Of a DNA stretch of 64,000 bases, positions 1 to 64,000 are shown in pieces. Below the pieces are notes generated by a model that did not search any database, was not told the origin of the DNA, and saw only the letters and a program-made list of their open reading frames with translations. The number at the start of each line of letters is the position of its first letter. Positions within the stretch are counted from its first letter, which is position 1. Made by a program: the position numbers and the translations under genes. Origin of the DNA: Pseudomonadota bacterium (GTDB taxonomy: Bacteria > Pseudomonadota > Gammaproteobacteria > Burkholderiales > Gallionellaceae); the NCBI GenBank assembly GCA_021821945.1, contig JAJZTF010000001.1, forward strand, positions 248,001-312,000, given 5' to 3'.

Positions 1-295
1 TGCGCAGCACCGGGGATATCAGCACTCGTCCCGCGCTATCCATCACCACATCCTCGGCATGCCCGACCAGAAGGCGCTGCAATGCCCGGCTCTTGGGATT
101 GAAGGAGGAAAGCCTGTTCAGCTTGTCGCGTATCGGCAACCATTCAGGCTGCGCATAGATCAGGAGACATCCGTCGACATCGGCGGTCAGCACGAGATTT
201 CCGGCGCAGGCGCCCAAGAGAACGTCGCGATACCTCGCAGGTATCGCAAGCCTACCCTTGCCATCCAGATTGAGTTGCGCCGCCCCCTGAAACAT
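1..295 (-). CDS. mraZ: Transcriptional regulator MraZ (3' end outside window)
   Basis: MraZ is a SpoVT/AbrB-type DNA-binding protein encoded at the head of the division and cell wall (dcw) cluster, where it represses its own operon. About 98 codons are visible and the end lies beyond the left edge. The two AbrB-like repeats show as LDGKGRLAIPARYR near the N-terminus and MDSAGRVLISP near residue 87. The ATG at 295 follows a GGGAG ribosome-binding site. The rest of the dcw cluster should lie to the left. The matching operator and promoter sit directly upstream, which supports the call. The name is secure from family motifs and context together. Confidence 0.93.
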   Translation of the reverse strand, partial: MFQGAAQLNLDGKGRLAIPARYRDVLLGACAGNLVLTADVDGCLLIYAQPEWLPIRDKLNRLSSFNPKSRALQRLLVGHAEDVVMDSAGRVLISPVLR

Positions 296-303
296 CCCGA
301 TCT

Positions 304-338
304 CCCACAATTACCCACTTTTTACCACTGCGCCCCAC
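304..338 (-). promoter_or_regulatory. MraZ operator: four GTGGN boxes with 10-bp period
   Basis: Read on the minus strand, the five-base boxes GTGGG, GTGGT, GTGGG and GTGGG occur with exactly five bases between each (plus-strand positions 334-338, 324-328, 314-318 and 304-308). MraZ is known to bind tandem TGGG-type boxes spaced by five bases. The box furthest from mraZ overlaps the -10 hexamer, as expected for autorepression. Confidence 0.88.
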
Positions 339-365
339 TATATTGAAAAAAATACCGACGGTCAA
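337..365 (-). promoter_or_regulatory. Sigma-70 promoter of mraZ / dcw cluster
   Basis: On the minus strand TTGACC (360-365) and TATAGT (337-342) are separated by 17 bases, close to the sigma-70 consensus. The -10 overlaps the first MraZ box, so bound MraZ would block transcription initiation. Confidence 0.8.
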
Positions 366-608
366 GCGAAAAATAGGATTTTTTCTTTTCAAGACAAAGG
401 CTTAGCGAAGAAATCTAAAGTTGATAAATGTGCTTAAAAAGCAATGAATTGCATAATTAAGCTAAAGCCATTTGTGATGGATCTCATGCTTGAAACATGC
501 TAAAGATGCTCAATCCGCGCCGGCGGGCATTGCGCACACCTCTGCCAAGCCTTCATAATTCGCCCAACAATCCGACAATAAGAACAGCACCAACAGGAGG
601 AGTTAAAG
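366..608. other. AT-rich intergenic region before the PhnD-like operon
   Basis: No gene is seen in this stretch. It separates the leftward mraZ promoter from the rightward signalling operon. A possible rightward promoter is TTGCGC (530-535), 18 bases, CATAAT (554-559). A strong ribosome-binding site (AGGAGG near 596-601) precedes the next gene. CATGCT occurs twice (485-490 and 496-501), and a small dyad GCAAT-GA-ATTGC lies at 441-452; neither has a known role. Confidence 0.45.
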
Positions 609-1466
609 ATGCAAATCCTGCGCGTTACGCTAGGCCTACTGCTGCTCTTTTTCAGCCATGCACAGGCAGCCCCCGTTCATTCCTTCGTCGTAAGCGATGT
701 CGTCGTCAATTCAGGACAGGCGCATCAGATCGAGTCGTTCGTGCGCTACCTTTCCGAAAAGAGCGGCTATCCGATGCAGGCCGTCTTCACATCTCACTAC
801 ACCGGGCTGTCCGACATACTTAGGGATCATCCCGATTCGATAGGCTGGACCTGCGGCGCCCCTTATGTCGAGGACCACAAGGCATATGGTCAGCAGCTCG
901 TTGCAGTCCCGCTGTTCCATGGGAACCCCCTCTACCACAGCCTGGTACTGACGCAGAAGAACAGGCCGGAAAAGCAGCTTTCCGACTTCAAGGGGAAAGT
1001 GCTTGCCTATTCAGACATACGTTCAAATTCCGGATTCATCTCTCCTGCCTATGCACTTCACGAAAAGGGCATCGACATCTCCAAATACTTCAGGCTCACG
1101 ATAGACACGGGCTCACACGAGAACAGCATAGAAGCCCTACTGGGAGGCCTTGCCGATGTTTCTGCAGTCGACGAATATGTCTGGGTAGAGTATGTCAAAA
1201 CGCATCATGACGCAGCGAGCAAGCTCAAGGAAATCGGGCGCATGGGGCCATATCCCTTCACGCCCGTCGTCGCCGGACCCAAGGTCGATGCTGCAACCCT
1301 GAAGAAGCTGGAAGATGTCCTAACCGGAATGAAGGACGATGCAAAGGGCAGAGCAATGCTGAAGGATTTCGGCATGGACGGATTTGTGCTCGAGCCAGAC
1401 AGCTTTTATGCGCCGATCGCAAAGATGCTCGCTGCCGTCAGGCCTGACGGAGGCTCCGCCAAGTGA
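609..1466 (+). CDS. PhnD-like periplasmic substrate-binding protein
   Basis: This is a phosphate/phosphonate-type (PhnD family) periplasmic binding protein of 285 residues. A signal peptide is visible (hydrophobic core LGLLLLFF, cleavage likely after HAQA near residue 20). The mature part has the two-lobed binding-protein pattern, with GWTCGAPYVED near residue 80 and SNSGFISPAYAL near 140, and it ends in a helix typical of the family. No ABC permease or ATPase gene adjoins it. Instead it overlaps a sensor kinase by four bases (GTGA), so it more likely feeds ligand information to that kinase than drives uptake. The start has a strong AGGAGG site. The ligand is not predictable; phosphonate or phosphate is only a family-level guess. 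Confidence 0.8.
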   Translation: MQILRVTLGLLLLFFSHAQAAPVHSFVVSDVVVNSGQAHQIESFVRYLSEKSGYPMQAVFTSHYTGLSDILRDHPDSIGWTCGAPYVEDHKAYGQQLVAVPLFHGNPLYHSLVLTQKNRPEKQLSDFKGKVLAYSDIRSNSGFISPAYALHEKGIDISKYFRLTIDTGSHENSIEALLGGLADVSAVDEYVWVEYVKTHHDAASKLKEIGRMGPYPFTPVVAGPKVDAATLKKLEDVLTGMKDDAKGRAMLKDFGMDGFVLEPDSFYAPIAKMLAAVRPDGGSAK

Positions 1467-2917
1467 AGAACTGGCTATACCGTTCCTTCTTCCGCCAGGT
1501 AAGCGTTATGCTTCTGATCTTTTCCGTGATCTCGATCTCGGCCTACGCGACTCACAACTATTTCGAACTGAAGCGCCAATGGCGCGACGCGATAGAGTCT
1601 CAGGCTTCGGACGCAACCCGTCTCGTTGCGCTCACCGTAGCGGATGACCTGCGCTATAGCAGACTCTTCGGCCTGTGGAGCAAACTGAAGCGAGTTAAGG
1701 AACAGGAAAACCAGGGCTCTCTCTACAGATTCAGGGAGATCACCGTTTTAGACAACCAGGGAAACACGATAGGCTCTACCGACCCCGAGAAACATCCTTT
1801 GATTCAGCCCTATGTATCCGAGGCGCAGGGCGACATTGAAACCATCAAGAGCATTTCTCCCGTGGAATTCGGCGGCGAAAGAATCGGCAGCATAGCCGCT
1901 ATTTTCGACATCACGCCATTCAGGCAATTTCTCTGGATCCACCTGCGCGACTTTGCGATCTATCTGTCTGCGCTAACTCTGGCCTCCGTCGCACTCGGCC
2001 TGATCCTTGCCCGCTGGATAACCCGACCTCTTTTCAGCATACAGGATGCGTTGCCATTGATGGGAAGCGGAAACATCTCGCTTTCAATGCTCGATCAGAG
2101 ACAGGACGAATACGGAGCGCTAGCAAGAGCCATCGAATCCGCAGACAAGCGCATCAAGGAAGATGCGAGGCAGATCAGGATGCAGAACGACACGCTCGAA
2201 GAAACGGTGAGGCGGCGCACCAACGAGCTTGCGGCGAGCAACAGGGAACTCGAGGCGTTCAGCTATTCCGTCTCCCACGACCTGCGAGCGCCGCTTCGCG
2301 CAATAGACGGATTCAGCCAGGCGCTGATCGAGGATTACGGAAGCAGGCTGGACGAAACAGCCGCATTCTATCTGCAACGCGTAAGAGGCGGCGCTCAGAA
2401 GATGGGCTCGCTGATCGACGATTTGCTGCAGCTATCCCGCGTGACCCGCCTCGAGATGAAACACGCCGATGTCGATTTGAGCTCGATCGCCGAAAAGATT
2501 TTGCAGGAACTCAAGAACGAGGATTCCCATCGGAATGCGAGCATCAGGATAGAGCCCGGAATTTCCGCTACAGGAGATGCAGGCCTCATGCAGGTGATGC
2601 TGCAGAACCTCCTGAACAATGCATGGAAATACACGAGCAAGAAAGATCATGCTGTCATCGAATTCGGAAGCACTCTGCATAATGGCGAAAATGTCTATTT
2701 CATCCGGGACAATGGCGCAGGATTCGACATGCGCTACGCCTCGAAGCTGTTCGGCGCTTTCCAGCGCCTGCACACAGAAGACGAATTCCCTGGCACAGGC
2801 ATAGGCCTGGCGACCGTCCAGCGCATCATCAACCGCCACGGCGGCAGAATATGGGCAGAAGGCACAGTCGGGGAGGGTAGCTGTTTCTATTTCGTGTTGC
2901 CGCATGTCGCGGCTTGA
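1463..2917 (+). CDS. Membrane sensor histidine kinase (HAMP-HisKA-HATPase)
   Basis: This is an inner-membrane histidine kinase of 484 residues with a GTG start overlapping the stop of the binding-protein gene. A membrane segment lies at about residues 12-29, a periplasmic sensor region at 31-160, a second membrane segment at about 163-184, then a HAMP-like linker and a coiled coil (230-262). The phosphoacceptor is His272 in SVSHDLRAP. The ATP-binding part has the N box (NLLNNAWKY), the G1 box (DNGAGFDM) and the G2 box (GTGIGLA). The HisKA region resembles the phytochrome-like kinase group. The periplasmic domain could contact the co-encoded PhnD-like protein. Its probable phosphotransfer partners are the two receiver proteins encoded downstream. 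Confidence 0.88.
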   Translation: MKNWLYRSFFRQVSVMLLIFSVISISAYATHNYFELKRQWRDAIESQASDATRLVALTVADDLRYSRLFGLWSKLKRVKEQENQGSLYRFREITVLDNQGNTIGSTDPEKHPLIQPYVSEAQGDIETIKSISPVEFGGERIGSIAAIFDITPFRQFLWIHLRDFAIYLSALTLASVALGLILARWITRPLFSIQDALPLMGSGNISLSMLDQRQDEYGALARAIESADKRIKEDARQIRMQNDTLEETVRRRTNELAASNRELEAFSYSVSHDLRAPLRAIDGFSQALIEDYGSRLDETAAFYLQRVRGGAQKMGSLIDDLLQLSRVTRLEMKHADVDLSSIAEKILQELKNEDSHRNASIRIEPGISATGDAGLMQVMLQNLLNNAWKYTSKKDHAVIEFGSTLHNGENVYFIRDNGAGFDMRYASKLFGAFQRLHTEDEFPGTGIGLATVQRIINRHGGRIWAEGTVGEGSCFYFVLPHVAA

Positions 2918-2935
2918 ATAACAAACGGAGTTTAG

Positions 2936-3373
2936 ATGAAGAGCAAAATCATACTTCTGGTCGAAGACAATCCCGATGACCGCATACTGACCGTTCGCGC
3001 GCTGAAGCAGCACAATATCTCCAACGAGATCAAAGAGGTCAAGGACGGACAGGAGGCGCTCGACTACCTTTTCGGCGAGGGGGAATATGCGGGAAGAGAC
3101 ACCTCGATACAGCCGCAGATCATCCTGCTCGATCTCAAACTGCCCAAAGTGGACGGACTCGAAGTGCTGCAGAGGATACGCGCAGACAGCCGAACGCGCC
3201 GCCTTCCCGTCGTGATTCTCACCTCATCGAACGAACAGCAGGACAGAATCTCGAGCTACGATCTCGGCGCGAACAGCTATGTGCGCAAGCCAGTCGACTT
3301 CAGCGAGTTCATCGAGGCAGCAAGGCAGCTTGGCATGTACTGGCTGATGCTGAACGAAGCCGCGGACGACTGA
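2936..3373 (+). CDS. Single-domain response regulator (CheY/Rcp1-like)
   Basis: This stand-alone receiver protein has 145 residues and no output domain. The acidic pair sits in LVEDNPDD, the phosphoacceptor is Asp66 in LLDLKLPK, and the conserved lysine is in VRKPVD. The insertion DYLFGEGEY after helix 1 is typical of Rcp1-type regulators that pair with phytochrome-like kinases, matching the kinase encoded 18 bases upstream. It probably acts as a phosphate shuttle or a protein-interaction output. It lies in the same operon as the kinase and the c-di-GMP protein that follows one base later. Confidence 0.88.
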
Positions 3374-3374
3374 T

Positions 3375-6332
3375 GTGAAAAAACTGCGCGTCCTGATCTT
3401 AGAGGATTCCGAGGACGATACGCTCCTTGCCTTGCGCGAACTGAAGCGCGGGGGATTTGACGCGGCAGCCGAGAGAGTATCCAGCGAGAAAGGCCTAAAG
3501 GATGCGCTGTCCCGCCAGGAATGGGATCTCGTGATCTCGGATCACAACATGCCGGGGTTCAGCTCTTTTGATGCGATCCGCATCGTCCGCGAACACGGAC
3601 TCGACACCCCGCTCATCATCGTCTCAGGCAGCATAGGCGAGGAAATGGCTGTCGCCTCGATGAAATCCGGCGCGCACGACTTCGTGATGAAAAGCAACCT
3701 GGCTCGCCTCGTACCGGCGATCGAACGCGAGCTGAAGGAGGCGATGAACAGGCAGATCAAGCAGAAAACAGAAGCAGCGCTGGTTTCAAGCGAGCGCCAT
3801 TTCAGGGCTTATTTTGAACAGGCGCTGATCGGCATGGCATCGACCAGCGCCGAGAAGGGATGGCTGGAAGTCAACGGCGCGCTTTGCAAAATGCTGGGGT
3901 ACTCCCGCGAAGAACTGATGCGCATGAACTGGGCTGAGCTCACCCATCCCGACGATCTCGAAGCCAACCTCAAGCAATACAACCGGCTGCTTTGCGGCGA
4001 GCTCGATAACTACGTCATCGAAAACCGCTTCGTCCGCAAGGATGGAGAAACCATACATGTGCGCCGCGCGCCTCAGGCGGTGCGCAAACAGGACGGCAGC
4101 ATTGATTACATCGTCGCCATCGTCGAAGACATCACTGAACGCAAGCGAGCAGAAAACAACGAGCATCTGCGCAACCATGTTCTCGAACTCCTGACACAGG
4201 GCAAGCCGCTTTCAGAAATCCTGAATGCGATCGTGCTCGGCGTGGAAGAACAGAATCCTGCGATGCTCTGCACCATTTTGCTTCTGGATGCCGAAGGAAA
4301 GCGCCTTGCGATAGGTGCCGCCCCATCTCTTCCCCCATCCTACAATGCCGCGATAGAAGGCTCCGAGATCGGGCCCGAGGCAGGCTCATGCGGCACGGCC
4401 TGCTATACAGGAAAACGCGTCATCGTCGAGGACATAAGCAGCCATCCCTACTGGAAGAACTACAGGCATCTGGCTAAACAGGCAGGGCTGGCCTCCTGCT
4501 GGTCTGAACCGATATATGGTTCGACTGGCAAGGTATTGGGATCCTTTGCGATCTATCACAAAAAGCCCAGCAGCCCCTGCAGCTTCGACATATCGCTGAT
4601 CTCAAGCTGCGCAAGACTTGCCGGAGTGAGCATAGAGCGCAAGCAGGCTGAAGATGAGCTTCAGCTCGCTTCGATGGTCTACCAGCATTCAAGCGAGGCG
4701 ATGATGATCACCGACGAGCAGAACCGCATCATCGCGATCAATCCTGCATTTACTGAAATCACGGGTTACACCCTTGAAGAAGTGCTCGGGCGCAATCCCG
4801 GTTTCTTGAAATCCGGGAAACACGATGCAGACTTCTACAGAAATCTCTGGAACGAAGTCAAGACCAGAGGAAGCTGGCACGGTGAAATCTGGAACCGCCG
4901 CAGGAGCGGGGACATCTATCCCGAATGGCTGACCATCAACACCATACTCAATCCGGATGGCTCCGTGCATCGTCATGTCGCGCTCTTCTCGGACATCACT
5001 GACAAGGTGCGCACGGACGAGCTGATCTGGAGACAGGCCAATTTCGATCTGCTGACCGGCCTTCCCAACAGGCGCATGTTCCACGACAGGCTGGAGCAGG
5101 AAATCAAGAAGGCTCACCGCGGAAAATCGAAGGTCGCGCTGCTTTTCATCGATCTCGACCGCTTCAAGGAAATCAACGACACGCTTGGGCACCATCTGGG
5201 CGATCAGCTCCTGATCGAGGCGGCAAGCCGCATCGTCTCTTGCGTACGGGAATCGGACACAGTCGCGCGCCTGGGCGGCGACGAATTCACCGTCGTCCTG
5301 TCCGAACTACCTGACAGCGCCCATGCTGAAAAGATCGCTCAGGCCATACTCGAGAAGCTCGTCGCGCCATTCCAGCTCTATACCGACAATGCATATATAT
5401 CGGCAAGCATAGGCATCACCTTTTATCCCGACGATGCGCTCGACGTGGAACAGCTCCTGCGCAATGCCGATCAGGCGATGTATCTGGCAAAAAATGCAGG
5501 GCGCAACCGTCTTGGCTACTTCACAAGCGCGCTTCAGGAAAAGGCGCAGCTTAGGCTCAAGATGCTAAACGACTTGAGAGGCGCGCTTCCATCAAACCAG
5601 TTCAGGCTGCACTTCCAGCCCGTCGTCGAACTCGCAACGGGCAGGATCGTCAAAGCGGAGGCCCTGCTGCGCTGGGTGCATCCTGTGCGAGGGATGGTAA
5701 GTCCGATTGATTTCATTCCCCTGGCCGAGGAGAGCGGCCTCATCATAGAGATAGGCGACTGGGTATTCAAAGAGTCCGTGCACTGGATCAAACGCTGGCT
5801 TCCGATCGCGCCACAGGGTTTCAGGATCTGCGTTAACAAATCCCCCATGCAGATCCAGAACGACGAGGGGAACATAGAAGAATGGCTGTCTCATCTCGAG
5901 AGCCTCGGCCTTTCAGGAAGGCACATCGTCATCGAGATCACGGAGGGCCTGCTGCTGAATGCCGATGCCAGCATCACAAATAAGCTGCTCAAATTCAGGG
6001 ATGCGGGCATTGAGGTCGCCATCGACGATTTCGGCACGGGCTATTCCTCTCTTTCCTACCTCAAGAGGCTGGACATAGACTATCTCAAGATAGACAAATC
6101 CTTTGTGGAGGATATCGCAAACGATGCGAGCGACATGGCGCTCTCCGAAGCCATCGTGATGATGGCACACAAGCTCGGACTAACGGTGGTCGCGGAAGGG
6201 GTAGAGACCGAGGCGCAGAAAGAAAGGCTGATCGCAGCAGGATGCGATCATGGACAGGGATACCTTTTCTCCAAGCCCGTCCCTCCCGAAGAATTCGAGC
6301 TCTTGCTGAAGAAGGGTGAAGCTGGCCGATAA
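3375..6332 (+). CDS. REC-PAS-GAF-PAS-GGDEF-EAL c-di-GMP protein
   Basis: This 985-residue protein can both make and break cyclic di-GMP. Domains in order are a receiver (1-120, phosphoacceptor Asp56 in VISDHNMPG), PAS (about 140-257), GAF (about 270-420), PAS (about 428-545), GGDEF (about 550-720) and EAL (about 730-980). The GGDEF motif is intact at 634-638, and an RxxD inhibitory site (RESD, 625-628) stands five residues before it. The EAL motif is at 762-764, and the loop DDFGTGYSS and the AEGVE glutamate are present, so both activities look possible. The start is GTG, one base after the preceding stop. It is the likely output of the binding-protein/kinase pair upstream. Its last codons overlap the RNase P RNA gene on the other strand. 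Confidence 0.92.
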   Translation: MKKLRVLILEDSEDDTLLALRELKRGGFDAAAERVSSEKGLKDALSRQEWDLVISDHNMPGFSSFDAIRIVREHGLDTPLIIVSGSIGEEMAVASMKSGAHDFVMKSNLARLVPAIERELKEAMNRQIKQKTEAALVSSERHFRAYFEQALIGMASTSAEKGWLEVNGALCKMLGYSREELMRMNWAELTHPDDLEANLKQYNRLLCGELDNYVIENRFVRKDGETIHVRRAPQAVRKQDGSIDYIVAIVEDITERKRAENNEHLRNHVLELLTQGKPLSEILNAIVLGVEEQNPAMLCTILLLDAEGKRLAIGAAPSLPPSYNAAIEGSEIGPEAGSCGTACYTGKRVIVEDISSHPYWKNYRHLAKQAGLASCWSEPIYGSTGKVLGSFAIYHKKPSSPCSFDISLISSCARLAGVSIERKQAEDELQLASMVYQHSSEAMMITDEQNRIIAINPAFTEITGYTLEEVLGRNPGFLKSGKHDADFYRNLWNEVKTRGSWHGEIWNRRRSGDIYPEWLTINTILNPDGSVHRHVALFSDITDKVRTDELIWRQANFDLLTGLPNRRMFHDRLEQEIKKAHRGKSKVALLFIDLDRFKEINDTLGHHLGDQLLIEAASRIVSCVRESDTVARLGGDEFTVVLSELPDSAHAEKIAQAILEKLVAPFQLYTDNAYISASIGITFYPDDALDVEQLLRNADQAMYLAKNAGRNRLGYFTSALQEKAQLRLKMLNDLRGALPSNQFRLHFQPVVELATGRIVKAEALLRWVHPVRGMVSPIDFIPLAEESGLIIEIGDWVFKESVHWIKRWLPIAPQGFRICVNKSPMQIQNDEGNIEEWLSHLESLGLSGRHIVIEITEGLLLNADASITNKLLKFRDAGIEVAIDDFGTGYSSLSYLKRLDIDYLKIDKSFVEDIANDASDMALSEAIVMMAHKLGLTVVAEGVETEAQKERLIAAGCDHGQGYLFSKPVPPEEFELLLKKGEAGR

Positions 6333-6666
6333 GCCGGGTTCTGTCGTGGACAGTCATTCCTCTAGGCGTTTCGTTACCTGACGCTCAAGCGATCTACCCG
6401 CTGACGACGCGAGCCACGTCATGGTCAGCCTATTTGATCTTGCTCCGAATGGAGTTTACCCTGCCACGCCCGTTGCCGAGCGCGCGGTGCGCTCTTACCG
6501 CACCGGTTCGCCCTTGCCTGATCTGCTTTCACAGCCATCGGCGGTATGTTTTCTGTGGCACTGTTCATCACCTCGCGGTGTCCGGCCATTAACCGGCATT
6601 CTGCTCTGTGGAGCCCGGACTTTCCTCCCCGCATTTAAAATGCGCGGCGACTGCCTGACCAGCTTC
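6315..6666 (-). ncRNA. rnpB: RNase P RNA (bacterial type A)
   Basis: This is the catalytic RNA of ribonuclease P, which trims the 5' leader of pre-tRNAs. On the minus strand it begins GAAGCTGGTCAGGCAGTCGC and soon gives the universal GGAAAGTCCGGGCTCC. It contains CCGCCGATGGC, GGTAAGAGCGCACCG, GGTAAACTCCATTCGGAG, and the end CCGGCTTATCGGCCAGCTTC that pairs with the 5' end to close P1. The length of about 350 bases fits type A. The ends are set by similarity to the E. coli RNA. Short open frames inside it on either strand are not genes. Its 3' end overlaps the tail of the GGDEF-EAL gene encoded opposite by about 18 bases. Confidence 0.95.
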
Positions 6667-6673
6667 GGCGTCA

Positions 6674-6679
6674 AGTGTA
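6674..6679 (-). promoter_or_regulatory. Probable -10 element of rnpB
   Basis: TACACT on the minus strand lies seven bases before the predicted first nucleotide of RNase P RNA (G at 6666). No convincing -35 is seen at 17 bases. The 35-bp gap to the preceding gene leaves little room for other control. Confidence 0.5.
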
Positions 6680-6701
6680 GCAGATTGCTGAGAATTCGCC
6701 T

Positions 6702-7790
6702 TTAAGCATCTTTGAAAAGCGACTCGAATTTTTCGACCGGCAGGGGCTCGCCGAACAGGTATCCCTGATAGGCGCGGCAGTTCTGCATATCCAGAAGCGC
6801 GCGCTGCGCCTCCGTCTCCACCCCTTCCGCGATCACGTCCATCCGCAAGGCCTCAGCCATCGCGATGATGGCCTGCACGATGGCGGCGTCATTTGGAGCT
6901 GTTGCGATATCGCGTATGAAGGACTGATCTATCTTGATTTGATCGAGCGGCAGGTGCTTTAAGTATTGCAGCGAAGAATAGCTCGTGCCGAAATCGTCCA
7001 AGGATAGCTGAACGCCGATCTCCTTCAGCGCATTCATCGTGACGGATGCCTCGGTTGAGTTTTCCAGCAACATGCTCTCGGTCAGCTCGAGCTTCAAGCG
7101 GGAAGGATCGAGCGCATATTTCGCGATGAGCGCCTTCAGCTCATCGACGAAATCCGTCTGGCGAAATTGCCGCGCACTGATGTTCACCGCCAGGACGAAT
7201 TTGCGCATTTTTTCATCGCTCGACCAGCCTGCAAGCTTCGCACACGCTTCGCTGAGCGCCCAGCGCCCTATGGGCAGGATCAGTCCTGTTTCTTCCGCGA
7301 GTGATATGAATTCTTCGGGAATGACCATGCGGTGATCCGGATGATTCCATCGTATCAATGCCTCCGCGCCTATGGGAAGGCCTACTCGATCGACCTGAAC
7401 CTGGTAATACAGTTCGAATTGCCCGTTTTCCAGCGCAAGACGCAGCTGCTCTTCCATTGCGGCCCGCGCGTCGATCACCTCCTGCATCTTATGATCGAAA
7501 AAACGCAGTGTATTGCGTCCAACCTTCTTAGCCTGATACATCGCGATGTCCGCCTGCTTCAGGAGTTCTTCCGAGTCTTGAATTTGACCGCAGAACAAGG
7601 TCGCGCCTATGCTGCCCGAGCTTCTAAAAATCTGCTGCCTTAGTTGGTAGGGATTGCACAATGTAGCGAGTATCTTCTCCCCTATCACTTCCACCTGCTC
7701 TGCCGCTACGATTTCCTGCTCATCCAGATTTTCCAGCATCACCACGAATTCGTCCCCCCCCAAACGGGCGACCGTATCGCCCTCACGCAC
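6702..7790 (-). CDS. GGDEF (C-terminal half)-EAL protein downstream of in-frame amber stop
   Basis: This 362-codon open frame continues the preceding gene in the same frame after a single TAG codon (7791-7793). Its first codon is GTG, directly next to that stop. It carries the rest of a GGDEF domain, beginning VREGDTVARLGGDEF with RxxD and GGDEF both intact, then a complete EAL domain (AEALIRW, LTESMLLE, DDFGTSYSS, AEGVE). Alone it lacks the first half of the cyclase fold but could still have phosphodiesterase activity. It may be made by reinitiation at the GTG or by readthrough, it may be the dead half of a pseudogene, or the stop may be a sequencing error. The ribosome-binding site before the GTG is poor. 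Confidence 0.75.
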   Translation of the reverse strand: MREGDTVARLGGDEFVVMLENLDEQEIVAAEQVEVIGEKILATLCNPYQLRQQIFRSSGSIGATLFCGQIQDSEELLKQADIAMYQAKKVGRNTLRFFDHKMQEVIDARAAMEEQLRLALENGQFELYYQVQVDRVGLPIGAEALIRWNHPDHRMVIPEEFISLAEETGLILPIGRWALSEACAKLAGWSSDEKMRKFVLAVNISARQFRQTDFVDELKALIAKYALDPSRLKLELTESMLLENSTEASVTMNALKEIGVQLSLDDFGTSYSSLQYLKHLPLDQIKIDQSFIRDIATAPNDAAIVQAIIAMAEALRMDVIAEGVETEAQRALLDMQNCRAYQGYLFGEPLPVEKFESLFKDA

Positions 7791-9338
7791 CTAGGAGACG
7801 AGGCGCTCCGCAACCTGCTTCAGCAGCAAGTCCCCCATCGCATGGCCCAGCGTATCGTTGAGCTTCTTGAAGTTATCGAGATCGATGAACAGCAGCGCCC
7901 CCCTGTTTTCATCCCTTTCACTGGATGCGAGCGCATGGTTTAGCCTGTCCATAAGCAGCTGCCGGTTCGGCAGATGGGTCAAAGCATCGTGGAAGGCCAG
8001 ACGTCTTATCGTCTCTTCATCCTCCTTGCGCCTCGTGATGTCGTGGCTCGACGCAAAAAGATACCGCTTCCCGCCTATCTCCGCACCCGTCGTGCTGATT
8101 TCCACATCGAGCAGAGTCCCATCGCTCCTTCGATGCCGCGTCTCGAACCGGGCCGCATTGACATGCACAAGCGCCTTGAAGCGTTCCATCAGCTCTTCCT
8201 TAGTCCACTGCACATCCCAATCGGCCACGTTCATTCTGCTGATTTCATCTGGGGAATATCCCAGCATCTGGCAGAAGGTGTCATTGGCCTCCACGATGTT
8301 GCCATCTATATCCATGATGTGCACGCCTTCCAGCGTAGAGCTCATCAGCACCTTCTGACGCAGCAGCAGAACTTCATTCCTGCGCTCCATTTCCCTGCGC
8401 TCGGTGATGTCGACATGCGCACACGCATAGTGACTGATCAGACCATCATCTCCCTTGATTGCCGAAATGCTGAGCCATTTTTCCCGCATCTCGCCTCCCT
8501 TGTGCCTGATCCATATCTCTCCCTGCCAGGCACCAGAACATTCTATGTTTGCCAGCATGTCGGCATAGAAGTCATCATCGTGATGCTCTGAATGGAAGAT
8601 CCTGGGCGTCTTGCCTTCCACATCGCTTGCCGCATATCCCGTATCCTCCGAGAATGCGCTGTTGATCTTCAGGATCACGCCATCGGCATCCATGATCATC
8701 AGGCCCTGCTGAGATTCGAAGGACACCGCCGCCATGCGCAGACTCGCCTCATGCGCGCGCTTCTCCTCTCCCATGTAATGGGATACCAGAAGATAAAGGC
8801 CGGCCGATCCGCATCCCATGTTCAGAAGGTAGAACAGTCTCCTTGCGATATCTGGCAGAGGCGTTGCCATCGATGCCGCGTGGTCGTCAATCAGAACGGA
8901 AAACAGGATCAGCGCGGAATATGCGAGAAACCACCTGAACGCCTCGCCCTTTTCGAGAAACAGGAGTGCCGCGATCGGCGAGAAGATCGCCCATATCATC
9001 ACCATGCTGCCTGCGGAAAATCCGCCCAGCGACCACATCAGAAGAAAAGGCAAGAGGAGCACCAGGATCAGCTGGCTTTGGCGGACGAACCGGATATCCT
9101 TGGTCTTGAAGAAACTGGAAAGGCTTGCCGCAGAAATGAGCGCATAAGACATCGGAATCGCGCCTGACAGCCAGTGCCCCAGCAGAAAATAGGCCGTTCC
9201 CCAGATCAGCGCGAGGGGCGCGATGATGAGCGGCACCAGGGTCATCACGGTTTTTTCAATACGCAGTTCGGCCTTATCCGTCGGATTTAGACCCGCCGCG
9301 ACGATGCTGTCCAGCCATTTCCTTGCCGAATGCGTCAT
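7791..9338 (-). CDS. Membrane PAS-PAS-GGDEF protein, cut by in-frame TAG inside GGDEF
   Basis: This 515-residue product starts at ATG 9338. The first 190 residues are strongly hydrophobic, with about five or six membrane segments (for example TLVPLIIAPLALIWGTAYF and LILVLLLPFLLMWSL), and form an unnamed integral sensor region. Two PAS domains follow (about 200-315 and 325-440), then the first half of a GGDEF domain (HDALTHLPNR, LFIDLDNFKKLNDTLGH). Translation stops at TAG after AERLVS. In the intact paralogue encoded at 3375-6332 the matching place reads SCVRESD, so the amber codon replaces a variable residue. With the following frame the whole locus would be an 878-residue diguanylate cyclase/phosphodiesterase. 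Confidence 0.8.
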   Translation of the reverse strand: MTHSARKWLDSIVAAGLNPTDKAELRIEKTVMTLVPLIIAPLALIWGTAYFLLGHWLSGAIPMSYALISAASLSSFFKTKDIRFVRQSQLILVLLLPFLLMWSLGGFSAGSMVMIWAIFSPIAALLFLEKGEAFRWFLAYSALILFSVLIDDHAASMATPLPDIARRLFYLLNMGCGSAGLYLLVSHYMGEEKRAHEASLRMAAVSFESQQGLMIMDADGVILKINSAFSEDTGYAASDVEGKTPRIFHSEHHDDDFYADMLANIECSGAWQGEIWIRHKGGEMREKWLSISAIKGDDGLISHYACAHVDITERREMERRNEVLLLRQKVLMSSTLEGVHIMDIDGNIVEANDTFCQMLGYSPDEISRMNVADWDVQWTKEELMERFKALVHVNAARFETRHRRSDGTLLDVEISTTGAEIGGKRYLFASSHDITRRKEDEETIRRLAFHDALTHLPNRQLLMDRLNHALASSERDENRGALLFIDLDNFKKLNDTLGHAMGDLLLKQVAERLVS

Positions 9339-9381
9339 TTCATCATCAACCCGTCTGCGACTGTCAATCGCTCGAATGCGG

Positions 9382-10857
9382 CTATTTTCTGATTATCTGT
9401 ATCGCCACTCCCAGCACTTTCCACTGTTTCACTTCTTCCTGCAAGGCCGTTTCAGTGAGCGGGTTCTGGCTTAGCCAGTCCGACTCAATCGCAAGAAAAT
9501 ATTTTGTCCCCGTGAAACTCGCCTTTATCTCGGGCAAGACGACATCGCTGCGATTCCTGTAGAAAAGGACGGCGAGACGCAGGCTCATCGCCAGAATGCA
9601 GTCTTCGCCGTTCAAGAGCAGCCCCTGAAGCTTCTTCAGGTTGCCCCTGTGCGCGAGCGCAAGCAGGCTCAATCGCGCCTGCTCCTTCTTCGAGAATCCC
9701 GGCATGTCGGCATTCGCCAAGATGTAGGCGGTGTGCTTGTGATAGCCGCTGTGCGCGACCCTGATGCCGATGCCGTGCAGTTTTGCCACCCACCCCAGGG
9801 TCTGCAGAGCGGCCTCGTGATTGCCTGACCCGAAAAACTGGCTCGCCAGGACATGCGACAGATGCTCGATTCTTTCCGCCTGTTTCACATCCACGTGGTA
9901 GCGGCGCATGTAATTCTGCACCGTCACGTCGCGCATGTCGTTGTTGTGGAAGCGCCCCCATAGATCGTAGAGCACGCCTTCGCGCAGCGCGGTCGAGACT
10001 GGCTGCATCTGCGATATTTCAAGTTCCCCGAAGGCCGCATGCATGATCGCGAAGCCGCCGGCCAATGTCGGCAGCCGGTCAGCCTTGAGCCCAAGCAGGG
10101 CAAGCTTATGCACATCGCCCGCCTTGATCAGGCTCGCCCGCAGCATCTCTAGCCCATCGCGGGTGATGCCGTTTTCGCTGTAACCGTTGAGCTCCAGTAT
10201 TTCGCAGATCGACTTGGCAGTGCCAGAGGAGCCTATCGCCCTCCGCCATTGCCCTTTGTAGTCGGCAACGATGCCCTGCAGTTCGCTGCGCGCGGCAAGT
10301 TCGGCACTGGCCATGCCCTGCCTTGTGATCCTGCCCCCCGGGAAAAAGCGCTGGCTGAAACTGACGCAGCCCATGTAGAGGCTTTCAAGCCTGATGGGCT
10401 CGTATCCTCGGCCTATGATGAATTCGGTCGAGCCGCCGCCTATGTCCATCACCAGAACCTGCTCTTCCGATTTCGGCATCCCGTGGGCCACCCCGAGATA
10501 GATCAGCCGCGCCTCCTCCCTGCCGGCGATGACTTCGATCGGGAATCCCAGCACCCTTTCCGCCTCCGCGATGAACTTCGCGGAATTTTTCGCCACTCTC
10601 AGGGAATTGGTGCCGACCGCCCTGACCGCTTCGGGGGGAAAATCGCGCAGGCGCTCCGCAAAACGGGAGAGCGCAGCCAGGGCGCGCCTTTGCGCATCGG
10701 CGTCGAGATGATTTTCCGATGTGAGCCCTGCCGCCAGGCGGACCGGCTCGCGCAGCCCGTCCAGCATGTAAAGCTGATCGCCTTCCACCTTTGCCACCTG
10801 CAGCCTGAAACTGTTTGATCCCAGATCGACTGCGGCAAGAAAGGGATGCTGCTCCAT
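9382..10857 (-). CDS. ppx: Exopolyphosphatase (Ppx/GppA family)
   Basis: This 491-residue cytoplasmic enzyme removes terminal phosphate from polyphosphate, and GppA-type relatives also hydrolyse pppGpp. The actin-like ATPase fold shows DLGSNSFRLQ near residue 12 and DIGGGSTEFI near 145. The C-terminal third is the HD-type helical domain, which includes LGWVAKLHGIGIRVAHSGYH. The ATG at 10857 overlaps the phoU stop (TAATG), so the two genes are translationally coupled. An open frame continues upstream of this ATG through phoU but has no biological meaning. The length matches Ppx rather than the shorter single-domain form. Pairing with phoU points to a role in phosphate storage. Confidence 0.92.
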   Translation of the reverse strand: MEQHPFLAAVDLGSNSFRLQVAKVEGDQLYMLDGLREPVRLAAGLTSENHLDADAQRRALAALSRFAERLRDFPPEAVRAVGTNSLRVAKNSAKFIAEAERVLGFPIEVIAGREEARLIYLGVAHGMPKSEEQVLVMDIGGGSTEFIIGRGYEPIRLESLYMGCVSFSQRFFPGGRITRQGMASAELAARSELQGIVADYKGQWRRAIGSSGTAKSICEILELNGYSENGITRDGLEMLRASLIKAGDVHKLALLGLKADRLPTLAGGFAIMHAAFGELEISQMQPVSTALREGVLYDLWGRFHNNDMRDVTVQNYMRRYHVDVKQAERIEHLSHVLASQFFGSGNHEAALQTLGWVAKLHGIGIRVAHSGYHKHTAYILANADMPGFSKKEQARLSLLALAHRGNLKKLQGLLLNGEDCILAMSLRLAVLFYRNRSDVVLPEIKASFTGTKYFLAIESDWLSQNPLTETALQEEVKQWKVLGVAIQIIRK

Positions 10858-11564
10858 TATTCGCGGATTTCCCGCTCGATCTCGTCCAGGGAGACATGGC
10901 GCACGTCGCGCCCCTTGACCATGTAGATGACGTATTCGGAGATGTTCTTCGCATGATCCCCTATGCGCTCTATCGCCTTGGCAACGAAGAGTATCTCCAA
11001 CGAGGTCGTGATCGTTCTCGGGTCTTCCATCATGAAGGTGATGAGATAGCGCATGATCGCGCGAAACTCGACATCCACCTGATCGTCCTGGCGCACCACT
11101 TCGGCCGCCATCGTCACATCCAGCCTTGCGAACGCATCCAGTGACTTCCTCAGCATGTCGATCGCAAGCTCGGACGCATGCATGACCTCGTGATAGCGGG
11201 GAATGGCCAGGCCGTGCTTCTTGGAAAGCATCTTGGCCATGCGCGCGATCTTCTCGGCCTCGTCGCCTATGCGTTCGAGATCGGTGATGGTCTTGACGAC
11301 CATCATCAGCAGTCTGAGATCGCTCGCGGTCGGCTGGCGCCGCGCGATCACCTGGCTGCACGCCTCGTCTATCTTGACCTCCATCGCATTCACGCGGTGA
11401 TCATCTTCGATCACCCGGTTCATCAGGGCGATGTCGTTTTCCACCATGGAATGGATGGCGCTGCGTATCTGGCTCTCGACCAGGCCGCCCATCTGCAGCA
11501 CATAGGCGCGTATCGCCTCGAGCTCGACATCGAACTGCTTGGATGTATGTTCGCTGCTGTGCAT
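10857..11564 (-). CDS. phoU: Phosphate signalling regulator PhoU
   Basis: PhoU is a cytoplasmic three-helix-bundle repeat protein that links the phosphate transporter to the PhoR kinase and restrains phosphate uptake. The 235-residue length is normal. The two repeats carry the metal-binding signatures ERIGDEAEKIARMA (first half) and ERIGDHAKNISEYV (second half). The start ATG 11564 follows GGAGGGCGC. No pst transporter genes are present here; the gene is coupled to ppx instead, an arrangement common in betaproteobacteria. A good promoter with a possible Pho box lies upstream. Confidence 0.95.
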   Translation of the reverse strand: MHSSEHTSKQFDVELEAIRAYVLQMGGLVESQIRSAIHSMVENDIALMNRVIEDDHRVNAMEVKIDEACSQVIARRQPTASDLRLLMMVVKTITDLERIGDEAEKIARMAKMLSKKHGLAIPRYHEVMHASELAIDMLRKSLDAFARLDVTMAAEVVRQDDQVDVEFRAIMRYLITFMMEDPRTITTSLEILFVAKAIERIGDHAKNISEYVIYMVKGRDVRHVSLDEIEREIRE

Positions 11565-11597
11565 TGCGCCCTCCGGTTCCAGAAAACAGTATATATT

Positions 11598-11626
11598 ATT
11601 ATACGAACATGAAGATAATATGACAA
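11598..11626 (-). promoter_or_regulatory. phoU-ppx promoter with possible Pho box
   Basis: On the minus strand TTGTCA (11621-11626), 17 bases and TATAAT (11598-11603) make a near-consensus sigma-70 promoter. TTGTCAT (11620-11626) and TCTTCAT (11609-11615) are separated by four bases. They match the PhoB direct repeat CTGTCAT-N4-CTGTCAT at ten of fourteen positions. The promoter is certain enough to call; PhoB control is an inference. Confidence 0.7.
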
Positions 11627-14546
<2,920 letters not shown>

Positions 14547-14550
<4 letters not shown>

Positions 14551-15608
14551 TGAAGCGCCTTCTTGGCAGTGCCGGTCTGATCGTGGCTCAGCCTGTAGCT
14601 GCGAACCGCCTGAAGGCTGCCGCTGATGTCCGGCATGTCGATATTGATGCTGGCAGTGGAAAGCCGTTTCAGCTCCGAGAGCATGTGCGCGCCATCTTCC
14701 GACTTCACGTCGAAATAACGCACAAGCCAGGTCTGCGCAGTCCTGAGCTCCTGCCTGAAGCTTTGCTCGTCCCTGGAGAGCAGCGCAAGACGCGCCGAAA
14801 CCAGGCGCATCTTGAGATTCTCGCGCAGAAAGAATTCCTGATTGGGAGGAAGCAGCGCGATCTGCTTCAAGCCGGTGTTCTCGATACGCACGAGCTGCTT
14901 CACCTCGAGCCAGATCGCATCCTTCCATTTACGCCATGCTGTCTTGTCGGCAGCAGGCGAACTGGCAGGCTCAAGCGCATTCTCGGAAGGCCTGTGCCTG
15001 TCGACCAAGGGGAGATCATCGACGTCTTCCAGCATCTCGTTGAGCTTCTGGTTGATGCCAGACACGTCCACGACAGGCAGGGACTTCAGCCTTTCCATGT
15101 CCAGTTCTATGGCCTTGCGCAGAATGTTGAACGCAGGCCTGTTCATTCGCTGCAGCCTCGCGTCCGCGCCTTCCATCGCGATCAGCGCCGCTTTCACGTT
15201 GCCGGAAAGCTGGAGCTGCTGGCCTGCGATCAGCAGCAGCTGCTCGACGTCGGCAAGCGCCGTCTCGTCCCGCGAGATGGAAAGGTTGTTGTACAGCGTC
15301 TCGAGCGCGGCGCGCTGGTTCTGCGCCTGGTCGTAATAGGCTTCAAGCGTCGCGAGCCTGACCGAAATGGCGCGCACCGTGTCCTGGTTCTGCGTGATCA
15401 GCAGCGCATTGGCATGCGCTATGCCGTCCATCTCGGCGATCTTTCGGGCGAGCTCGTTTCTCATCTCGGCGATCGTCCTGTGCGCATCGAACCACTGCCA
15501 TAGGAATATGGCAACCAGGACGATCAGCGTCATTTGGGTCAGGTTCAAGCGGGCGAAAAAATCCCCCGCCTTGCTTTCCTTCTGCCGCACGTCCGGATTG
15601 TCGCTCAT
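14547..15608 (-). CDS. hemX: HemX-like membrane protein
   Basis: HemX is an inner-membrane protein encoded after hemD in proteobacteria. It is often annotated as a uroporphyrinogen-III C-methyltransferase, although it lacks the SAM-binding fold. The product has 353 residues, with a short cytoplasmic N-terminus, one membrane segment (about 24-42, MTLIVLVAIFLWQW), then a long periplasmic coiled-coil part. It lies three bases after hemD and overlaps hemY by four bases, so hemC-hemD-hemX-hemY reads as one operon. Its exact function is not established in the family. Confidence 0.82.
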
Positions 15609-15611
15609 AAA

Positions 15612-16364
15612 TCACTCCGCCGGGCGGCCTGAATCCGCCCACCTCAAAAGACCAATCAGCAAACCCTGATCCCCCGCCTCCGTCAGATGGACCTCGGCCC
15701 AGCCCTGGCTCTTGGCCAATGCCGCTATGCGCGGGTGCTGCACGAAAAGCGGGATATCGTGAAATCGCAAAGGCGCATTCTGCCACAGATAAAGGAGCGC
15801 TTCGCTGCTTGTCACGGTGAGCGCATCGGGATGAAGATTTTCGAGCCCCGAAAGCGGCGCCATGCTTCTCCTGTAGCAGGCCGCATATTCGACTTCGGCC
15901 CCGCGCGCCCTGAGTTCATCACCCAGAAGTTCCCGCCCCCCATCGCCGCGCAATATCATCACGCGCAGGCCTGCGACCTGCTTCAGCTCCTCGAGCAGCC
16001 CTTCGCTGTCATGCCTCACGGGCGGCACAATCACATCCTTTATGCCCCGATCATGAAGCGCCTTTGCGCTTCCCATGCCCACCGTAGCGACCCTGACGCC
16101 CTGCGGTATGGAACCCAGTCTGGCGCGTATCGCCTCCATCCCGTAATGCACCGCGTTTGGACTCACGAAGATCACGAGATCGAAACCGGCCAGACGTGCA
16201 ATCTGATCATTAAGCGTCTTCTGATTCTCCGCAGGCCCGATCTGCAGAAGGGGAAACAGCAGCGGCACGCCCCCAACCCGGTCAATGGCCCTTGCAAGAT
16301 CCGCCGCCTGGTCAATCGGCCGGGTTACCAGTATCCTCTGCCCGGAAAGACGCAGTTCAGCCAT
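15612..16364 (-). CDS. hemD: Uroporphyrinogen-III synthase
   Basis: HemD closes hydroxymethylbilane to uroporphyrinogen III with inversion of ring D, the branch point to haem, sirohaem and cobalamin. The product is 250 residues, with the usual low conservation but recognisable marks. These include the N-terminal [14 protein letters not shown], the [10 protein letters not shown] loop near residue 68, and [10 protein letters not shown] near 183, typical of the two-domain HemD fold. The ATG overlaps the hemC stop by eight bases, so expression is coupled to hemC. Confidence 0.93.
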
Positions 16365-17304
16365 TCAGCGAAGCGAGTATCCTGCCCGCCCCCTTGGCAA
16401 GCAGCTCTTCTGCGATGCGTCTGCCCAGCGCCTCCGGGTCCTCCATGCTGCCGGTCGCCTCCGCCCGCATCATGGTCATCCCATCCGTGCTTGCGACGAA
16501 GCCGCGCATGAAAAGCCTGCCTTCCATGACTTTTGCAAACCCGCCCAGGGGGACCTGGCAGCTTCCGTTGAGCGCCCGGCTCATCGCGCGTTCGGCCAGC
16601 ACACAGGCTGCAGTATCTGCATGATGCAGCGGCCTTAACATCCCGATCACGTCCAGACGGTCCGCCCTGCATTCTATGCCGAGCGCGCCCTGGCCCACTG
16701 CAGGCAGGCTGTCCTCGGTAGATATGATTGCGCGTATGCGCGATTCCAGCCCCAGCCGTTTGAGACCTGCCGCCGCAAGTATGATCGCCGCATACTGCCC
16801 CTCGTCGAGCTTGCGCAGGCGCGTCTGCACATTGCCGCGCAGAGGCTCGATCCTGAGATGAGGATAGCGCGCGCGCAGCTGGCTCTCGCGGCGCAGGCTC
16901 GAGGTCCCGACCACGCTGCCTGCGGGCAGCGAGTCCAGATTCTCGTGGAGATTGGAGACAAAGGCGTCGTGCGGATCCTCCCGCTCCCCTATGGCTGCAA
17001 GCGCAAAACCATCGGGCAGCACCATCGGCACGTCCTTCAAGGAATGCACGGCAAGGTCGGCCCTTCCGTCTTCAAGCGCCGTCTCCAGTTCTTTGACGAA
17101 CAGCCCCTTTCCGCCTATTTTCGACAGGCTGACATTGAGTATCTGATCGCCCTGGGTCGTCATTCCGAGGATGCTGACTTGCGTTTGCGGATATAATGCG
17201 CTCAACCTGTCCCTGATATGCTCGGCCTGCCACATGGCAAGCGCGCTTTCACGGGAGGCAATGACCAGACGTTGCAACGGGTTGGGTGAGGCTTGGGAAC
17301 TCAT
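16357..17304 (-). CDS. hemC: Porphobilinogen deaminase (hydroxymethylbilane synthase)
   Basis: HemC polymerises four porphobilinogens to hydroxymethylbilane in the cytoplasm. The protein is 315 residues from ATG 17304 ([10 protein letters not shown]). That start has AAGGA upstream, whereas an in-frame start 11 codons earlier has none. Key residues are the catalytic Asp91 in HSLKDVP and the dipyrromethane-cofactor cysteine Cys249 in NGSCQVPLG. The arginine-rich [10 protein letters not shown] near 135 is also conserved. It is the first gene of the hem operon and is divergent from ppc. Confidence 0.96.
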
Positions 17305-17335
17305 CGGAATTTCCTTGTGATTAATTACGCGGCGC

Positions 17336-17341
17336 ATTCTA
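17336..17341 (-). promoter_or_regulatory. Probable -10 of the hemC operon
   Basis: TAGAAT on the minus strand lies 32 bases before the hemC ATG within the 76-bp hemC-ppc gap. No good -35 is seen. A rightward promoter for ppc could not be assigned. Confidence 0.4.
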
Positions 17342-17380
17342 TCACGGAGGCTGCCGCGCTTATTTGCGTACTAGACTGCA

Positions 17381-20146
17381 ATGAACCTACTTTCTGCTCC
17401 TGCTGACATTTCCAGCAAAGACTTGCCATTTCGCGAGGACGTGCGCCTGCTTGGCAGGATACTCGGCGACACCCTGCGCGAACAGGAAGGTGAAGAAACA
17501 TTCCAGCTGGTCGAGACCGTGCGCCGCTCCGCGGTGCTCTTTCGCAAGACACAGGACGAGCGGGATGGCGAGAAGCTAGAGCAGATGCTGAACGCGCTGA
17601 GCCCGGCCGAGACGCTCTCCGTGGTGCGCGCCTTCAGCTATTTCTCGCAGCTTTCGAACATCGCAGAGGATCTACACCACAACCGCCGCCACCGCGCCCA
17701 CCTGAAAGCCGGCAGCCCCCCAAAAAACGGCAGCCTGTTGCGTGCGCTGGACCGCATCGAGGAAAAGCGAATCAGCCGTGAATCGCTGCAGTCCTTCCTG
17801 GACAGCGCGCTGGTCTCGCCCGTTTTGACCGCGCATCCGACTGAGGTTCAGCGCAAGAGCACGCTCGATTGCCATCTCATCATCTCCAATTTGCTGTCCA
17901 ACCGCGACCGCATGGACATGACGCCTGAAGAACTGGCCGAGAACGAGAATGCGCTTCGCCGCTTCGTGCTGATCCTCTGGCAGACCCGCATGCTGCGCAC
18001 CGCCAAGCTCACGGTGCGAGACGAGATCAAGAACGGCCTGGAATTCTACCGCTACACCTTCCTGAACGAAGTCCCCAAGATCTATGCGAACCTGGAAAGC
18101 CAGCTCGAAAAGCGCTTCGGGACGGGAATGGAAGTGCCTCCCCTGCTGCGCATCGGCTCCTGGATAGGCGGAGACCGCGACGGCAACCCTTTTGTCACGC
18201 ACGAGATGATGCGCTACGCGGTGCAGCAGCACTCGGAACTCGCGTTCCAGCATTACCTGAACGAGACGCACGTCCTGGGCACCAGGCTTTCGCTGACCGA
18301 CAGGCTGGCCGATGTCAGCGAAGCGCTGCGCGCCCTGTCCGATGCCTCGCCGGACACCGCCATCAGCAGGGTGGACGAGCCCTATCGACGCGCCCTGATA
18401 CTCATGTATTCCCGCCTCTCGGCCACGGCCAGGAAGCTCGGGCACGAGATCACGCACAGGCCCCCCGTCGACAGGCATGCCGAGCCCTATGCCAACCCCG
18501 GCGAATTCATCCATGACTTGGATGTGCTGATCGATTCCCTGCTCAAGCACGGCGCGGTTTACCTTGCGCGGGGACGCCTGGCTAACCTGCGCCGCGCAGC
18601 GGAAGTCTTCGGCTTCCATCTGGCTCCTCTCGACATGCGCCAGCACAGCGCGATACACGAGCAGACGGTGGCCGAACTGCTCTCCCATGCGGGCATTTCA
18701 CGAAATTATGCGGATCTTCCGGAGGCTGAAAAGCGCGAGGTGCTGCTCGCGACGCTTGAGGCCGGAAAGCCGCTGCTCACCGATCTCGAAAAATATTCCG
18801 ACGTCGCGCAAAGCGAACTGCTCATCATGCAGGCTGCCGCAGACATACACGCCCGTTTCGGGCGCGATGCGCTCCCCAACCACATCATCTCCAAGACCGA
18901 TGCGGTGAGCGACATGCTGGAGCTTGCGCTGATGCTGCAGCAAACCGGGCTGCTCGAAAACGACAGGCTGCACGTCAACATCATCCCGCTTTTCGAGACC
19001 ATAGAAGACCTGCGCGGCTGCGGCGCGATCATGGACGAACTCTTCTCCATCCCCTATTACCGCAAGCTTTTGTCCTTCAGGAACAACACCCAGGAAGTCA
19101 TGCTGGGTTATTCGGACAGCAACAAGGATGGCGGATACATCACGGCCAACTGGGAGCTCTACAAGGCAGAGCTCGAGCTCGTCAGGATTTTCGCCAAATA
19201 CGGCATAGAGCTGAGGCTCTTTCACGGGCGCGGCGGAACGGTGGGAAGAGGCGGCGGCCCGAGCTACGAAGCCATACTCGCCCAACCTCCCGGAAGCGTG
19301 AACGGGCAGATACGCATCACCGAGCAGGGAGAGGTGATCTCCAGCAAGTATTCGAACCCCGAGATCGGCCATCGCAATCTCGAGACGCTGATTGCCGCGA
19401 CCATGGAAGCCACGCTGCTGCACCACCATGGCGACGACAGCGCAATGCCCGAATTCCACCGGATCATGGAATCCATGAGCCTGGACGCCTATGCGGCCTA
19501 CCGCAAGCTGGTCTACGAGACGCCGGGCTTCACGGAATACTTTTTCACCTCGACGCCGATACGCGAGATCGCCGAGCTCAACATCGGCAGCCGTCCCTCG
19601 GCGCGCAAGGCCTCGAACCGCATCGAGGATCTGCGCGCAATCCCCTGGGTGTTCAGCTGGGGATTGAACCGCACGCTGCTTCCGGGCTGGTTCGGGTTCG
19701 GCAGCGCAGTCAAGCAGTTCGTCGAAAGGGAAGGCCAGGCAGGCCTACTGCAACTGCAGGCGATGTACAAGAACTGGGCATTCTTCCGTGGACTGATGTC
19801 GAACATGGACATGGTGCTCTCGAAGACCGACATGGGCATCGCCTCGCGCTATGCCGGCCTCGTCCAGGACGAGGAACTGCGCGAGCGCGTCTTTGGCGCG
19901 ATAGAGCGCGAGTGGGAGGACACGATAGAGATGCTGTTCAAGATAACCGGCCACACCACGCTGCTGCAGGACAACCCGACCTTTTCGCGCAGCCTGCAGA
20001 CCAGGACGCCCTACATCGACCCGCTGAACCACCTGCAGGTGACGCTGCTCGAGCACCACCGCGCAGGCAACAACGACGAGCTCGTGAAGCGCGCGATCCA
20101 CCTGACCATCAACGGCATTGCGACGGGGCTGCGCAACAGCGGCTAG
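17381..20146 (+). CDS. ppc: Phosphoenolpyruvate carboxylase
   Basis: Ppc adds bicarbonate to phosphoenolpyruvate, giving oxaloacetate to refill the TCA cycle. The 921-residue length is in the bacterial range. Conserved sites are the catalytic His152 in [13 protein letters not shown], the [12 protein letters not shown] loop near residue 260, the glycine-rich catalytic loop [15 protein letters not shown] near 615, and the C-terminal [11 protein letters not shown] whose final glycine is invariant in the family. The last four bases overlap the convergent lptG. The divergent hemC-ppc pair is common in related betaproteobacteria. Confidence 0.97.
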
Positions 20147-21219
20147 CGCCTCTCCACCCACCAGATCATGACCACGCCTATTGCCAGAAAGACGATGGTC
20201 ATGGCGGTGGCGCTCAAAAAAGGCTGCCAGTTGTTGAGCGCCCCGAGGCTTGCGACCAGCCGCCCTGTGAAATGGAAGGCGAGCCCCAGCACGATGCCCA
20301 GGAACACCATCACGCCGACGCCGCCGGAGCGCCTCTGGTAGGAGGCGAATGGCAGCGCCAGGACCATCATGACCAGGAGCGCAAAAGGATAGATCAGCTT
20401 GTTCCACATCGCGATCTCGTAGCGCGCGCTCTGCTGCCTGTTCTCCTTGAGATGCTCCGCATACTGATACAGGTCAAGCGCCGACATCTGTTCCGGCACA
20501 ACCAGCATCACGCTCATGATGCCGGGCGTGAGCTCAGACTTCCAGCTCTGGCTCTTCATCGAGTCGGTGGTGACGCCCGACTTCGAGAAGCTGGTCTGAA
20601 GCACATCCGTGAGCTTCCATAGCCCTGGCTCGAGATAAGCCGCACCCTTCGCGCTCACGACGGACTTCAGGTGAAAGGTTTCGTCGAAATCGTATATCAC
20701 GATATCCGAAAGACTGGTGTCGGGCATCACGTTCTTCACGTTCACGAAGCTCTTGCCGTCCTTGACCCAGACGCCGGAGCGGAACGCCTGAAGCGAGACC
20801 TTGCTGTTCATCGCCTGCAGCCTAAGCTTCTGCGCCATGCGTTCCGAGGGAGGCGCCAGGAATTCGCCGCAGAGAAAGCTGATGACGATCATGGGCAAAG
20901 CGATCTTTCCCAATGCCGCCAGCATCTGCATGGTCGAAGCACCCGATGCGCGATAGATCGTGAGCTCGGAACGGGAAGCCATCTGCACCAGCGCGAGTAT
21001 CGTGCCGACCAGCACCGCGACAGGGAAAAGCTCGTATATGTGGCCGGGTATCGTCAGCGCAACGAAGGCCAGAACATAGCCCAGGCTGTATTTTCCATAA
21101 CCCATCACGCTCAGTTCGTGGATGAAATCGAGGAAGGAAAACAGCATCAGCAGGGATGCGAACACCAGCAGCACGCTGGCATATATCTCCCGGGCAAGAT
21201 AGCGGGTGAGCAGGTTCAT
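20143..21219 (-). CDS. lptG: LPS export permease LptG
   Basis: LptG is one of the two permeases of the LptB2FG complex, which lifts lipopolysaccharide from the inner membrane into the periplasmic bridge. The 358-residue protein has six expected membrane segments, three at the N-terminus (up to about residue 115) and three at the C-terminus (from about 268), around a periplasmic beta-jellyroll domain. The N-terminus MNLLTRYLAREIY is typical, and RSELTIYRASG near residue 83 is the LptB coupling helix region. Its ATG overlaps the lptF stop (ATGA). The ATPase LptB is not encoded in this window. Confidence 0.94.
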   Translation of the reverse strand: MNLLTRYLAREIYASVLLVFASLLMLFSFLDFIHELSVMGYGKYSLGYVLAFVALTIPGHIYELFPVAVLVGTILALVQMASRSELTIYRASGASTMQMLAALGKIALPMIVISFLCGEFLAPPSERMAQKLRLQAMNSKVSLQAFRSGVWVKDGKSFVNVKNVMPDTSLSDIVIYDFDETFHLKSVVSAKGAAYLEPGLWKLTDVLQTSFSKSGVTTDSMKSQSWKSELTPGIMSVMLVVPEQMSALDLYQYAEHLKENRQQSARYEIAMWNKLIYPFALLVMMVLALPFASYQRRSGGVGVMVFLGIVLGLAFHFTGRLVASLGALNNWQPFLSATAMTIVFLAIGVVMIWWVERR

Positions 21220-22349
21220 CTTCCGAACACCTTGCGCCAGGAGAAAAGGTTCATGCGCTTGTAGAAAAGCAGCGCGGCGATGAGCATCATCAGCGCATGC
21301 AGCCCCCATAGCCCCATGCCCGGAGACATCTTCCCCTGCCCCACCCATGCATTGGTCACGCTGATCATGTTGTTGTAGATCATGTAGAGCACGAGCGCAA
21401 GCACCAGGTTGAAGGAACGGCCTGCACGGGGATTGACATAGCTCAGCGCGATCGCCATCAGGGAAAGCACGGCGGCACTGATGGGAAGCCCGAGCCGCCA
21501 TTCAAGCTCGGACAGGTTCCAGGTCGTGGGATGGCGCCACAATTCCGGAGTCGGCAGCGTGCGCACATCGGGCAACCCCTGCTTCGCAGCCACGGTGTCG
21601 ATGCGCAGCGCATAGCGCTTGAAGTCGACGATGCGATAGTCCCTTTGCCCGGGCGTCCCCTCGTAGCGCGTGCCATTCAGCAACACCAGGAAGCGGTCCC
21701 CGTTGGGCATGGTTTCCTGCATGCCCCGGCTCGCGACCATGGTGCCAAGTTCCCCGTTCTGCATCGAGCGCACGAAGACGCGCCCTATCACCCCCGTCTT
21801 CACGTCAGCGGTCTCGACGAAATAGACCCTGTCCATCTGCGGAGACTCGTGGAAGGCTCCGGGCGTGATCGTGCTGACTTCGTCTCGGCTGTCGAGCTTC
21901 TGTCTGTATTCGTTGGACTTGCGCAAGGCCCATGGGGAAAGCACGAGGCTCATCAGCGCGACCACCATCACCACAGGTATCGCATACCAGAGCACGGGCC
22001 TTATCCAGCGCGTAAGACCGATGCCAGCGGAAAACCATACGACCATCTCGCTGTCCTTGTAGCAGCGCGAGAGCGTGAGCAGGATGGAGATGAATAGCGA
22101 AATGGAAAGCAGCACGGGCAGGTAGTTCAATGCGCTGAAGCCCAATAGCGCCAGCACGCCGTCCACCGCGATCTTTCCGCTCACCGCCTCGGTCAGGAAA
22201 CGGATCAGCTGGGTGATCACCACGATACCCAGAAGCGTGGCGAATATCAAAAGGCCGTTTCCGGCAAATTCGTTCACCAGCGCGCGATGAAAGAGGCCGC
22301 GCCGTAACCTCTTTGACTTTATACTGCTGGTTTGCGGATAATCGGCCAT
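21216..22349 (-). CDS. lptF: LPS export permease LptF
   Basis: LptF is the partner permease of LptG in LPS transport. The protein is 377 residues with the same 3+3 membrane layout and a central periplasmic domain. Family marks are LFHRALVNEF near residue 20 and YKDSEMVVWFSAGIGL near 96. The first 18 or so residues (MADYPQTSSIKSKRLRR) are longer than usual, but no nearer ATG, GTG or TTG codon offers a shorter start. As a result the beginning of the gene overlaps the promoter of the divergent pepA. Confidence 0.92.
   Translation of the reverse strand: MADYPQTSSIKSKRLRRGLFHRALVNEFAGNGLLIFATLLGIVVITQLIRFLTEAVSGKIAVDGVLALLGFSALNYLPVLLSISLFISILLTLSRCYKDSEMVVWFSAGIGLTRWIRPVLWYAIPVVMVVALMSLVLSPWALRKSNEYRQKLDSRDEVSTITPGAFHESPQMDRVYFVETADVKTGVIGRVFVRSMQNGELGTMVASRGMQETMPNGDRFLVLLNGTRYEGTPGQRDYRIVDFKRYALRIDTVAAKQGLPDVRTLPTPELWRHPTTWNLSELEWRLGLPISAAVLSLMAIALSYVNPRAGRSFNLVLALVLYMIYNNMISVTNAWVGQGKMSPGMGLWGLHALMMLIAALLFYKRMNLFSWRKVFGR
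22313..22342 (+). promoter_or_regulatory. pepA promoter inside the lptF 5' end
   Basis: TTGACT (22313-22318), 18 bases and GATAAT (22337-22342) form a likely sigma-70 promoter for pepA, with transcription starting near 22349, which is also the lptF start codon. The two promoters therefore lie back to back within coding sequence. Confidence 0.6.
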
Positions 22350-22378
22350 TGGAAGATCAAACGGTATGGGAGCAAGTC

Positions 22379-23866
22379 ATGGAATTTAGCATAAAACAAA
22401 GCAGCCCGGAAAATCAGCGCAGCGCCTGCGTGGTGCTTGGGGTTTACGAAGGCGGACAGCTCGCCCCTTCCGCCCACGGCTTCGACGAGGCAGCGAACCA
22501 TCAGCTGAGCGATCTTATCGCAAGGGGCGACATGACCGGGAAATCGGGCTCCATCCTGATGGTCCATACGCTGTCAGGCGTCGCGGCCGAACGCGCCCTG
22601 CTGGTCGGGCTCGGCAAGCAGAACGAGTTCAATGCGAAGCAGTTCATCGACATGCTGCGCCCGGTCTTTGCGACGCTTGGCAAATCCGTCTGCAAGGATG
22701 CCGCGCTTTATCTCACCGACCTGCCCGTCAAGGACCAGGACGAATCGTGGAAGATCACCCAGATCGTTCTTGCCGCAGCGGAATCAGCCTACCGTTCCGA
22801 CGGCATGAAGAGCAAGCCCGCCGAGAAGCCTGCGCTTCGCAAGATACTCCTGGGCACGGCGAAAAAGCCCGGCGCTTCGGCACAGGATGCATTGAAGCAG
22901 GCAGACGCGATCGCGCGCGGCATGAAGCTCGCAAAGGATCTGGGCAATCTTCCCGGAAACATCTGCACGCCAACCTATCTTGCAGACCAGGCCAGAAAGC
23001 TCGCAAGCTCGCACAAGCTCAAGGCCTCCATACTCGAAGAGAAGGACATGGAGAAGCTCGGCATGTATTCGCTTCTTTCCGTCACCCGCGGCAGTCGCCA
23101 GCCCGCCAAGCTGATCACGCTCGAATATAAGGGGGCGGACAAGAAGCAGAAGCCCGTGGTACTGGTCGGCAAGGGGCTGACCTTCGACTCGGGCGGCATC
23201 TCCATCAAGCCTGCTGCCGAGATGGACGAGATGAAATACGACATGTGCGGCGCGGCGAGCGTTCTGGGGACGATCCTCGCCGTCGCGGAGATGGGGCTCA
23301 AGATCAACGTGACCGGCGTGATTCCGAGCAGCGAGAACATGCCGGATGGCGCGGCCAGCAAGCCTGGCGACATCGTCAAGAGCATGTCGGGACAGACGAT
23401 AGAGATCCTCAACACCGATGCGGAAGGCAGGCTGATCCTGTGCGATGCGCTGACCTATGCCGCGCGCTTCGAACCGGACACCGTGATCGACATCGCAACC
23501 CTCACGGGCGCCTGCGTGATCGCACTGGGCGGCGTCGCCTCGGGTCTGTTCAGCAACCAGGAATCGCTTGCGAAGGAGCTTCTCGATGCAGGCCTCTACA
23601 TGAATGACAAGGCATGGCAGATGCCGCTCTGGGATGAATACCAGCAGCAGCTGGACAGCAACTTTGCGGACATGCAGAACATCGGCGGCCGCGCCGCAGG
23701 CAGCGTGACTGCCGCCTGCTTCCTTTCCCGTTTCACCAAGGATTACCGCTGGGCGCATCTCGACATCGCGGGCACGGCATGGAAGTCGGGCAAGGAGAAG
23801 GGATCGACCGGCAGGCCCGTGCCGCTGCTCGCGCAATATCTGATAAGGCGCGCCCGGGCAAAATGA
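22379..23866 (+). CDS. pepA: Leucyl aminopeptidase PepA (M17 family)
   Basis: PepA is a cytosolic hexameric aminopeptidase using two metal ions; in E. coli it also acts as an accessory DNA-binding protein in Xer recombination and carAB control. The product is 495 residues. The M17 signature NTDAEGRLILCDAL is near residue 343. Other metal and catalytic motifs are GKGLTFDSGGISIKP near 265 and KYDMCGAASV near 287. ATG 22379 (MEFSIKQ) with GGGAGC upstream is the start; an upstream in-frame extension is not PepA-like and covers the promoter. It overlaps holC by an ATGA. Confidence 0.96.
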   Translation: MEFSIKQSSPENQRSACVVLGVYEGGQLAPSAHGFDEAANHQLSDLIARGDMTGKSGSILMVHTLSGVAAERALLVGLGKQNEFNAKQFIDMLRPVFATLGKSVCKDAALYLTDLPVKDQDESWKITQIVLAAAESAYRSDGMKSKPAEKPALRKILLGTAKKPGASAQDALKQADAIARGMKLAKDLGNLPGNICTPTYLADQARKLASSHKLKASILEEKDMEKLGMYSLLSVTRGSRQPAKLITLEYKGADKKQKPVVLVGKGLTFDSGGISIKPAAEMDEMKYDMCGAASVLGTILAVAEMGLKINVTGVIPSSENMPDGAASKPGDIVKSMSGQTIEILNTDAEGRLILCDALTYAARFEPDTVIDIATLTGACVIALGGVASGLFSNQESLAKELLDAGLYMNDKAWQMPLWDEYQQQLDSNFADMQNIGGRAAGSVTAACFLSRFTKDYRWAHLDIAGTAWKSGKEKGSTGRPVPLLAQYLIRRARAK

Positions 23867-24285
23867 CCAAGGTCGATTTCTACACGGGATCATCCGACAA
23901 GTTGCGCACGGCCTGCCAGCTCTGCCACAAGGCGATGCAGCACGGCCTGAAAACCGTGGTGAGCCTGCCCGACGAGGCAAGCCTCGATGCGATGGACAAA
24001 CTGCTATGGCAATATCCCGACATCGCGTTCATCCCGCACGCCAGAAGCCGCGACGCCGAGGCGGACAAGGTGCCCGTCGTCTTGAGCTGCAGCGATGAGA
24101 CCTTTCCGCATTACGACATGCTGATCAGCCTGCACGACGAATGCATGCCGTTTTTCAGCCGCTTCGAACGCGTCGCGGAAATCGTGGGGATGGAAGACAG
24201 CCAGCTCGGCCGTGAACGCTTCAAGTTCTATCGCGACCGCGGCTACGAGCTTAGGCATTTCGACCTCAACCGGACACATCCATGA
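23863..24285 (+). CDS. holC: DNA polymerase III subunit chi
   Basis: HolC binds single-strand binding protein and links it through psi to the clamp loader. The product is 140 residues (E. coli 147) and starts MTKVDFYTGSSDK, like the family. The conserved DEASLDAMDKLLW near residue 42, FIPHA near 59 and the C-terminal FKFYRDRGYELRHFD are all present. It overlaps pepA by ATGA and the next small gene by ATGA, giving pepA-holC-small gene as a coupled unit ahead of valS, a frequent proteobacterial order. Confidence 0.94.
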   Translation: MTKVDFYTGSSDKLRTACQLCHKAMQHGLKTVVSLPDEASLDAMDKLLWQYPDIAFIPHARSRDAEADKVPVVLSCSDETFPHYDMLISLHDECMPFFSRFERVAEIVGMEDSQLGRERFKFYRDRGYELRHFDLNRTHP

Positions 24286-24608
24286 ACGATCACCCAGATC
24301 TGCCCGTCCTGACCGAAATTTCAGGAGAACCCTCCGACCTTCCCGTGCTCACCTCGGTCGTCGCCCCTCCGAAACCGGCGCCGGCCGACCTTTCCGCTAC
24401 AGGCGCGCACATGCGGCCGCTGAGTCCGGCAGAAGTTGATCAGCTGCTCCGCCACCTCGAATCCCATCTCGAGCATGTGTTTGCGCAAAAGCTCAACCAG
24501 CAGCTCGAGCAGCTGCAAAAACTCGCGGTCGAGCTTGCGATCAGCGAATTCAAGGCGGAACTTCCCCGCCTTCTCATAGATGCCTTAAAAGACGGCAAGC
24601 CCGTCTAG
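24282..24608 (+). CDS. Small protein of unknown function between holC and valS
   Basis: I cannot name this 108-residue protein. The first 45 residues are rich in proline and acidic residues (SGEPSDLPVLTSV, PPKPAPADL) and probably disordered. The rest is a strongly predicted helix or coiled coil (LSPAEVDQLLRHLESHL through KLNQQLEQLQKLA), suggesting oligomerisation. It overlaps holC by four bases and has ordinary codon use, so it is probably real and translated with holC. A role near the replisome is only suggested by position. Its stop overlaps the stop of the convergent gene within CTAG. Confidence 0.72.
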   Translation: MNDHPDLPVLTEISGEPSDLPVLTSVVAPPKPAPADLSATGAHMRPLSPAEVDQLLRHLESHLEHVFAQKLNQQLEQLQKLAVELAISEFKAELPRLLIDALKDGKPV

Positions 24609-24907
24609 ATCACCGCCTCGAAGAGCTCGAGGTTGGGCGGCCCGAGATAGATGCCCCTGGTCTGCCCCGCCCCAGCATGGGCCATCCTGAACGCCTCGGA
24701 TCGCGTCCAGTCCTCGAATGCCTGTCGCGACTCCCACACCGAATGCGAGGCAAAAAGCGTGTATTCGCCAGTGGACTCGCCTTGCAGCAGATTGAAACTC
24801 CTGAAGCCCGGCACGCCCCCGAGATGGCTGTCCCGCTTTTTCCAGATCTCGATGAATTCGCCTTCCTTTCCCGGCGCGATCCTGAAACGGTTCATGGCGA
24901 TGAACAT
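24605..24907 (-). CDS. ABM-domain protein, IsdG-like haem monooxygenase candidate
   Basis: This small protein of 100 residues belongs to the antibiotic-biosynthesis-monooxygenase (ABM) fold, which includes the IsdG/IsdI/MhuD haem-degrading enzymes. Asn6, Trp67 and His77 fall at the positions of the IsdG catalytic triad (Asn7, Trp67, His77), and the N-terminus MFIAMNRFRI and FEDWTRSEAFRMAH are close to that group. Haem cleavage with iron release is therefore a fair prediction. The ATG at 24907 has a strong GAAAGGAGA site; an open frame upstream of it is not conserved. It stands alone, divergent from valS, with a TATAAT -10 at 24935-24940. No Fur box was recognised. Confidence 0.78.
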   Translation of the reverse strand: MFIAMNRFRIAPGKEGEFIEIWKKRDSHLGGVPGFRSFNLLQGESTGEYTLFASHSVWESRQAFEDWTRSEAFRMAHAGAGQTRGIYLGPPNLELFEAVI

Positions 24908-24934
24908 GATGTCTCCTTTCAAAAAGTCTGCCCC

Positions 24935-24981
24935 ATTATAGGTGGATTTGCAGATTTGTCCGGCAAACCTGCCTGTATAAT
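24935..24981. promoter_or_regulatory. Back-to-back promoters for the IsdG-like gene and valS
   Basis: A leftward TATAAT (24935-24940) serves the IsdG-like gene and a rightward TATAAT (24976-24981) serves valS. Neither has a convincing -35 at 17 bases. valS has no clear ribosome-binding site. Confidence 0.5.
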
Positions 24982-25010
24982 TGCCTTTTTGCCAAATTCT
25001 TCGCCGACAA

Positions 25011-27806
25011 ATGGAACTCAACAAAAGTTTTGAACCGAAAGACATCGAATCCCGCTGGTATCCGGCATGGGAGGCTGCAGGCTATTTCAATGCAGGCGCC
25101 GATCCATCCAAGACTTCCTCTTTCTGCATACAGCTCCCCCCGCCGAATGTCACCGGCACGCTGCACATGGGGCACGGCTTCAACCAGACGCTGATGGATG
25201 CGCTGACCCGCTACCACCGCATGAAGGGGGACAACACCCTCTGGCAGCCTGGCACGGACCATGCCGGCATCGCCACTCAGATCGTGGTCGAACGCCAGCT
25301 CGATGCGCAGGGAATCAGCCGGCATCAGCTGGGGCGCGCGGCCTTCATCGAAAAGGTATGGGAATGGAAGGAATATTCGGGCGGCAACATCACCCGCCAG
25401 ATGCGCCGCCTGGGCACCTCGCCCGACTGGTCGCGCGAGCGCTTCACCATGGACGAAGGATTGTCCCGCGCCGTCACCGAGACCTTCGTGCGCCTCTACA
25501 ACGAAGGGCTGATCTACCGCGGCAAGCGCCTGGTGAACTGGGACCCCAAGCTGCACACCGCAGTCTCCGACCTCGAAGTGGTCCAGGAGGAAGAAGACGG
25601 TTTCATGTACCACATACACTATCCACTGAGCAAACCCGACAAAGGCATGACGCACCTGACGGTCGCGACCACGCGCCCCGAGACCCTGCTGGGCGACGTC
25701 GCAGTGATGGTGCATCCGGACGATGAGCGCTACAGGCACCTGATCGGCCAGGAGGTGGCACTGCCGCTTTGCGCGCGCACCATTCCCGTCATCGGCGACG
25801 AATATGTGGACCGCGAATTCGGCACCGGCGTGGTCAAGGTCACCCCTGCGCACGACTTCAACGACTATGCGGTGGGCCAGCGCCACAACCTTGCCATGAT
25901 CTCGGTGCTCACCCTGGACGGGAAGATCAACGATCACGCACCAGAAAAGTACCGCGGAATGGACCGCTTCGATGCCCGCAAGGAGATCGTCGAGGACTTG
26001 AAGAAATACGGCCTCTTCGAGAAGGCGGAGAAGCACAGGCTCAAGGTGCCCAGGGGAGACCGCTCGAACGCCGTGATCGAGCCTATGCTGACCGACCAGT
26101 GGTTCGTCGCGATGAGCAAGCCGGGCTCAAGCGGCAAGAGCATCACCGAGCAGGCTTTGGAATGCGTGAGCAAAGGCGAGATCAAGTTCCACCCCGAGAA
26201 CTGGGTCAACACCTACAACCAGTGGCTCAACAACATCCAGGACTGGTGCATCTCGCGCCAGCTGTGGTGGGGGCACCAGATACCGGCATGGTATGGCGTG
26301 AACGGGGAGGTTTTCGTTGCGCGCGACGAGGCCGAGGCGCGACGTCTCGCTGACAAGGCGGGCTATGCAGGACAGCTCGACCGGGATGAAGACGTGCTCG
26401 ACACCTGGTTCTCCTCCGCGCTCTGGCCATTTTCCACGCTGGACTACGACATGGACAAGACCTACGAGGAACAGAGCGATCTCGTCAAAAGATACCTGCC
26501 CTCATCGGTTCTGGTCACGGGCTTCGACATCATCTTCTTCTGGGTCGCGCGCATGGTGATGATGACGCGCCACATCACGGGGAAAATCCCCTTCAGGGAC
26601 GTCTATGTGCACGGCCTGATCCGCGATGCCGAAGGACAGAAGATGTCGAAGTCCAAGGGCAACGTGCTCGATCCCATCGACCTGATTGACGGCATCTCGC
26701 TCGAAGAACTGGTAAAGAAGCGCACCTTCGGCCTGATGAACCCGAAGGACGCCGAGAAGATCGAGAAGCGCACGCGCAAGGAATACCCCGACGGCATACC
26801 GGCATTCGGCACGGACGCGCTGCGCTTCACCTTCGCATCGTTGGCCTCCCCCGGCCGTGACATCAAGTTCGACATGCAGCGCTGCGAGGGCTACCGCAAC
26901 TTCTGCAACAAGCTCTGGAATGCCACGCGCTTCGTGCTGATGAACTGCGAAGGAAAGGATACCGGCCTTGACGAAAACCTGCCGCTCGAATTTTCCATCA
27001 CCGACAGATGGATGATCAGCGAGCTGCAGAAGGCTGAAACCGAGATGGCCCAACACTTCGCGGACTACCGCTTCGACATGGCGGCCCGCACGGTGTACGA
27101 GCTCGTCTGGAACACCTATTGCGACTGGTATGTGGAACTCGCGAAGGTGCAGCTCCAGGGTACAGAGAATGCACAACGCGCGACCAGAAGAACCCTGGTG
27201 CGCGTGCTGGAGGCGATACTGCGCCTTTGTCACCCCATCATCCCCTTCATCACCGAGGAGCTCTGGCAATCGGTGGCACCCCTTGCAGGAAAGGGCGGGA
27301 AGAGCATCATGCTGCAAGCCTATCCTGTTGCCGACTCGGGGACCGATGAGGAAGCGACCGGGCAGATTGCGCTGCTTCAGGAGATGGTCAACGCATGCCG
27401 CCGCCTCAGATCCGAGATGAACCTCTCGCCTGCCGTTCGCGTGCCGCTGGTCGCCGCAGGCAACGCAGCGACGCTGGAAACGCTGGCACCCTACATCAGC
27501 GCGCTTTCGAAACTCTCTGATGTAAAGATCGCGGAGGAACTCCCGTCAGACGAGGCATCTGTCGCGATCGTGGGCTCATACAGGCTGATGCTCAAAGTGG
27601 AGATCGACGTCGCAGCCGAACGCGAAAGGCTGGACAAGGAGATCCTCCGCATGGAGGGTGAAATCGCAAAGACCGAAGCGAAGCTTGGCAACGAGAGCTT
27701 CGTTTCCAGAGCGCCTGCCGCGGTGGTCGAACAGGAAAGAAAGCGACTTTCGGATTTTTCGTCGACGCTTGCCCAGCTGAAATCCCAGCGCGCCAAGCTG
27801 GGCTGA
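25011..27806 (+). CDS. valS: Valyl-tRNA synthetase
   Basis: ValS charges tRNA-Val in the cytoplasm. It is a class I synthetase of 931 residues. The HIGH-type signature is HMGH at residues 52-55 after [10 protein letters not shown], and the KMSKS loop ([10 protein letters not shown]) is near residue 544. Between them lies the CP1 editing domain, with the TTRPET motif near 223 that hydrolyses Thr-tRNA-Val. The C-terminal 70 residues form the tRNA-binding coiled coil. The start [18 protein letters not shown] matches the family. Confidence 0.97.
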
Positions 27807-27811
27807 ATTCA

Positions 27812-29110
27812 TCAGCTGCCGAAAGCCGCCTTCAGGGCGGCGATCATGTACGCATGATCCAGGACGCCGGCGCTTTCCCTTGCGCTGTGCATCGCCCACA
27901 TGGGTGACCCGACATCCACGCTCGGGATGCCGAGCTGAGCTGCGACGGTCGGGCCTATGGTGCTGCCGCATCCGAGATCGCTGCGATGCGCGTACTGCTG
28001 GAATGGCACGCCAGCCGTCTCGCAGCATCTCATGAAGCGCGCGGCACTCTCCGCATCGCTTGCATAACGCTGGTTCACATTGGTCTTGATGACCGGCCCT
28101 CCGTTCACCATCACCTTGTGGCCAGGCTCATAGGCTGACGGGTAATTCGGGTTGTAGGCATGCGCCATGTCCGCGCTGATGAAGAAGCTCTTAGAGATTG
28201 CGCGGCGCTTGTCCTCGTCGTCGAGGCCCGCATGAAATCCGATGCGGGAAAGCATGTCGACGATGAAACTGCCGCCGGCTCCCGTCGCGCTCTCGCTTCC
28301 GACCTCCTCGTGGTCGAAGAAGGCGGCAACACAGGTCGCATCAGGTTCCCCGGTGCCGATCAGTGCCGACAGGGCGGCATGGGTTGAGGCCAGGTTGTCC
28401 AGCTGGCCGTCCGCGATGAATTCCTCTTCCGCCCCCCAGAGGCATCCTTTCTGCATGTCGTAGGCGGCGAGATCGAAGCTCAAAATGTCGGCCGCATCGG
28501 CACCCGCGGCATCGGATATCAGCCTTTGGAAACGCGCTGCGGCATCGCCCCCTTCTTTCAGCAATCCCAGGGTCAGCACAAGCTCCGTCTGCTTGTTGAA
28601 CTTCAGACCCTGCTCATTCACTTCGCGGTTCATGTGTATCGCGAGATTCGGGAGCCTCAGGAGGGGCCGGTCGAAGCGCACAAGCCTGGTCACATGATTG
28701 GAACCGGAACGCAGCACGATGCGCCCGGCAAGGCCCAGATCCCTGTCCGCAAAGGTCGCCAGTATCGGCCCGCCATAAACTTCGACCGCGAGCCGCATGA
28801 TGCCCTCTCCAGCCAATGCGGGCTTAGGTTTGAGTCTTAGACCAGGGGAATCGGTATGCGCGCCAATGATGCGAAAGCCCGCATCCGCAAGCGGCGCACG
28901 GCCCAGCATGAATGCGACCATGGATGCCCCGCGCACGACGTAATGGCGCCCGCCCGCTTCGAGTTTCCATCTGTCTCCCTCCTCGAGCCGGGTGTAGCCT
29001 TGCGCCAGAAGGCGCGCTTCCGCACTGGCAACGGCATGCCACGGGCTTGGGCTCTCATCGATGAAGTCGATGAGTTCCAGAGCCCTCGATTCTGGCCGCA
29101 TTTCCTTCAT
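27812..29110 (-). CDS. M18 family aminopeptidase
   Basis: This is a cytosolic zinc aminopeptidase of the M18 (aspartyl aminopeptidase) family with 432 residues. Metal and active-site motifs are GAHTDSPGLRLKP near residue 86, DNLAS near 237, FFDHEEVGSESATGAG near 263, ADMAHAYNPNYP near 313 and the C-terminal SPMWAMHSARE. It probably removes acidic N-terminal residues from peptides. It follows the rhodanese gene by three bases and ends five bases from the convergent valS end. A second ATG three codons later has a better-placed AAGGAA, so the first three residues are uncertain. Confidence 0.92.
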   Translation of the reverse strand: MKEMRPESRALELIDFIDESPSPWHAVASAEARLLAQGYTRLEEGDRWKLEAGGRHYVVRGASMVAFMLGRAPLADAGFRIIGAHTDSPGLRLKPKPALAGEGIMRLAVEVYGGPILATFADRDLGLAGRIVLRSGSNHVTRLVRFDRPLLRLPNLAIHMNREVNEQGLKFNKQTELVLTLGLLKEGGDAAARFQRLISDAAGADAADILSFDLAAYDMQKGCLWGAEEEFIADGQLDNLASTHAALSALIGTGEPDATCVAAFFDHEEVGSESATGAGGSFIVDMLSRIGFHAGLDDEDKRRAISKSFFISADMAHAYNPNYPSAYEPGHKVMVNGGPVIKTNVNQRYASDAESAARFMRCCETAGVPFQQYAHRSDLGCGSTIGPTVAAQLGIPSVDVGSPMWAMHSARESAGVLDHAYMIAALKAAFGS

Positions 29111-29113
29111 GCC

Positions 29114-29428
29114 CTAGGCGATGGGCATGCCTGCATGGGCCCAGGCCGTGATGCCGCCTTGCAGGTTGTACACATCGGAAAATCCGTTCGCGGCGGCAAA
29201 GGCCGCAGCCTGGGCCGAGCGTCCGCCCACCTGGCAGTAGAAGACCGTTTTCGCAGTCTTGTCCAGATCGTGCATGCGCATGGGCAGAAGATGCAGCGGC
29301 AAGGCCATGCCTTGCGGTATCTTGCCGCGCGCAATCTCGGCATCCGTGCGCACATCGATCAGCCTGAGGCCGCCTTCCTGCAAGAGCCTGGCCAGCTCTG
29401 CAACCGTGATATTCTTGTAGTCGCCCAC
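29114..29428 (-). CDS. Single-domain rhodanese
   Basis: This is a cytoplasmic single-domain rhodanese of 104 residues, similar to GlpE/PspE-type sulfurtransferases that carry sulfane sulfur on a cysteine. The persulfide site is Cys65 in VFYCQVGGRS, and the LIDVRTDAEIARGKIPQG segment near residue 23 is the family signature. The start is GTG at 29428 with AGGAA upstream. It is co-transcribed with the M18 peptidase. The true sulfur donor and acceptor are unknown; thiosulfate is the default guess. Confidence 0.9.
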   Translation of the reverse strand: MGDYKNITVAELARLLQEGGLRLIDVRTDAEIARGKIPQGMALPLHLLPMRMHDLDKTAKTVFYCQVGGRSAQAAAFAAANGFSDVYNLQGGITAWAHAGMPIA

Positions 29429-29460
29429 TTTTATTCCTGTTCTTCAACTAGTTCCGGATA

Positions 29461-29486
29461 TCAAATGCGGCATTTCCCGCATTTGA
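29461..29486. promoter_or_regulatory. Perfect 10-bp inverted repeat between divergent genes
   Basis: TCAAATGCGG (29461-29470) and CCGCATTTGA (29477-29486) are exact inverse complements around a six-base centre. The site lies in the 111-bp gap between the rhodanese gene (leftward) and the bepA-type gene (rightward). It has no following T-run in either direction, so it looks like a dimeric repressor or activator site rather than a terminator. The regulator is not known. Confidence 0.55.
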
Positions 29487-29539
29487 ACTTTTCGCACGAT
29501 CTTAAATCCACCCGCCTGTAAACGTATATCATACCGGCC

Positions 29540-30988
29540 ATGAAAATTCTGGCGCTCATTATACTGCTGATCTTCGCCCCGATAGCCTTCTGCAGCGAAT
29601 TGCCCGACCTTGGCGACGTATCGCAGGAATCCCTGAGTCCTCTTCAGGAACGCCAGATCGGCCAGCAGAGCCTGATGCAGATCAAGGCCAGCAAACAGTA
29701 TTATGACGACCCCGAGGTCAACGACTACCTGAACGAGATAGGAGACAAGCTGGTCCAGTATTCCAACGAACCCTCCCTGAACTTCGAATTCTTCGCGGTG
29801 AACGACAACAGCGTCAACGCGTTCGCGATGCCCGGCGGCTTCATCGGCGTGAACACGGGACTTCTGCTCATCACCGAAAACGAATCCGAACTCGCCTCAG
29901 TGCTCGGCCACGAGATCTCGCACGTCACCCAGCACCACATGGCGCGCATGGTTTCGGCGACCAAGGGGGACACGATGGCATCGATGGCCGCGATCGCCCT
30001 TGCGATATTGGCCGCGCGCAGCAATCCCGATGTCGCTCAGGCCGCAGTGGCCGGAACCGGCGCGCATCTCATGCAAAAGCAGCTCAACTTCACAAGAGAA
30101 CACGAGCAGGAAGCCGACCGTCTGGGGCTGGACCTCATGGAGAAAGCCGGGTTCGACCCTCACGCGATGCCGGAGTTCCTCGAACTCCTGCAGAAATCGA
30201 CGAGGCTCATCGACGGCAATGCTCCCAACTACATGCGTACCCACCCCATCACCAGCGACCGGATCGCCGACATCGAGAACCGGGTGAGCAAGCTGCCCTA
30301 CCATCTGCTGCCCGACAGCCTGGACTTCGATTTCGTGCGCACCAAACTCATCGGCCTGCAGAAGACGCCGAAAAATGCGATCCGCTATTTCAACGATGCG
30401 CTGACCGTCCACAAGTTCGGCAACCAGCTTGCGCAGCGTTACGGGCTGGTATCCTCCCTGTTGCGCGACAACCAGATCGATCGCGCGAAGAGCGAGCTCG
30501 CCATTCTGCTAAAAGAGGCCAAAGGTGCCGCCAAGGACAATGCGATGCTCACAACGCTGCAGGCAAGGGTGAAACGCGCGGCCAAGGACCCCGACACGCT
30601 GGCCTTCTATCGCACTGCAGTGCAGAATTTCCCGCAGTCACGCGCCCTAGTCTATGAGTACACGGATCTTCTGATTAACAGCAATCAGGCCGATGCGGCG
30701 GTCAAGCTGCTGACTGACCAGGTGACGCTGCACCCCATGGACACCACGCTGTATGACCTGGAGGCGCGCGCCTACCACCAGCTGCACAACTCGCTCGAGC
30801 AGCATCGCGCGCAGGCCTACAGCATGGCCTGGCAGGGCAATCTTCCGGATGCGATCATGCAGCTTGAGATCGCAAAGCGCGAGGGGGGAAGCTTCTATCA
30901 GCTCTCCATCATCGAGTCGGACCTGCGCGAGCTGCGCGAGATGCAGAGCGAGCAGGAAGACGGCAAGAAGAAGAAAAAGAAGAAATAG
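29540..30988 (+). CDS. bepA: M48 zinc metalloprotease with TPRs, BepA-type
   Basis: This is a periplasmic protease/chaperone of 482 residues resembling BepA (YfgC), which helps assemble or degrades stalled outer-membrane proteins such as LptD. A signal peptide ends around residue 19 (FAPIAFCSE). The zinc site is HEISH (His124, Glu125, His128) with the third ligand in EHEQEADRLG near residue 193. The C-terminal half is helical TPR-like sequence (about 270-465). The protein ends in an unusual run of seven lysines after EDG. The leader is short, so the promoter is unclear. It ends four bases from a convergent gene. Confidence 0.88.
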   Translation: MKILALIILLIFAPIAFCSELPDLGDVSQESLSPLQERQIGQQSLMQIKASKQYYDDPEVNDYLNEIGDKLVQYSNEPSLNFEFFAVNDNSVNAFAMPGGFIGVNTGLLLITENESELASVLGHEISHVTQHHMARMVSATKGDTMASMAAIALAILAARSNPDVAQAAVAGTGAHLMQKQLNFTREHEQEADRLGLDLMEKAGFDPHAMPEFLELLQKSTRLIDGNAPNYMRTHPITSDRIADIENRVSKLPYHLLPDSLDFDFVRTKLIGLQKTPKNAIRYFNDALTVHKFGNQLAQRYGLVSSLLRDNQIDRAKSELAILLKEAKGAAKDNAMLTTLQARVKRAAKDPDTLAFYRTAVQNFPQSRALVYEYTDLLINSNQADAAVKLLTDQVTLHPMDTTLYDLEARAYHQLHNSLEQHRAQAYSMAWQGNLPDAIMQLEIAKREGGSFYQLSIIESDLRELREMQSEQEDGKKKKKKK

Positions 30989-30992
30989 CCGC

Positions 30993-31412
30993 TCAGTCGC
31001 CCTTCAGCTCTTCCCTCAGCACCCTGCAAAGGTGCTCATCCTGTGGCTGCAGCGTGCAGCGCGCGACCTCCGAAAAAAGAGCCTTGAGCTCATCGAGGCT
31101 GAAGCTCGCCAGGAGGCGGTTCGCCATTTCCTGCTTCAATGGCAGCATGCGCGACTGGCCATCCGGGAGAAGGAAGCCGATTCCGGCGATGCTCCTGAGC
31201 TCGCCCTGTTCGCGACTCAGGGCCATCTGCTCCTTTTCCAGCAGTTCGTAGAAGCGCTCCAGGTCGTCCAGCACTGCCTCTTGAAGATCCTCGGGTATGC
31301 TGACCGTGAAGCCAAGCACATCGTCGGAAACTGAACAGAGCACACCCAGCTCCCCGGCATGGGATACAAACCTGTCCCGCAATGTTTCATCGAAAAAGAT
31401 GTATTCGAACAT
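30993..31412 (-). CDS. Conserved-looking protein of unknown function
   Basis: I do not recognise this 139-residue protein. It is soluble and acidic, with no signal peptide or membrane segment. The N-terminal 60 residues look like a small alpha/beta unit (MFEYIFFDETLRDRF, LGFTVSIPEDL). The middle is helical (LERFYELLEKEQMAL), followed by a glycine turn (SIAGIGFLLPDG) and a C-terminal helix with two cysteines (CTLQPQDEHLC). Codon use is like its neighbours, and it is divergent from the CHASE3 kinase with a normal gap, which supports it as a real gene. Confidence 0.7.
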   Translation of the reverse strand: MFEYIFFDETLRDRFVSHAGELGVLCSVSDDVLGFTVSIPEDLQEAVLDDLERFYELLEKEQMALSREQGELRSIAGIGFLLPDGQSRMLPLKQEMANRLLASFSLDELKALFSEVARCTLQPQDEHLCRVLREELKGD

Positions 31413-31491
31413 GGCATTCCGATCCGGCGATTTTTACCGCCATCCTGCATCCTCCACAAAGCGCAGTCAACCCACTTGCCGTTCAGGGTTA

Positions 31492-31520
31492 TTGACCATC
31501 ATCCGGACAGCCTGTATAAA
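31492..31520 (+). promoter_or_regulatory. Sigma-70 promoter of the CHASE3 hybrid kinase
   Basis: TTGACC (31492-31497), exactly 17 bases and TATAAA (31515-31520) form a near-consensus promoter. Transcription should start near 31527. The kinase start codon at 31553 lacks a strong ribosome-binding site. An 18-codon frame starting at ATG 31533 overlaps it and could be a leader, but nothing confirms this. Confidence 0.75.
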
Positions 31521-31552
31521 CCTACCTTCGAAATGGTCTACCTGGCACTGAA

Positions 31553-33748
31553 ATGCACAAGCAACTTGATTTCGAAACCAAGTTTTTGACTATCATCTCA
31601 GCGACCGCACTGCTGGTCGCCGCGCTCTCCGCGACGACATGGCTTGCGGTAAAGAACGAGCGCAATCAGGCTCATCTCATGCAGCACACCCTCGAAGTCC
31701 TGAACAACCTCTCGCAGATCAAGATCAACCTCCTGGTTCCCGCTTCCATGGTGAGGGGCTATCTCATCACCGGCAATGTCGAGGATCTGAGCGATCTGGA
31801 AAGGCTCAGGGTTGCCAGAGAGGCTGCGCTTGAAAAGCTGAGCGAACTGACTGCGGAAAGCCCCGTGCTGACCAAGGAATGGCTTGCGCTCAACGCAGCG
31901 CTCAACGCCCGCAGGGAGATCGCCGAGCGCCTGATAGCGCTTCGCAAATCAAAAGGGCTCGAAGCGGCGCGCGATTATCTGATCAGCGAAAACGTGGCAG
32001 GACAGCAAAAGAGCCTGTTCCAAATCTTCCGCAGCATGGAAGACGAGGAGAAACGGCTGCTCTCTGAAAACCATGCCAGGCTGGTACGCGCAAGGACGAC
32101 ATCCATCGCGCTCGGCGCCAGCGCAATACTTGGGCTCTTCATGCTGATTGCGATGACCTATCTGCTGATCCGCAAGCAGATGCAGACCAATCTTACGGCA
32201 CAAAGGGCGCTCGAAGCGAGTTCGACCCGTGTGACGACAATACTCAACACGGTCGCAGACGGCATCCTGACAATAGACCAACGCGGCATCATCGAAACCG
32301 TGAATCCCGCCGCAGAGCAACTGTTCGGCTATGCGGCATCCGAGATCACAGGAAAAAACATCACGATGCTGATGCCCGCTTCCTACAGGGACAACCATGA
32401 CGGCCAGATCAGGCGCTACCTCGAGACCGGAGAAAAGCGCGTCATAGGCAAAGGCCGCGAGACCTATGGACAACACAGGGACGGACATGCATTCCCGATA
32501 GAGCTTTCCGTCAACGAGATGGTGCTGGATGGGGAGAAGCGCTTCACAGGCGTGGTGCACGACATCACTTCCCGGAAAAAAGCCCAGCAGGCGCTGATCG
32601 ATGCGCGCGACGAGGCCGACCGCGCCAATCGCGCGAAGTCGGAATTCCTCTCCAGCATGAGCCATGAACTTAGGACGCCCTTGAATGCGATTCTGGGCTT
32701 CAGCCAGCTCATGGAAATGGACGATGCCCTGCCCGAAGAACACAAGGAAAACGTGCAGGAGATCATCAAGGCGGGCGAACACCTTCTCGTTCTGATCAAC
32801 GAGGTGCTGGATCTCGCGAAGGTGGAGTCAGGGCGTGTCGAGCTGTCCCTCGAGCCTGTCGAGGTATGCGCCATCATCGCAGAATGCCTGCCGCTGGTGG
32901 ATGCGCTGGCAAACAAGCGCAGCATAATGCTGAGCCACATGGGGTTGCAGGGGGTGATGGTGCGCGCAGACCGCATGCGTCTGAAACAGGCCCTGCTCAA
33001 CCTCATTTCCAATGCGATCAAGTACAACCGCGATGGCGGCAGCGTGCACATCGAAGTGCAGGAGGCAGACCAGCCCGAGAAACACGGATTGAGGATCAGG
33101 GTCACCGACACCGGCCCCGGCATTCCGAAGGAGCGCCTCAACCAGCTGTTCCAGCCCTTCAACCGCCTCTCGGCCGAGAACAGCGGCGTGGAAGGGACAG
33201 GCATAGGCCTCACCATCACGCGCCGCATCGTGGAGATGATGGGCGGCAGCGTGGGGGTGGAGAGCGAAGTTGGCAAAGGCAGCACTTTCTGGATCGAGCT
33301 CCCGATGGAGTCGGCACCCGATGCAGAACCCGAGCCAAGACACGACACCGGAATCAATGCAAGCCCGCTCAAAGGCCAGAAAAAGCTGCTCTACATCGAG
33401 GACAATCCGGCCAACCTGAAACTCGTCGCCCAGATCCTCAAAAACCACGACCACATCGATCTTCTCACCGCCGACAATCCCGAGCTTGGCAGGGAGCTTG
33501 CACTGCTTCACAAACCGGACCTGATCCTGCTCGACATCAACATGCCGCGCATGGATGGCTATCAGCTGCTTGAAATCTTCAAGTCGGTCGAGGAGCTGAC
33601 CAAAACGCCGGTGGTCGCCGTCACTGCGAAGGCGATGGAGCAGGACGTCCAGCGCGGGCTGGCTTCCGGATTTTCCGGATACCTCACCAAACCGCTCGAC
33701 ATCCCGAGCTTTCTGAAGACCATAGAGTGCTGCCTTTCCGGCGCCTGA
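31553..33748 (+). CDS. CHASE3-PAS hybrid histidine kinase with receiver
   Basis: This is an inner-membrane hybrid sensor kinase of 731 residues. Membrane segments at about 11-33 and 184-206 bracket a periplasmic CHASE3 sensor. A PAS domain follows (about 224-340), then HisKA (phosphoacceptor His371 in SMSHELRTPLN), HATPase (N box NLISNAIKYN, G1 DTGPGIP, G2 GTGIGL) and a C-terminal receiver (Asp661 in LLDINMPRMDG). The PAS domain resembles FixL. His282, Arg288 and Arg302 match in spacing the haem-ligand histidine (His200), Arg206 and Arg220 of Bradyrhizobium FixL, so haem-based gas sensing is possible. No output regulator is encoded next to it. Phosphorelay to a histidine phosphotransfer protein elsewhere is expected. 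Confidence 0.9.
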   Translation: MHKQLDFETKFLTIISATALLVAALSATTWLAVKNERNQAHLMQHTLEVLNNLSQIKINLLVPASMVRGYLITGNVEDLSDLERLRVAREAALEKLSELTAESPVLTKEWLALNAALNARREIAERLIALRKSKGLEAARDYLISENVAGQQKSLFQIFRSMEDEEKRLLSENHARLVRARTTSIALGASAILGLFMLIAMTYLLIRKQMQTNLTAQRALEASSTRVTTILNTVADGILTIDQRGIIETVNPAAEQLFGYAASEITGKNITMLMPASYRDNHDGQIRRYLETGEKRVIGKGRETYGQHRDGHAFPIELSVNEMVLDGEKRFTGVVHDITSRKKAQQALIDARDEADRANRAKSEFLSSMSHELRTPLNAILGFSQLMEMDDALPEEHKENVQEIIKAGEHLLVLINEVLDLAKVESGRVELSLEPVEVCAIIAECLPLVDALANKRSIMLSHMGLQGVMVRADRMRLKQALLNLISNAIKYNRDGGSVHIEVQEADQPEKHGLRIRVTDTGPGIPKERLNQLFQPFNRLSAENSGVEGTGIGLTITRRIVEMMGGSVGVESEVGKGSTFWIELPMESAPDAEPEPRHDTGINASPLKGQKKLLYIEDNPANLKLVAQILKNHDHIDLLTADNPELGRELALLHKPDLILLDINMPRMDGYQLLEIFKSVEELTKTPVVAVTAKAMEQDVQRGLASGFSGYLTKPLDIPSFLKTIECCLSGA

Positions 33749-33749
33749 T

Positions 33750-36125
33750 TCAGCCGGGCGCGAGGCCTTGCACGACAGCCTTGCCCTTCATCGGCAGCAG
33801 TCTGCCCATCCTTGCGCGCCTTCCGAAGTGAGCCTGCAGATCCTGCCCGGAAACGCGGATCACCTGTTCCCTGCCTGTTGCTGTCTGCAGGGTGACGGCC
33901 ACATCCGGCTGATTGACGACGATAGCAGAAGCCAGGACATCGCGATCCTCCAGCCCCATCACGATCACGCCGCGCCCGCCGGAAGCGAGCTGTTTCATCT
34001 CGGAAAGGGAGAATGCAAGCAGCCTTCCCGACCGGCTGGCTGACAGCACAAGCGATTGCCCGGTCGGCGAAAACAGGAATGGCGGAAGCATCTCCTCCTC
34101 ACCCTCCAGCGCGATGAACTGCTTGCCCGCCTTGTTGCGCGCCACCATGTTGCCTATCGTCGAGACGAATCCGTAGCTTCTCGATGTCGCAAGCAGCACG
34201 CCCTGATCGACGGATCCGCAGATTACATTAGCTATCTTCGCGCCGGGAGAAAGTTCGATCAGCGTGGTCAAAGGCACGCCGTCTCCCCGCCCTCCTGGCA
34301 ACTGGCTCACGGGTATGCTGCATACCCGTCCGTTGCTGCAGATCACGATGCAGTGATCCGTCGTCCTGCACTCGAAAGCCGCGAGCATTCCGTCGCCTTC
34401 CTTGAAGCTCAAACCGGCAAGGTCCAGCTTGTGCCCCTGTCTTGCTCTTCCCCAGTGCTTCCTCGAGATGATCACGGTCACGGGTTCGTCCACCACCGGC
34501 GCTGCCAGCACGATGCGCTCCGCCTGCTCGATCAAGGTTCTCCTGTCGTCGCCATAGGACTTCATGTCCTCCTCGATCTCCTTCGCCACCCGCCGGCGCA
34601 GCAGGGATTCCGATCCCAAGAGCCTGCCTATGTCGGCCCCTTCTTCCTGCAAGGCCTTGAGCTCGCGCTCTATCCTGATGCCTTCCATCCTCGCAAGCTG
34701 GCGCAGACGGATCTCGAGGATGTCCTCGGCCTGGCGTTCGGACAGATCGAAGCGTTCGATCAGCGCGGGCTTGGGTTCATCCGATTCGCGTATCAGCGCG
34801 ATCACCTCATCCAGGTTCAGGAATACCACCATGCGCCCCTGCAGGATGTGGATGCGGTCGTTGATCTGATCAAGGCGGTATGCAAAGCGCCGGCGCACGG
34901 TCGCGATGCGGAATTCGCACCACTCCCTGATCATCGAGGCGACGGGTTTCTGCCTGGGCCTTCCGTCTATGCCTATCATCACCATGTTCACGGGCAACGA
35001 GCACTCGAGGCTGGTGTGGGCGAGCAGGATGGCCATGAACTCTTCCACGGACTGGCGGGAGGACTTGGGCTCGAACACCAGCCTCACCGCCTGGTCCTTG
35101 TCGGACTCGTCGGAAACCCTGTCGAGGACCGAAAGCATCAGCTGCCGGGTCTGCACCTGATCGGGCGTCAGCGCCTTCTTGTTGACCCTCACCTTGGGAT
35201 TCGTGAGTTCCTCTATCTCCTCCATGATCTTCTTGGAGGAAGTGCCCTGCGGAAGCTCGTATACCGCAACCCGCCACTGGCCTCTTGCAAGCTCCTCGAC
35301 ATGCCAGCGCGCGCGCATCTTGAGCGAACCGCGCCCCGTCCTGTAGCATTCCCTGATATCGGAAGGGGACGAGATGATCTGCGCGCCGCCCGGAAGATCG
35401 GGTCCGGCGATGAGTTCAAGTATCTCGTCATCCGGACATTCCGGATTCTTCACGCAAAGCGCGGCAGCAGCACCCACCTCGCGCAGGTTGTGCGAGGGGA
35501 TCTCGGTTGCCATGCCGACCGCGATGCCGGACGCGCCGTTGAGCAAAACCATAGGAAGGCGCGCCGGCAGTTTCGCCGGTTCCTCGAAATGGCCGTCGTA
35601 GTTCGGGACCATGTCCACCGTCCCCATGTCGAGCTCGGACAGGAGGACGGCCGAGATCGGGGTCAGGCGCGCCTCGGTATAGCGCATCGCGGCAGAATTG
35701 TCGCCATCCCTGGAGCCGAAATTCCCCTGACCGTCTATCAGCGGATAGCGCAGGGAAAAATCCTGGGCCAGCCTCACCATCGCGTCGTATGCGGAAGCGT
35801 CTCCGTGAGGGTGGAACTTGCCCAGCACTTCCCCCACCACCCTGGCGGACTTCACGAAAGTGCTGTTCGGCGCGAGCCCCATCTCGCGCATCGCATAAAG
35901 GATGCGGCGCTGCACGGGCTTCTGCCCGTCGCACACATCGGGCAGCGCGCGCCCCTTCACCACCGATACCGCATATTCCAGGTAGGCGCGCTCGGCATAC
36001 TGCGCAAGCGGCACGGAATCCCCTTCGGGAAGGGCCGGCAGCGGGGAAAACTGCCTCGGCAGAGTCTCCTTCCTTTCAGCCGGTTCTTCGGGCGCCTCGA
36101 ACAACTCGTCCTGCATCTCAGACAT
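33750..36125 (-). CDS. parC: DNA topoisomerase IV subunit A
   Basis: ParC is the DNA-cleaving subunit of topoisomerase IV, which decatenates daughter chromosomes. The protein is 791 residues. The catalytic tyrosine is Tyr149 in [12 protein letters not shown], later than in E. coli because of an N-terminal extension of about 30 residues rich in Glu and Pro. The winged-helix part has [11 protein letters not shown] near residue 68. The C-terminal domain is a beta-pinwheel of ParC type, without a full GyrA box. The adjacent parE supports ParC over GyrA. The ATG overlaps the parE stop by eight bases. Confidence 0.95.
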
Positions 36126-38079
36126 CGCCCGTCACCTCGTTGCCGTGATATTCCAGCCATTCCCGGCGCAAACCGGATTCCTTCTTGCCCATCAGCATCA
36201 TCATCGTCTGTTCTGCATCGAAATAGGAGGAAGCATCGAGCTCGACCAAAAGCGCGCGCCTCGTGTCTGGACACATCGTGGTCTCCCAGAGCTGCTGCGG
36301 ATTCATTTCGCCCAGCCCCTTGAAGCGCGATATGCTCCACGAACCCTCGCGCACCTTTTCCTTGCGCAGCCTGTCCTCGATCGCCGCAAGCTCCTCCTCG
36401 TTCAGCGCATAGAGCTTGCGGATCGGCTTCTTTCCCTGCGCCGGCACGTCTATGCGGAAAAGCGGGGGCTGGGCAAGATAGACATTGCCGTTTTCGATGA
36501 GCTTGGGAAAATGGCGGAAGAAAAGCGTCAAAAGCAGGGTCGCGATATGCGAGCCATCCACGTCCGCATCGGCCATGATGTAGATGCCGGAATAGCGCAG
36601 GCCCGAAAGATCAGGCGCATCTTTCATGCCATGAGGATCGACGCCTATTGCAACCGCGATGTCGTGAACCTCGGCGTTGGAGAACAGCCTGTCGCGGTCG
36701 ACCTCGAAGGTGTTGAGCACCTTGCCCCTAAGCGGCAGAACAGCCTGGAACTCCTTGTTTCTTCCCTGCTTTGCCGATCCCCCCGCGGAATCGCCCTCGA
36801 CCAGGAAGAGCTCGTTTCTCGCAGGATTGAATTCGGCCGCATCGGTGAGTTTTCCTGGCAGGACGGCGACCGAAGAGCCCTTCTTCTTCTCTATCTTCTG
36901 GCTGGACTTCATCCGGCTCTGCGCCTGCCTGATCGAAATCTCGGCTATCTTCTTGCCGTATTCGACATGCTCGTTGAGCCAGAGCAGAAGCGGGTCGCTG
37001 ACCATGCTTGAAACGAGCTTCAGCGCATTTCTCGAGACCAGCTTCTCCTTGGTCTGCCCCTGGAAGGAAGGATCGAGCAGCCGCGCCGAAAGCACGAAGC
37101 TCACCCGCCCGAAAACATCGTCGGATGCGAGCTTGACGCCCTTGGGCAGCATGCTGTGCAGCTCGATGAAGCTCTTCACCGCATTGAAGATGCCCTCGCG
37201 CAAGCCTGAGTCATGCGTGCCTCCCGACCAGGTGGGGATCAGATTGACATAGGACTCGCGCGCAATCGCTCCTTCTTCCGTCCAGGCAAAGGCCCAGGCG
37301 GCACCCTCCCCTTCCACGAAGCTCTCATCCCCGCCCTTGGCGACATAGCGTTCGCCGGTGAAGATGGGCGCGGCGAGTTCCTCGCCCGAGAGCGCCTCTG
37401 CCAGATAGCCGCGCAGCCCGTCAGGATAAACCCATGAGTTCGATTCGCCGCTCTTCTCGATGTTGAGCGTAATCGTCACGCCGGGCAGAAGCACCGCCTT
37501 TGCGCGCAGCGCGCGCTCCATATCCGCGAGGTTCACCTGCGGACTGTCGAAATATTTCGGATCCGGCCATACGCGGACCACGGTTCCCGTCTTGCGTTTG
37601 GGGCAATTTGCCACTTTGGTCAAAGGACTCAAGGCCACGCCGTTCTCGAAGCGCACGCGGTGCTCGCCGCCGCCCCTGAACACCGTGACCTCGACCGCCC
37701 TGGAGAGCGCATTGGTCACCGCGACGCCCACGCCGTGCAGCCCGCCTGCAAAGCGGTATGCGCCGCCCTTCTCCTTGTCGAACTTGCCTCCCGAGTGCAG
37801 CACGGTGAAGGCAACTTCGACCACCGAGATGCCCTCCTCGGGATGGATGCCGACCGGGATGCCCCTGCCTTCGTCCGCTACCGAGACCGATCCGTCCGCA
37901 TGGGCGGTGACTGCTATGCTGCCCGAATAGCCTGCAAGCGCCTCATCGCAGGCATTGTCCACCACTTCCGTGACGATGTGATTCGGATTGTCCAGCGTCG
38001 TGTACATCCCCGGACGCTGGCGCACGGGCTCGAGCCCGCGCAAGACCTTGAATGACGATTCGTCATACGTTGCACCCAC
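36118..38079 (-). CDS. parE: DNA topoisomerase IV subunit B
   Basis: ParE is the ATPase subunit of topoisomerase IV. The product is 653 residues with a GTG start at 38079 behind a strong GGAGGGAT site. The GHKL ATPase shows [23 protein letters not shown] and [15 protein letters not shown]. The TOPRIM part has the [15 protein letters not shown] motif near residue 418 and DADVDGSHI near 507. PQQLWETTM near the C-terminus is the QLWETT motif typical of ParE. It forms an operon with parC and lies 22 bases after prc. Confidence 0.96.
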
Positions 38080-38101
38080 TCATCCCTCCAATCGAAGCCT
38101 A

Positions 38102-40219
38102 TTATTGAGCGCCAGGCTTTAGCAGCACGCTGGCCGCGAGACTGGAATTGGCCTTCAGCAGTCCGACCTCGTCGCTCAGTATGTGCGCAGACTCGTCGAG
38201 CAGCACGTCCTTCACGTCCTTCCTCGCCTTCTCGAGTGCGAGATCCGCACTGATGTTACGCTCGTTGGACTGCAATCCGTCATCCGCAAGCTTCATCGCC
38301 TCATCCGGAGACTTGTCCGCCTCGCGCTGCTTGATCCTGGCTTCCTGTGCCTCGCGCTCCTTTTTGCGCTCCGCCTCGTTGAGGGATATCTGGTTCTTCT
38401 TGCGCTGCGCATCGAACTCGGCGATGTCCTCCTTCAGCGACTTGAAATCCCTGTCGTGCGAAACGCGCATGTCGTGATTCACGATCAGCATCGGCAGGAT
38501 GGGCGCGAGATCCCCGTCGCGACGGTAGTTCGCCGGCTTGATCTGCATCCAGGGCAGCGCATTGTCATAGCTCGATTCGCCGAAATCCTCCGAATCCACG
38601 ATCATCGGCAGGCTGATGTCCGGCGTCACGCCGCGCAGCTGGGTCGTCCCGCCGTTGATGCGGAAGAACTGCGCCGTGGTCATCTTGAGCTCGCCATACT
38701 GAGGCTGCGGGTTCTTCACCAGCCTGTCGAGATTGACCACCGACTGCACCGTTCCCTTGCCAAAGCTGGTCGAGCCCAACACGATGCCGCGCCCGTAGTC
38801 CTGGATCGCAGCCGCGAAGATTTCGGAGGCGGAGGCCGAGCCATGGTTGATCAGCACGGCCATGGGCCCAGTCCAGACCGCGTCCTCGTCGGTATCGCTC
38901 TCGACGGTGACATCCCCTTTGGAGTCGCGCTGCTGAACGACAGGCCCCTTGCCCACGAAAAGCCCGGTCAGCTCAATCGCCTCGTCCAGAGACCCGCCTC
39001 CGTTGTTGCGCAGGTCCATCAGCACACCATCCACCTTTTCCTTCTTGAATTCACCGAGGATGCGGGCGACGTCCCTGGTCGCGCTCTTGTAATTCGGGTC
39101 CCCCTTCATGCGCGCGGCAAAATCCTGATAGAAACCAGGAAGGGAGATCACGCCGATGTGGCGCGTGACGCCTCCGTCCTTGACCTCTATTACGGACTTC
39201 TTGGCGGCCTGCTTGTCCAGCGTGATCTTCTTGCGCACCAGCGTGACGAGCTTGTGCTTCCCGTCCGGACCGGCCTCAGCCGGCAGCACGTCCAGCCTCA
39301 CCACGCTGTTTTCCTTGCCCCTGATCTGCGCGACCGCATCATCTATCCGCCAGCCCATCACGTCGACGATGGGGCCATCCTTGCCCTGGCCTACACCCAC
39401 GATGCGGTCTCCAGGCTTGAGCTGCCCCGAAAGCGCTGCAGGCCCGCCCGGCATCAGCTCGCGTATCGCCGTATAGTCGTCCTTTTCCTGGAGCACGGCC
39501 CCGATGCCGGTCAGGGACAACCTCATCGAGATGTTGAAATCCTCCGTGGCGCGCACGCCGAGGTAATTGGTGTGCGGATCTATCGCCATCGCATAGGCGT
39601 TCATGAAGTCCTGGAATACGTCGTCGCTCTTGACCCGGGTCAGGTTGTTCAGGGAATTTTCATACCGTTTGTCCAGCGTCGCGCGTATGCTCTTGTCGTC
39701 CTTTCCGGCAAGCTTCAGGCGCAGCCAGTCGTTCTTCACGCGCTTGCGCCAGACATCGTCGAGTTCCGCACGGGACTTGGCCCAGGGCGCATTCTTCCTG
39801 GTGTACTGGTAGGACTCCTGCCTGCTGAAATCGAAATGCCTGTCCAGAAGGCTCCTGGCATAGGCATAGCGCTCCGCGACGCGCTTCTGGTAGAGGTTGA
39901 ATATCGCAAAGGGAATGGAGAGATCCTGCTTCAGGATCGCATCGTCCAGCCTAGTCTCGTCAGGCTTGAAGCTGTCGATGTCGGACTGCAGGAAGAACAT
40001 CTTCTCGCCGTCGAGCTCCTTCAGATACTGATCGAATATCTGCCTTGAGAGCGCATCGTCCAGCGGCACCTGCCTGTAATGGTAGCGCGTCAGCACCTCG
40101 GCAGAAAGCAGGGCGGCCTGAGTCTGCTGCTGCAGCGGCGCGAGTTCCCTGTCGGCCTGCGCGCTGTTGAAAGCAACCAGCGTGAACGCAAGCATTACCC
40201 ACAGCAATCTTTTCTTCAT
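38102..40219 (-). CDS. prc: Tail-specific periplasmic protease Prc
   Basis: Prc (Tsp) is a periplasmic serine-lysine protease that trims or degrades proteins from nonpolar C-termini, including lipoproteins and peptidoglycan hydrolases. The product is 705 residues with a signal peptide cleaved after SAQA near residue 21. A PDZ domain (about 230-320) precedes the protease core. By spacing against E. coli Ser430, Asp441 and Lys455, the catalytic residues are Ser463, Asp474 and Lys488 (SASASEIFAA, FGKGTVQ). The start ATG 40219 (MKKRLLWVML) is preceded by GAGGATATGAG; an upstream frame is intergenic. Two direct repeats flank its -10. Confidence 0.93.
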   Translation of the reverse strand: MKKRLLWVMLAFTLVAFNSAQADRELAPLQQQTQAALLSAEVLTRYHYRQVPLDDALSRQIFDQYLKELDGEKMFFLQSDIDSFKPDETRLDDAILKQDLSIPFAIFNLYQKRVAERYAYARSLLDRHFDFSRQESYQYTRKNAPWAKSRAELDDVWRKRVKNDWLRLKLAGKDDKSIRATLDKRYENSLNNLTRVKSDDVFQDFMNAYAMAIDPHTNYLGVRATEDFNISMRLSLTGIGAVLQEKDDYTAIRELMPGGPAALSGQLKPGDRIVGVGQGKDGPIVDVMGWRIDDAVAQIRGKENSVVRLDVLPAEAGPDGKHKLVTLVRKKITLDKQAAKKSVIEVKDGGVTRHIGVISLPGFYQDFAARMKGDPNYKSATRDVARILGEFKKEKVDGVLMDLRNNGGGSLDEAIELTGLFVGKGPVVQQRDSKGDVTVESDTDEDAVWTGPMAVLINHGSASASEIFAAAIQDYGRGIVLGSTSFGKGTVQSVVNLDRLVKNPQPQYGELKMTTAQFFRINGGTTQLRGVTPDISLPMIVDSEDFGESSYDNALPWMQIKPANYRRDGDLAPILPMLIVNHDMRVSHDRDFKSLKEDIAEFDAQRKKNQISLNEAERKKEREAQEARIKQREADKSPDEAMKLADDGLQSNERNISADLALEKARKDVKDVLLDESAHILSDEVGLLKANSSLAASVLLKPGAQ

Positions 40220-40235
40220 CTCATATCCTCGATAA

Positions 40236-40263
40236 CTGCCGGCATTATATCCAGTCTGCCGGC
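40236..40263 (-). promoter_or_regulatory. prc promoter -10 flanked by two CTGCCGGC direct repeats
   Basis: CTGCCGGC occurs at 40236-40243 and again at 40256-40263 on the plus strand, 20 bases apart, so both lie on the same face of the helix. Between them, on the minus strand, lies TATAAT (40244-40249), a consensus -10 for prc. No -35 is seen at the expected distance, which suggests control by a protein bound at the repeats. Confidence 0.5.
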
Positions 40264-40310
40264 TGGAGTGGGTTTGGAAGCCCGTACGCGCAAATAGTTC
40301 AGTCCTGCCT

Positions 40311-41774
40311 TCAAAGACCCAGCCTGCCCCACATCTCGTCCACACGCCGCCTGACCTCTTCAGTCATCGCGATGGGCGTACCCCATTCGCGCTGTGTCTC
40401 GCCATTCCACTTGTTGGTCGCATCCAGCCCCATCTTGCCGCCCAGGCCGGAGACGGGGCTTGCAAAATCAAGGTAATCTATCGGCGTGTTTTCCACAAGC
40501 AGCGTGTCCCTGACCGGATCGACGCGGGTCGTGATCGCCCATATCACCTCCTGCCAGTTCCTGATGTCGATGTCATCGTCCACCACGATGATGAACTTGG
40601 TGTACATGAACTGGCGCAAGAACGACCAGATGCCGAACATGATGCGCTTCGCATGCCCCGCATACTGCTTGCGGATCGACACCACCGCCATGCGGTAGCT
40701 GCACCCTTCCGGCGGAAGATAGAAATCCGCTATCTCAGGAAACTGCTTCTGCAGAAGCGGCACGAAAACCTCGTTCAAGGCAACGCCCAGCATCGCGGGT
40801 TCGTCGGGCGGCTTCCCGGTATAGGTCGAGTGGTAGATGGGGTCCCTGCGCATCGCGATGCGCTCTATCGTCAGCACGGGAAACCTTTCCTGCTCGTTGT
40901 AGTAACCCGTATGGTCGCCGTAAGGGCCTTCGAGCGCCGTCTCTTCGGGATGGATCACGCCCTCCAGAACGATCTCGCTGCTTGCCGGGACCTGAAGATC
41001 GCTTCCCAGGCACTTCACGAGCTCGGTCCTGGAGCCTCTCAAGAGCCCCGCGAACTGGTATTCGGAAAGCGAATCAGGCACGGGCGTCACGGCACCCAGT
41101 ATCGTCGCGGGATCAGCGCCTATCACCACCGCGACCGGAAAGGGCTTTCCCGGATACTTCAGGCAATGCTCCCTGAAATCCAGGGCGCCTCCGCGGTGCG
41201 CGAGCCAGCGCATGATCACCTTGTTTGGCGCTATCACCTGCTGGCGGTAGATGCCCAGGTTCTGGCGCGTCTTTTCCGGCCCCCTCGTCACCGTCATCCC
41301 CCATGTGATCAGAGGGGCGATGTCGCCAGGCCAGCAGTGCTGAACCGGAAGCCGGCTTAAGTCGACATCCTTTCCTTCCCAGACCACTTCCTGACAGGGC
41401 GCGGATGAGAGCACCCTGGGCGACATGTTCATGACCTGCTTCAGCACGGGCCACTTCTCCCACGCATCCTTCAGTCCCTTCGGAGGTTCCGGTTCCTTGA
41501 GATAGGAGAGCAGCCTGCCCACCTCCCGCAGCGCGGCGGTCGACTCCTCCCCCATGCCCAGCGCCACCCGGCGCGGCGTTCCGAAGAGGTTCGCGAGCAC
41601 GGGCATGCTTTGCCCCTTGGGATTTTCGAAAATGATCGCAGGCCCGCCGTTGCGCAGCACCCGGTCGCATATCTCCGTCATCTCGAGGTGCGTCGAGACC
41701 GGATGCGCAATCCGCTTCAGCTCGCCCATATTCTCGAGCTGGGAGATGAAGTCCCTCAAGTCGCGATATTTCAT
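40311..41774 (-). CDS. ubiD: 4-hydroxy-3-polyprenylbenzoate decarboxylase UbiD
   Basis: UbiD decarboxylates 3-polyprenyl-4-hydroxybenzoate in ubiquinone synthesis, using prenylated FMN made by UbiX. The product is 487 residues, near the E. coli length. Conserved segments are the N-terminal [22 protein letters not shown], the prFMN/Mn site region NLGIYRQQV and [11 protein letters not shown], and the active-site [11 protein letters not shown] near residue 280 with its catalytic glutamate. ATG 41774 has AAGGGAAT upstream. ubiC and ubiA occur 10 kb to the right; ubiX is not in this window. Confidence 0.95.
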
Positions 41775-41784
41775 GCCATTCCCT

Positions 41785-42654
41785 TCAATAGAATTTCTTT
41801 TCGCCTTCAGGCCTGGTCTTGAAGCGCTTGTGCAGCCAGAAATACTGCTCCGGCATTTCCAGCACGCGCGCTTCGATGAATTCGTTCATGCGCCTTGCAT
41901 CCTGAGTCTCGTCTTCGCCCGGGAAGTTCTCCCATGCGGGGTAGAAGGTGACCACATACCCTTCGCCCCCCGGCAGCATTTTTGCCACACAGGGAACGAC
42001 GATCGCACCGGTCATCTTTGCGATGCGCGAGACCGAGGTCATGGTCGCGGCCTGGACACCGAAGAAGGGGACGAACACGCCATCCTTGATGCCCTGGTCC
42101 TGGTCGGGAAGATAGAAAAACGGGATGTTCTGCCGCATCGCCTTGATGACCGGGCGCAAACCCTGCTGTCTGGAATAGAGAAGCTGCCTGCCAAAGCGCG
42201 CGCGCTTTTCCAAAAGCAGCCGGGTCATGTAGGGATTCTTCTGGTTGGCATACATGCTCATCGAATCCATGCGCTGCGCTATCCATTGACCCGCGGCGTC
42301 AAGTGCGACGAAATGCGGTGTCAGAAAAATCGCGGGCCTCCCCCTGACAGACTCGAAATGCTCCATGCCCTCGACGCGTATCAGGCTGTTGATGCGATCG
42401 CTGCTGGCCCACCAGAGCAGGCTGCGCTCGATCAGGCTGCGCGCCAGCACCTTGAAGTGATCATGGACGATTCCTTTTCGCTCGTCCTCGCTCATGTCTG
42501 GAAAGCAGAGTTGCAAATTGATCATCCCCACGCGCCTGCGCTCTTTTGCCAGATGATAGAGCAGAAAACCCAAACCGTTGCCTATCGCCACGATGATCCG
42601 GAAGGGCAGGAAGTGGATCAGCCACAGGAGAAACACGCCAAGGCGCACAAGCAT
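41785..42654 (-). CDS. LpxL/LpxM-type lipid A acyltransferase (HX4D)
   Basis: This membrane-associated acyltransferase of the LpxL/LpxM (HtrB/MsbB) family adds a secondary acyl chain to lipid A from acyl-ACP. The product has 289 residues with an N-terminal membrane anchor (about 5-30). The catalytic motif is HFVALD (H-x4-D) in [12 protein letters not shown] near residue 114, and [16 protein letters not shown] near 184 is the conserved substrate region. The C-terminus has [13 protein letters not shown]. The ATG overlaps the stop of the sister gene (TGATG). The two products are clearly paralogous and may add different chains. Confidence 0.9.
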
Positions 42655-43520
42655 CAGGCATTCCTCTCTGGCGGCTCGACGCCTGCCGGCACCTTGTAGC
42701 GGTTGTAGCTCCAGAGATACTGCGAAGGACAGACCCTGATGATCATCTCGAGCGCCCTGTTGATCTGCTCCGCGATCGGCTGTCCATGATCGAGCGGCAG
42801 GGGCTCGAAATGCATCACATAGCCATTTTTTCTTCGTTCGGCACACACCAGGAGCAGCGTGGCATCGCTTGCTTCGGCGAGCCTGCCCACCAGCGTCATG
42901 GTGTAGGCGGGACGTCCGAAGAAATCCGCCCACACGCCCTCGCCTCCACTTGGCACCTGGTCCGGAAGCAGACCTATGGTCTCGCCGCGCTTTAGCGACT
43001 TGTACAAAAGACGCACCCCGCTGAGATCGGCCTTCGCAAGCCTGGCCTTGCCTCTTCCGCGCCCCTTGCACATCGCATCTTCCAGCCATTCCAGCCTGGG
43101 CTTGCGGTATAGGATCACGATCGGGCGATGCTGCGCGCAGTATTGGCCTGCAAGCTCGAAGCAGCCCAGATGCGGGGTGAGATAGATCACGCTCCTGCCT
43201 TCTTGCTGGGCCGCCTCGAAATGCTCGAGCCCCACGCATTCAATCACCTTACCCAGCACTTCTTTATAAGGCCTTCCCCACACCCAGGGAAGCTCCATGA
43301 TGCCCTTGCCCGCCTCCTCGACAGCAGCAAAAAGCAGCTTTTTACCCTCATCGCTTTCAAGGGAATAGCCCGCCTGCTCAAGATTTTCCCGGATGCGCGC
43401 CGCATAGCCAGGGGACAGGGCATAGGTGATGCGGCCCAGCAATGCCCCCAGTCCGTGCAGGGCACGCAGAGGCAAAAGGGAGAAGAGGCGGAAGATGAGC
43501 TTGAACAGGAAATTGGCCAT
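42654..43520 (-). CDS. LpxL-type lipid A acyltransferase (HX4E)
   Basis: This is the second LpxL/LpxM-family acyltransferase, 288 residues from ATG 43520 ([10 protein letters not shown]); a TTG six codons earlier is a possible but less likely start. The N-terminal anchor is at about 3-25. The catalytic motif here is HLGCFE (H-x4-E) in [12 protein letters not shown], as in E. coli LpxL, while its partner has H-x4-[19 protein letters not shown] near residue 187 and [10 protein letters not shown] at the C-terminus fit the family. It is the first gene of the leftward run through ubiD, prc, parE and parC, and is divergent from metK. Confidence 0.9.
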
Positions 43521-43554
43521 ATGGGGCAATGCTACCAAGTTTTTCAGACTTTGA

Positions 43555-43560
43555 TAGAAT
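43555..43560 (+). promoter_or_regulatory. Probable -10 of metK
   Basis: TAGAAT lies 32 bases before the metK ATG within the 72-bp gap to the divergent acyltransferase gene. No clear -35 or SAM riboswitch is seen upstream. Confidence 0.45.
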
Positions 43561-43592
43561 GCTCTTTCTATTTAACAAGCAGACGAGGCATT

Positions 43593-44756
<1,164 letters not shown>

Positions 44757-44764
44757 ACCTGCGT

Positions 44765-44770
44765 TATAAT
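44765..44770 (+). promoter_or_regulatory. -10 element of ahcY upstream of the SAH riboswitch
   Basis: TATAAT sits nine bases after the metK stop. Starting about seven bases later (near 44777), the transcript would begin right at the riboswitch. The -35 is weak. Confidence 0.55.
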
Positions 44771-44778
44771 CTTAATCC

Positions 44779-44836
44779 CTCGAGAGGTGCTGCAACGGTC
44801 CCATGACCGTCAGGCTCGATTGTTTCAACGGCACCT
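44779..44836 (+). ncRNA. S-adenosylhomocysteine (SAH) riboswitch
   Basis: The conserved SAH-aptamer core is present: GAGAGGTGCTGCAACGG, CAGGCTCG and CAACGGCACCT in order. P1 is TCGAG (44780-44784) with CTCGA (44815-44819). P2 is ACGGTC (44795-44800) with GACCGT (44805-44810). The pseudoknot pairs AGGTGC (44785-44790) with GCACCT (44831-44836). The family switches genes on when SAH accumulates. GCTCGATT (44814-44821), which includes the 3' strand of P1, can also pair at seven of eight positions with AATGGAGC (44858-44865), which holds the ahcY ribosome-binding site. This suggests control of translation. Confidence 0.9.
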
Positions 44837-44869
44837 ATTCATTAAATCATCCCAATGAATGGAGCTTAT

Positions 44870-46276
44870 ATGAACGCTGTTGACAACAAGGACTACATCG
44901 TCGCCGACATGTCGCTTGCCGACTGGGGCCGCAAGGAACTCGCGATCGCCGAGGTCGAGATGCCCGGCCTCATGGCGATACGCAAGGAGTTCGCCGCGAC
45001 CCAGCCCCTGAAGGGCGCGCGCATCTCGGGTTCGCTGCACATGACCATACAGACCGGCGTGCTGATCGAGACGCTGAAGGCGCTGGGCGCCGACGTGCGC
45101 TGGGCTTCCTGCAACATCTATTCCACACAGGACCATGCGGCCGCCGCGATTGCGGCGACGGGAACCCCGGTCTTCGCGGTCAAGGGCGAGACGCTCGAAC
45201 AATACTGGGACTACACCCACCGCATCTTCGAATGGAAGGACGGCGGTCTTTCCAACATGATCCTGGACGACGGCGGGGATGCAACGCTGCTCCTGCACCT
45301 CGGTTCGCGCGCCGAAAAGGACATCAGCATCCTCGACAATCCGGGCTCGGAGGAAGAGGTCTGCCTCTTCAATTCGATCAAGGCCAAGCTCGCGACGGAC
45401 AAGACCTGGTACTCGACGAGGCTTGCCGCGATCAAGGGCGTGACGGAGGAGACCACCACCGGCGTTCATCGTCTCTACCAGATGCATGAAAGGGGCGAGC
45501 TCAAGATCCCCGCGATCAACGTGAACGACTCGGTCACCAAGTCCAAGTTCGACAACCTCTACGGCTGCCGCGAATCGCTGGTCGACGGCATCAAGCGCGC
45601 GACCGACGTGATGATCGCAGGCAAGATCGCTTTGATCGCGGGCTACGGCGACGTGGGCAAGGGTTCGGCGCAGGCGATGCGCGCGCTCTCGGCCCAGGTC
45701 TGGGTCACCGAGATAGACCCCATCTGCGCGCTGCAGGCCGCGATGGAAGGCTACCGCGTGGTCACGATGGACTATGCCTGCGACAAGGCCGACATCTTCG
45801 TGACCGCCACGGGCAACTATCACGTGATCACGCACGAGCACATGAAGAAGATGAAGAATCAGGCGATCGTCTGCAACATCGGCCATTTCGACAACGAGAT
45901 CGATGTCGCCTCACTGAAGCAGTACAAGTGGGAGAACATCAAGCCCCAGGTCGACCATGTGATCTTCCCGGATGGAAAGCGCATCCTGCTGCTGGCAGAG
46001 GGCCGCCTGGTGAACCTGGGCTGCGCGACAGGACATCCCTCCTACGTGATGTCTTCGTCTTTTGCGAACCAGACGCTCGCACAGATCGAGCTCTACACCC
46101 GGACGGAAAAATATCCGGTCGGCGTCTACACCCTGCCCAAGCACCTGGACGAAAAGGTCGCGAGGCTCCAGCTCACGACGCTCAACGCCGAATTGAGCGA
46201 GCTCACGGACGCGCAGGCCGACTACATCGGCGTGCCCAAGGACGGCCCTTACAAGGCTGACCACTACCGGTACTAG
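44870..46276 (+). CDS. ahcY: Adenosylhomocysteinase (SAH hydrolase)
   Basis: AhcY splits S-adenosylhomocysteine to adenosine and homocysteine, removing the inhibitor left by methyl transfer. It is NAD-dependent and normally tetrameric. The product is 468 residues. The NAD site is [17 protein letters not shown] near residue 255, and the C-terminal KADHYRY closes the neighbouring active site. [15 protein letters not shown] near 56 and [11 protein letters not shown] are substrate-binding. I chose ATG 44870, five bases after GGAGC; an in-frame ATG at 44855 would place the ribosome-binding site inside the gene. Expression is controlled by the SAH riboswitch, which senses the enzyme's own substrate. 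Confidence 0.97.
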
Positions 46277-46281
46277 GAACA

Positions 46282-46335
46282 GGATTGAGGGCTGAGGAGT
46301 GAGGGCTGCACTGCGCTTGGCCCAATCCTCAATCC
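46282..46335. repeat. Degenerate heptanucleotide repeats with inverted partner
   Basis: In the 71-bp gap between ahcY and the holin-family gene, seven-base units GATTGAG-like (46283-46289), GGCTGAG (46290-46296), GAGTGAG (46297-46303) and GGCTGCA (46304-46310) follow in tandem. GGATTGAGG (46282-46290) has an exact inverse complement CCTCAATCC (46327-46335), so the mRNA could form a hairpin with a long loop. No T-run follows. The role is unknown. Confidence 0.55.
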
Positions 46336-46347
46336 CCTATTGCAAAC

Positions 46348-46701
46348 ATGAAGCTGCTCTTGATCTGGATACTCAACGCGCTGGCGCTGATCGCCGTGGC
46401 GAACTACGTGCCGGGCATCCATGTCGACGGCTTTGCCGCAGCCCTGGTCGCAGCGCTCGTGCTTGGGCTCGTCAACACCATGATCAGGCCCTTGCTGCTT
46501 CTGCTCACGCTGCCTGTCACGATGCTCACCCTCGGCCTCTTCATCTTCGTGATCAACGGGCTTCTGTTCTGGTTCGTGGGTTCCGTGCTGCGCGGCTTCA
46601 TCGTCGACACCTTCTGGCATGGCGTGATGGGCGCGCTGCTCTACAGCGTGTTCTCCTGGGCGCTTTCCGCAGCAGCCGCACAATTGATGAGAAAACAATG
46701 A
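46348..46701 (+). CDS. Small four-helix membrane protein, phage holin superfamily IV-like
   Basis: This 117-residue integral membrane protein has four hydrophobic segments (about 2-20, 29-48, 55-76 and 88-112), of the type grouped as mycobacterial-type phage holin superfamily IV (PF04020-like). The family marks GLVNTMIRPLLLLLTLPVT and LGLFIFVINGLLFW are present. Despite the name, such genes are common in chromosomes without a prophage, and their function is unknown. It sits between ahcY and metF and overlaps metF by ATGA, so it is co-translated with methyl-cycle enzymes. No phage genes are nearby. Confidence 0.85.
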   Translation: MKLLLIWILNALALIAVANYVPGIHVDGFAAALVAALVLGLVNTMIRPLLLLLTLPVTMLTLGLFIFVINGLLFWFVGSVLRGFIVDTFWHGVMGALLYSVFSWALSAAAAQLMRKQ

Positions 46702-47528
46702 GCAATCCGCATATCAGTTTCGAATTCTTCCCGCCCCAGACCAGCGAGGGCGCGGAAAAGCTCGCGCACACCTGCACACAGCTCGCAACGCTGAAACCCG
46801 AATTCTTCTCCGTGACCTTCGGCGCGGGGGGGTCAACCCGCGACCGCACGCTCAATACCGTGAAGGAAATCAGGTCCCAGGGATATGACGCAGCCCCCCA
46901 TCTTTCCTGCGTGGGCTCCACCCGGGAAAACATAAGGGAGATTCTTGCCACCTACAAGGAGGCGGGGATCAATCGCATCGTGGCGCTGCGCGGCGACCTG
47001 CCCTCTGGAATGGCGACCGTCGGCGAATTCCAATATGCAAACGAGCTCGTCGAATTCATCCGCAAGGAGACCGGAGACCATTTCCATATTGAAGTCGCGG
47101 CCTACCCCGAGGTCCATCCCCAGGCAAGGTCGGCTAGGGACGACCTGATCAACTTCAGAAGGAAGCTCGCTGCGGGCGCGGATTCCGCGATCACCCAGTA
47201 CTTCTACAACGCCGACAGCTATTTTCATTTCGTCGACGAATGCAGAAAAATGGGGATCACCTCACCCATCGTTCCCGGCATCATGCCCATCGTGCGCTAT
47301 GCGCAGCTCGCCCGCTTCTCCGACGCATGCGGCGCCGAGATTCCACGCTGGATGAGGAAGACGCTCGAAGGCTACGGCGACGACAGCGAATCGGTGCAGG
47401 CCTTCGGACTGGACGCCGTGACCCATCTTTGCGAGAAACTGCTCAAAGGCGGAGCACCGGGACTTCATTTCTATACACTCAACCAGGCAAAGCCCAGCAT
47501 GGCCATCCTGGAAAGGCTCAAGCCATGA
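46698..47528 (+). CDS. metF: 5,10-methylenetetrahydrofolate reductase
   Basis: MetF is a FAD enzyme that makes 5-methyltetrahydrofolate for methionine synthesis. The product is 276 residues. Family motifs are ISFEFFPPQT at the N-terminus, FFSVTFGAGGSTRDRT near residue 37 with the catalytic glutamate in SFEFF, ALRGDLP near 97, and ADSAITQYFYNADSYFHFVD near 156. ATG 46698 overlaps the stop of the small membrane protein. Together with metK and ahcY it completes most of the methyl cycle; the methionine synthase gene is not in this window. Confidence 0.95.
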   Translation: MSNPHISFEFFPPQTSEGAEKLAHTCTQLATLKPEFFSVTFGAGGSTRDRTLNTVKEIRSQGYDAAPHLSCVGSTRENIREILATYKEAGINRIVALRGDLPSGMATVGEFQYANELVEFIRKETGDHFHIEVAAYPEVHPQARSARDDLINFRRKLAAGADSAITQYFYNADSYFHFVDECRKMGITSPIVPGIMPIVRYAQLARFSDACGAEIPRWMRKTLEGYGDDSESVQAFGLDAVTHLCEKLLKGGAPGLHFYTLNQAKPSMAILERLKP

Positions 47529-48868
47529 TGCGCGCCCCTGAACTCCTTCTGCCTGCAGGCAACCTCGAGAAGATGCGCGCCGCATACGCCTTCGGCGCGG
47601 ATGCGGTATATGCGGGACAGCCGCGCTATTCGCTGCGCGCCCGCAACAACGAATTCAAGCTCGAGGAACTCAGGACCGGAATATCCGAGGCTCACAGGCT
47701 GGGCAAGAAGCTCTTCGTCGCGAGCAATTTGATGCCGCACAACGCCAAGGTCAGGACCTACATGGCCGACATGGAGCCGGTGATAGAGATGAAGCCGGAT
47801 GCGCTGATCATGGCCGATCCCGGCCTCATCGCGATGGTGCGTGAGCGCTGGCCTGAGGTCCCGGTTCACCTCTCCGTCCAGGCCAATACGGTGAACTATG
47901 CGGCGGTCAAATTCTGGAAGTCCCTGGGACTCACGCGCGTGATCCTGTCGCGCGAATTGTCCCTGGACGAGATAGAGGAAATCCGCCAGCAATGCCCCGA
48001 CATGGAGCTCGAAGTCTTCGTGCACGGCGCGCTCTGCATCGCCTACTCGGGACGCTGCCTGCTCTCGGGCTACTTCAACCACAGGGACGCGAACCAGGGC
48101 ACCTGCACGAATTCCTGCCGATGGGACTACAAGGTGGACAGCGCGATCGAGAACGGCACAGGAGACATCGAAAGGATAGACTTCGACTTCGACAGCGCAC
48201 TGAGCAAGAGCGCGCTCTCGGACTGCGGGTCCCAGCCCCGCCATCCGAAGGCGGAGCGCGTCTACCTGATCTCGCGCCATGATCATCCCGAAGAGCTGAT
48301 GCCTGTGATGGAGGACGAGCACGGCACCTACATCATGAACTCCAAGGATTTGAGGGCCGTCGAGCATGTGGAGAGGCTGGTCAAGATAGGCATCGATTCG
48401 CTCAAGGTGGAAGGACGCACCAAGTCCCTCTATTACGTTGCAAGAACCGCCCAGGTGTACCGTCAGGCGATAGACGATGCGGTCGCGAACCGGCCATTCA
48501 ACCCTAGCCTCCTGGGTGCGCTCGACGCCCTTGCCAACCGCGGCTACACGGACGGCTTCTACGAACGCCACCACACCCACGAGCAGCAGAACTACCTGCG
48601 CGGCCATTCGGAAAGCACGCGCCAGCAGTATGTCGGCGACATCGTCTCATGCAGCGACGGCTATGCGAGGATAGACGTGAAGAACCGATTCCAGGTCGGC
48701 GACCGGCTCGAGATCATCCATCCCGAAGGCAACAGGATAGTCACCCTGTCGGAGATGCAAAGCCTGGAAGGCGAAAGACTCGAGATCGCGCCGGGCAGCG
48801 GCCATACCGTGCGCATCCCGCTCAATGGCAGCTATGAAAAGGGCATGGTGGCGAGGTTCCTCTCATGA
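47525..48868 (+). CDS. trhP: U32 family tRNA hydroxylation protein TrhP (YegQ)
   Basis: This is a U32 peptidase-family protein of 447 residues closest to YegQ, now TrhP, which with prephenate makes 5-hydroxyuridine at tRNA wobble position 34. The four cysteines that bind an iron-sulfur cluster in this family appear in VHGALCIAYSGRC and GTCTNSCRWDY (residues about 167-200). ELLLPAGNLEKMRAAYAFGAD starts the TIM-barrel part, and KVEGRTKSLYYVARTAQVYR near 300 is highly typical. It overlaps metF by ATGA. Older databases call it a collagenase-like protease, but peptidase activity is doubtful. Confidence 0.88.
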   Translation: MMRAPELLLPAGNLEKMRAAYAFGADAVYAGQPRYSLRARNNEFKLEELRTGISEAHRLGKKLFVASNLMPHNAKVRTYMADMEPVIEMKPDALIMADPGLIAMVRERWPEVPVHLSVQANTVNYAAVKFWKSLGLTRVILSRELSLDEIEEIRQQCPDMELEVFVHGALCIAYSGRCLLSGYFNHRDANQGTCTNSCRWDYKVDSAIENGTGDIERIDFDFDSALSKSALSDCGSQPRHPKAERVYLISRHDHPEELMPVMEDEHGTYIMNSKDLRAVEHVERLVKIGIDSLKVEGRTKSLYYVARTAQVYRQAIDDAVANRPFNPSLLGALDALANRGYTDGFYERHHTHEQQNYLRGHSESTRQQYVGDIVSCSDGYARIDVKNRFQVGDRLEIIHPEGNRIVTLSEMQSLEGERLEIAPGSGHTVRIPLNGSYEKGMVARFLS

Positions 48869-49311
48869 TTTTCTCCACCCTTACCCAATCCGCCCGGTAT
48901 GCGGCACTGCATCCGCTTTTCCCGCAGGCGTTCGACTTCATGCGCGATACGGATCTTTATGCGCTCTCGCCCGGCGTCCATCAGATCGTCGAAGGCAGGC
49001 TCTTCGCGATCGTCGAGCACCTCGACGGGAAGACGCGTGAGTCGGCAAAACTCGAGGCGCACCGCAGGCATATCGACATCCAGATGGTCCTGGATGGCGA
49101 CGAGACGATGGGCTGGAGGACGCTTTCCGAATGCCGTCAGCCGCTTGGCGAATACAGCGCCGAGCGCGACATACGTTTCTTCGACGATGCGCCTTCATCC
49201 TGGGTGCATGTGCCGCCGGGCTGCTTCTGCATCTTCTTTCCTGAAGACGCGCATGCGCCCCTGGTCGGGACCGGGAAAATCAGGAAGGTGATCTTCAAGA
49301 TCGCAGTCTGA
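48865..49311 (+). CDS. YhcH/YjgK/YiaL (DUF386) family protein
   Basis: This is a small cupin-like protein of 148 residues in the YhcH/YjgK/YiaL family, linked in enterics to sugar-acid and sialic-acid metabolism. The metal-binding region fits LEAHRRHIDIQMVLDGDETMGW (only the first part is diagnostic) and the later FPEDAHAPLVG, with conserved His and Glu. The FFDDAPSSWVHVPPGCFCIFF strand is typical. It overlaps trhP by ATGA. No sugar-catabolic genes lie around it, so the true substrate is unknown. Confidence 0.85.
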   Translation: MIFSTLTQSARYAALHPLFPQAFDFMRDTDLYALSPGVHQIVEGRLFAIVEHLDGKTRESAKLEAHRRHIDIQMVLDGDETMGWRTLSECRQPLGEYSAERDIRFFDDAPSSWVHVPPGCFCIFFPEDAHAPLVGTGKIRKVIFKIAV

Positions 49312-49322
49312 CAGCCCTCGGT

Positions 49323-49328
49323 TATAAT
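49323..49328 (+). promoter_or_regulatory. -10 element of the RidA-type gene
   Basis: TATAAT lies 25 bases before the start codon at 49354 in a 42-bp gap, with AAGGA between. No -35 consensus is visible at 17 bases because that stretch is coding. This fixes a probable new transcript start for the RidA-recG run. Confidence 0.5.
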
Positions 49329-49353
49329 CGCCGTCTGACAAAGGATGGACAAC

Positions 49354-49737
49354 ATGGCAAACAAGCAATTCATACAGACGCCCGATGCGCCCGCCGCGAT
49401 CGGCACCTATTCCCAGGCGATAAAAATCAAGGACACCGTTTATCTTTCCGGACAGATCGGCCTTGATCCTTCCAGCATGCAGATGGTCGACGGCATAGAT
49501 GAACAGATACACAGGGTGTTCAAGAACCTGACCGCGGTCGCCAAGGCGGCCGGAGGAAGCCTGGACGACCTCGTGAAGCTCAACGTCTATCTCACCGACC
49601 TGGGCAATTTCGCCAAGGTGAACGAGATCATGGCGGGCTATTTCCAGCAGCCTTATCCCGCCCGCGCAGCAGTCGGCGTGTCTGCACTGCCGCGTGGCGC
49701 GCTCGTGGAAATGGACGGCGTGCTGGTGATCGCCTAA
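49354..49737 (+). CDS. ridA: RidA/YjgF family imine deaminase
   Basis: This is a Rid-family protein of 127 residues. RidA hydrolyses reactive enamine/imine intermediates such as 2-aminoacrylate and protects PLP enzymes. The catalytic arginine lies in [21 protein letters not shown] near residue 105. [16 protein letters not shown] at the N-terminus and [11 protein letters not shown] near 34 are the classic signature. ATG 49354 (MANKQF) has AAGGA eight bases before it; an ATG three codons earlier sits directly on that site and is less likely. Confidence 0.92.
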
Positions 49738-49752
49738 GAACATCGGCCCGCA

Positions 49753-51792
49753 TTGGCAGCCCCCGCAAAAATCCCGCCCGCCACGCTTGCCAAACTCTCG
49801 AAACTTGGCATACGCCACCGCGCAGATCTGTTGCTCCACCTGCCGCTGCGCTACGAGGACGAGACCCGCATCGAACCGATAGAAACCGCGGAGCCCGGAA
49901 GGACGATGCAGGTCCAGGGCGTGATCACACAGAGCGAGATCGCATTCCGTCCGCGCCGCACCCTGCTCTGCCGCCTGCGGGACGAAACCGGCGAGCTTTC
50001 CCTGCGCTTTCTGCATTTCTATCCGAGCCAGACCAGCATGCTTGCCAAGGGCCAGAAAATCCGCGCGGTGGGCGAAGTGCGCATGGGCTTTCACGGGCTG
50101 GAGATGGTCCATCCAAAATGCAGCAAGGCCGGAGAGGACACGCCCTTGAAGACCAGCCTGACGCCGGTCTATCCCACGACGGCAGGCCTATCCCAGACCG
50201 CGCTGCGCCGGCTGATCGCGAATACCCTCGAAGTCATCCCCATGCCTGACCATCTGCCGGAAGATCTGCGCATGAGGCTAAGGCTCGCCGACTTTGCAGA
50301 AAGCATAAGGGTCCTGCACAATCCGGCTCCCGACATTCCGCCAGCATCCCTGGAGGACCGCTCCCACCCGGCCTGGAGACGCATCAAGTTCGACGAGCTC
50401 CTTGCCCAGCAGATATCGATGCGCGTGCACCATCTTGCGCGCAACGCCCGCAAGGCTCCCGCACTCAAGGCAAATGGGCATTATCGTGAAGCGCTCTTGA
50501 AGAGCCTGCCCTTCAGCCTGACTCCCGCACAGCAGAAGGTTGCAAAGGAGATAGGGCTCGACCTTGAAAAGCCCCATCCCATGCAGCGCCTGCTTCTTGG
50601 CGACGTGGGAAGCGGCAAGACTGTCGTCGCAGCGCTCGCCGCATTGCAGGCGATAGAGAACGGCTACCAGGTTGCCTTCATGGCGCCCACCGAAATCCTG
50701 GCAGAACAGCATTACCTCAAGCTCTCGGGCTGGCTTTCCCCGCTCGGCATCTTTCCGGTCTGGCTTTCGGGCAGCCTGAAGGCGAGCGAGAAGAGGCAGG
50801 CAGCGGAAAAAATCGCATCCGGTGAGACGCTGCTCGCGATAGGAACGCATGCGCTTTTCCAGCAGCAGATCAGCTTTCATGGGCTGGGGCTTGCGATCGT
50901 CGACGAGCAGCACAAGTTCGGCGTGGAGCAGCGCCTCGCGCTTCACGAAAAAGGCAAGGAGAAATCCATCGAGCCCCACCAGCTGATGATGAGCGCAACG
51001 CCGATTCCTCGGACGCTCGCGATGAGCTATTACGCGGATCTCGATGTCTCCGTGATAGACACGCTGCCGCCAGGCCGCACGCCCGTGACCACCAAGCTCG
51101 TCAGCGATGCCAGGCGAGAAGAGGTGTTCGAGAGGGTGAGAAGCGCCTGTCTTTCAGGCCAGCAGGCATACTGGGTATGCCCCTTGATCGAGGAATCCGA
51201 GACGCTGGAGCTGCAAAGCGCGGTGGAGACTTATCAGCAGCTCTGTTCCGCCTTCCCTGAATTGCGCGTGGGTCTTGTGCACGGCAGGATGGAAAGCTCC
51301 GAAAAAGCCCATGTGATGAACGAATTCAAGGCGGGCAGTCTGCAGCTTTTGGTGGCGACTACGGTGATCGAGGTCGGCGTGGACGTCCCGAATGCAAGCC
51401 TGATGGTGATCGATCACGCGGAGCGCATGGGGCTCGCGCAGCTCCATCAGCTGCGCGGACGCGTGGGGCGGGGCGCCCGGCAGAGCCTTTGCATCCTGCT
51501 CTATCAGCAGCCGCTTTCCGAACTCGCCAGAACGAGACTCAAGGTGATCTTCGAAAACACCGACGGCTTCGCGATCGCCGAGCAGGACCTGATACTGAGA
51601 GGCCCCGGGGAGCTTCTGGGTGCCCGGCAAAGCGGGATGGCGATGCTGCGTTTCGCCGACATCGATGCGGACCAGGATCTGCTGGAGCAAGCGCGGACGA
51701 CGGCCGACCTGCTGCTGCGCGACCATCCGGATGCGGCGTGCAGCTATCTGCAGCGCTGGATGGCGAAGAAGCATGAGTTCCTCCATGCGTGA
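49753..51792 (+). CDS. recG: ATP-dependent DNA helicase RecG
   Basis: RecG reverses stalled forks and migrates Holliday junctions. The protein is 679 residues with a TTG start at 49753. An N-terminal OB/wedge domain (about 1-160, VQGVITQSE) binds the junction. Superfamily 2 motifs follow: Walker A GDVGSGKTVVA near residue 285, the DEQH box IVDEQHKFGVEQR near 385, MSATPIPRTLAMS near 415, the TTVIEVGVDVPNA motif near 537 and the LRGRVGRG motif VI near 567. The last 20 bases overlap ubiC. The length fits RecG (E. coli 693). Confidence 0.95.
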   Translation: MAAPAKIPPATLAKLSKLGIRHRADLLLHLPLRYEDETRIEPIETAEPGRTMQVQGVITQSEIAFRPRRTLLCRLRDETGELSLRFLHFYPSQTSMLAKGQKIRAVGEVRMGFHGLEMVHPKCSKAGEDTPLKTSLTPVYPTTAGLSQTALRRLIANTLEVIPMPDHLPEDLRMRLRLADFAESIRVLHNPAPDIPPASLEDRSHPAWRRIKFDELLAQQISMRVHHLARNARKAPALKANGHYREALLKSLPFSLTPAQQKVAKEIGLDLEKPHPMQRLLLGDVGSGKTVVAALAALQAIENGYQVAFMAPTEILAEQHYLKLSGWLSPLGIFPVWLSGSLKASEKRQAAEKIASGETLLAIGTHALFQQQISFHGLGLAIVDEQHKFGVEQRLALHEKGKEKSIEPHQLMMSATPIPRTLAMSYYADLDVSVIDTLPPGRTPVTTKLVSDARREEVFERVRSACLSGQQAYWVCPLIEESETLELQSAVETYQQLCSAFPELRVGLVHGRMESSEKAHVMNEFKAGSLQLLVATTVIEVGVDVPNASLMVIDHAERMGLAQLHQLRGRVGRGARQSLCILLYQQPLSELARTRLKVIFENTDGFAIAEQDLILRGPGELLGARQSGMAMLRFADIDADQDLLEQARTTADLLLRDHPDAACSYLQRWMAKKHEFLHA

Positions 51793-52348
51793 CTGGAAGC
51801 GCTCCACGCTGGGAGCCGATGCGCGATTGCAGCCCTGGCTTCGCGATGCGGGCTCCCTCACCAGGCGCATCATGCTGCGCTCGGAACGCTTCTCCGTAAA
51901 AATCCTCGATGAGGGAAAGACGCGCGTCGCACAGGACGAATCCCGCATTCTCGGCATTGCACCGGGACATCTCGTCTGGTCGCGCGATGTCTTCCTGCAT
52001 GCCGACGACCGCCCGGTGGTTTTCGCGCACAGCGCCTGCAGGCTGGATGCGCTCAACAGCGCATGGCAATCCCTGCGCGGCCTCGGAACAAGGCCGCTGG
52101 GCGCCGTGCTTTTCTCGCATCCCGAAGTCGTGCGCCTTCCCCTGCGTTACAATGCGCTGGGCAAGGGACACCCCTTGTATAAGCTTGCAGCTTTCGCCTT
52201 GAACGCCCCGCCGGCGCGCATGTGGGCGCGCAGATCGCTTTTCTACCTGCATCGCGAACCGCTGCTGGTCACGGAAGTCTTTCTGCCTGACATACTGGAA
52301 CTCGGGGCCGGAGAGCCAGGATCGGGAAGAACACATGTTAAAATTTGA
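51773..52348 (+). CDS. ubiC: Chorismate lyase
   Basis: UbiC converts chorismate to 4-hydroxybenzoate and pyruvate, the first committed step of ubiquinone synthesis. The product is 191 residues from ATG 51773, or 187 if ATG 51785 is used; E. coli UbiC has 165. Family features are DAGSLTRRI near residue 28 (substrate-binding arginine region), ERFSVKIL, and the C-terminal [20 protein letters not shown] with the catalytic glutamate. It overlaps recG upstream and is followed within 23 bases by ubiA. Confidence 0.92.
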
Positions 52349-52367
52349 TCCCCAATCCCCAGCCCAG
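52347..52367. repeat. Short heptanucleotide run between ubiC and ubiA
   Basis: GATCCCC, AATCCCC and AGCCCAG follow in tandem at the ubiC stop. The motif resembles, on the opposite strand, the seven-base units in the ahcY-holin gap, so it may be part of a genome-wide intergenic repeat. Its role is unknown. Confidence 0.35.
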
Positions 52368-52371
52368 ATCC

Positions 52372-53229
52372 ATGCTTCCTGAACGCCTATCGCTATACAT
52401 GCAGCTAACGAGGATGAACAAGCCGATAGGCACGCTGCTGCTGCTATGGCCAACGCTCTGGGGCTTGTGGATCGCGGGCAATGGCCACCCTGATCCGCGC
52501 ATCCTGCTGATCTTCATTCTCGGCACCTTCATGATGAGGTCGGCCGGCTGCGCGATCAACGACTATGCGGACCGCGACATCGACCTTCATGTCAGGCGCA
52601 CCTCCGGGCGCCCGATCACCAGCGGGAAGATCAGCCCAAAGGAAGCGCTGTCGCTCGCGGCGGCATTGGCGCTCATCTCCTTCCTGCTGATCCTGCCGCT
52701 CAATTCGCTGACCCTGCTGCTATCCATACCTGCGGTGTTTCTTGCCGCAAGCTATCCCTACACCAAGCGTTTTTTCGCGATTCCCCAGGCCTATCTCGGC
52801 ATCGCCTTCGGCTTCGGCATTCCGATGGCCTTCGCGGCAGAGCTTGGCAGCGTGCCTCCCGTGGCCTGGGTCATGCTTGCCGCAAACATCTTCTGGTCCA
52901 TCGCCTACGACACCGAATATGCGATGGTGGACAGGGACGACGATGTGCATCTCAACATCCATTCCTCGGCACTCTTCTTCGGCAGACATGACGTAAATGC
53001 CGTGATGGCCTGCTATGCGGCAACCCTGTTTTTACTCGCCCTCGCAGGAAGGATGGCCAACCTCGGCCTTTACTATTTTTCGGGATTGGCCGTGGCGGCT
53101 GCGATCGCGCTCTACCATTACAGCCTCATCCGGGAAAGAAGGCGCGATGGCTGCTTCAAGGCCTTCCTGCACAACAACTGGTTCGGCGCCGCGGTATACG
53201 CGGGCATCTTTCTGGATTACCTGAAATGA
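52372..53229 (+). CDS. ubiA: 4-hydroxybenzoate polyprenyltransferase
   Basis: UbiA is an inner-membrane enzyme that attaches the polyprenyl tail to 4-hydroxybenzoate. The product is 285 residues with about eight or nine membrane helices. The two aspartate-rich Mg-diphosphate motifs are NDYADRDID near residue 64 and [13 protein letters not shown] near 183. [19 protein letters not shown] near the N-terminus is the family signature. I chose ATG 52372 (MLPERL); an in-frame TTG nine codons earlier overlaps the ubiC stop. With ubiC it forms the usual ubiCA pair. Confidence 0.94.
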
Positions 53230-53831
53230 AGAGCATGCTGAGATCGAGCTACAGCCTGATCGCGCCGATATACGATATCGCGATCGAGAAGGCCATGAGA
53301 CAGGCGCGCGAACATTCCCTGCGCGCGCTTCCCACGAACGTCCCCTCTGATGTGCTGATCAGCGGCGTCGGCACGGGGCTCGATCTTCCCTTTCTTCCTG
53401 CATTGCATCGCTATACCGCGCTCGACTTCAACGCCGCGATGCTTGCGCGCGCGATTTCGAGAAAGACGAGTCTCGACATCAACTGGCTGCTGGGCGACAG
53501 CATGAATCTGCCTTTTCCCGACGAGCGCTTTGACCATGTGGTTTTGCACCTGATCGCCGCAGTCGTGCCTCATCCAAAACTTTGCATGAGCGAGGCTGCA
53601 CGCGTGCTGAAGCCGGGCGGCACGATACTGCTGTTCGACAAATTCCTGCGACAGGGAAGGAAAGCCCCATTGAGGCGCCTGCTGACCCCCATCTCCCGCA
53701 ACATCGCGACGCGCATGGATGTGGTGTTCGAGGAAATCCTGCCGCCCGACCTCGAGATCGAGCGCGATCAGCCGGCGCTTCTGGGGGGGTGGTTTCGCAG
53801 CATCGTTCTGCGCAAGGTGACGATGGCCTGA
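53226..53831 (+). CDS. Class I SAM-dependent methyltransferase
   Basis: This cytoplasmic methyltransferase of 201 residues has a Rossmann SAM-binding fold. Motif I is [15 protein letters not shown] near residue 42, the acidic loop is [10 protein letters not shown] near 64, motif II is [16 protein letters not shown] near 102, and motif III is [15 protein letters not shown] near 126. It resembles UbiE/phosphatidylethanolamine N-methyltransferase-like proteins but is shorter than true UbiE. Its ATGA overlap with ubiA might mean a role with quinones or membranes, but the substrate is unknown. Confidence 0.82.
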
Positions 53832-53845
53832 TCGCGCGCTAGAAT
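53817..53845 (+). promoter_or_regulatory. Probable promoter of the cNMP-domain gene
   Basis: GTGACG (53817-53822), 17 bases and TAGAAT (53840-53845) form a fair sigma-70 promoter whose -35 lies in the end of the methyltransferase gene. GGAAGG precedes the start codon at 53879. Confidence 0.5.
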
Positions 53846-53878
53846 GCATGCGTCGCGCATCCGCATGGAAGGTAAAAA

Positions 53879-54418
53879 ATGAACAAGTTCGACGGAATCC
53901 TGCCCATCCCATCCATAGAAGAGAGTCTTGCAAGCTTCACCAAGCGCCTGGATGATGACATTTCGGAGCGCTTCAACGAATTGCGCAAATGTTCCTTCTT
54001 CGATCCCGTGCCCAGCGAATGGCTGAAGCCCATATCCGAGGAATGCGTGATCCGGCACTTCTACGCAGGAAACAAGCTGACCACCGAAGGCGATGCGTCC
54101 AACAACTTCTATGTCGTGCTGTTCGGATCGACCACCGTCTCATGCGACAACGAGGTCGTCGGGACGATAGTCAGCGGGGAATGCATAGGCGAAGGCACCT
54201 TCTTCTCCGGCAGCAATGTATCCCGTTCGGCAACCGTGACTGCCGATGAGCATGTGATCGTCGCCGAATTCAACAAGCTCGGCATAAGCCGACTGCAGCG
54301 CGATGCAAAGACCCAGTCCTATCTCGACAAGGCGCTCCTGCTCGCGCTATTCAGGAAACTGCAGGGCGCAAACCGCAAGATACAGGAGCTGATGCGCCTG
54401 ACCAGCCAGTTCATCTAG
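53879..54418 (+). CDS. Cyclic nucleotide-binding domain protein without output domain
   Basis: This 179-residue protein is built around one cNMP-binding (CRP-like) beta-roll at about residues 40-140. The phosphate-binding cassette is recognisable as GECIGEGTFFSGSNVSRSAT, with the arginine and serine in RSAT at the usual place, so a cyclic nucleotide could bind. There is no helix-turn-helix; the C-terminal 40 residues form one long helix (LALFRKLQGANRKIQELM). The N-terminal 38 residues are helical and unassigned. It may act by oligomerising or by binding a partner. A perfect dyad eight bases after the stop separates it from the fluoride operon. Confidence 0.8.
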   Translation: MNKFDGILPIPSIEESLASFTKRLDDDISERFNELRKCSFFDPVPSEWLKPISEECVIRHFYAGNKLTTEGDASNNFYVVLFGSTTVSCDNEVVGTIVSGECIGEGTFFSGSNVSRSATVTADEHVIVAEFNKLGISRLQRDAKTQSYLDKALLLALFRKLQGANRKIQELMRLTSQFI

Positions 54419-54425
54419 CGACTCC

Positions 54426-54447
54426 CGGTCCATGGGGCCATGGACCG
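54426..54447. terminator. Perfect dyad after the cNMP-domain gene (possible terminator)
   Basis: CGGTCCATGG (54426-54435) and CCATGGACCG (54438-54447) are exact inverse complements with two bases between, starting eight bases after the stop codon. It could form a stable hairpin ending the transcript, but there is no T-run, so a protein-binding palindrome is an alternative. Confidence 0.4.
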
Positions 54448-54499
54448 CAAGCAGGAAGCCCGGCATCCGGCCCCCAGCACCGGCCACGGGAAAATATAT

Positions 54500-54529
54500 T
54501 TGCACATGATGCGGGAAATGGAATATATT
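54500..54529 (+). promoter_or_regulatory. Promoter of the fluoride-resistance operon
   Basis: TTGCAC (54500-54505), 18 bases and TATATT (54524-54529) form a likely sigma-70 promoter, placing the transcript start a few bases before the riboswitch aptamer. Confidence 0.6.
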
Positions 54530-54540
54530 CCTCCCATCTT

Positions 54541-54593
54541 CAGGAGATGGCATTCCTCCTAGCAACCGCCTTCGTGGCTAATGATGCCTACAG
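54541..54593 (+). ncRNA. Fluoride riboswitch (crcB motif)
   Basis: The aptamer core matches the crcB RNA motif: GGAGATGGCATTCCTCC, then CAACCGCC, a short loop, and GGCTAATGATGCCTACA. P1 pairs GGAG (54543-54546) with CTCC (54556-54559). The pseudoknot pairs GGCAT (54549-54553) with ATGCC (54584-54588). The small stem is GCC (54568-54570) with GGC (54576-54578). The family binds fluoride through Mg ions and turns genes on. TTCCTCC (54553-54559) is a perfect complement of GGAGGAA (54667-54673), the crcB ribosome-binding site, so release of that site on fluoride binding is plausible. It lies just upstream of crcB, which settles the identity. Confidence 0.9.
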
Positions 54594-54642
54594 TTTTCCC
54601 GGACAGGGAAGGGTGTAGGCGCAGACACGAGCCTGCCCTTCC
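54586..54642 (+). promoter_or_regulatory. Competing hairpins in the riboswitch expression platform
   Basis: GCCTACA (54586-54592) pairs perfectly with TGTAGGC (54614-54620), enclosing TTCCC (54596-54600) with GGGAA (54606-54610). This hairpin would break the aptamer pseudoknot. The alternative is GGAAGGG (54607-54613) plus AGGC (54617-54620) with GCCT (54631-54634) plus CCCTTCC (54636-54642). No U-run follows either hairpin, so the switch probably acts on translation or on Rho access. Confidence 0.5.
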
Positions 54643-54677
54643 AACGTTCCGGTTTGATAATCGCACGGAGGAAAAGG

Positions 54678-55073
54678 ATGGAGTTCTATGGCTTTCTTGC
54701 AGTCGGTGCAGGTGCAGCGTTTGGCGCGTGGCTCCGCTGGTGGCTGGGCATCCTGCTCAACCCCGTCTTTCCAACCCTGCCGCTGGGCACGCTCGCAGCC
54801 AATCTGCTTGGCGGTTACTTCATCGGCGTAGCAGTCGCATTCTTCACCGAGCACGCAGGGCTTCCGCCTGAAGGACGGCTGTTCGTGATCACCGGTTTCA
54901 TGGGCGGCCTCACCACCTTTTCCACCTTTTCTGCAGAGTCCGTCACGCTATTCACACGCGGCCAATACATGTGGGCTGGACTGCATGTGGCCACGCATCT
55001 TGGCGGCTCCCTGATCATGACGATGCTGGGCCTGTTCACTTTCAACCTGCTTAAAGCGAAAGGAGTGGCATGA
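54678..55073 (+). CDS. crcB: Fluoride ion channel CrcB/Fluc
   Basis: CrcB (Fluc) is a small dual-topology membrane channel that exports fluoride as a dimer. The product is 131 residues with four membrane helices. Family marks are the first-helix GAAFGAWLRWWLG, LGTLAANLLGGYFIG near residue 36 with its pore asparagine, and GFMGGLTTFSTFSAES near 75, containing the Phe box and the central sodium-binding loop. ATG 54678 follows GGAGGAAAAGG; the open frame before it is leader. It is under the fluoride riboswitch and overlaps the HIT gene by ATGATG. Confidence 0.95.
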   Translation: MEFYGFLAVGAGAAFGAWLRWWLGILLNPVFPTLPLGTLAANLLGGYFIGVAVAFFTEHAGLPPEGRLFVITGFMGGLTTFSTFSAESVTLFTRGQYMWAGLHVATHLGGSLIMTMLGLFTFNLLKAKGVA

Positions 55074-55444
55074 TGGCAAATGCGGCCTGCCCGTTCTGCC
55101 AGCAAAGAAAGGTGCTGTTCGAGAATGAGCTGGCATATGTCATTCCGGATGCCTATCCTGTCAATCCGGGCCACCTGCTGATCATTCCCCGATCCCACAT
55201 CGCCGATTTCTTTCTGATCACGGAGCAGGAAAGGGCCGCACTGATGACGCTTCTCGACCAGGCGAAGCGCTACCTCGATGAAAAGCATGCCCCCGCGGGC
55301 TACAACATCGGCATCAATGTCGGCGAGGCCGCAGGCCAGACCATCCCGCATGTCCACATGCATCTCATCCCCCGATACCCGGGCGACACGGAGAATCCGC
55401 GCGGAGGGGTGCGCGGCGCAATTCCCGAAAAACAGAACTACTGA
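55070..55444 (+). CDS. HIT family nucleotide hydrolase/transferase
   Basis: This is a histidine-triad protein of 124 residues with the catalytic HVHMHLIP motif near residue 93. The N-terminal CPFCQQRKV holds a CxxC typical of zinc-containing HIT proteins, and VNPGHLLIIPRSH near 31 is the usual strand. HIT proteins split nucleotide phosphoramidates or dinucleoside polyphosphates. It is embedded between crcB and the DUF190 gene and coupled to crcB, so it is presumably induced by fluoride as well. A protective role against fluorophosphates is only a speculation. Confidence 0.9.
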   Translation: MMANAACPFCQQRKVLFENELAYVIPDAYPVNPGHLLIIPRSHIADFFLITEQERAALMTLLDQAKRYLDEKHAPAGYNIGINVGEAAGQTIPHVHMHLIPRYPGDTENPRGGVRGAIPEKQNY

Positions 55445-55457
55445 CAAGGAGACGATC

Positions 55458-55829
55458 ATGGAAGGCTGCTTTCTGAGGTTTTATCTGCACGAGAACCAGC
55501 GCAGCCACGGCAGGCTGACCTGGGAATGGCTGCTCGAACAGGCCAACAAGCTCGGCATCCGTGGCGGTACCGCGTTTCACGCGATGGGCGGTTTCGGGCA
55601 CCACCATCACCTGATGGAGGATCACTTTTTCGAGCTCGCAGGCAAGTCCGCAGTGGAGGTCGAGTTCGTCGTAACGCGGGATGAATCCGCATCCCTGCTG
55701 GCGCTGCTGCACAGGGAAAAAGTGCGCGTTTTCTATGCCCACATCCCGGCGCGTTTCGGGGTGGTCAATCCGGACGGGGACGACCCGCTGGAAAACGGCA
55801 AGACATGCGGCGGGACACCGACGCACTGA
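55458..55829 (+). CDS. DUF190 domain protein
   Basis: This is a small soluble DUF190 protein of 123 residues with a PII-like ferredoxin fold. LRFYLHENQRSHGRLTWEWL at the N-terminus and GGTAFHAMGGFGHHHH near residue 35 are typical; four histidines in a row could bind metal. DUF190 genes often follow crcB in fluoride operons, as here. The function is unknown; the PII-like fold suggests sensing or regulation of the channel. ATG 55458 follows AAGGAGA. The next gene, the first of the Hyf-like cluster, starts 34 bases later. Confidence 0.87.
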   Translation: MEGCFLRFYLHENQRSHGRLTWEWLLEQANKLGIRGGTAFHAMGGFGHHHHLMEDHFFELAGKSAVEVEFVVTRDESASLLALLHREKVRVFYAHIPARFGVVNPDGDDPLENGKTCGGTPTH

Positions 55830-55863
55830 CCTTGTCCCGCGATGACCATGAAGAGGCAAAAAA

Positions 55864-56808
55864 ATGCAGCTTGATGCAATCCTCCAGCAAATCGCACAGG
55901 TGCTGACCATCCTGCTGCTCTCGCCGCTGTTGCACGGTTTCATTAATACCGTCGAGGAGAAAATCCAGCGCGGCCAGGGTCCCAGCATCTGGCAGCCCTA
56001 TCGTGACCTCTTCAAGCTTTTCCAGAAGGAACTGGTCATTCCCGCCACCGCCTCCTGGGTGTTCCGCGCCGCGCCACTCGTGGCATTCACCGCCATGCTG
56101 ACCGTGCCCATCCTGATCCCGGTGCTGACCAATTATCCGCTGCCGCTGTCCGACATGGGCGACATCCTGGGCGGCGGGCTGATCCTCACGCTGGGCGGCT
56201 TTGCGATCCTGCTGGCGGGCCTGGACAGCGGCCATCCCTATGGCGGCCTCGGCTCGAGCCGCGAGGCCATGCTTGCGATCCTGGCCGAACCGACGCTGAT
56301 CATGGTGTTCGTCGGCATCACACTGCTGGCGCAGGCGATGCTGCCCTTCGTCGTCAACCACCTGCTGGTGGCACAGCCTGCCGTTTACTGGAGCCCGGCC
56401 CACCTGTTCCTGGTCGCGGCCTTCTTCATCCTGCTCACGGTCGAAACCGAAAGGCTGCCGATCCACTCGTCGATCCACTACGAGATCTACATGATAGGCG
56501 AGGCGCGCATCCTCGAATACTCGGGACCGCTGCTGGCGCTGCTGAAATGGGCATCCTGGATGAAGCAGGCCATCCTTTACACGATCTTCCTCAACGTGCT
56601 GGTCATCCCGTGGGGCTTGTCGATCGAGGGCACGGCGCTTGGCATTGCCGGTGCCATCGTCGCGCTGCTGGCGAAATGGCTCCTGCTCGGCCTAGTGATG
56701 GCCGTGGTCGATACCTCGCAGTCGCGCCTGCGCTTCTACCGCTATCAGGAACCGCTCGCGCTGTCCTTCCTGATGGCCATTCTTGCCGTGGTGGCAAGAC
56801 AAATCTGA
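55864..56808 (+). CDS. HyfC-like membrane subunit (NuoH family)
   Basis: This integral membrane subunit of 314 residues is in the NuoH/HyfC/HycD family, which joins the peripheral redox arm to the membrane arm in complex I and group 4 hydrogenases. About eight membrane helices are seen. Conserved loops are EEKIQRGQGPSIWQPYRDL near residue 31, AGLDSGHPYGGLGSSREAM near 118, and FFILLTVETERLPIHSSIHYE near 192, the acidic loop equivalent to the quinone-site loop of NuoH. It is the first of seven tightly packed genes. The ATG is preceded by AAGAGG. Confidence 0.9.
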   Translation: MQLDAILQQIAQVLTILLLSPLLHGFINTVEEKIQRGQGPSIWQPYRDLFKLFQKELVIPATASWVFRAAPLVAFTAMLTVPILIPVLTNYPLPLSDMGDILGGGLILTLGGFAILLAGLDSGHPYGGLGSSREAMLAILAEPTLIMVFVGITLLAQAMLPFVVNHLLVAQPAVYWSPAHLFLVAAFFILLTVETERLPIHSSIHYEIYMIGEARILEYSGPLLALLKWASWMKQAILYTIFLNVLVIPWGLSIEGTALGIAGAIVALLAKWLLLGLVMAVVDTSQSRLRFYRYQEPLALSFLMAILAVVARQI

Positions 56809-56821
56809 TGAGGAGGCGGGC

Positions 56822-57502
56822 ATGCTGATCTTTCACCTCGATCCCCTGGCCAGTGCGATTTTCAGCCTGCTGGCGATACTGGCGCTGATCCTGGCCTTCG
56901 TGATGCTGGGTTCGCACTGGGTGAAAAACCATATCTACGCGTTTGCCGCGGAATCCTGGGTCATCGCCGCGCTCTCGGCCGCGGTCGGCGTGTATGGCCA
57001 CTACCCGGAACTGCTGTTCATTGCCGTTCTCACCGCGCTGCTGCGCGGCTCGCTGCTGCCTTACATGCTGCTGCGCATCGTCAACGACCTCAAGCAGAGC
57101 CGCGAATTCACCCCGCTGCTGCAGCCTGCCAGCAGCCTCGTGCTGGGCGGTTTGCTGGTACTGTTTTCCTTTGCGCTGGCGCACCGGCTGGGTGTGCGCA
57201 TGCAGCTTGCCGACAGCATCGTGGTGCTGGCCCTGACCACCATGTTCGCGCTGAAACTGATCGGTTTTCTGATGCTGGTGCTGCGCGCCGAGGCCGTCAG
57301 CGCCATCCTCGGTTTGCTGGTGATCGAGAACGGCATCTTCCTGGGCTCGCAGATCCTGGTGCCGGGCATGCCGCTGCTTCTCGAACTCGTGATCCTGTTC
57401 GACCTCCTGATCATCGTTTCCACCTTCGGCCTCCTGATCCGCTACCTGCACCGGGAGCTCGGCACGACCAGCAGCCGCGAACTGACGAGGCTGGTCGGAT
57501 GA
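56822..57502 (+). CDS. HyfE-like membrane subunit
   Basis: This integral membrane protein of 226 residues is in the HyfE family, with about seven helices; its C-terminal part is NuoK-like. Helices include FSLLAILALILAFVML, LFIAVLTALLRGSLLPY, LVLGGLLVLFSFALAH and ILGLLVIENGIFLGSQIL, and the last matches the NuoK helix with its conserved glutamate in VIENG. In hydrogenase-4 HyfE is a core membrane-arm piece absent from hydrogenase-3, so this cluster is hydrogenase-4 type. ATG 56822 (MLIFHLD) follows GAGGAGGCGG. Confidence 0.88.
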   Translation: MLIFHLDPLASAIFSLLAILALILAFVMLGSHWVKNHIYAFAAESWVIAALSAAVGVYGHYPELLFIAVLTALLRGSLLPYMLLRIVNDLKQSREFTPLLQPASSLVLGGLLVLFSFALAHRLGVRMQLADSIVVLALTTMFALKLIGFLMLVLRAEAVSAILGLLVIENGIFLGSQILVPGMPLLLELVILFDLLIIVSTFGLLIRYLHRELGTTSSRELTRLVG

Positions 57503-57527
57503 ACAGGCGATACGGGGAAATGCAGTC

Positions 57528-58988
57528 ATGATGGCGCCATACCTCATCTATGCGATCTGGGGGGTCACCCTGCTGGCGGTTGTTGCCTGCTGGGCCTGGC
57601 AGGACGGGCGTGGCGCCGGCATGGTCAATCTCGCCGCGGCAGTCATCGATTTCGTGCTCACCTGCGTGCTGCTCTCCACCGTGCCGGCAAAGGGCGCGAC
57701 TGCGCTCAACGACTATCTGCTGCTGGACGGATTCGGCGTGTGGGTGATGTTCTGCCTTGCCATCGTCTATCTGCTCGCCTCGGTTTATGCCCTGGGCTAC
57801 ATGCGCCGCATGCACGGCGAGGAGGCCCGTCTCAACCGTTTCTACATGCTGTTCGCCGCATTCGCGCTGACCATGTTCCTCGCCCCTGTGCAGAACAATC
57901 CCGGCCTTTACTGGATCGCCATCGATCTGACCACCATCGTCAGCGCCTTCCTGGTGGGATTCCAGCGCGCCCCGGAGAGCATAGAGGCGGCCTGGAAATA
58001 CATCGTCATCGTCTCGGCGGGCCTGGGTCTGGCACTGCTCGGCACGGTGCTGTTCTACTGGGCAGGCACCTTCGTGTTCGGGCCGGTTTACGACATGACC
58101 TGGGCCAGTTTCGGCGCGATCGCGCCCAAGACCGAGAGCGTATTGCTGCTGCTCAGCTTCCTCTTGGTGCTGGCGGGATTCGGCACCAAGGTGGGCCTCG
58201 CACCCATGCATACCTGGCTGCCGGATGCGCACAGCGAAGGCCCGGCGCCCGTATCGGCGATGCTTTCCGGCGCGCTGCTCAATTGCGCAATGCTCGGCAT
58301 CGTGCGCTTCCTCGGCATCCTGCGCGGCACCGCGATTTCCGGATTCGCGCACACCGCACTCGTGCTGCTGGGCGCATTCAGCCTGCTGGTCGCGGCGCTT
58401 TTCATCACGCGCCAGACCGTCATCAAGCGTCTGGCGGCCTATTCCAGCGTGGAACACATGGGCGTGATCGCGCTGGGATTCGGCTTCGGCGGGCCGCTCG
58501 GAACCATAGGCGCGCTGTACCACATGCTCAACCATTCGCTGACCAAGTCCCTGGTGTTCTTCGGCGCCGGCAACATGATGCATGCCTTCGAAAGCAAGGA
58601 AATCGGCCGCATCCGCCGCGTGCTGGATTATTTTCCGCGCTCCGGCGCGGTCTGGCTGGCCGGCGCGGTGGCGATCACCGGCGCGCCGCCGTTCGGGCTG
58701 TTCCTGTCCGAACTGACCATCCTGCGCGGCGGCATGCAGGGCCATGACATCTGGGCGGTATGGTGGATGGCAGTGCTGCTGATCGTGATCTTCATCGGCT
58801 TCCTCGACAAATTCCGCGCGATGTACTTCGGCCCACGTCCGGAACATGCGCCGCAGATGAAGCTGCATTTTGTCGATGTGGCGCCCATGGTATTGGCGCT
58901 GGCCGCGATCCTGCTGCTGGGTTTGTGGTGGCTGCCCGCGATCTGGCAGCATCTTGCGGCAATCGCAGCACAACTGGGGGAAGGATGA
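57528..58988 (+). CDS. HyfF-like antiporter subunit (NuoL/M/N family)
   Basis: This 486-residue proton-translocating, Mrp-antiporter-like subunit of hydrogenase-4 HyfF type has about 14 membrane helices. Channel motifs are the lysine in GFGTKVGLAPMHTWLPDAHS near residue 224, the SVEHMGVIALG segment near 309, and HMLNHSLTKSLVFFGAGN near 335, with conserved His and Lys. These indicate an intact ion channel. It lies 25 bases after the HyfE-like gene and overlaps the HyfG-like gene by ATGA. Confidence 0.9.
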   Translation: MMAPYLIYAIWGVTLLAVVACWAWQDGRGAGMVNLAAAVIDFVLTCVLLSTVPAKGATALNDYLLLDGFGVWVMFCLAIVYLLASVYALGYMRRMHGEEARLNRFYMLFAAFALTMFLAPVQNNPGLYWIAIDLTTIVSAFLVGFQRAPESIEAAWKYIVIVSAGLGLALLGTVLFYWAGTFVFGPVYDMTWASFGAIAPKTESVLLLLSFLLVLAGFGTKVGLAPMHTWLPDAHSEGPAPVSAMLSGALLNCAMLGIVRFLGILRGTAISGFAHTALVLLGAFSLLVAALFITRQTVIKRLAAYSSVEHMGVIALGFGFGGPLGTIGALYHMLNHSLTKSLVFFGAGNMMHAFESKEIGRIRRVLDYFPRSGAVWLAGAVAITGAPPFGLFLSELTILRGGMQGHDIWAVWWMAVLLIVIFIGFLDKFRAMYFGPRPEHAPQMKLHFVDVAPMVLALAAILLLGLWWLPAIWQHLAAIAAQLGEG

Positions 58989-60508
58989 TGCGACATTGCG
59001 AAATTCGCAAGCTTGAACCTTCAGAACTGCCGCAGGCAGCGGATGCCCTGCTCTCCGCGCTCGGAGACACCCCCAGCGCGCATGGCCGCATGCAGTTCGC
59101 CTATGCATCCGCTTTGCCGGATGGAACGCTGCAGGTCAGTTACCTGCTGAGCCAGGGTGCCGGCAAGCCCTATGGCCTGTGGCGGGTCAAACCGGACGAC
59201 GGGAGGCTGCCCAGCCTCGCCAACAAGCTGCCGCTGCTTGGCTGGTACGAGCGCGAGATGATGGATCTCTACGGCCTGCAGTTTGAAGGTCATCCCGAAC
59301 CCTATCCGCTGGTGCTGCACGAAGGTTTCGCACCCGACGCACCACCCATGCTCGCGCCGTTCGACCGGCAGGGCAAGACACTGTCCGGCCATGCCATGCC
59401 GCCGACCGTGCCCAGCATCATAGGCGAGGACATCCAGCGCCTGCCTTTCGGCCCGGTCAGAGCCGATGTCGTCGAATCGGCGCAGTTTTTGTTCTTCTAC
59501 ATCGGCGAAGGCATCCTGCATTACCACCCGCGGCTCTTCTACAAGCACCGCGCGATGGAAGCCCGCTTCCAGAAAGCCGACCTGCGCACCGGCAGCGTGC
59601 TCGCAGAACGCGTGTCCGGCATCGATTCGGTTTCACACGCGCTGGCCTATGCCCAGGCGGTCGAAGCGGCGCTGGGCTGGCGCGCACCGAGGCGTGCGCG
59701 TTATCTGCGCGTCATCCTCTCCGAGCTGGAACGCCTTTACAACCATCTGCATTACTTGGGACATCTCTCCAAGACGACCACCCTCAAGGTCGCCGAGGCG
59801 GAGGGGCTTCTGCTCGAGGAAAAGCTGAAGCAGATCAACGCAATCCTGACCGGCAGCCGCTTCCTGCGCGGGCTGGTCGTGCCGGGCGGATTGCGCCGCG
59901 ACCTCGATGTTTCCAAGCTGGCTGCAGGACTGGATGCCCTGGAACGCGAAATTGACCTCTACATGGAAAGACTGGAAACCACAGCCAGCTATCTCGACCG
60001 CCTGCAGACCACCGGCGTGCTGCCGCGCCAGGTGGCATTCGACGAAGGAGCCACAGGCCCGGTGGAACGCGCCAGCGGGCTCGACCGCGACCTGCGCCGC
60101 GACCACCCCTATGCCGGCTATGGACGCCTCAATTTCACCGTATCTGTGCAGTCCGCCGGCGACGCGCATGCCCGCGCGCTGGTGCGCATGGACGAGATCC
60201 GCCAGTCGCGGCAGCTGATCCGCCTGGCGCTGGGCTGCCTCGAACCCGGCCCGGTGCTGCGCACCGAGGCGGTCGAGACGCCCGACCCGGACGGGGAAGG
60301 CCTGGGGTGGGCGGAGGGCGTGCGAGGCGGCCTGCTGTATGCGGTGCACCTCGATGACGCCAGAACCAGGCTTGCGCGGGTCAAGATCAAGGAACCGTCC
60401 TTTTCCAACTGGCGCGTATTCCCGTTCACCGTGCAGGACAGCAACATGATGGACTATGCGATCAACGAGGCAAGCTTCGGCCTGTCCGTGGCCGGCGTGG
60501 ATAGATAG
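58985..60508 (+). CDS. HyfG-like large subunit (NuoC-NuoD fusion) lacking NiFe ligands
   Basis: This peripheral-arm subunit of 507 residues fuses a NuoC-like domain (about 1-130, with WYEREMMDLYGLQFEGHPEP near 87) to a NuoD/HycE-like domain. In HycE and HyfG the NiFe site uses an N-terminal RVCGIC and a C-terminal CxxC. Here the first reads RVSGID (Ser211, Asp214), and the C-terminus ends SFGLSVAGVDR with no cysteine. The site cannot hold NiFe, so the protein is not a hydrogenase. The rest of the fold, such as HPRLFYKHRAMEARFQ, is intact. It therefore resembles NuoD or Ehr-type complexes, in which the lost metal site is reused or becomes a quinone or unknown substrate site. Confidence 0.88.
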   Translation: MMRHCEIRKLEPSELPQAADALLSALGDTPSAHGRMQFAYASALPDGTLQVSYLLSQGAGKPYGLWRVKPDDGRLPSLANKLPLLGWYEREMMDLYGLQFEGHPEPYPLVLHEGFAPDAPPMLAPFDRQGKTLSGHAMPPTVPSIIGEDIQRLPFGPVRADVVESAQFLFFYIGEGILHYHPRLFYKHRAMEARFQKADLRTGSVLAERVSGIDSVSHALAYAQAVEAALGWRAPRRARYLRVILSELERLYNHLHYLGHLSKTTTLKVAEAEGLLLEEKLKQINAILTGSRFLRGLVVPGGLRRDLDVSKLAAGLDALEREIDLYMERLETTASYLDRLQTTGVLPRQVAFDEGATGPVERASGLDRDLRRDHPYAGYGRLNFTVSVQSAGDAHARALVRMDEIRQSRQLIRLALGCLEPGPVLRTEAVETPDPDGEGLGWAEGVRGGLLYAVHLDDARTRLARVKIKEPSFSNWRVFPFTVQDSNMMDYAINEASFGLSVAGVDR

Positions 60509-60521
60509 GAGGAATGCAATC

Positions 60522-61316
60522 ATGCCCATCTGGAGCTGGTTCGGCATCAAAAGCGGCATCGCCACCCCGCCGGAAGGATCGGAAAATCATGGTCAGGAAG
60601 GCGTGCTCGGCCTGCCGCGTCTCGACGCCGCGAAATGCACTGCAGCGCAGGACCGCTGCAGCGACTGCGCTGCAGCCTGCCCGGCCGATGCCATCACCGT
60701 GCCTCCAGGGCAGCCGGCGGCGCTCGATTATGCGCGCTGCGTGGGTTGCCAGCTGTGCACCGAAGTCTGTCCTTCCGGCGCTTTCAGCCTCAGCCATGAC
60801 TGGGCTCTCGGCGTGCGCGACCGGGCCGATCTTCAAACCAACGGCGCGACGCGCGAACTCGAAACGGCGCTCACCGCGGAACTGGCCGCTTTCGGCCGCA
60901 GCCTGCATATCCGCCATGTCGATGCCGGTTCCTGCAATGGCTGCGAGAGCGAACTCCAGGCCCTGCTCAATCCCTTCTACAACCTGCACCGGCTGGGCAT
61001 ATTCTTCACGCCATCACCGCGCTTCGCCGATCTCTTGCTCGTGACCGGCCCGGTCACCGCGGCGATGCGTGAACCGCTGCTGCGCACCTGGGAGGCGATG
61101 CCGCAGCCTCGCTGGGTGATGGCGCTCGGCACCTGCGCCACCGGCGGCGGCACCAATGGCGGCGGCTATGCCTGCCACGACGGACTCGAAGGCCTGCTGC
61201 CGGTCGATGTCTGGCTTCCGGGCTGCCCGCCCAATCCTGCGGCCATCATCGAGGCCCTGCTGATGCTGCTGGGCCGCCGCCCGCAAATCGTGCATGGAGG
61301 CCGTCATGGGTCCTGA
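60522..61316 (+). CDS. Ferredoxin-HyfI fusion (NuoI-like plus NuoB-like small subunit)
   Basis: This 264-residue electron-transfer subunit has an N-terminal two-cluster ferredoxin (Cys39, 46, 49, 53 and Cys73, 76, 79, 83) fused to a NuoB/HyfI small subunit. The latter keeps the four ligands of the proximal 4Fe-4S cluster: Cys138 and Cys141 (SCNGCESE), Cys205 (GTCATGG) and Cys235 (PGCPPNP). In E. coli hydrogenase-4 these are separate proteins, HyfH and HyfI. All redox centres needed to pass electrons to or from the HyfG-like site are present. A strong AGGAGG precedes the ATG. It overlaps the HyfB-like gene by 11 bases. Confidence 0.88.
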   Translation: MPIWSWFGIKSGIATPPEGSENHGQEGVLGLPRLDAAKCTAAQDRCSDCAAACPADAITVPPGQPAALDYARCVGCQLCTEVCPSGAFSLSHDWALGVRDRADLQTNGATRELETALTAELAAFGRSLHIRHVDAGSCNGCESELQALLNPFYNLHRLGIFFTPSPRFADLLLVTGPVTAAMREPLLRTWEAMPQPRWVMALGTCATGGGTNGGGYACHDGLEGLLPVDVWLPGCPPNPAAIIEALLMLLGRRPQIVHGGRHGS

Positions 61317-63312
61317 AGCCATCTGTCTTTACGCATTCGGCATCGCGGCACTCTGCTGGCTCGCCGCGCTGGCGGCCGATGTCATTGCAGTGCCGCAGCT
61401 TGCGCGCGCATTGCTGGGTGCGGGCTGCACAGCTGCGGCTTTTGGCGCGGTGTGGGGTCTGCCGGCAGGCACTTCCGCCGCCACGATATTCACCATGGGC
61501 GACTGGCCAGTGGTGTTCCATCCCGATGCCGCCGCCTTGTGGCTGATGCTGCCCGCACTGCTGCCTGCCTTCTTTGCCGTGCTGCCGGACAGGCGGGTGC
61601 GCGGCTGGGCGACGGGCGCCGCGCTGTCGCTGCTCGGGGCGCTCGGCGTATACGCCCTGCAGGATGGCGCAAGTTTCCTGATTGCCTGGGAGCTGATGGG
61701 CTTCGGCGGCGCCATCATGCTGCTCGCAGAGCGCCGCAATACCCAGGCCGGGACGGACAACCTCTTCATGCTCGCATTGCTCGAAGTCGGCGGCGTGGCA
61801 TTGCTGCTTGCCGTGCTGATGCTGGGGCCAGGCCTGCAGTTCTCCGGCTATGCCGCGCAATGGGGAAGCCATGGGACGGCGGCTGCTTTCTTCCTCGGCG
61901 TGCTTTGGATCATCGGGTTTGGCGCGAAACTGGGACTCCTGCCGTTCTATGAATGGTATCCCGGCGCCTACAGCAGCGGCAGCGGCGCATCCGGCGCCAT
62001 CCTGTCGGGTGTGGTGATGAATGCGGCCTACTTCGCGCTGGGCCGTGCCCTGCTGCAATGGCTGGGCACACCATCGTGGCTTGCGCAGTTTGGCATCGTC
62101 GTGGTGGCGCTGGGCACGTTCACGGCGATACTCGCCATCCTGTATGCCTTCCAGCAGGACGACTGGCGCAAACTTCTGGCGTTTTCCTCAGCCGAGAATG
62201 CGGCAGTCGCGGTCACCGCGCTGGGTGCAGCGCTGGTGTTCCGCGCCGGTGGCCAGGAAGGGCTGGCCGCACTGGCCTGGATTTCTGGCATGCTGCACCT
62301 GATGGGCCACAGCCTGGCCAAGGGCACCCTGTTCTTCGCCGCCGATGCCGCGGCCAATCTGCAGGGCAATCATCAGCTGCGCCAGGGTGCGCTGTTGCGC
62401 CACGCCCCGGCGACGCTCGGGCTCGGTGCCGTACTCGGCGCGATGAGCCTGGCCGCATTGCCTCCCACTGCAGGTTTCGTCAGCGAGTGGTATGTATTCC
62501 AGAGCCTGTTCCACGATTTCAAGCTTGCCGGGGACGCATCACGCATCGCGCTGGCGCTCTCCGGGGCAGGCCTGGCGCTCACCGCAGCGATCGCGCTGGC
62601 AACCATGGTCAAGCTGTTCGGGGTCGGACTGCTGGGCCAGAACGAACCGCAGGGGGCGCATCACCGCAAGCATCTGGAGCAGCTCACCGCACTGTCGCGC
62701 AGCGCAGTGCTGATCACTGGGCTTGCGGTGCCGTTGCTGGCGGTGAGCATGATAGGCTGGCTGCCGCAGATGCAGGCAGCGTCATGGATCGCCCCGTCAG
62801 CCCCTGCCACCATGGTACATGACTGGCTGCTGGTGCCGCTTTCTGCAGGATTCGCCTTCATCTCGCCAGCCAGACTCGTCATTGCGCTGCCGCTTCTGGC
62901 GCTGGTGCCTGTGCTGCTGGTCAGGATCACGAGGCGATTTGCGGTTCGCCGAGCGCCGATCTGGTGCGGCGGGGAAGACTATGCCGCCCATGCCGGCGCG
63001 ACCACCGCCCTGGCTTTTTCCAACGCGCTGCGCGTGTTCTACAGCTTCATTTACCGGCCGACCAATACCGTTGCCCGGCAATTCGAGGGCAAGCCCTATT
63101 TCCTTCGGGAGTTGCATTTCGATTATTCGCAGGCGCCGGTCTTTGGTTCTCTGGTGTTCCAGCCTGCCGTGAAAACCATACAGTGGCTTAGCGCACGGCT
63201 TCGCTTCCTGCAAAACGGGCTGATGAATGCCTATCTGGCATACATCGGCATCCTGCTTGTCCTGATACTGGCAGCAGCCCTGTTCTGGTCTCCTCCGGGC
63301 TTGTCGCGATGA
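61306..63312 (+). CDS. HyfB-like antiporter subunit (NuoL family)
   Basis: This large proton-pumping membrane subunit of 668 residues is of HyfB/HycC type with about 16 helices. The channel motif GFGAKLGLLPFYEWYPGAYSS near residue 205 keeps the lysine, LAFSSAENAAVAVTALG near 289 matches the conserved glutamate region, and HLMGHSLAKGTLFFAADA near 327 keeps His and Lys. ALPPTAGFVSEWYVFQSL near 386 is the usual broken helix. ATG 61306 lies five bases after GGAGG; an earlier in-frame ATG at 61294 is less likely. It overlaps the next gene by ATGA. Confidence 0.89.
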   Translation: MGPEAICLYAFGIAALCWLAALAADVIAVPQLARALLGAGCTAAAFGAVWGLPAGTSAATIFTMGDWPVVFHPDAAALWLMLPALLPAFFAVLPDRRVRGWATGAALSLLGALGVYALQDGASFLIAWELMGFGGAIMLLAERRNTQAGTDNLFMLALLEVGGVALLLAVLMLGPGLQFSGYAAQWGSHGTAAAFFLGVLWIIGFGAKLGLLPFYEWYPGAYSSGSGASGAILSGVVMNAAYFALGRALLQWLGTPSWLAQFGIVVVALGTFTAILAILYAFQQDDWRKLLAFSSAENAAVAVTALGAALVFRAGGQEGLAALAWISGMLHLMGHSLAKGTLFFAADAAANLQGNHQLRQGALLRHAPATLGLGAVLGAMSLAALPPTAGFVSEWYVFQSLFHDFKLAGDASRIALALSGAGLALTAAIALATMVKLFGVGLLGQNEPQGAHHRKHLEQLTALSRSAVLITGLAVPLLAVSMIGWLPQMQAASWIAPSAPATMVHDWLLVPLSAGFAFISPARLVIALPLLALVPVLLVRITRRFAVRRAPIWCGGEDYAAHAGATTALAFSNALRVFYSFIYRPTNTVARQFEGKPYFLRELHFDYSQAPVFGSLVFQPAVKTIQWLSARLRFLQNGLMNAYLAYIGILLVLILAAALFWSPPGLSR

Positions 63313-64000
63313 ACGCCGGTGATGCGCGCCCCAAGGGCGATCCATTGTCAGCCGCTTCCTGCCAGCGGGTCCGCAGCTACCTGCTCGAACGCCAGTCTCC
63401 CATGGGAGGCTTCTGCTTCTACCGCACGGCATATCTGGACGAACCCAATCTGTCGGACACCTGGCATGCGGTTGCAGCATTGAGGCTGCTGGGCGAGGAG
63501 CCGCCAAACAGGGATGCCATCGCGGACTTCGTGTGCATGCAACCTCCCGGCAAACAGCCCTACGCCCTTTACTACCGGACCTTCACCCTGGATGCGCTCG
63601 GCATGGCTGACCCTGACCGCGCAGCCATGATTGAAAACATCCATGCATTGCAGCTGGATACGGAAGGTCTTTTCACTCATGCCGATCTTTCCGGAAAGCT
63701 GGAAAGGCTGCTGTTCATCCTGCGCCTCAAGGTTCATTGCGGCACGGGATTTTCTGCGCAACAAGTCGTCAGCGCCATGCTTGCACTGGAACATCCGGAG
63801 GGCGGCTTTGGCACTCCACCCAACATCATTGAAACCAACCTCGCAGCAGCCATCCTTGCGCTTTGCGGGGGAAAAGCCAGCGCGGATACAGGAAGATTCG
63901 TGACCAGCCTTGGCGGCCCCGGGTACGCATTCCGGTTCACGGAAAATTCCCTTGCGTTCAACCTGGAGACCATCTGTGCCGGAATCGAATGCTGCCGTTT
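63309..64000 (+). CDS. Terpene-cyclase/prenyltransferase-fold repeat protein (3' end outside window)
   Basis: An open frame starts at ATG 63309, overlapping the HyfB-like stop by ATGA, and continues through the right edge for 230 codons. The translation shows alpha/alpha-barrel repeats like those of squalene cyclases and protein prenyltransferase beta subunits: SPMGGFCFYRTAYLDEPNLS near residue 32, EHPEGGFGTPPNIIETNLAA near 165, and SLGGPGYAFRFTENSLAFNL near 200. These follow the pattern of a GGF turn and a helix repeated every 45-50 residues. There is no signal peptide or membrane segment in the visible part. Catalytic DxDD or zinc-ligand motifs are not seen so far. Tight coupling to the Hyf-like cluster suggests a shared task. 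Function unknown. Confidence 0.72.
   Translation, partial: MNAGDARPKGDPLSAASCQRVRSYLLERQSPMGGFCFYRTAYLDEPNLSDTWHAVAALRLLGEEPPNRDAIADFVCMQPPGKQPYALYYRTFTLDALGMADPDRAAMIENIHALQLDTEGLFTHADLSGKLERLLFILRLKVHCGTGFSAQQVVSAMLALEHPEGGFGTPPNIIETNLAAAILALCGGKASADTGRFVTSLGGPGYAFRFTENSLAFNLETICAGIECCR

Follow-up and report, generated by a model that had tools for sequence, protein, structure and literature searches.

How could a membrane complex of the hydrogenase-4 type serve a cell when its large subunit offers no ligands to a NiFe centre? This question is raised by a locus of a Gallionellaceae bacterium (GCA_021821945.1, contig JAJZTF010000001.1), from which a stretch of 64,000 nucleotides, called here the window, was analysed. 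A sequence-only reading had placed this complex in the energy-converting hydrogenase-related (Ehr) group. Ehr complexes are defined by a group 4 / complex I architecture with antiporter-like subunits and no NiFe ligands; the accessible parts of the two descriptions give no substrate for them (PMC6349859, PMC10284858). As detailed below, the features of the locus and of its relatives suggest that the complex is most likely a pump aiding cell survival under fluoride, and not a hydrogen enzyme.

A gene run behind a fluoride riboswitch

The six contiguous hyf-like genes of the earlier description were recovered as plus-strand open reading frames (55864–63312), with family matches to NuoH/HyfC, HyfE, HyfF, NuoC-D/HyfG, ferredoxin plus NuoB/HyfI, and HyfB. 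Their number thus stood, but the feature does not start at hyfC: some 1.3 kb ahead of it, a fluoride riboswitch followed by the gene of a fluoride channel opens the same-strand run. The aptamer (crcB RNA motif, RF01734) lies on the plus strand at 54534–54597 (cmscan 48.9 bits, gathering threshold 34, E 3e-10) and is the sole fluoride riboswitch found in the genome. It is followed on the same strand by the CrcB fluoride channel (54678–55073, ATG at 54678; PF02537, 94.8 bits), a HIT-domain protein (55070–55444; PF01230) and a DUF190 protein (55458–55829; PF02641, start codon placed from the open reading frame), which gives the order CrcB-HIT-DUF190-hyfCEFGIB. Since the run starts with a fluoride riboswitch and CrcB, the complex is placed in the fluoride response.

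Two membrane subunits come first within the cluster, one HyfC/NuoH-like (55864–56808, plus strand; PF00146, 112 bits) and one HyfE-like (56822–57502, plus strand). The latter has no Pfam match and scores 53.9 bits with NF008556 (hydrogenase 4 membrane subunit), below the curated cut-off of 136. None of the six subunits reaches a curated NCBIfam cut-off, the closest being a NuoB subfamily (115.1 against 116), so that the subunit names used here denote relatives rather than equivalogs. Downstream, a plus-strand gene overlaps hyfB by 4 bases and runs past the window end (63309–64000; full open reading frame 11309–12199 of locus L004). Its product is prenyltransferase-toroid-like (PF00432, 23.9 bits, below the cut-off of 26.5). 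The same-strand run extends about 10 kb past the window, up to a second enolase.

This association was followed across relatives. Eighty were fetched from the genome collection, 67 of which include hyfC and at least 600 bp upstream. In all 67, a riboswitch match precedes hyfC on the same strand, at most 600 bp away in 64 of them, whereas no riboswitch reached the Rfam threshold in 20 control loci around a different Ehr of the same genus. Among the 59 loci spanning 15 kb or more, 51 contain a homologue of CrcB, CLC, enolase or pyrophosphatase, against 0/20 of the control loci. The riboswitch-linked members are found in Pseudomonadota, Acidobacteriota, Actinomycetota and Bacillota. The riboswitch is thus conserved throughout this Ehr subfamily and points to its link with fluoride.

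A large subunit without its NiFe site

The HyfG-like large subunit (58985–60508, plus strand; PF00346, PF00329) is a NuoC-D fusion. Alignment agrees with both losses first read from the letters: the window protein has RVSGID where E. coli HycE/HyfG have RVCGIC, and it ends in GLSVAGVDR where these have DPCYSC, so the C-terminal CxxC is gone. The E. coli proteins carry a Cys at all four NiFe ligand columns, whereas a Cys is found at none of the four in any of the 84 aligned rows (the window and 83 close relatives). The maturation protein HypD (PF01924) was not found by a search of the whole genome; applied to 14 control genomes, the same search detected it in four, including that of E. coli. 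The earlier remark that no hyp genes are visible therefore holds genome-wide for HypD, the only Hyp protein searched. With neither the ligand cysteines nor a detectable HypD, the complex is not a NiFe hydrogenase. The accompanying statement that formate dehydrogenase genes are lacking is correct for the gene cluster but not for the genome, where another contig carries an alpha-subunit homologue scoring over the family cut-off.

A tree of the large subunit, the sampling of which left out Mbh, Mbx, Ech and Coo, places the window protein outside the Hyc/Hyf hydrogenases: the six Hyc/Hyf rows form one clade (100/99), and the window lies inside the 63-row Ehr side (100/99). There, the window subfamily and the other riboswitch-linked rows (n = 42) make up a single clade (100/98), separate from the remaining 21 Ehr rows of the sample and from the Hyc/Hyf hydrogenases. 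Alignment, tree and missing HypD all support the Ehr assignment proposed initially, and the complex is best explained as an Ehr type from a deep clade that is associated with the response to fluoride.

The pocket itself appears to have been altered further. The conserved His of the GPxH motif is replaced by Arg159 in the window protein. It is lost in 42/42 rows of the riboswitch-linked clade and kept in 29/29 rows of the other groups, and an Arg occupies its position in all 83 rows having a letter there. Where NuoD has its Tyr, the window protein has a Gly (RIEY/RVSG alignment). This His and this Tyr of NuoD are quinone-site residues of complex I, and their replacement makes a complex-I-like binding of quinone doubtful. 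The predicted structure of the large subunit (pLDDT 87) has formate hydrogenlyase (7z0s_E) as its best PDB match; residues 157–163 and 498–507 are below pLDDT 50, too low for reading the pocket.

Electron and ion paths

The small subunit is a ferredoxin + HyfI fusion (60522–61316, plus strand; PF01058 and Fer4 families). Its iron-sulfur ligands had been described as kept, and indeed 12 Fe-S cysteines are present, each invariant in 81/81 aligned rows. We infer that they carry three [4Fe-4S] clusters. The intact cysteines would fit a redox-linked ion pump.

The two antiporter-type subunits, HyfF-like (57528–58988; PF00361, 174 bits) and HyfB-like (61306–63312; PF00361, 83 bits), both on the plus strand, were said to keep their channel lysines. 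This is true of the TM7 Lys in both, but not of the position of the NuoM/NuoN TM8 Lys, where both have an Asn. HyfF also keeps the TM12 Glu and has an Asp at the TM5 Glu position; most of its ion-channel residues are retained. In HyfB, the TM7b-TM8 region is remodelled: two His and one Pro of the conserved TM7b motif are lost, the stretch reads YEW[FY]PGAYGSGSGA, and a Tyr takes the place of each His in 76/77 rows. The Gly/Ser stretch is missing from HyfB of the F2 and Mycobacterium rows, although they too are riboswitch-linked; there the changes are different and only partial, the first His being an Asn in the F2 rows and the second a Tyr in the Mycobacterium rows. The Asn at the TM8 position and the loss of the two His render proton transfer through HyfB uncertain.

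Proposed function and alternative explanations

According to a review, in its accessible part, HF lowers both pH and proton-motive force, and fluoride export relies on proton-motive force (PMC11139923). We give somewhat better than an even chance to the proposal that Ehr of the fluoride-tied clade is a fluoride-induced, redox-driven proton pump, which would restore the proton-motive force and so support fluoride export. Fluoride would enter as HF, acidify the cytoplasm and drain the proton-motive force; once bound by the riboswitch, it would switch the genes on. The donor would be a soluble low-potential carrier, probably ferredoxin, whose electrons would travel along the iron-sulfur clusters of the fused HyfH-I subunit; no electron-donor gene was seen among the ten annotated neighbour families (of 60 clusters listed). 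The acceptor at the old active site would probably be a quinone, bound otherwise than in complex I. Electron flow would be coupled to proton export via HyfF, with HyfB as a possible further route, and the potential regained in this way would drive fluoride expulsion by CrcB, or by CLC-type exporters in other species. Against this proposal, the genome already encodes a NuoD of the ordinary complex I type, and the need for another proton pump would have to be explained.

A genuine formate hydrogenlyase or hydrogenase-4, supporting H2-linked metabolism under fluoride, seems barely conceivable. The E. coli formate hydrogenlyase subunit HycE is the best PDB match in sequence and fold, a formate dehydrogenase alpha homologue exists on another contig, and the review, as far as accessible, interprets the riboswitch-linked enzyme as formate oxidation (PMC11139923), but the ligand cysteines present in E. 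coli HycE/HyfG are missing from all 84 rows, the genome search brought up no HypD and the tree position is outside the Hyc/Hyf clade; a NiFe hydrogenase was rejected on these three grounds. It is very improbable, too, that an ordinary Ehr lies near fluoride genes by chance. An Ehr of another group in the same genus does lack such neighbours; the contrast between 67/67 relatives and 0/20 controls, on which this explanation was discarded, and the spread of riboswitch-linked members over four phyla speak against coincidence.

Other possibilities keep the fluoride link and change the activity. An Mrp-like cation/proton antiporter for pH homeostasis, without redox chemistry and with HyfG and HyfI as a scaffold only, is unlikely: Mrp subunits are related to HyfB and HyfF, and in the accessible part of the review Na+/H+ antiporters come next in frequency among the riboswitch-linked classes (PMC11139923), but 12 cysteines each kept in 81/81 rows are hard to explain without electron flow. 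A little less probable still is reverse operation, the proton-motive force pushing electrons uphill to yield reduced ferredoxin for repair under fluoride. The ferredoxin-like domain fused to HyfI would suit it, and group 4 enzymes related to the complex are reversible. It is at odds with the lack of a ferredoxin-using enzyme among the ten annotated neighbour families, and spending proton-motive force would be costly when fluoride already drains it. That the window subfamily pumps fluoride itself, as a primary pump driven by redox chemistry and without known precedent, we hold to be quite improbable. In its favour, an Arg has appeared in the old NiFe/quinone pocket (83/83 rows), and the Tyr and Gly/Ser-rich stretch replacing the HyfB His/Pro motif might conduct or gate F- or HF in place of protons; such a path is weakly supported, since this stretch is absent from the F2 and Mycobacterium rows, which are riboswitch-linked as well.

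Joining Ehr with the 'formate hydrogen lyase' of fluoride biology puts one Ehr clade into a physiological context and names fluoride as its likely inducer, which opens the way to assays of its electron donor, its acceptor and the ion that it pumps. Energy conservation would then also become a component of resistance to fluoride. The list of riboswitch-controlled genes reportedly originates from Baker et al. 2012. 'Formate hydrogen lyase' is already named in print as a riboswitch-linked class, judging from the accessible parts of PMC2864571 and PMC11139923, and the latter takes it as formate oxidation. Judged on the aligned ligand columns, this interpretation fails here, and the published formate-metabolism reading would be corrected. 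No statement on NiFe-site loss in this class was found in the accessible parts of PMC11139923, PMC8004769, PMC2864571, PMC6349859 and PMC10284858, and Ehr is joined with fluoride in no title or abstract opening among the matches listed, in a search outside which most subscription papers fall.

Comparison with known systems

With the formate hydrogenlyase and hydrogenase-4 of E. coli (Hyc, Hyf), the window complex shares hyfB, C, E, F, G and H-I-like subunits and its closest solved structure (7z0s). It differs by the absence of the RxCGxC and DPCxxC ligands and by a genome in which no HypD was found; hyfA and hyfD have no counterpart among the six genes, and the window genes are probably under riboswitch control. 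Like respiratory complex I, it has NuoB, C, D, H, I and L/M-like subunits and keeps the iron-sulfur cysteines; unlike it, it has no NADH-module gene among its six, and other residues replace the conserved His and Tyr of NuoD. The fluoride riboswitch (crcB motif) regulon, as described in the accessible parts of PMC2864571 and PMC11139923, combines RF01734 with CrcB, CLC, enolase, pyrophosphatase and MutS-like genes. The locus probably belongs to it, with an aptamer upstream on the same strand and the exporter CrcB behind it, but its 'formate hydrogen lyase' has no hydrogenase site. What it has in common with Ehr is the group 4 / complex I architecture, the PF00361 antiporter-like HyfF and HyfB, and the lack of NiFe ligands; its clade is set apart from other Ehr by its separate position (100/98), its fluoride riboswitch and the loss of the GPxH His.

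Fluoride Riboswitch and Gene Run

The sequence-only reading began this feature at hyfC and missed a fluoride riboswitch (RF01734; Rfam, 48.9 bits against a gathering threshold of 34) at 54534-54597 on the + strand, as well as the gene for the fluoride channel CrcB (54678-55073, PF02537) that follows it. This riboswitch is the sole one detected in the window's genome, whose completeness is given as 99.99%. After CrcB come genes for HIT and DUF190 proteins, then the six hyf-like genes; from CrcB to hyfB, neighbours overlap or are separated by at most 34 bases. The six are indeed present as contiguous + strand ORFs (55864-63312) encoding HyfC-, HyfE-, HyfF-, HyfG-, ferredoxin-HyfI- and HyfB-like products, which are relatives rather than standard members, since none reaches an NCBIfam curated cut-off. 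A cyclic-nucleotide-binding domain protein (53879-54418, +; PF00027) is encoded just upstream of the riboswitch. The single promoter-like match in 54350-64000, at 54501-54529, is no evidence by itself because shuffled sequence gives 1.8 on average. In the predicted fold, the 3' end of the aptamer pairs with downstream bases (z -3.0, equalled in 2 of 200 shuffles), and this pairing could form a switching hairpin. Two other structured RNAs are found in the window, an SAH riboswitch match at 44776-44843 (+; 39.9 bits, gathering 37) and a bacterial RNase P RNA class A at 6314-6666 (-; 315 bits).

Past hyfB, the + strand run takes in genes for a prenyltransferase-like protein, dynamin-like GTPase and HEAT protein, then for a 176-aa product that lacks a Pfam match and that we take to be soluble P-type ATPase/HAD-like, and for a cyclopropane-synthase-like protein. 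A VIT1-like protein follows (27.6 bits, just below the cut-off of 28.1), then a MutS-like ORF that BLAST clustering groups with a MutS_V protein and that gave no Pfam match in the part scanned. Farther along, a second MutS-like, a PAP2-like and, beyond enolase, a histidine-phosphatase-like ORF were named by eye. The enolase itself, assigned by Pfam, is a second copy lying about 10 kb past hyfB, just outside the window (contig positions 321264-322115, +; G000:C9, loci L195 and L196); the same contig carries the other enolase of this genome at a separate position. The whole run from the riboswitch onward is a putative single transcript, and the cluster is very probably controlled by fluoride.

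Conservation of the Linkage

Relatives were collected by scanning a genome collection with a seven-row alignment (A1) and the peptides DSNMMDY and DV[VL]ESAQF; the 80 best of the 100 obtained were retained. Because the selecting peptides come from protein only, this choice is independent of the riboswitch. A custom covariance model built from 21 riboswitches (threshold E<=0.05) matched 69 of the 80 loci. Among the 71 loci with hyfC, 67 include at least 600 bp upstream of it, and all 67 carry a same-strand match there, within 600 bp in 64 and at 1670 bp in the farthest case. The 11 loci without a match all fall outside these 67: in eight no hyfC was detected and in three hyfC would start before the locus does. 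The weakest match overall has 21.2 bits (E 0.041) and the weakest counted upstream of hyfC, in locus L048, 23.7 bits (E 0.0096). What is apparently the latter site (G588:C18) reaches 48.6 bits under the Rfam model, applied to this one of the 80 loci; the linkage counts for the 80 rest on the custom model. The gene order C-E-F-G-I-B is found in 70 of the 80. Pollutimonas bauzanensis contributes two loci on two contigs (L099 and L100) with identical riboswitch positions and scores.

Twenty control loci, each 13-19 kb long and holding a different Ehr large subunit from the window's genus, gave a single weak match with the custom model (18 bits, E 0.06), and RF01734 at Rfam gathering is absent from all 20. 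Three of them contain a chrB-b RNA motif (L119, 10907-10958; L123, 3207-3259; L124, 11191-11242), which may indicate a different regulated context for this control group.

Neighbouring genes were counted with 29 query proteins in the 59 loci that span 15 kb or more. Homologues of CrcB were found in 38, enolase in 26, CLC in 13 and pyrophosphatase in 6; at least one of these four occurs in 51 loci and none in 8. DUF190 is present in 27 and a MutS-like protein in 24. None of the 29 queries was found in the 20 control loci, a narrow control since all come from one genus, in whose database hyf genes were detectable.

The converse search started from the riboswitch. Across 274 genomes of the class, RF01734 matched at E<=0.001 in 19 and exceeded the cut-off in 15, the window's genome included. 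Twenty riboswitch regions were fetched, 16 with over-cut-off sites and four with weaker ones. Seven HyfG-like ORFs occur in six regions, each of them one of the 16; these six come from five of the 14 over-cut-off genomes besides the window's own. Every ORF is preceded on its own strand by a riboswitch, about 2.5-3.6 kb ahead of the open frame, and none has hydrogenase ligand motifs. Four belong to the window's subfamily (F1, 55-63% identity) and three to a second riboswitch-linked group (F2, 35-39%), at L155 15459-17153 (-), L158 6321-7931 and L159 7244-9466 (-). The two samples overlap, at least two converse regions (L147, L155) being apparently on the contigs of L089 and L048. L159 has three antiporter-like ORFs, one above the window's set.

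In the window's genus, matches at E<=0.001 occur in 59 of 61 genomes searched; its own genome aside, those below E 1e-40 show only 32-37% identity, and the 20 of them that were read all have RxSGD, a motif of another Ehr group. Of 300 genomes searched in the order, four reach E<=1e-80, counting the window's own; identity in the other three is 60-75%. The closest plasmid records (52-54%) are from Caballeronia and Burkholderia. In two annotated Burkholderia plasmid records the neighbourhood includes genes for enolase, inorganic diphosphatase, CrcB, a chloride-channel family protein, MutS and dynamin; together with the unannotated Caballeronia locus, the two Burkholderia loci contain 20 riboswitch matches. 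Plasmids of Mycobacterium branderi and Alicyclobacillus carry relatives (38% and 33%, respectively) that also have riboswitches; for the plasmid relatives in Allomeiothermus, Rhodococcus, Rhizobium and Variovorax, the 17 kb inspected contain none at gathering.

Large Subunit

Alignment with E. coli HycE and HyfG bears out the reported loss of NiFe ligands: the 507-aa HyfG-like subunit (P0001) has RVSGID at the site of RVCGIC and GLSVAG at that of the C-terminal DPCYSC. No Cys occurs at any of the four ligand columns in 84 F1 rows, where the residues are S 76, A 5, V 2 and T 1 in column 1, G 43, D 40 and A 1 in column 2, T 63 and S 21 in column 3, and G 84 in column 4. The AlphaFold2 model of P0001, from 41 aligned rows including the window, has a mean pLDDT of 87 and a pTM of 0.90; its best structural match is HycE of the E. 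coli formate hydrogenlyase (7z0s_E, TM 0.89 by query length), followed by complex I C-D subunits. The model leaves the former NiFe pocket undefined, its pLDDT falling below 50 both at residues 157-163, the stretch that includes Arg159, and at the C-terminal motif (498-507).

The tree comprises 71 rows. F1 supplies 37 of them, F2 three, and riboswitch-linked plasmid relatives two; the remainder are 21 other Ehr (15, with a further six taken from the 20 genus controls), six Hyc/Hyf and two NuoD. The F1 rows were drawn from 84 by dropping those of <=400 aa and thinning to under 72% identity; 14 other Ehr, one HycE near-copy and four F1 were left out from the set of 44 ORFs. In this tree, built without Mbh, Mbx, Ech and Coo, the 42 F rows (F1, F2 and plasmid) form a single clade (support 100/98), separate from other Ehr (98/92) and Hyc/Hyf (100/99), in agreement with the earlier Ehr assignment. 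The riboswitch was not observed for every F row because some F1 contigs end short of hyfC, and the two plasmid rows, whose branches are long (2.6 and 2.85) and whose forks have support under 95, are of unsure exact placement. Ligand-column Cys is absent from 41 of the 42, the exception being one Cys in the third column of the Mycobacterium row. In complex I, the GPxH His and a NuoD Tyr bind the quinone head group. All 29 rows of NuoD, hydrogenases and other Ehr keep this His; none of the 42 F rows does, these having Arg in 39, Trp in 2 and Tyr in 1, with Trp or Tyr in the F2 loci.

Hyp maturation genes had been reported as missing, and HypD was indeed not found in the whole genome; the same search detects it in four of the 14 control genomes, E. 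coli being one. NiFe hydrogenase activity is almost certainly absent. A formate dehydrogenase alpha homologue scores above cut-off on another contig, so formate may still serve the complex as a distant electron source.

Iron-Sulfur and Channel Residues

As first read, the small subunit retains all its iron-sulfur ligands, each of the 12 cysteines being present in 81 of 81 rows. The statement that both antiporter subunits keep their channel lysines holds for TM7 only. Channel positions in TM5, TM7, TM8 and TM12 follow those of E. coli NuoL/M/N, where the letters were checked in the alignment. Among 77 HyfF relatives besides the window, TM7 Lys and TM12 Glu are invariant and the TM5 position is Glu (60) or Asp (17); among 76 HyfB relatives, TM7 Lys is found in 76, TM12 Glu in 75 and TM5 Glu in 73. 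In every one of these HyfF and HyfB relatives, Asn occupies the place of the TM8 Lys. When sampled, this position was Asn in 28 of 28 F HyfB versus Lys in 9 of 12 control HyfB; control HyfF had Asn in 11 of 12. In F1 HyfB, two conserved His are replaced by Tyr (76 of 77 rows each) and a conserved Pro by Ser (73 of 77). The best-matching HyfB-like subunits of F2 have Asn for the first His and keep the second, which is Tyr in the Mycobacterium row.

Possible Function and Relation to Known Systems

According to a 2024 review, HF makes the cell more acidic as it enters and reduces the proton-motive force, on which fluoride export depends, and Na+/H+ antiporters rank second in frequency among riboswitch-linked classes (PMC11139923). 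A redox-driven proton pump would fit both this need and the anatomy of the complex, and we lean modestly towards such a mechanism, for which electron donor, acceptor, direction and ion are all inferred.

The crcB motif ahead of 'formate hydrogen lyase' genes has been published since 2010 (PMC2864571), a link restated in the 2024 review and interpreted there as formate oxidation (PMC11139923). Ehr complexes without NiFe ligands have likewise been described, with a function unknown or suspected (PMC10284858, PMC6349859). In the accessible portions of the literature searched, the fluoride-riboswitch 'formate hydrogen lyase' was not found joined with Ehr. What appears to be new, for the sampled sets and not for every published riboswitch-linked 'FHL' gene, is that the riboswitch-linked complex is an Ehr clade, not formate hydrogenlyase.
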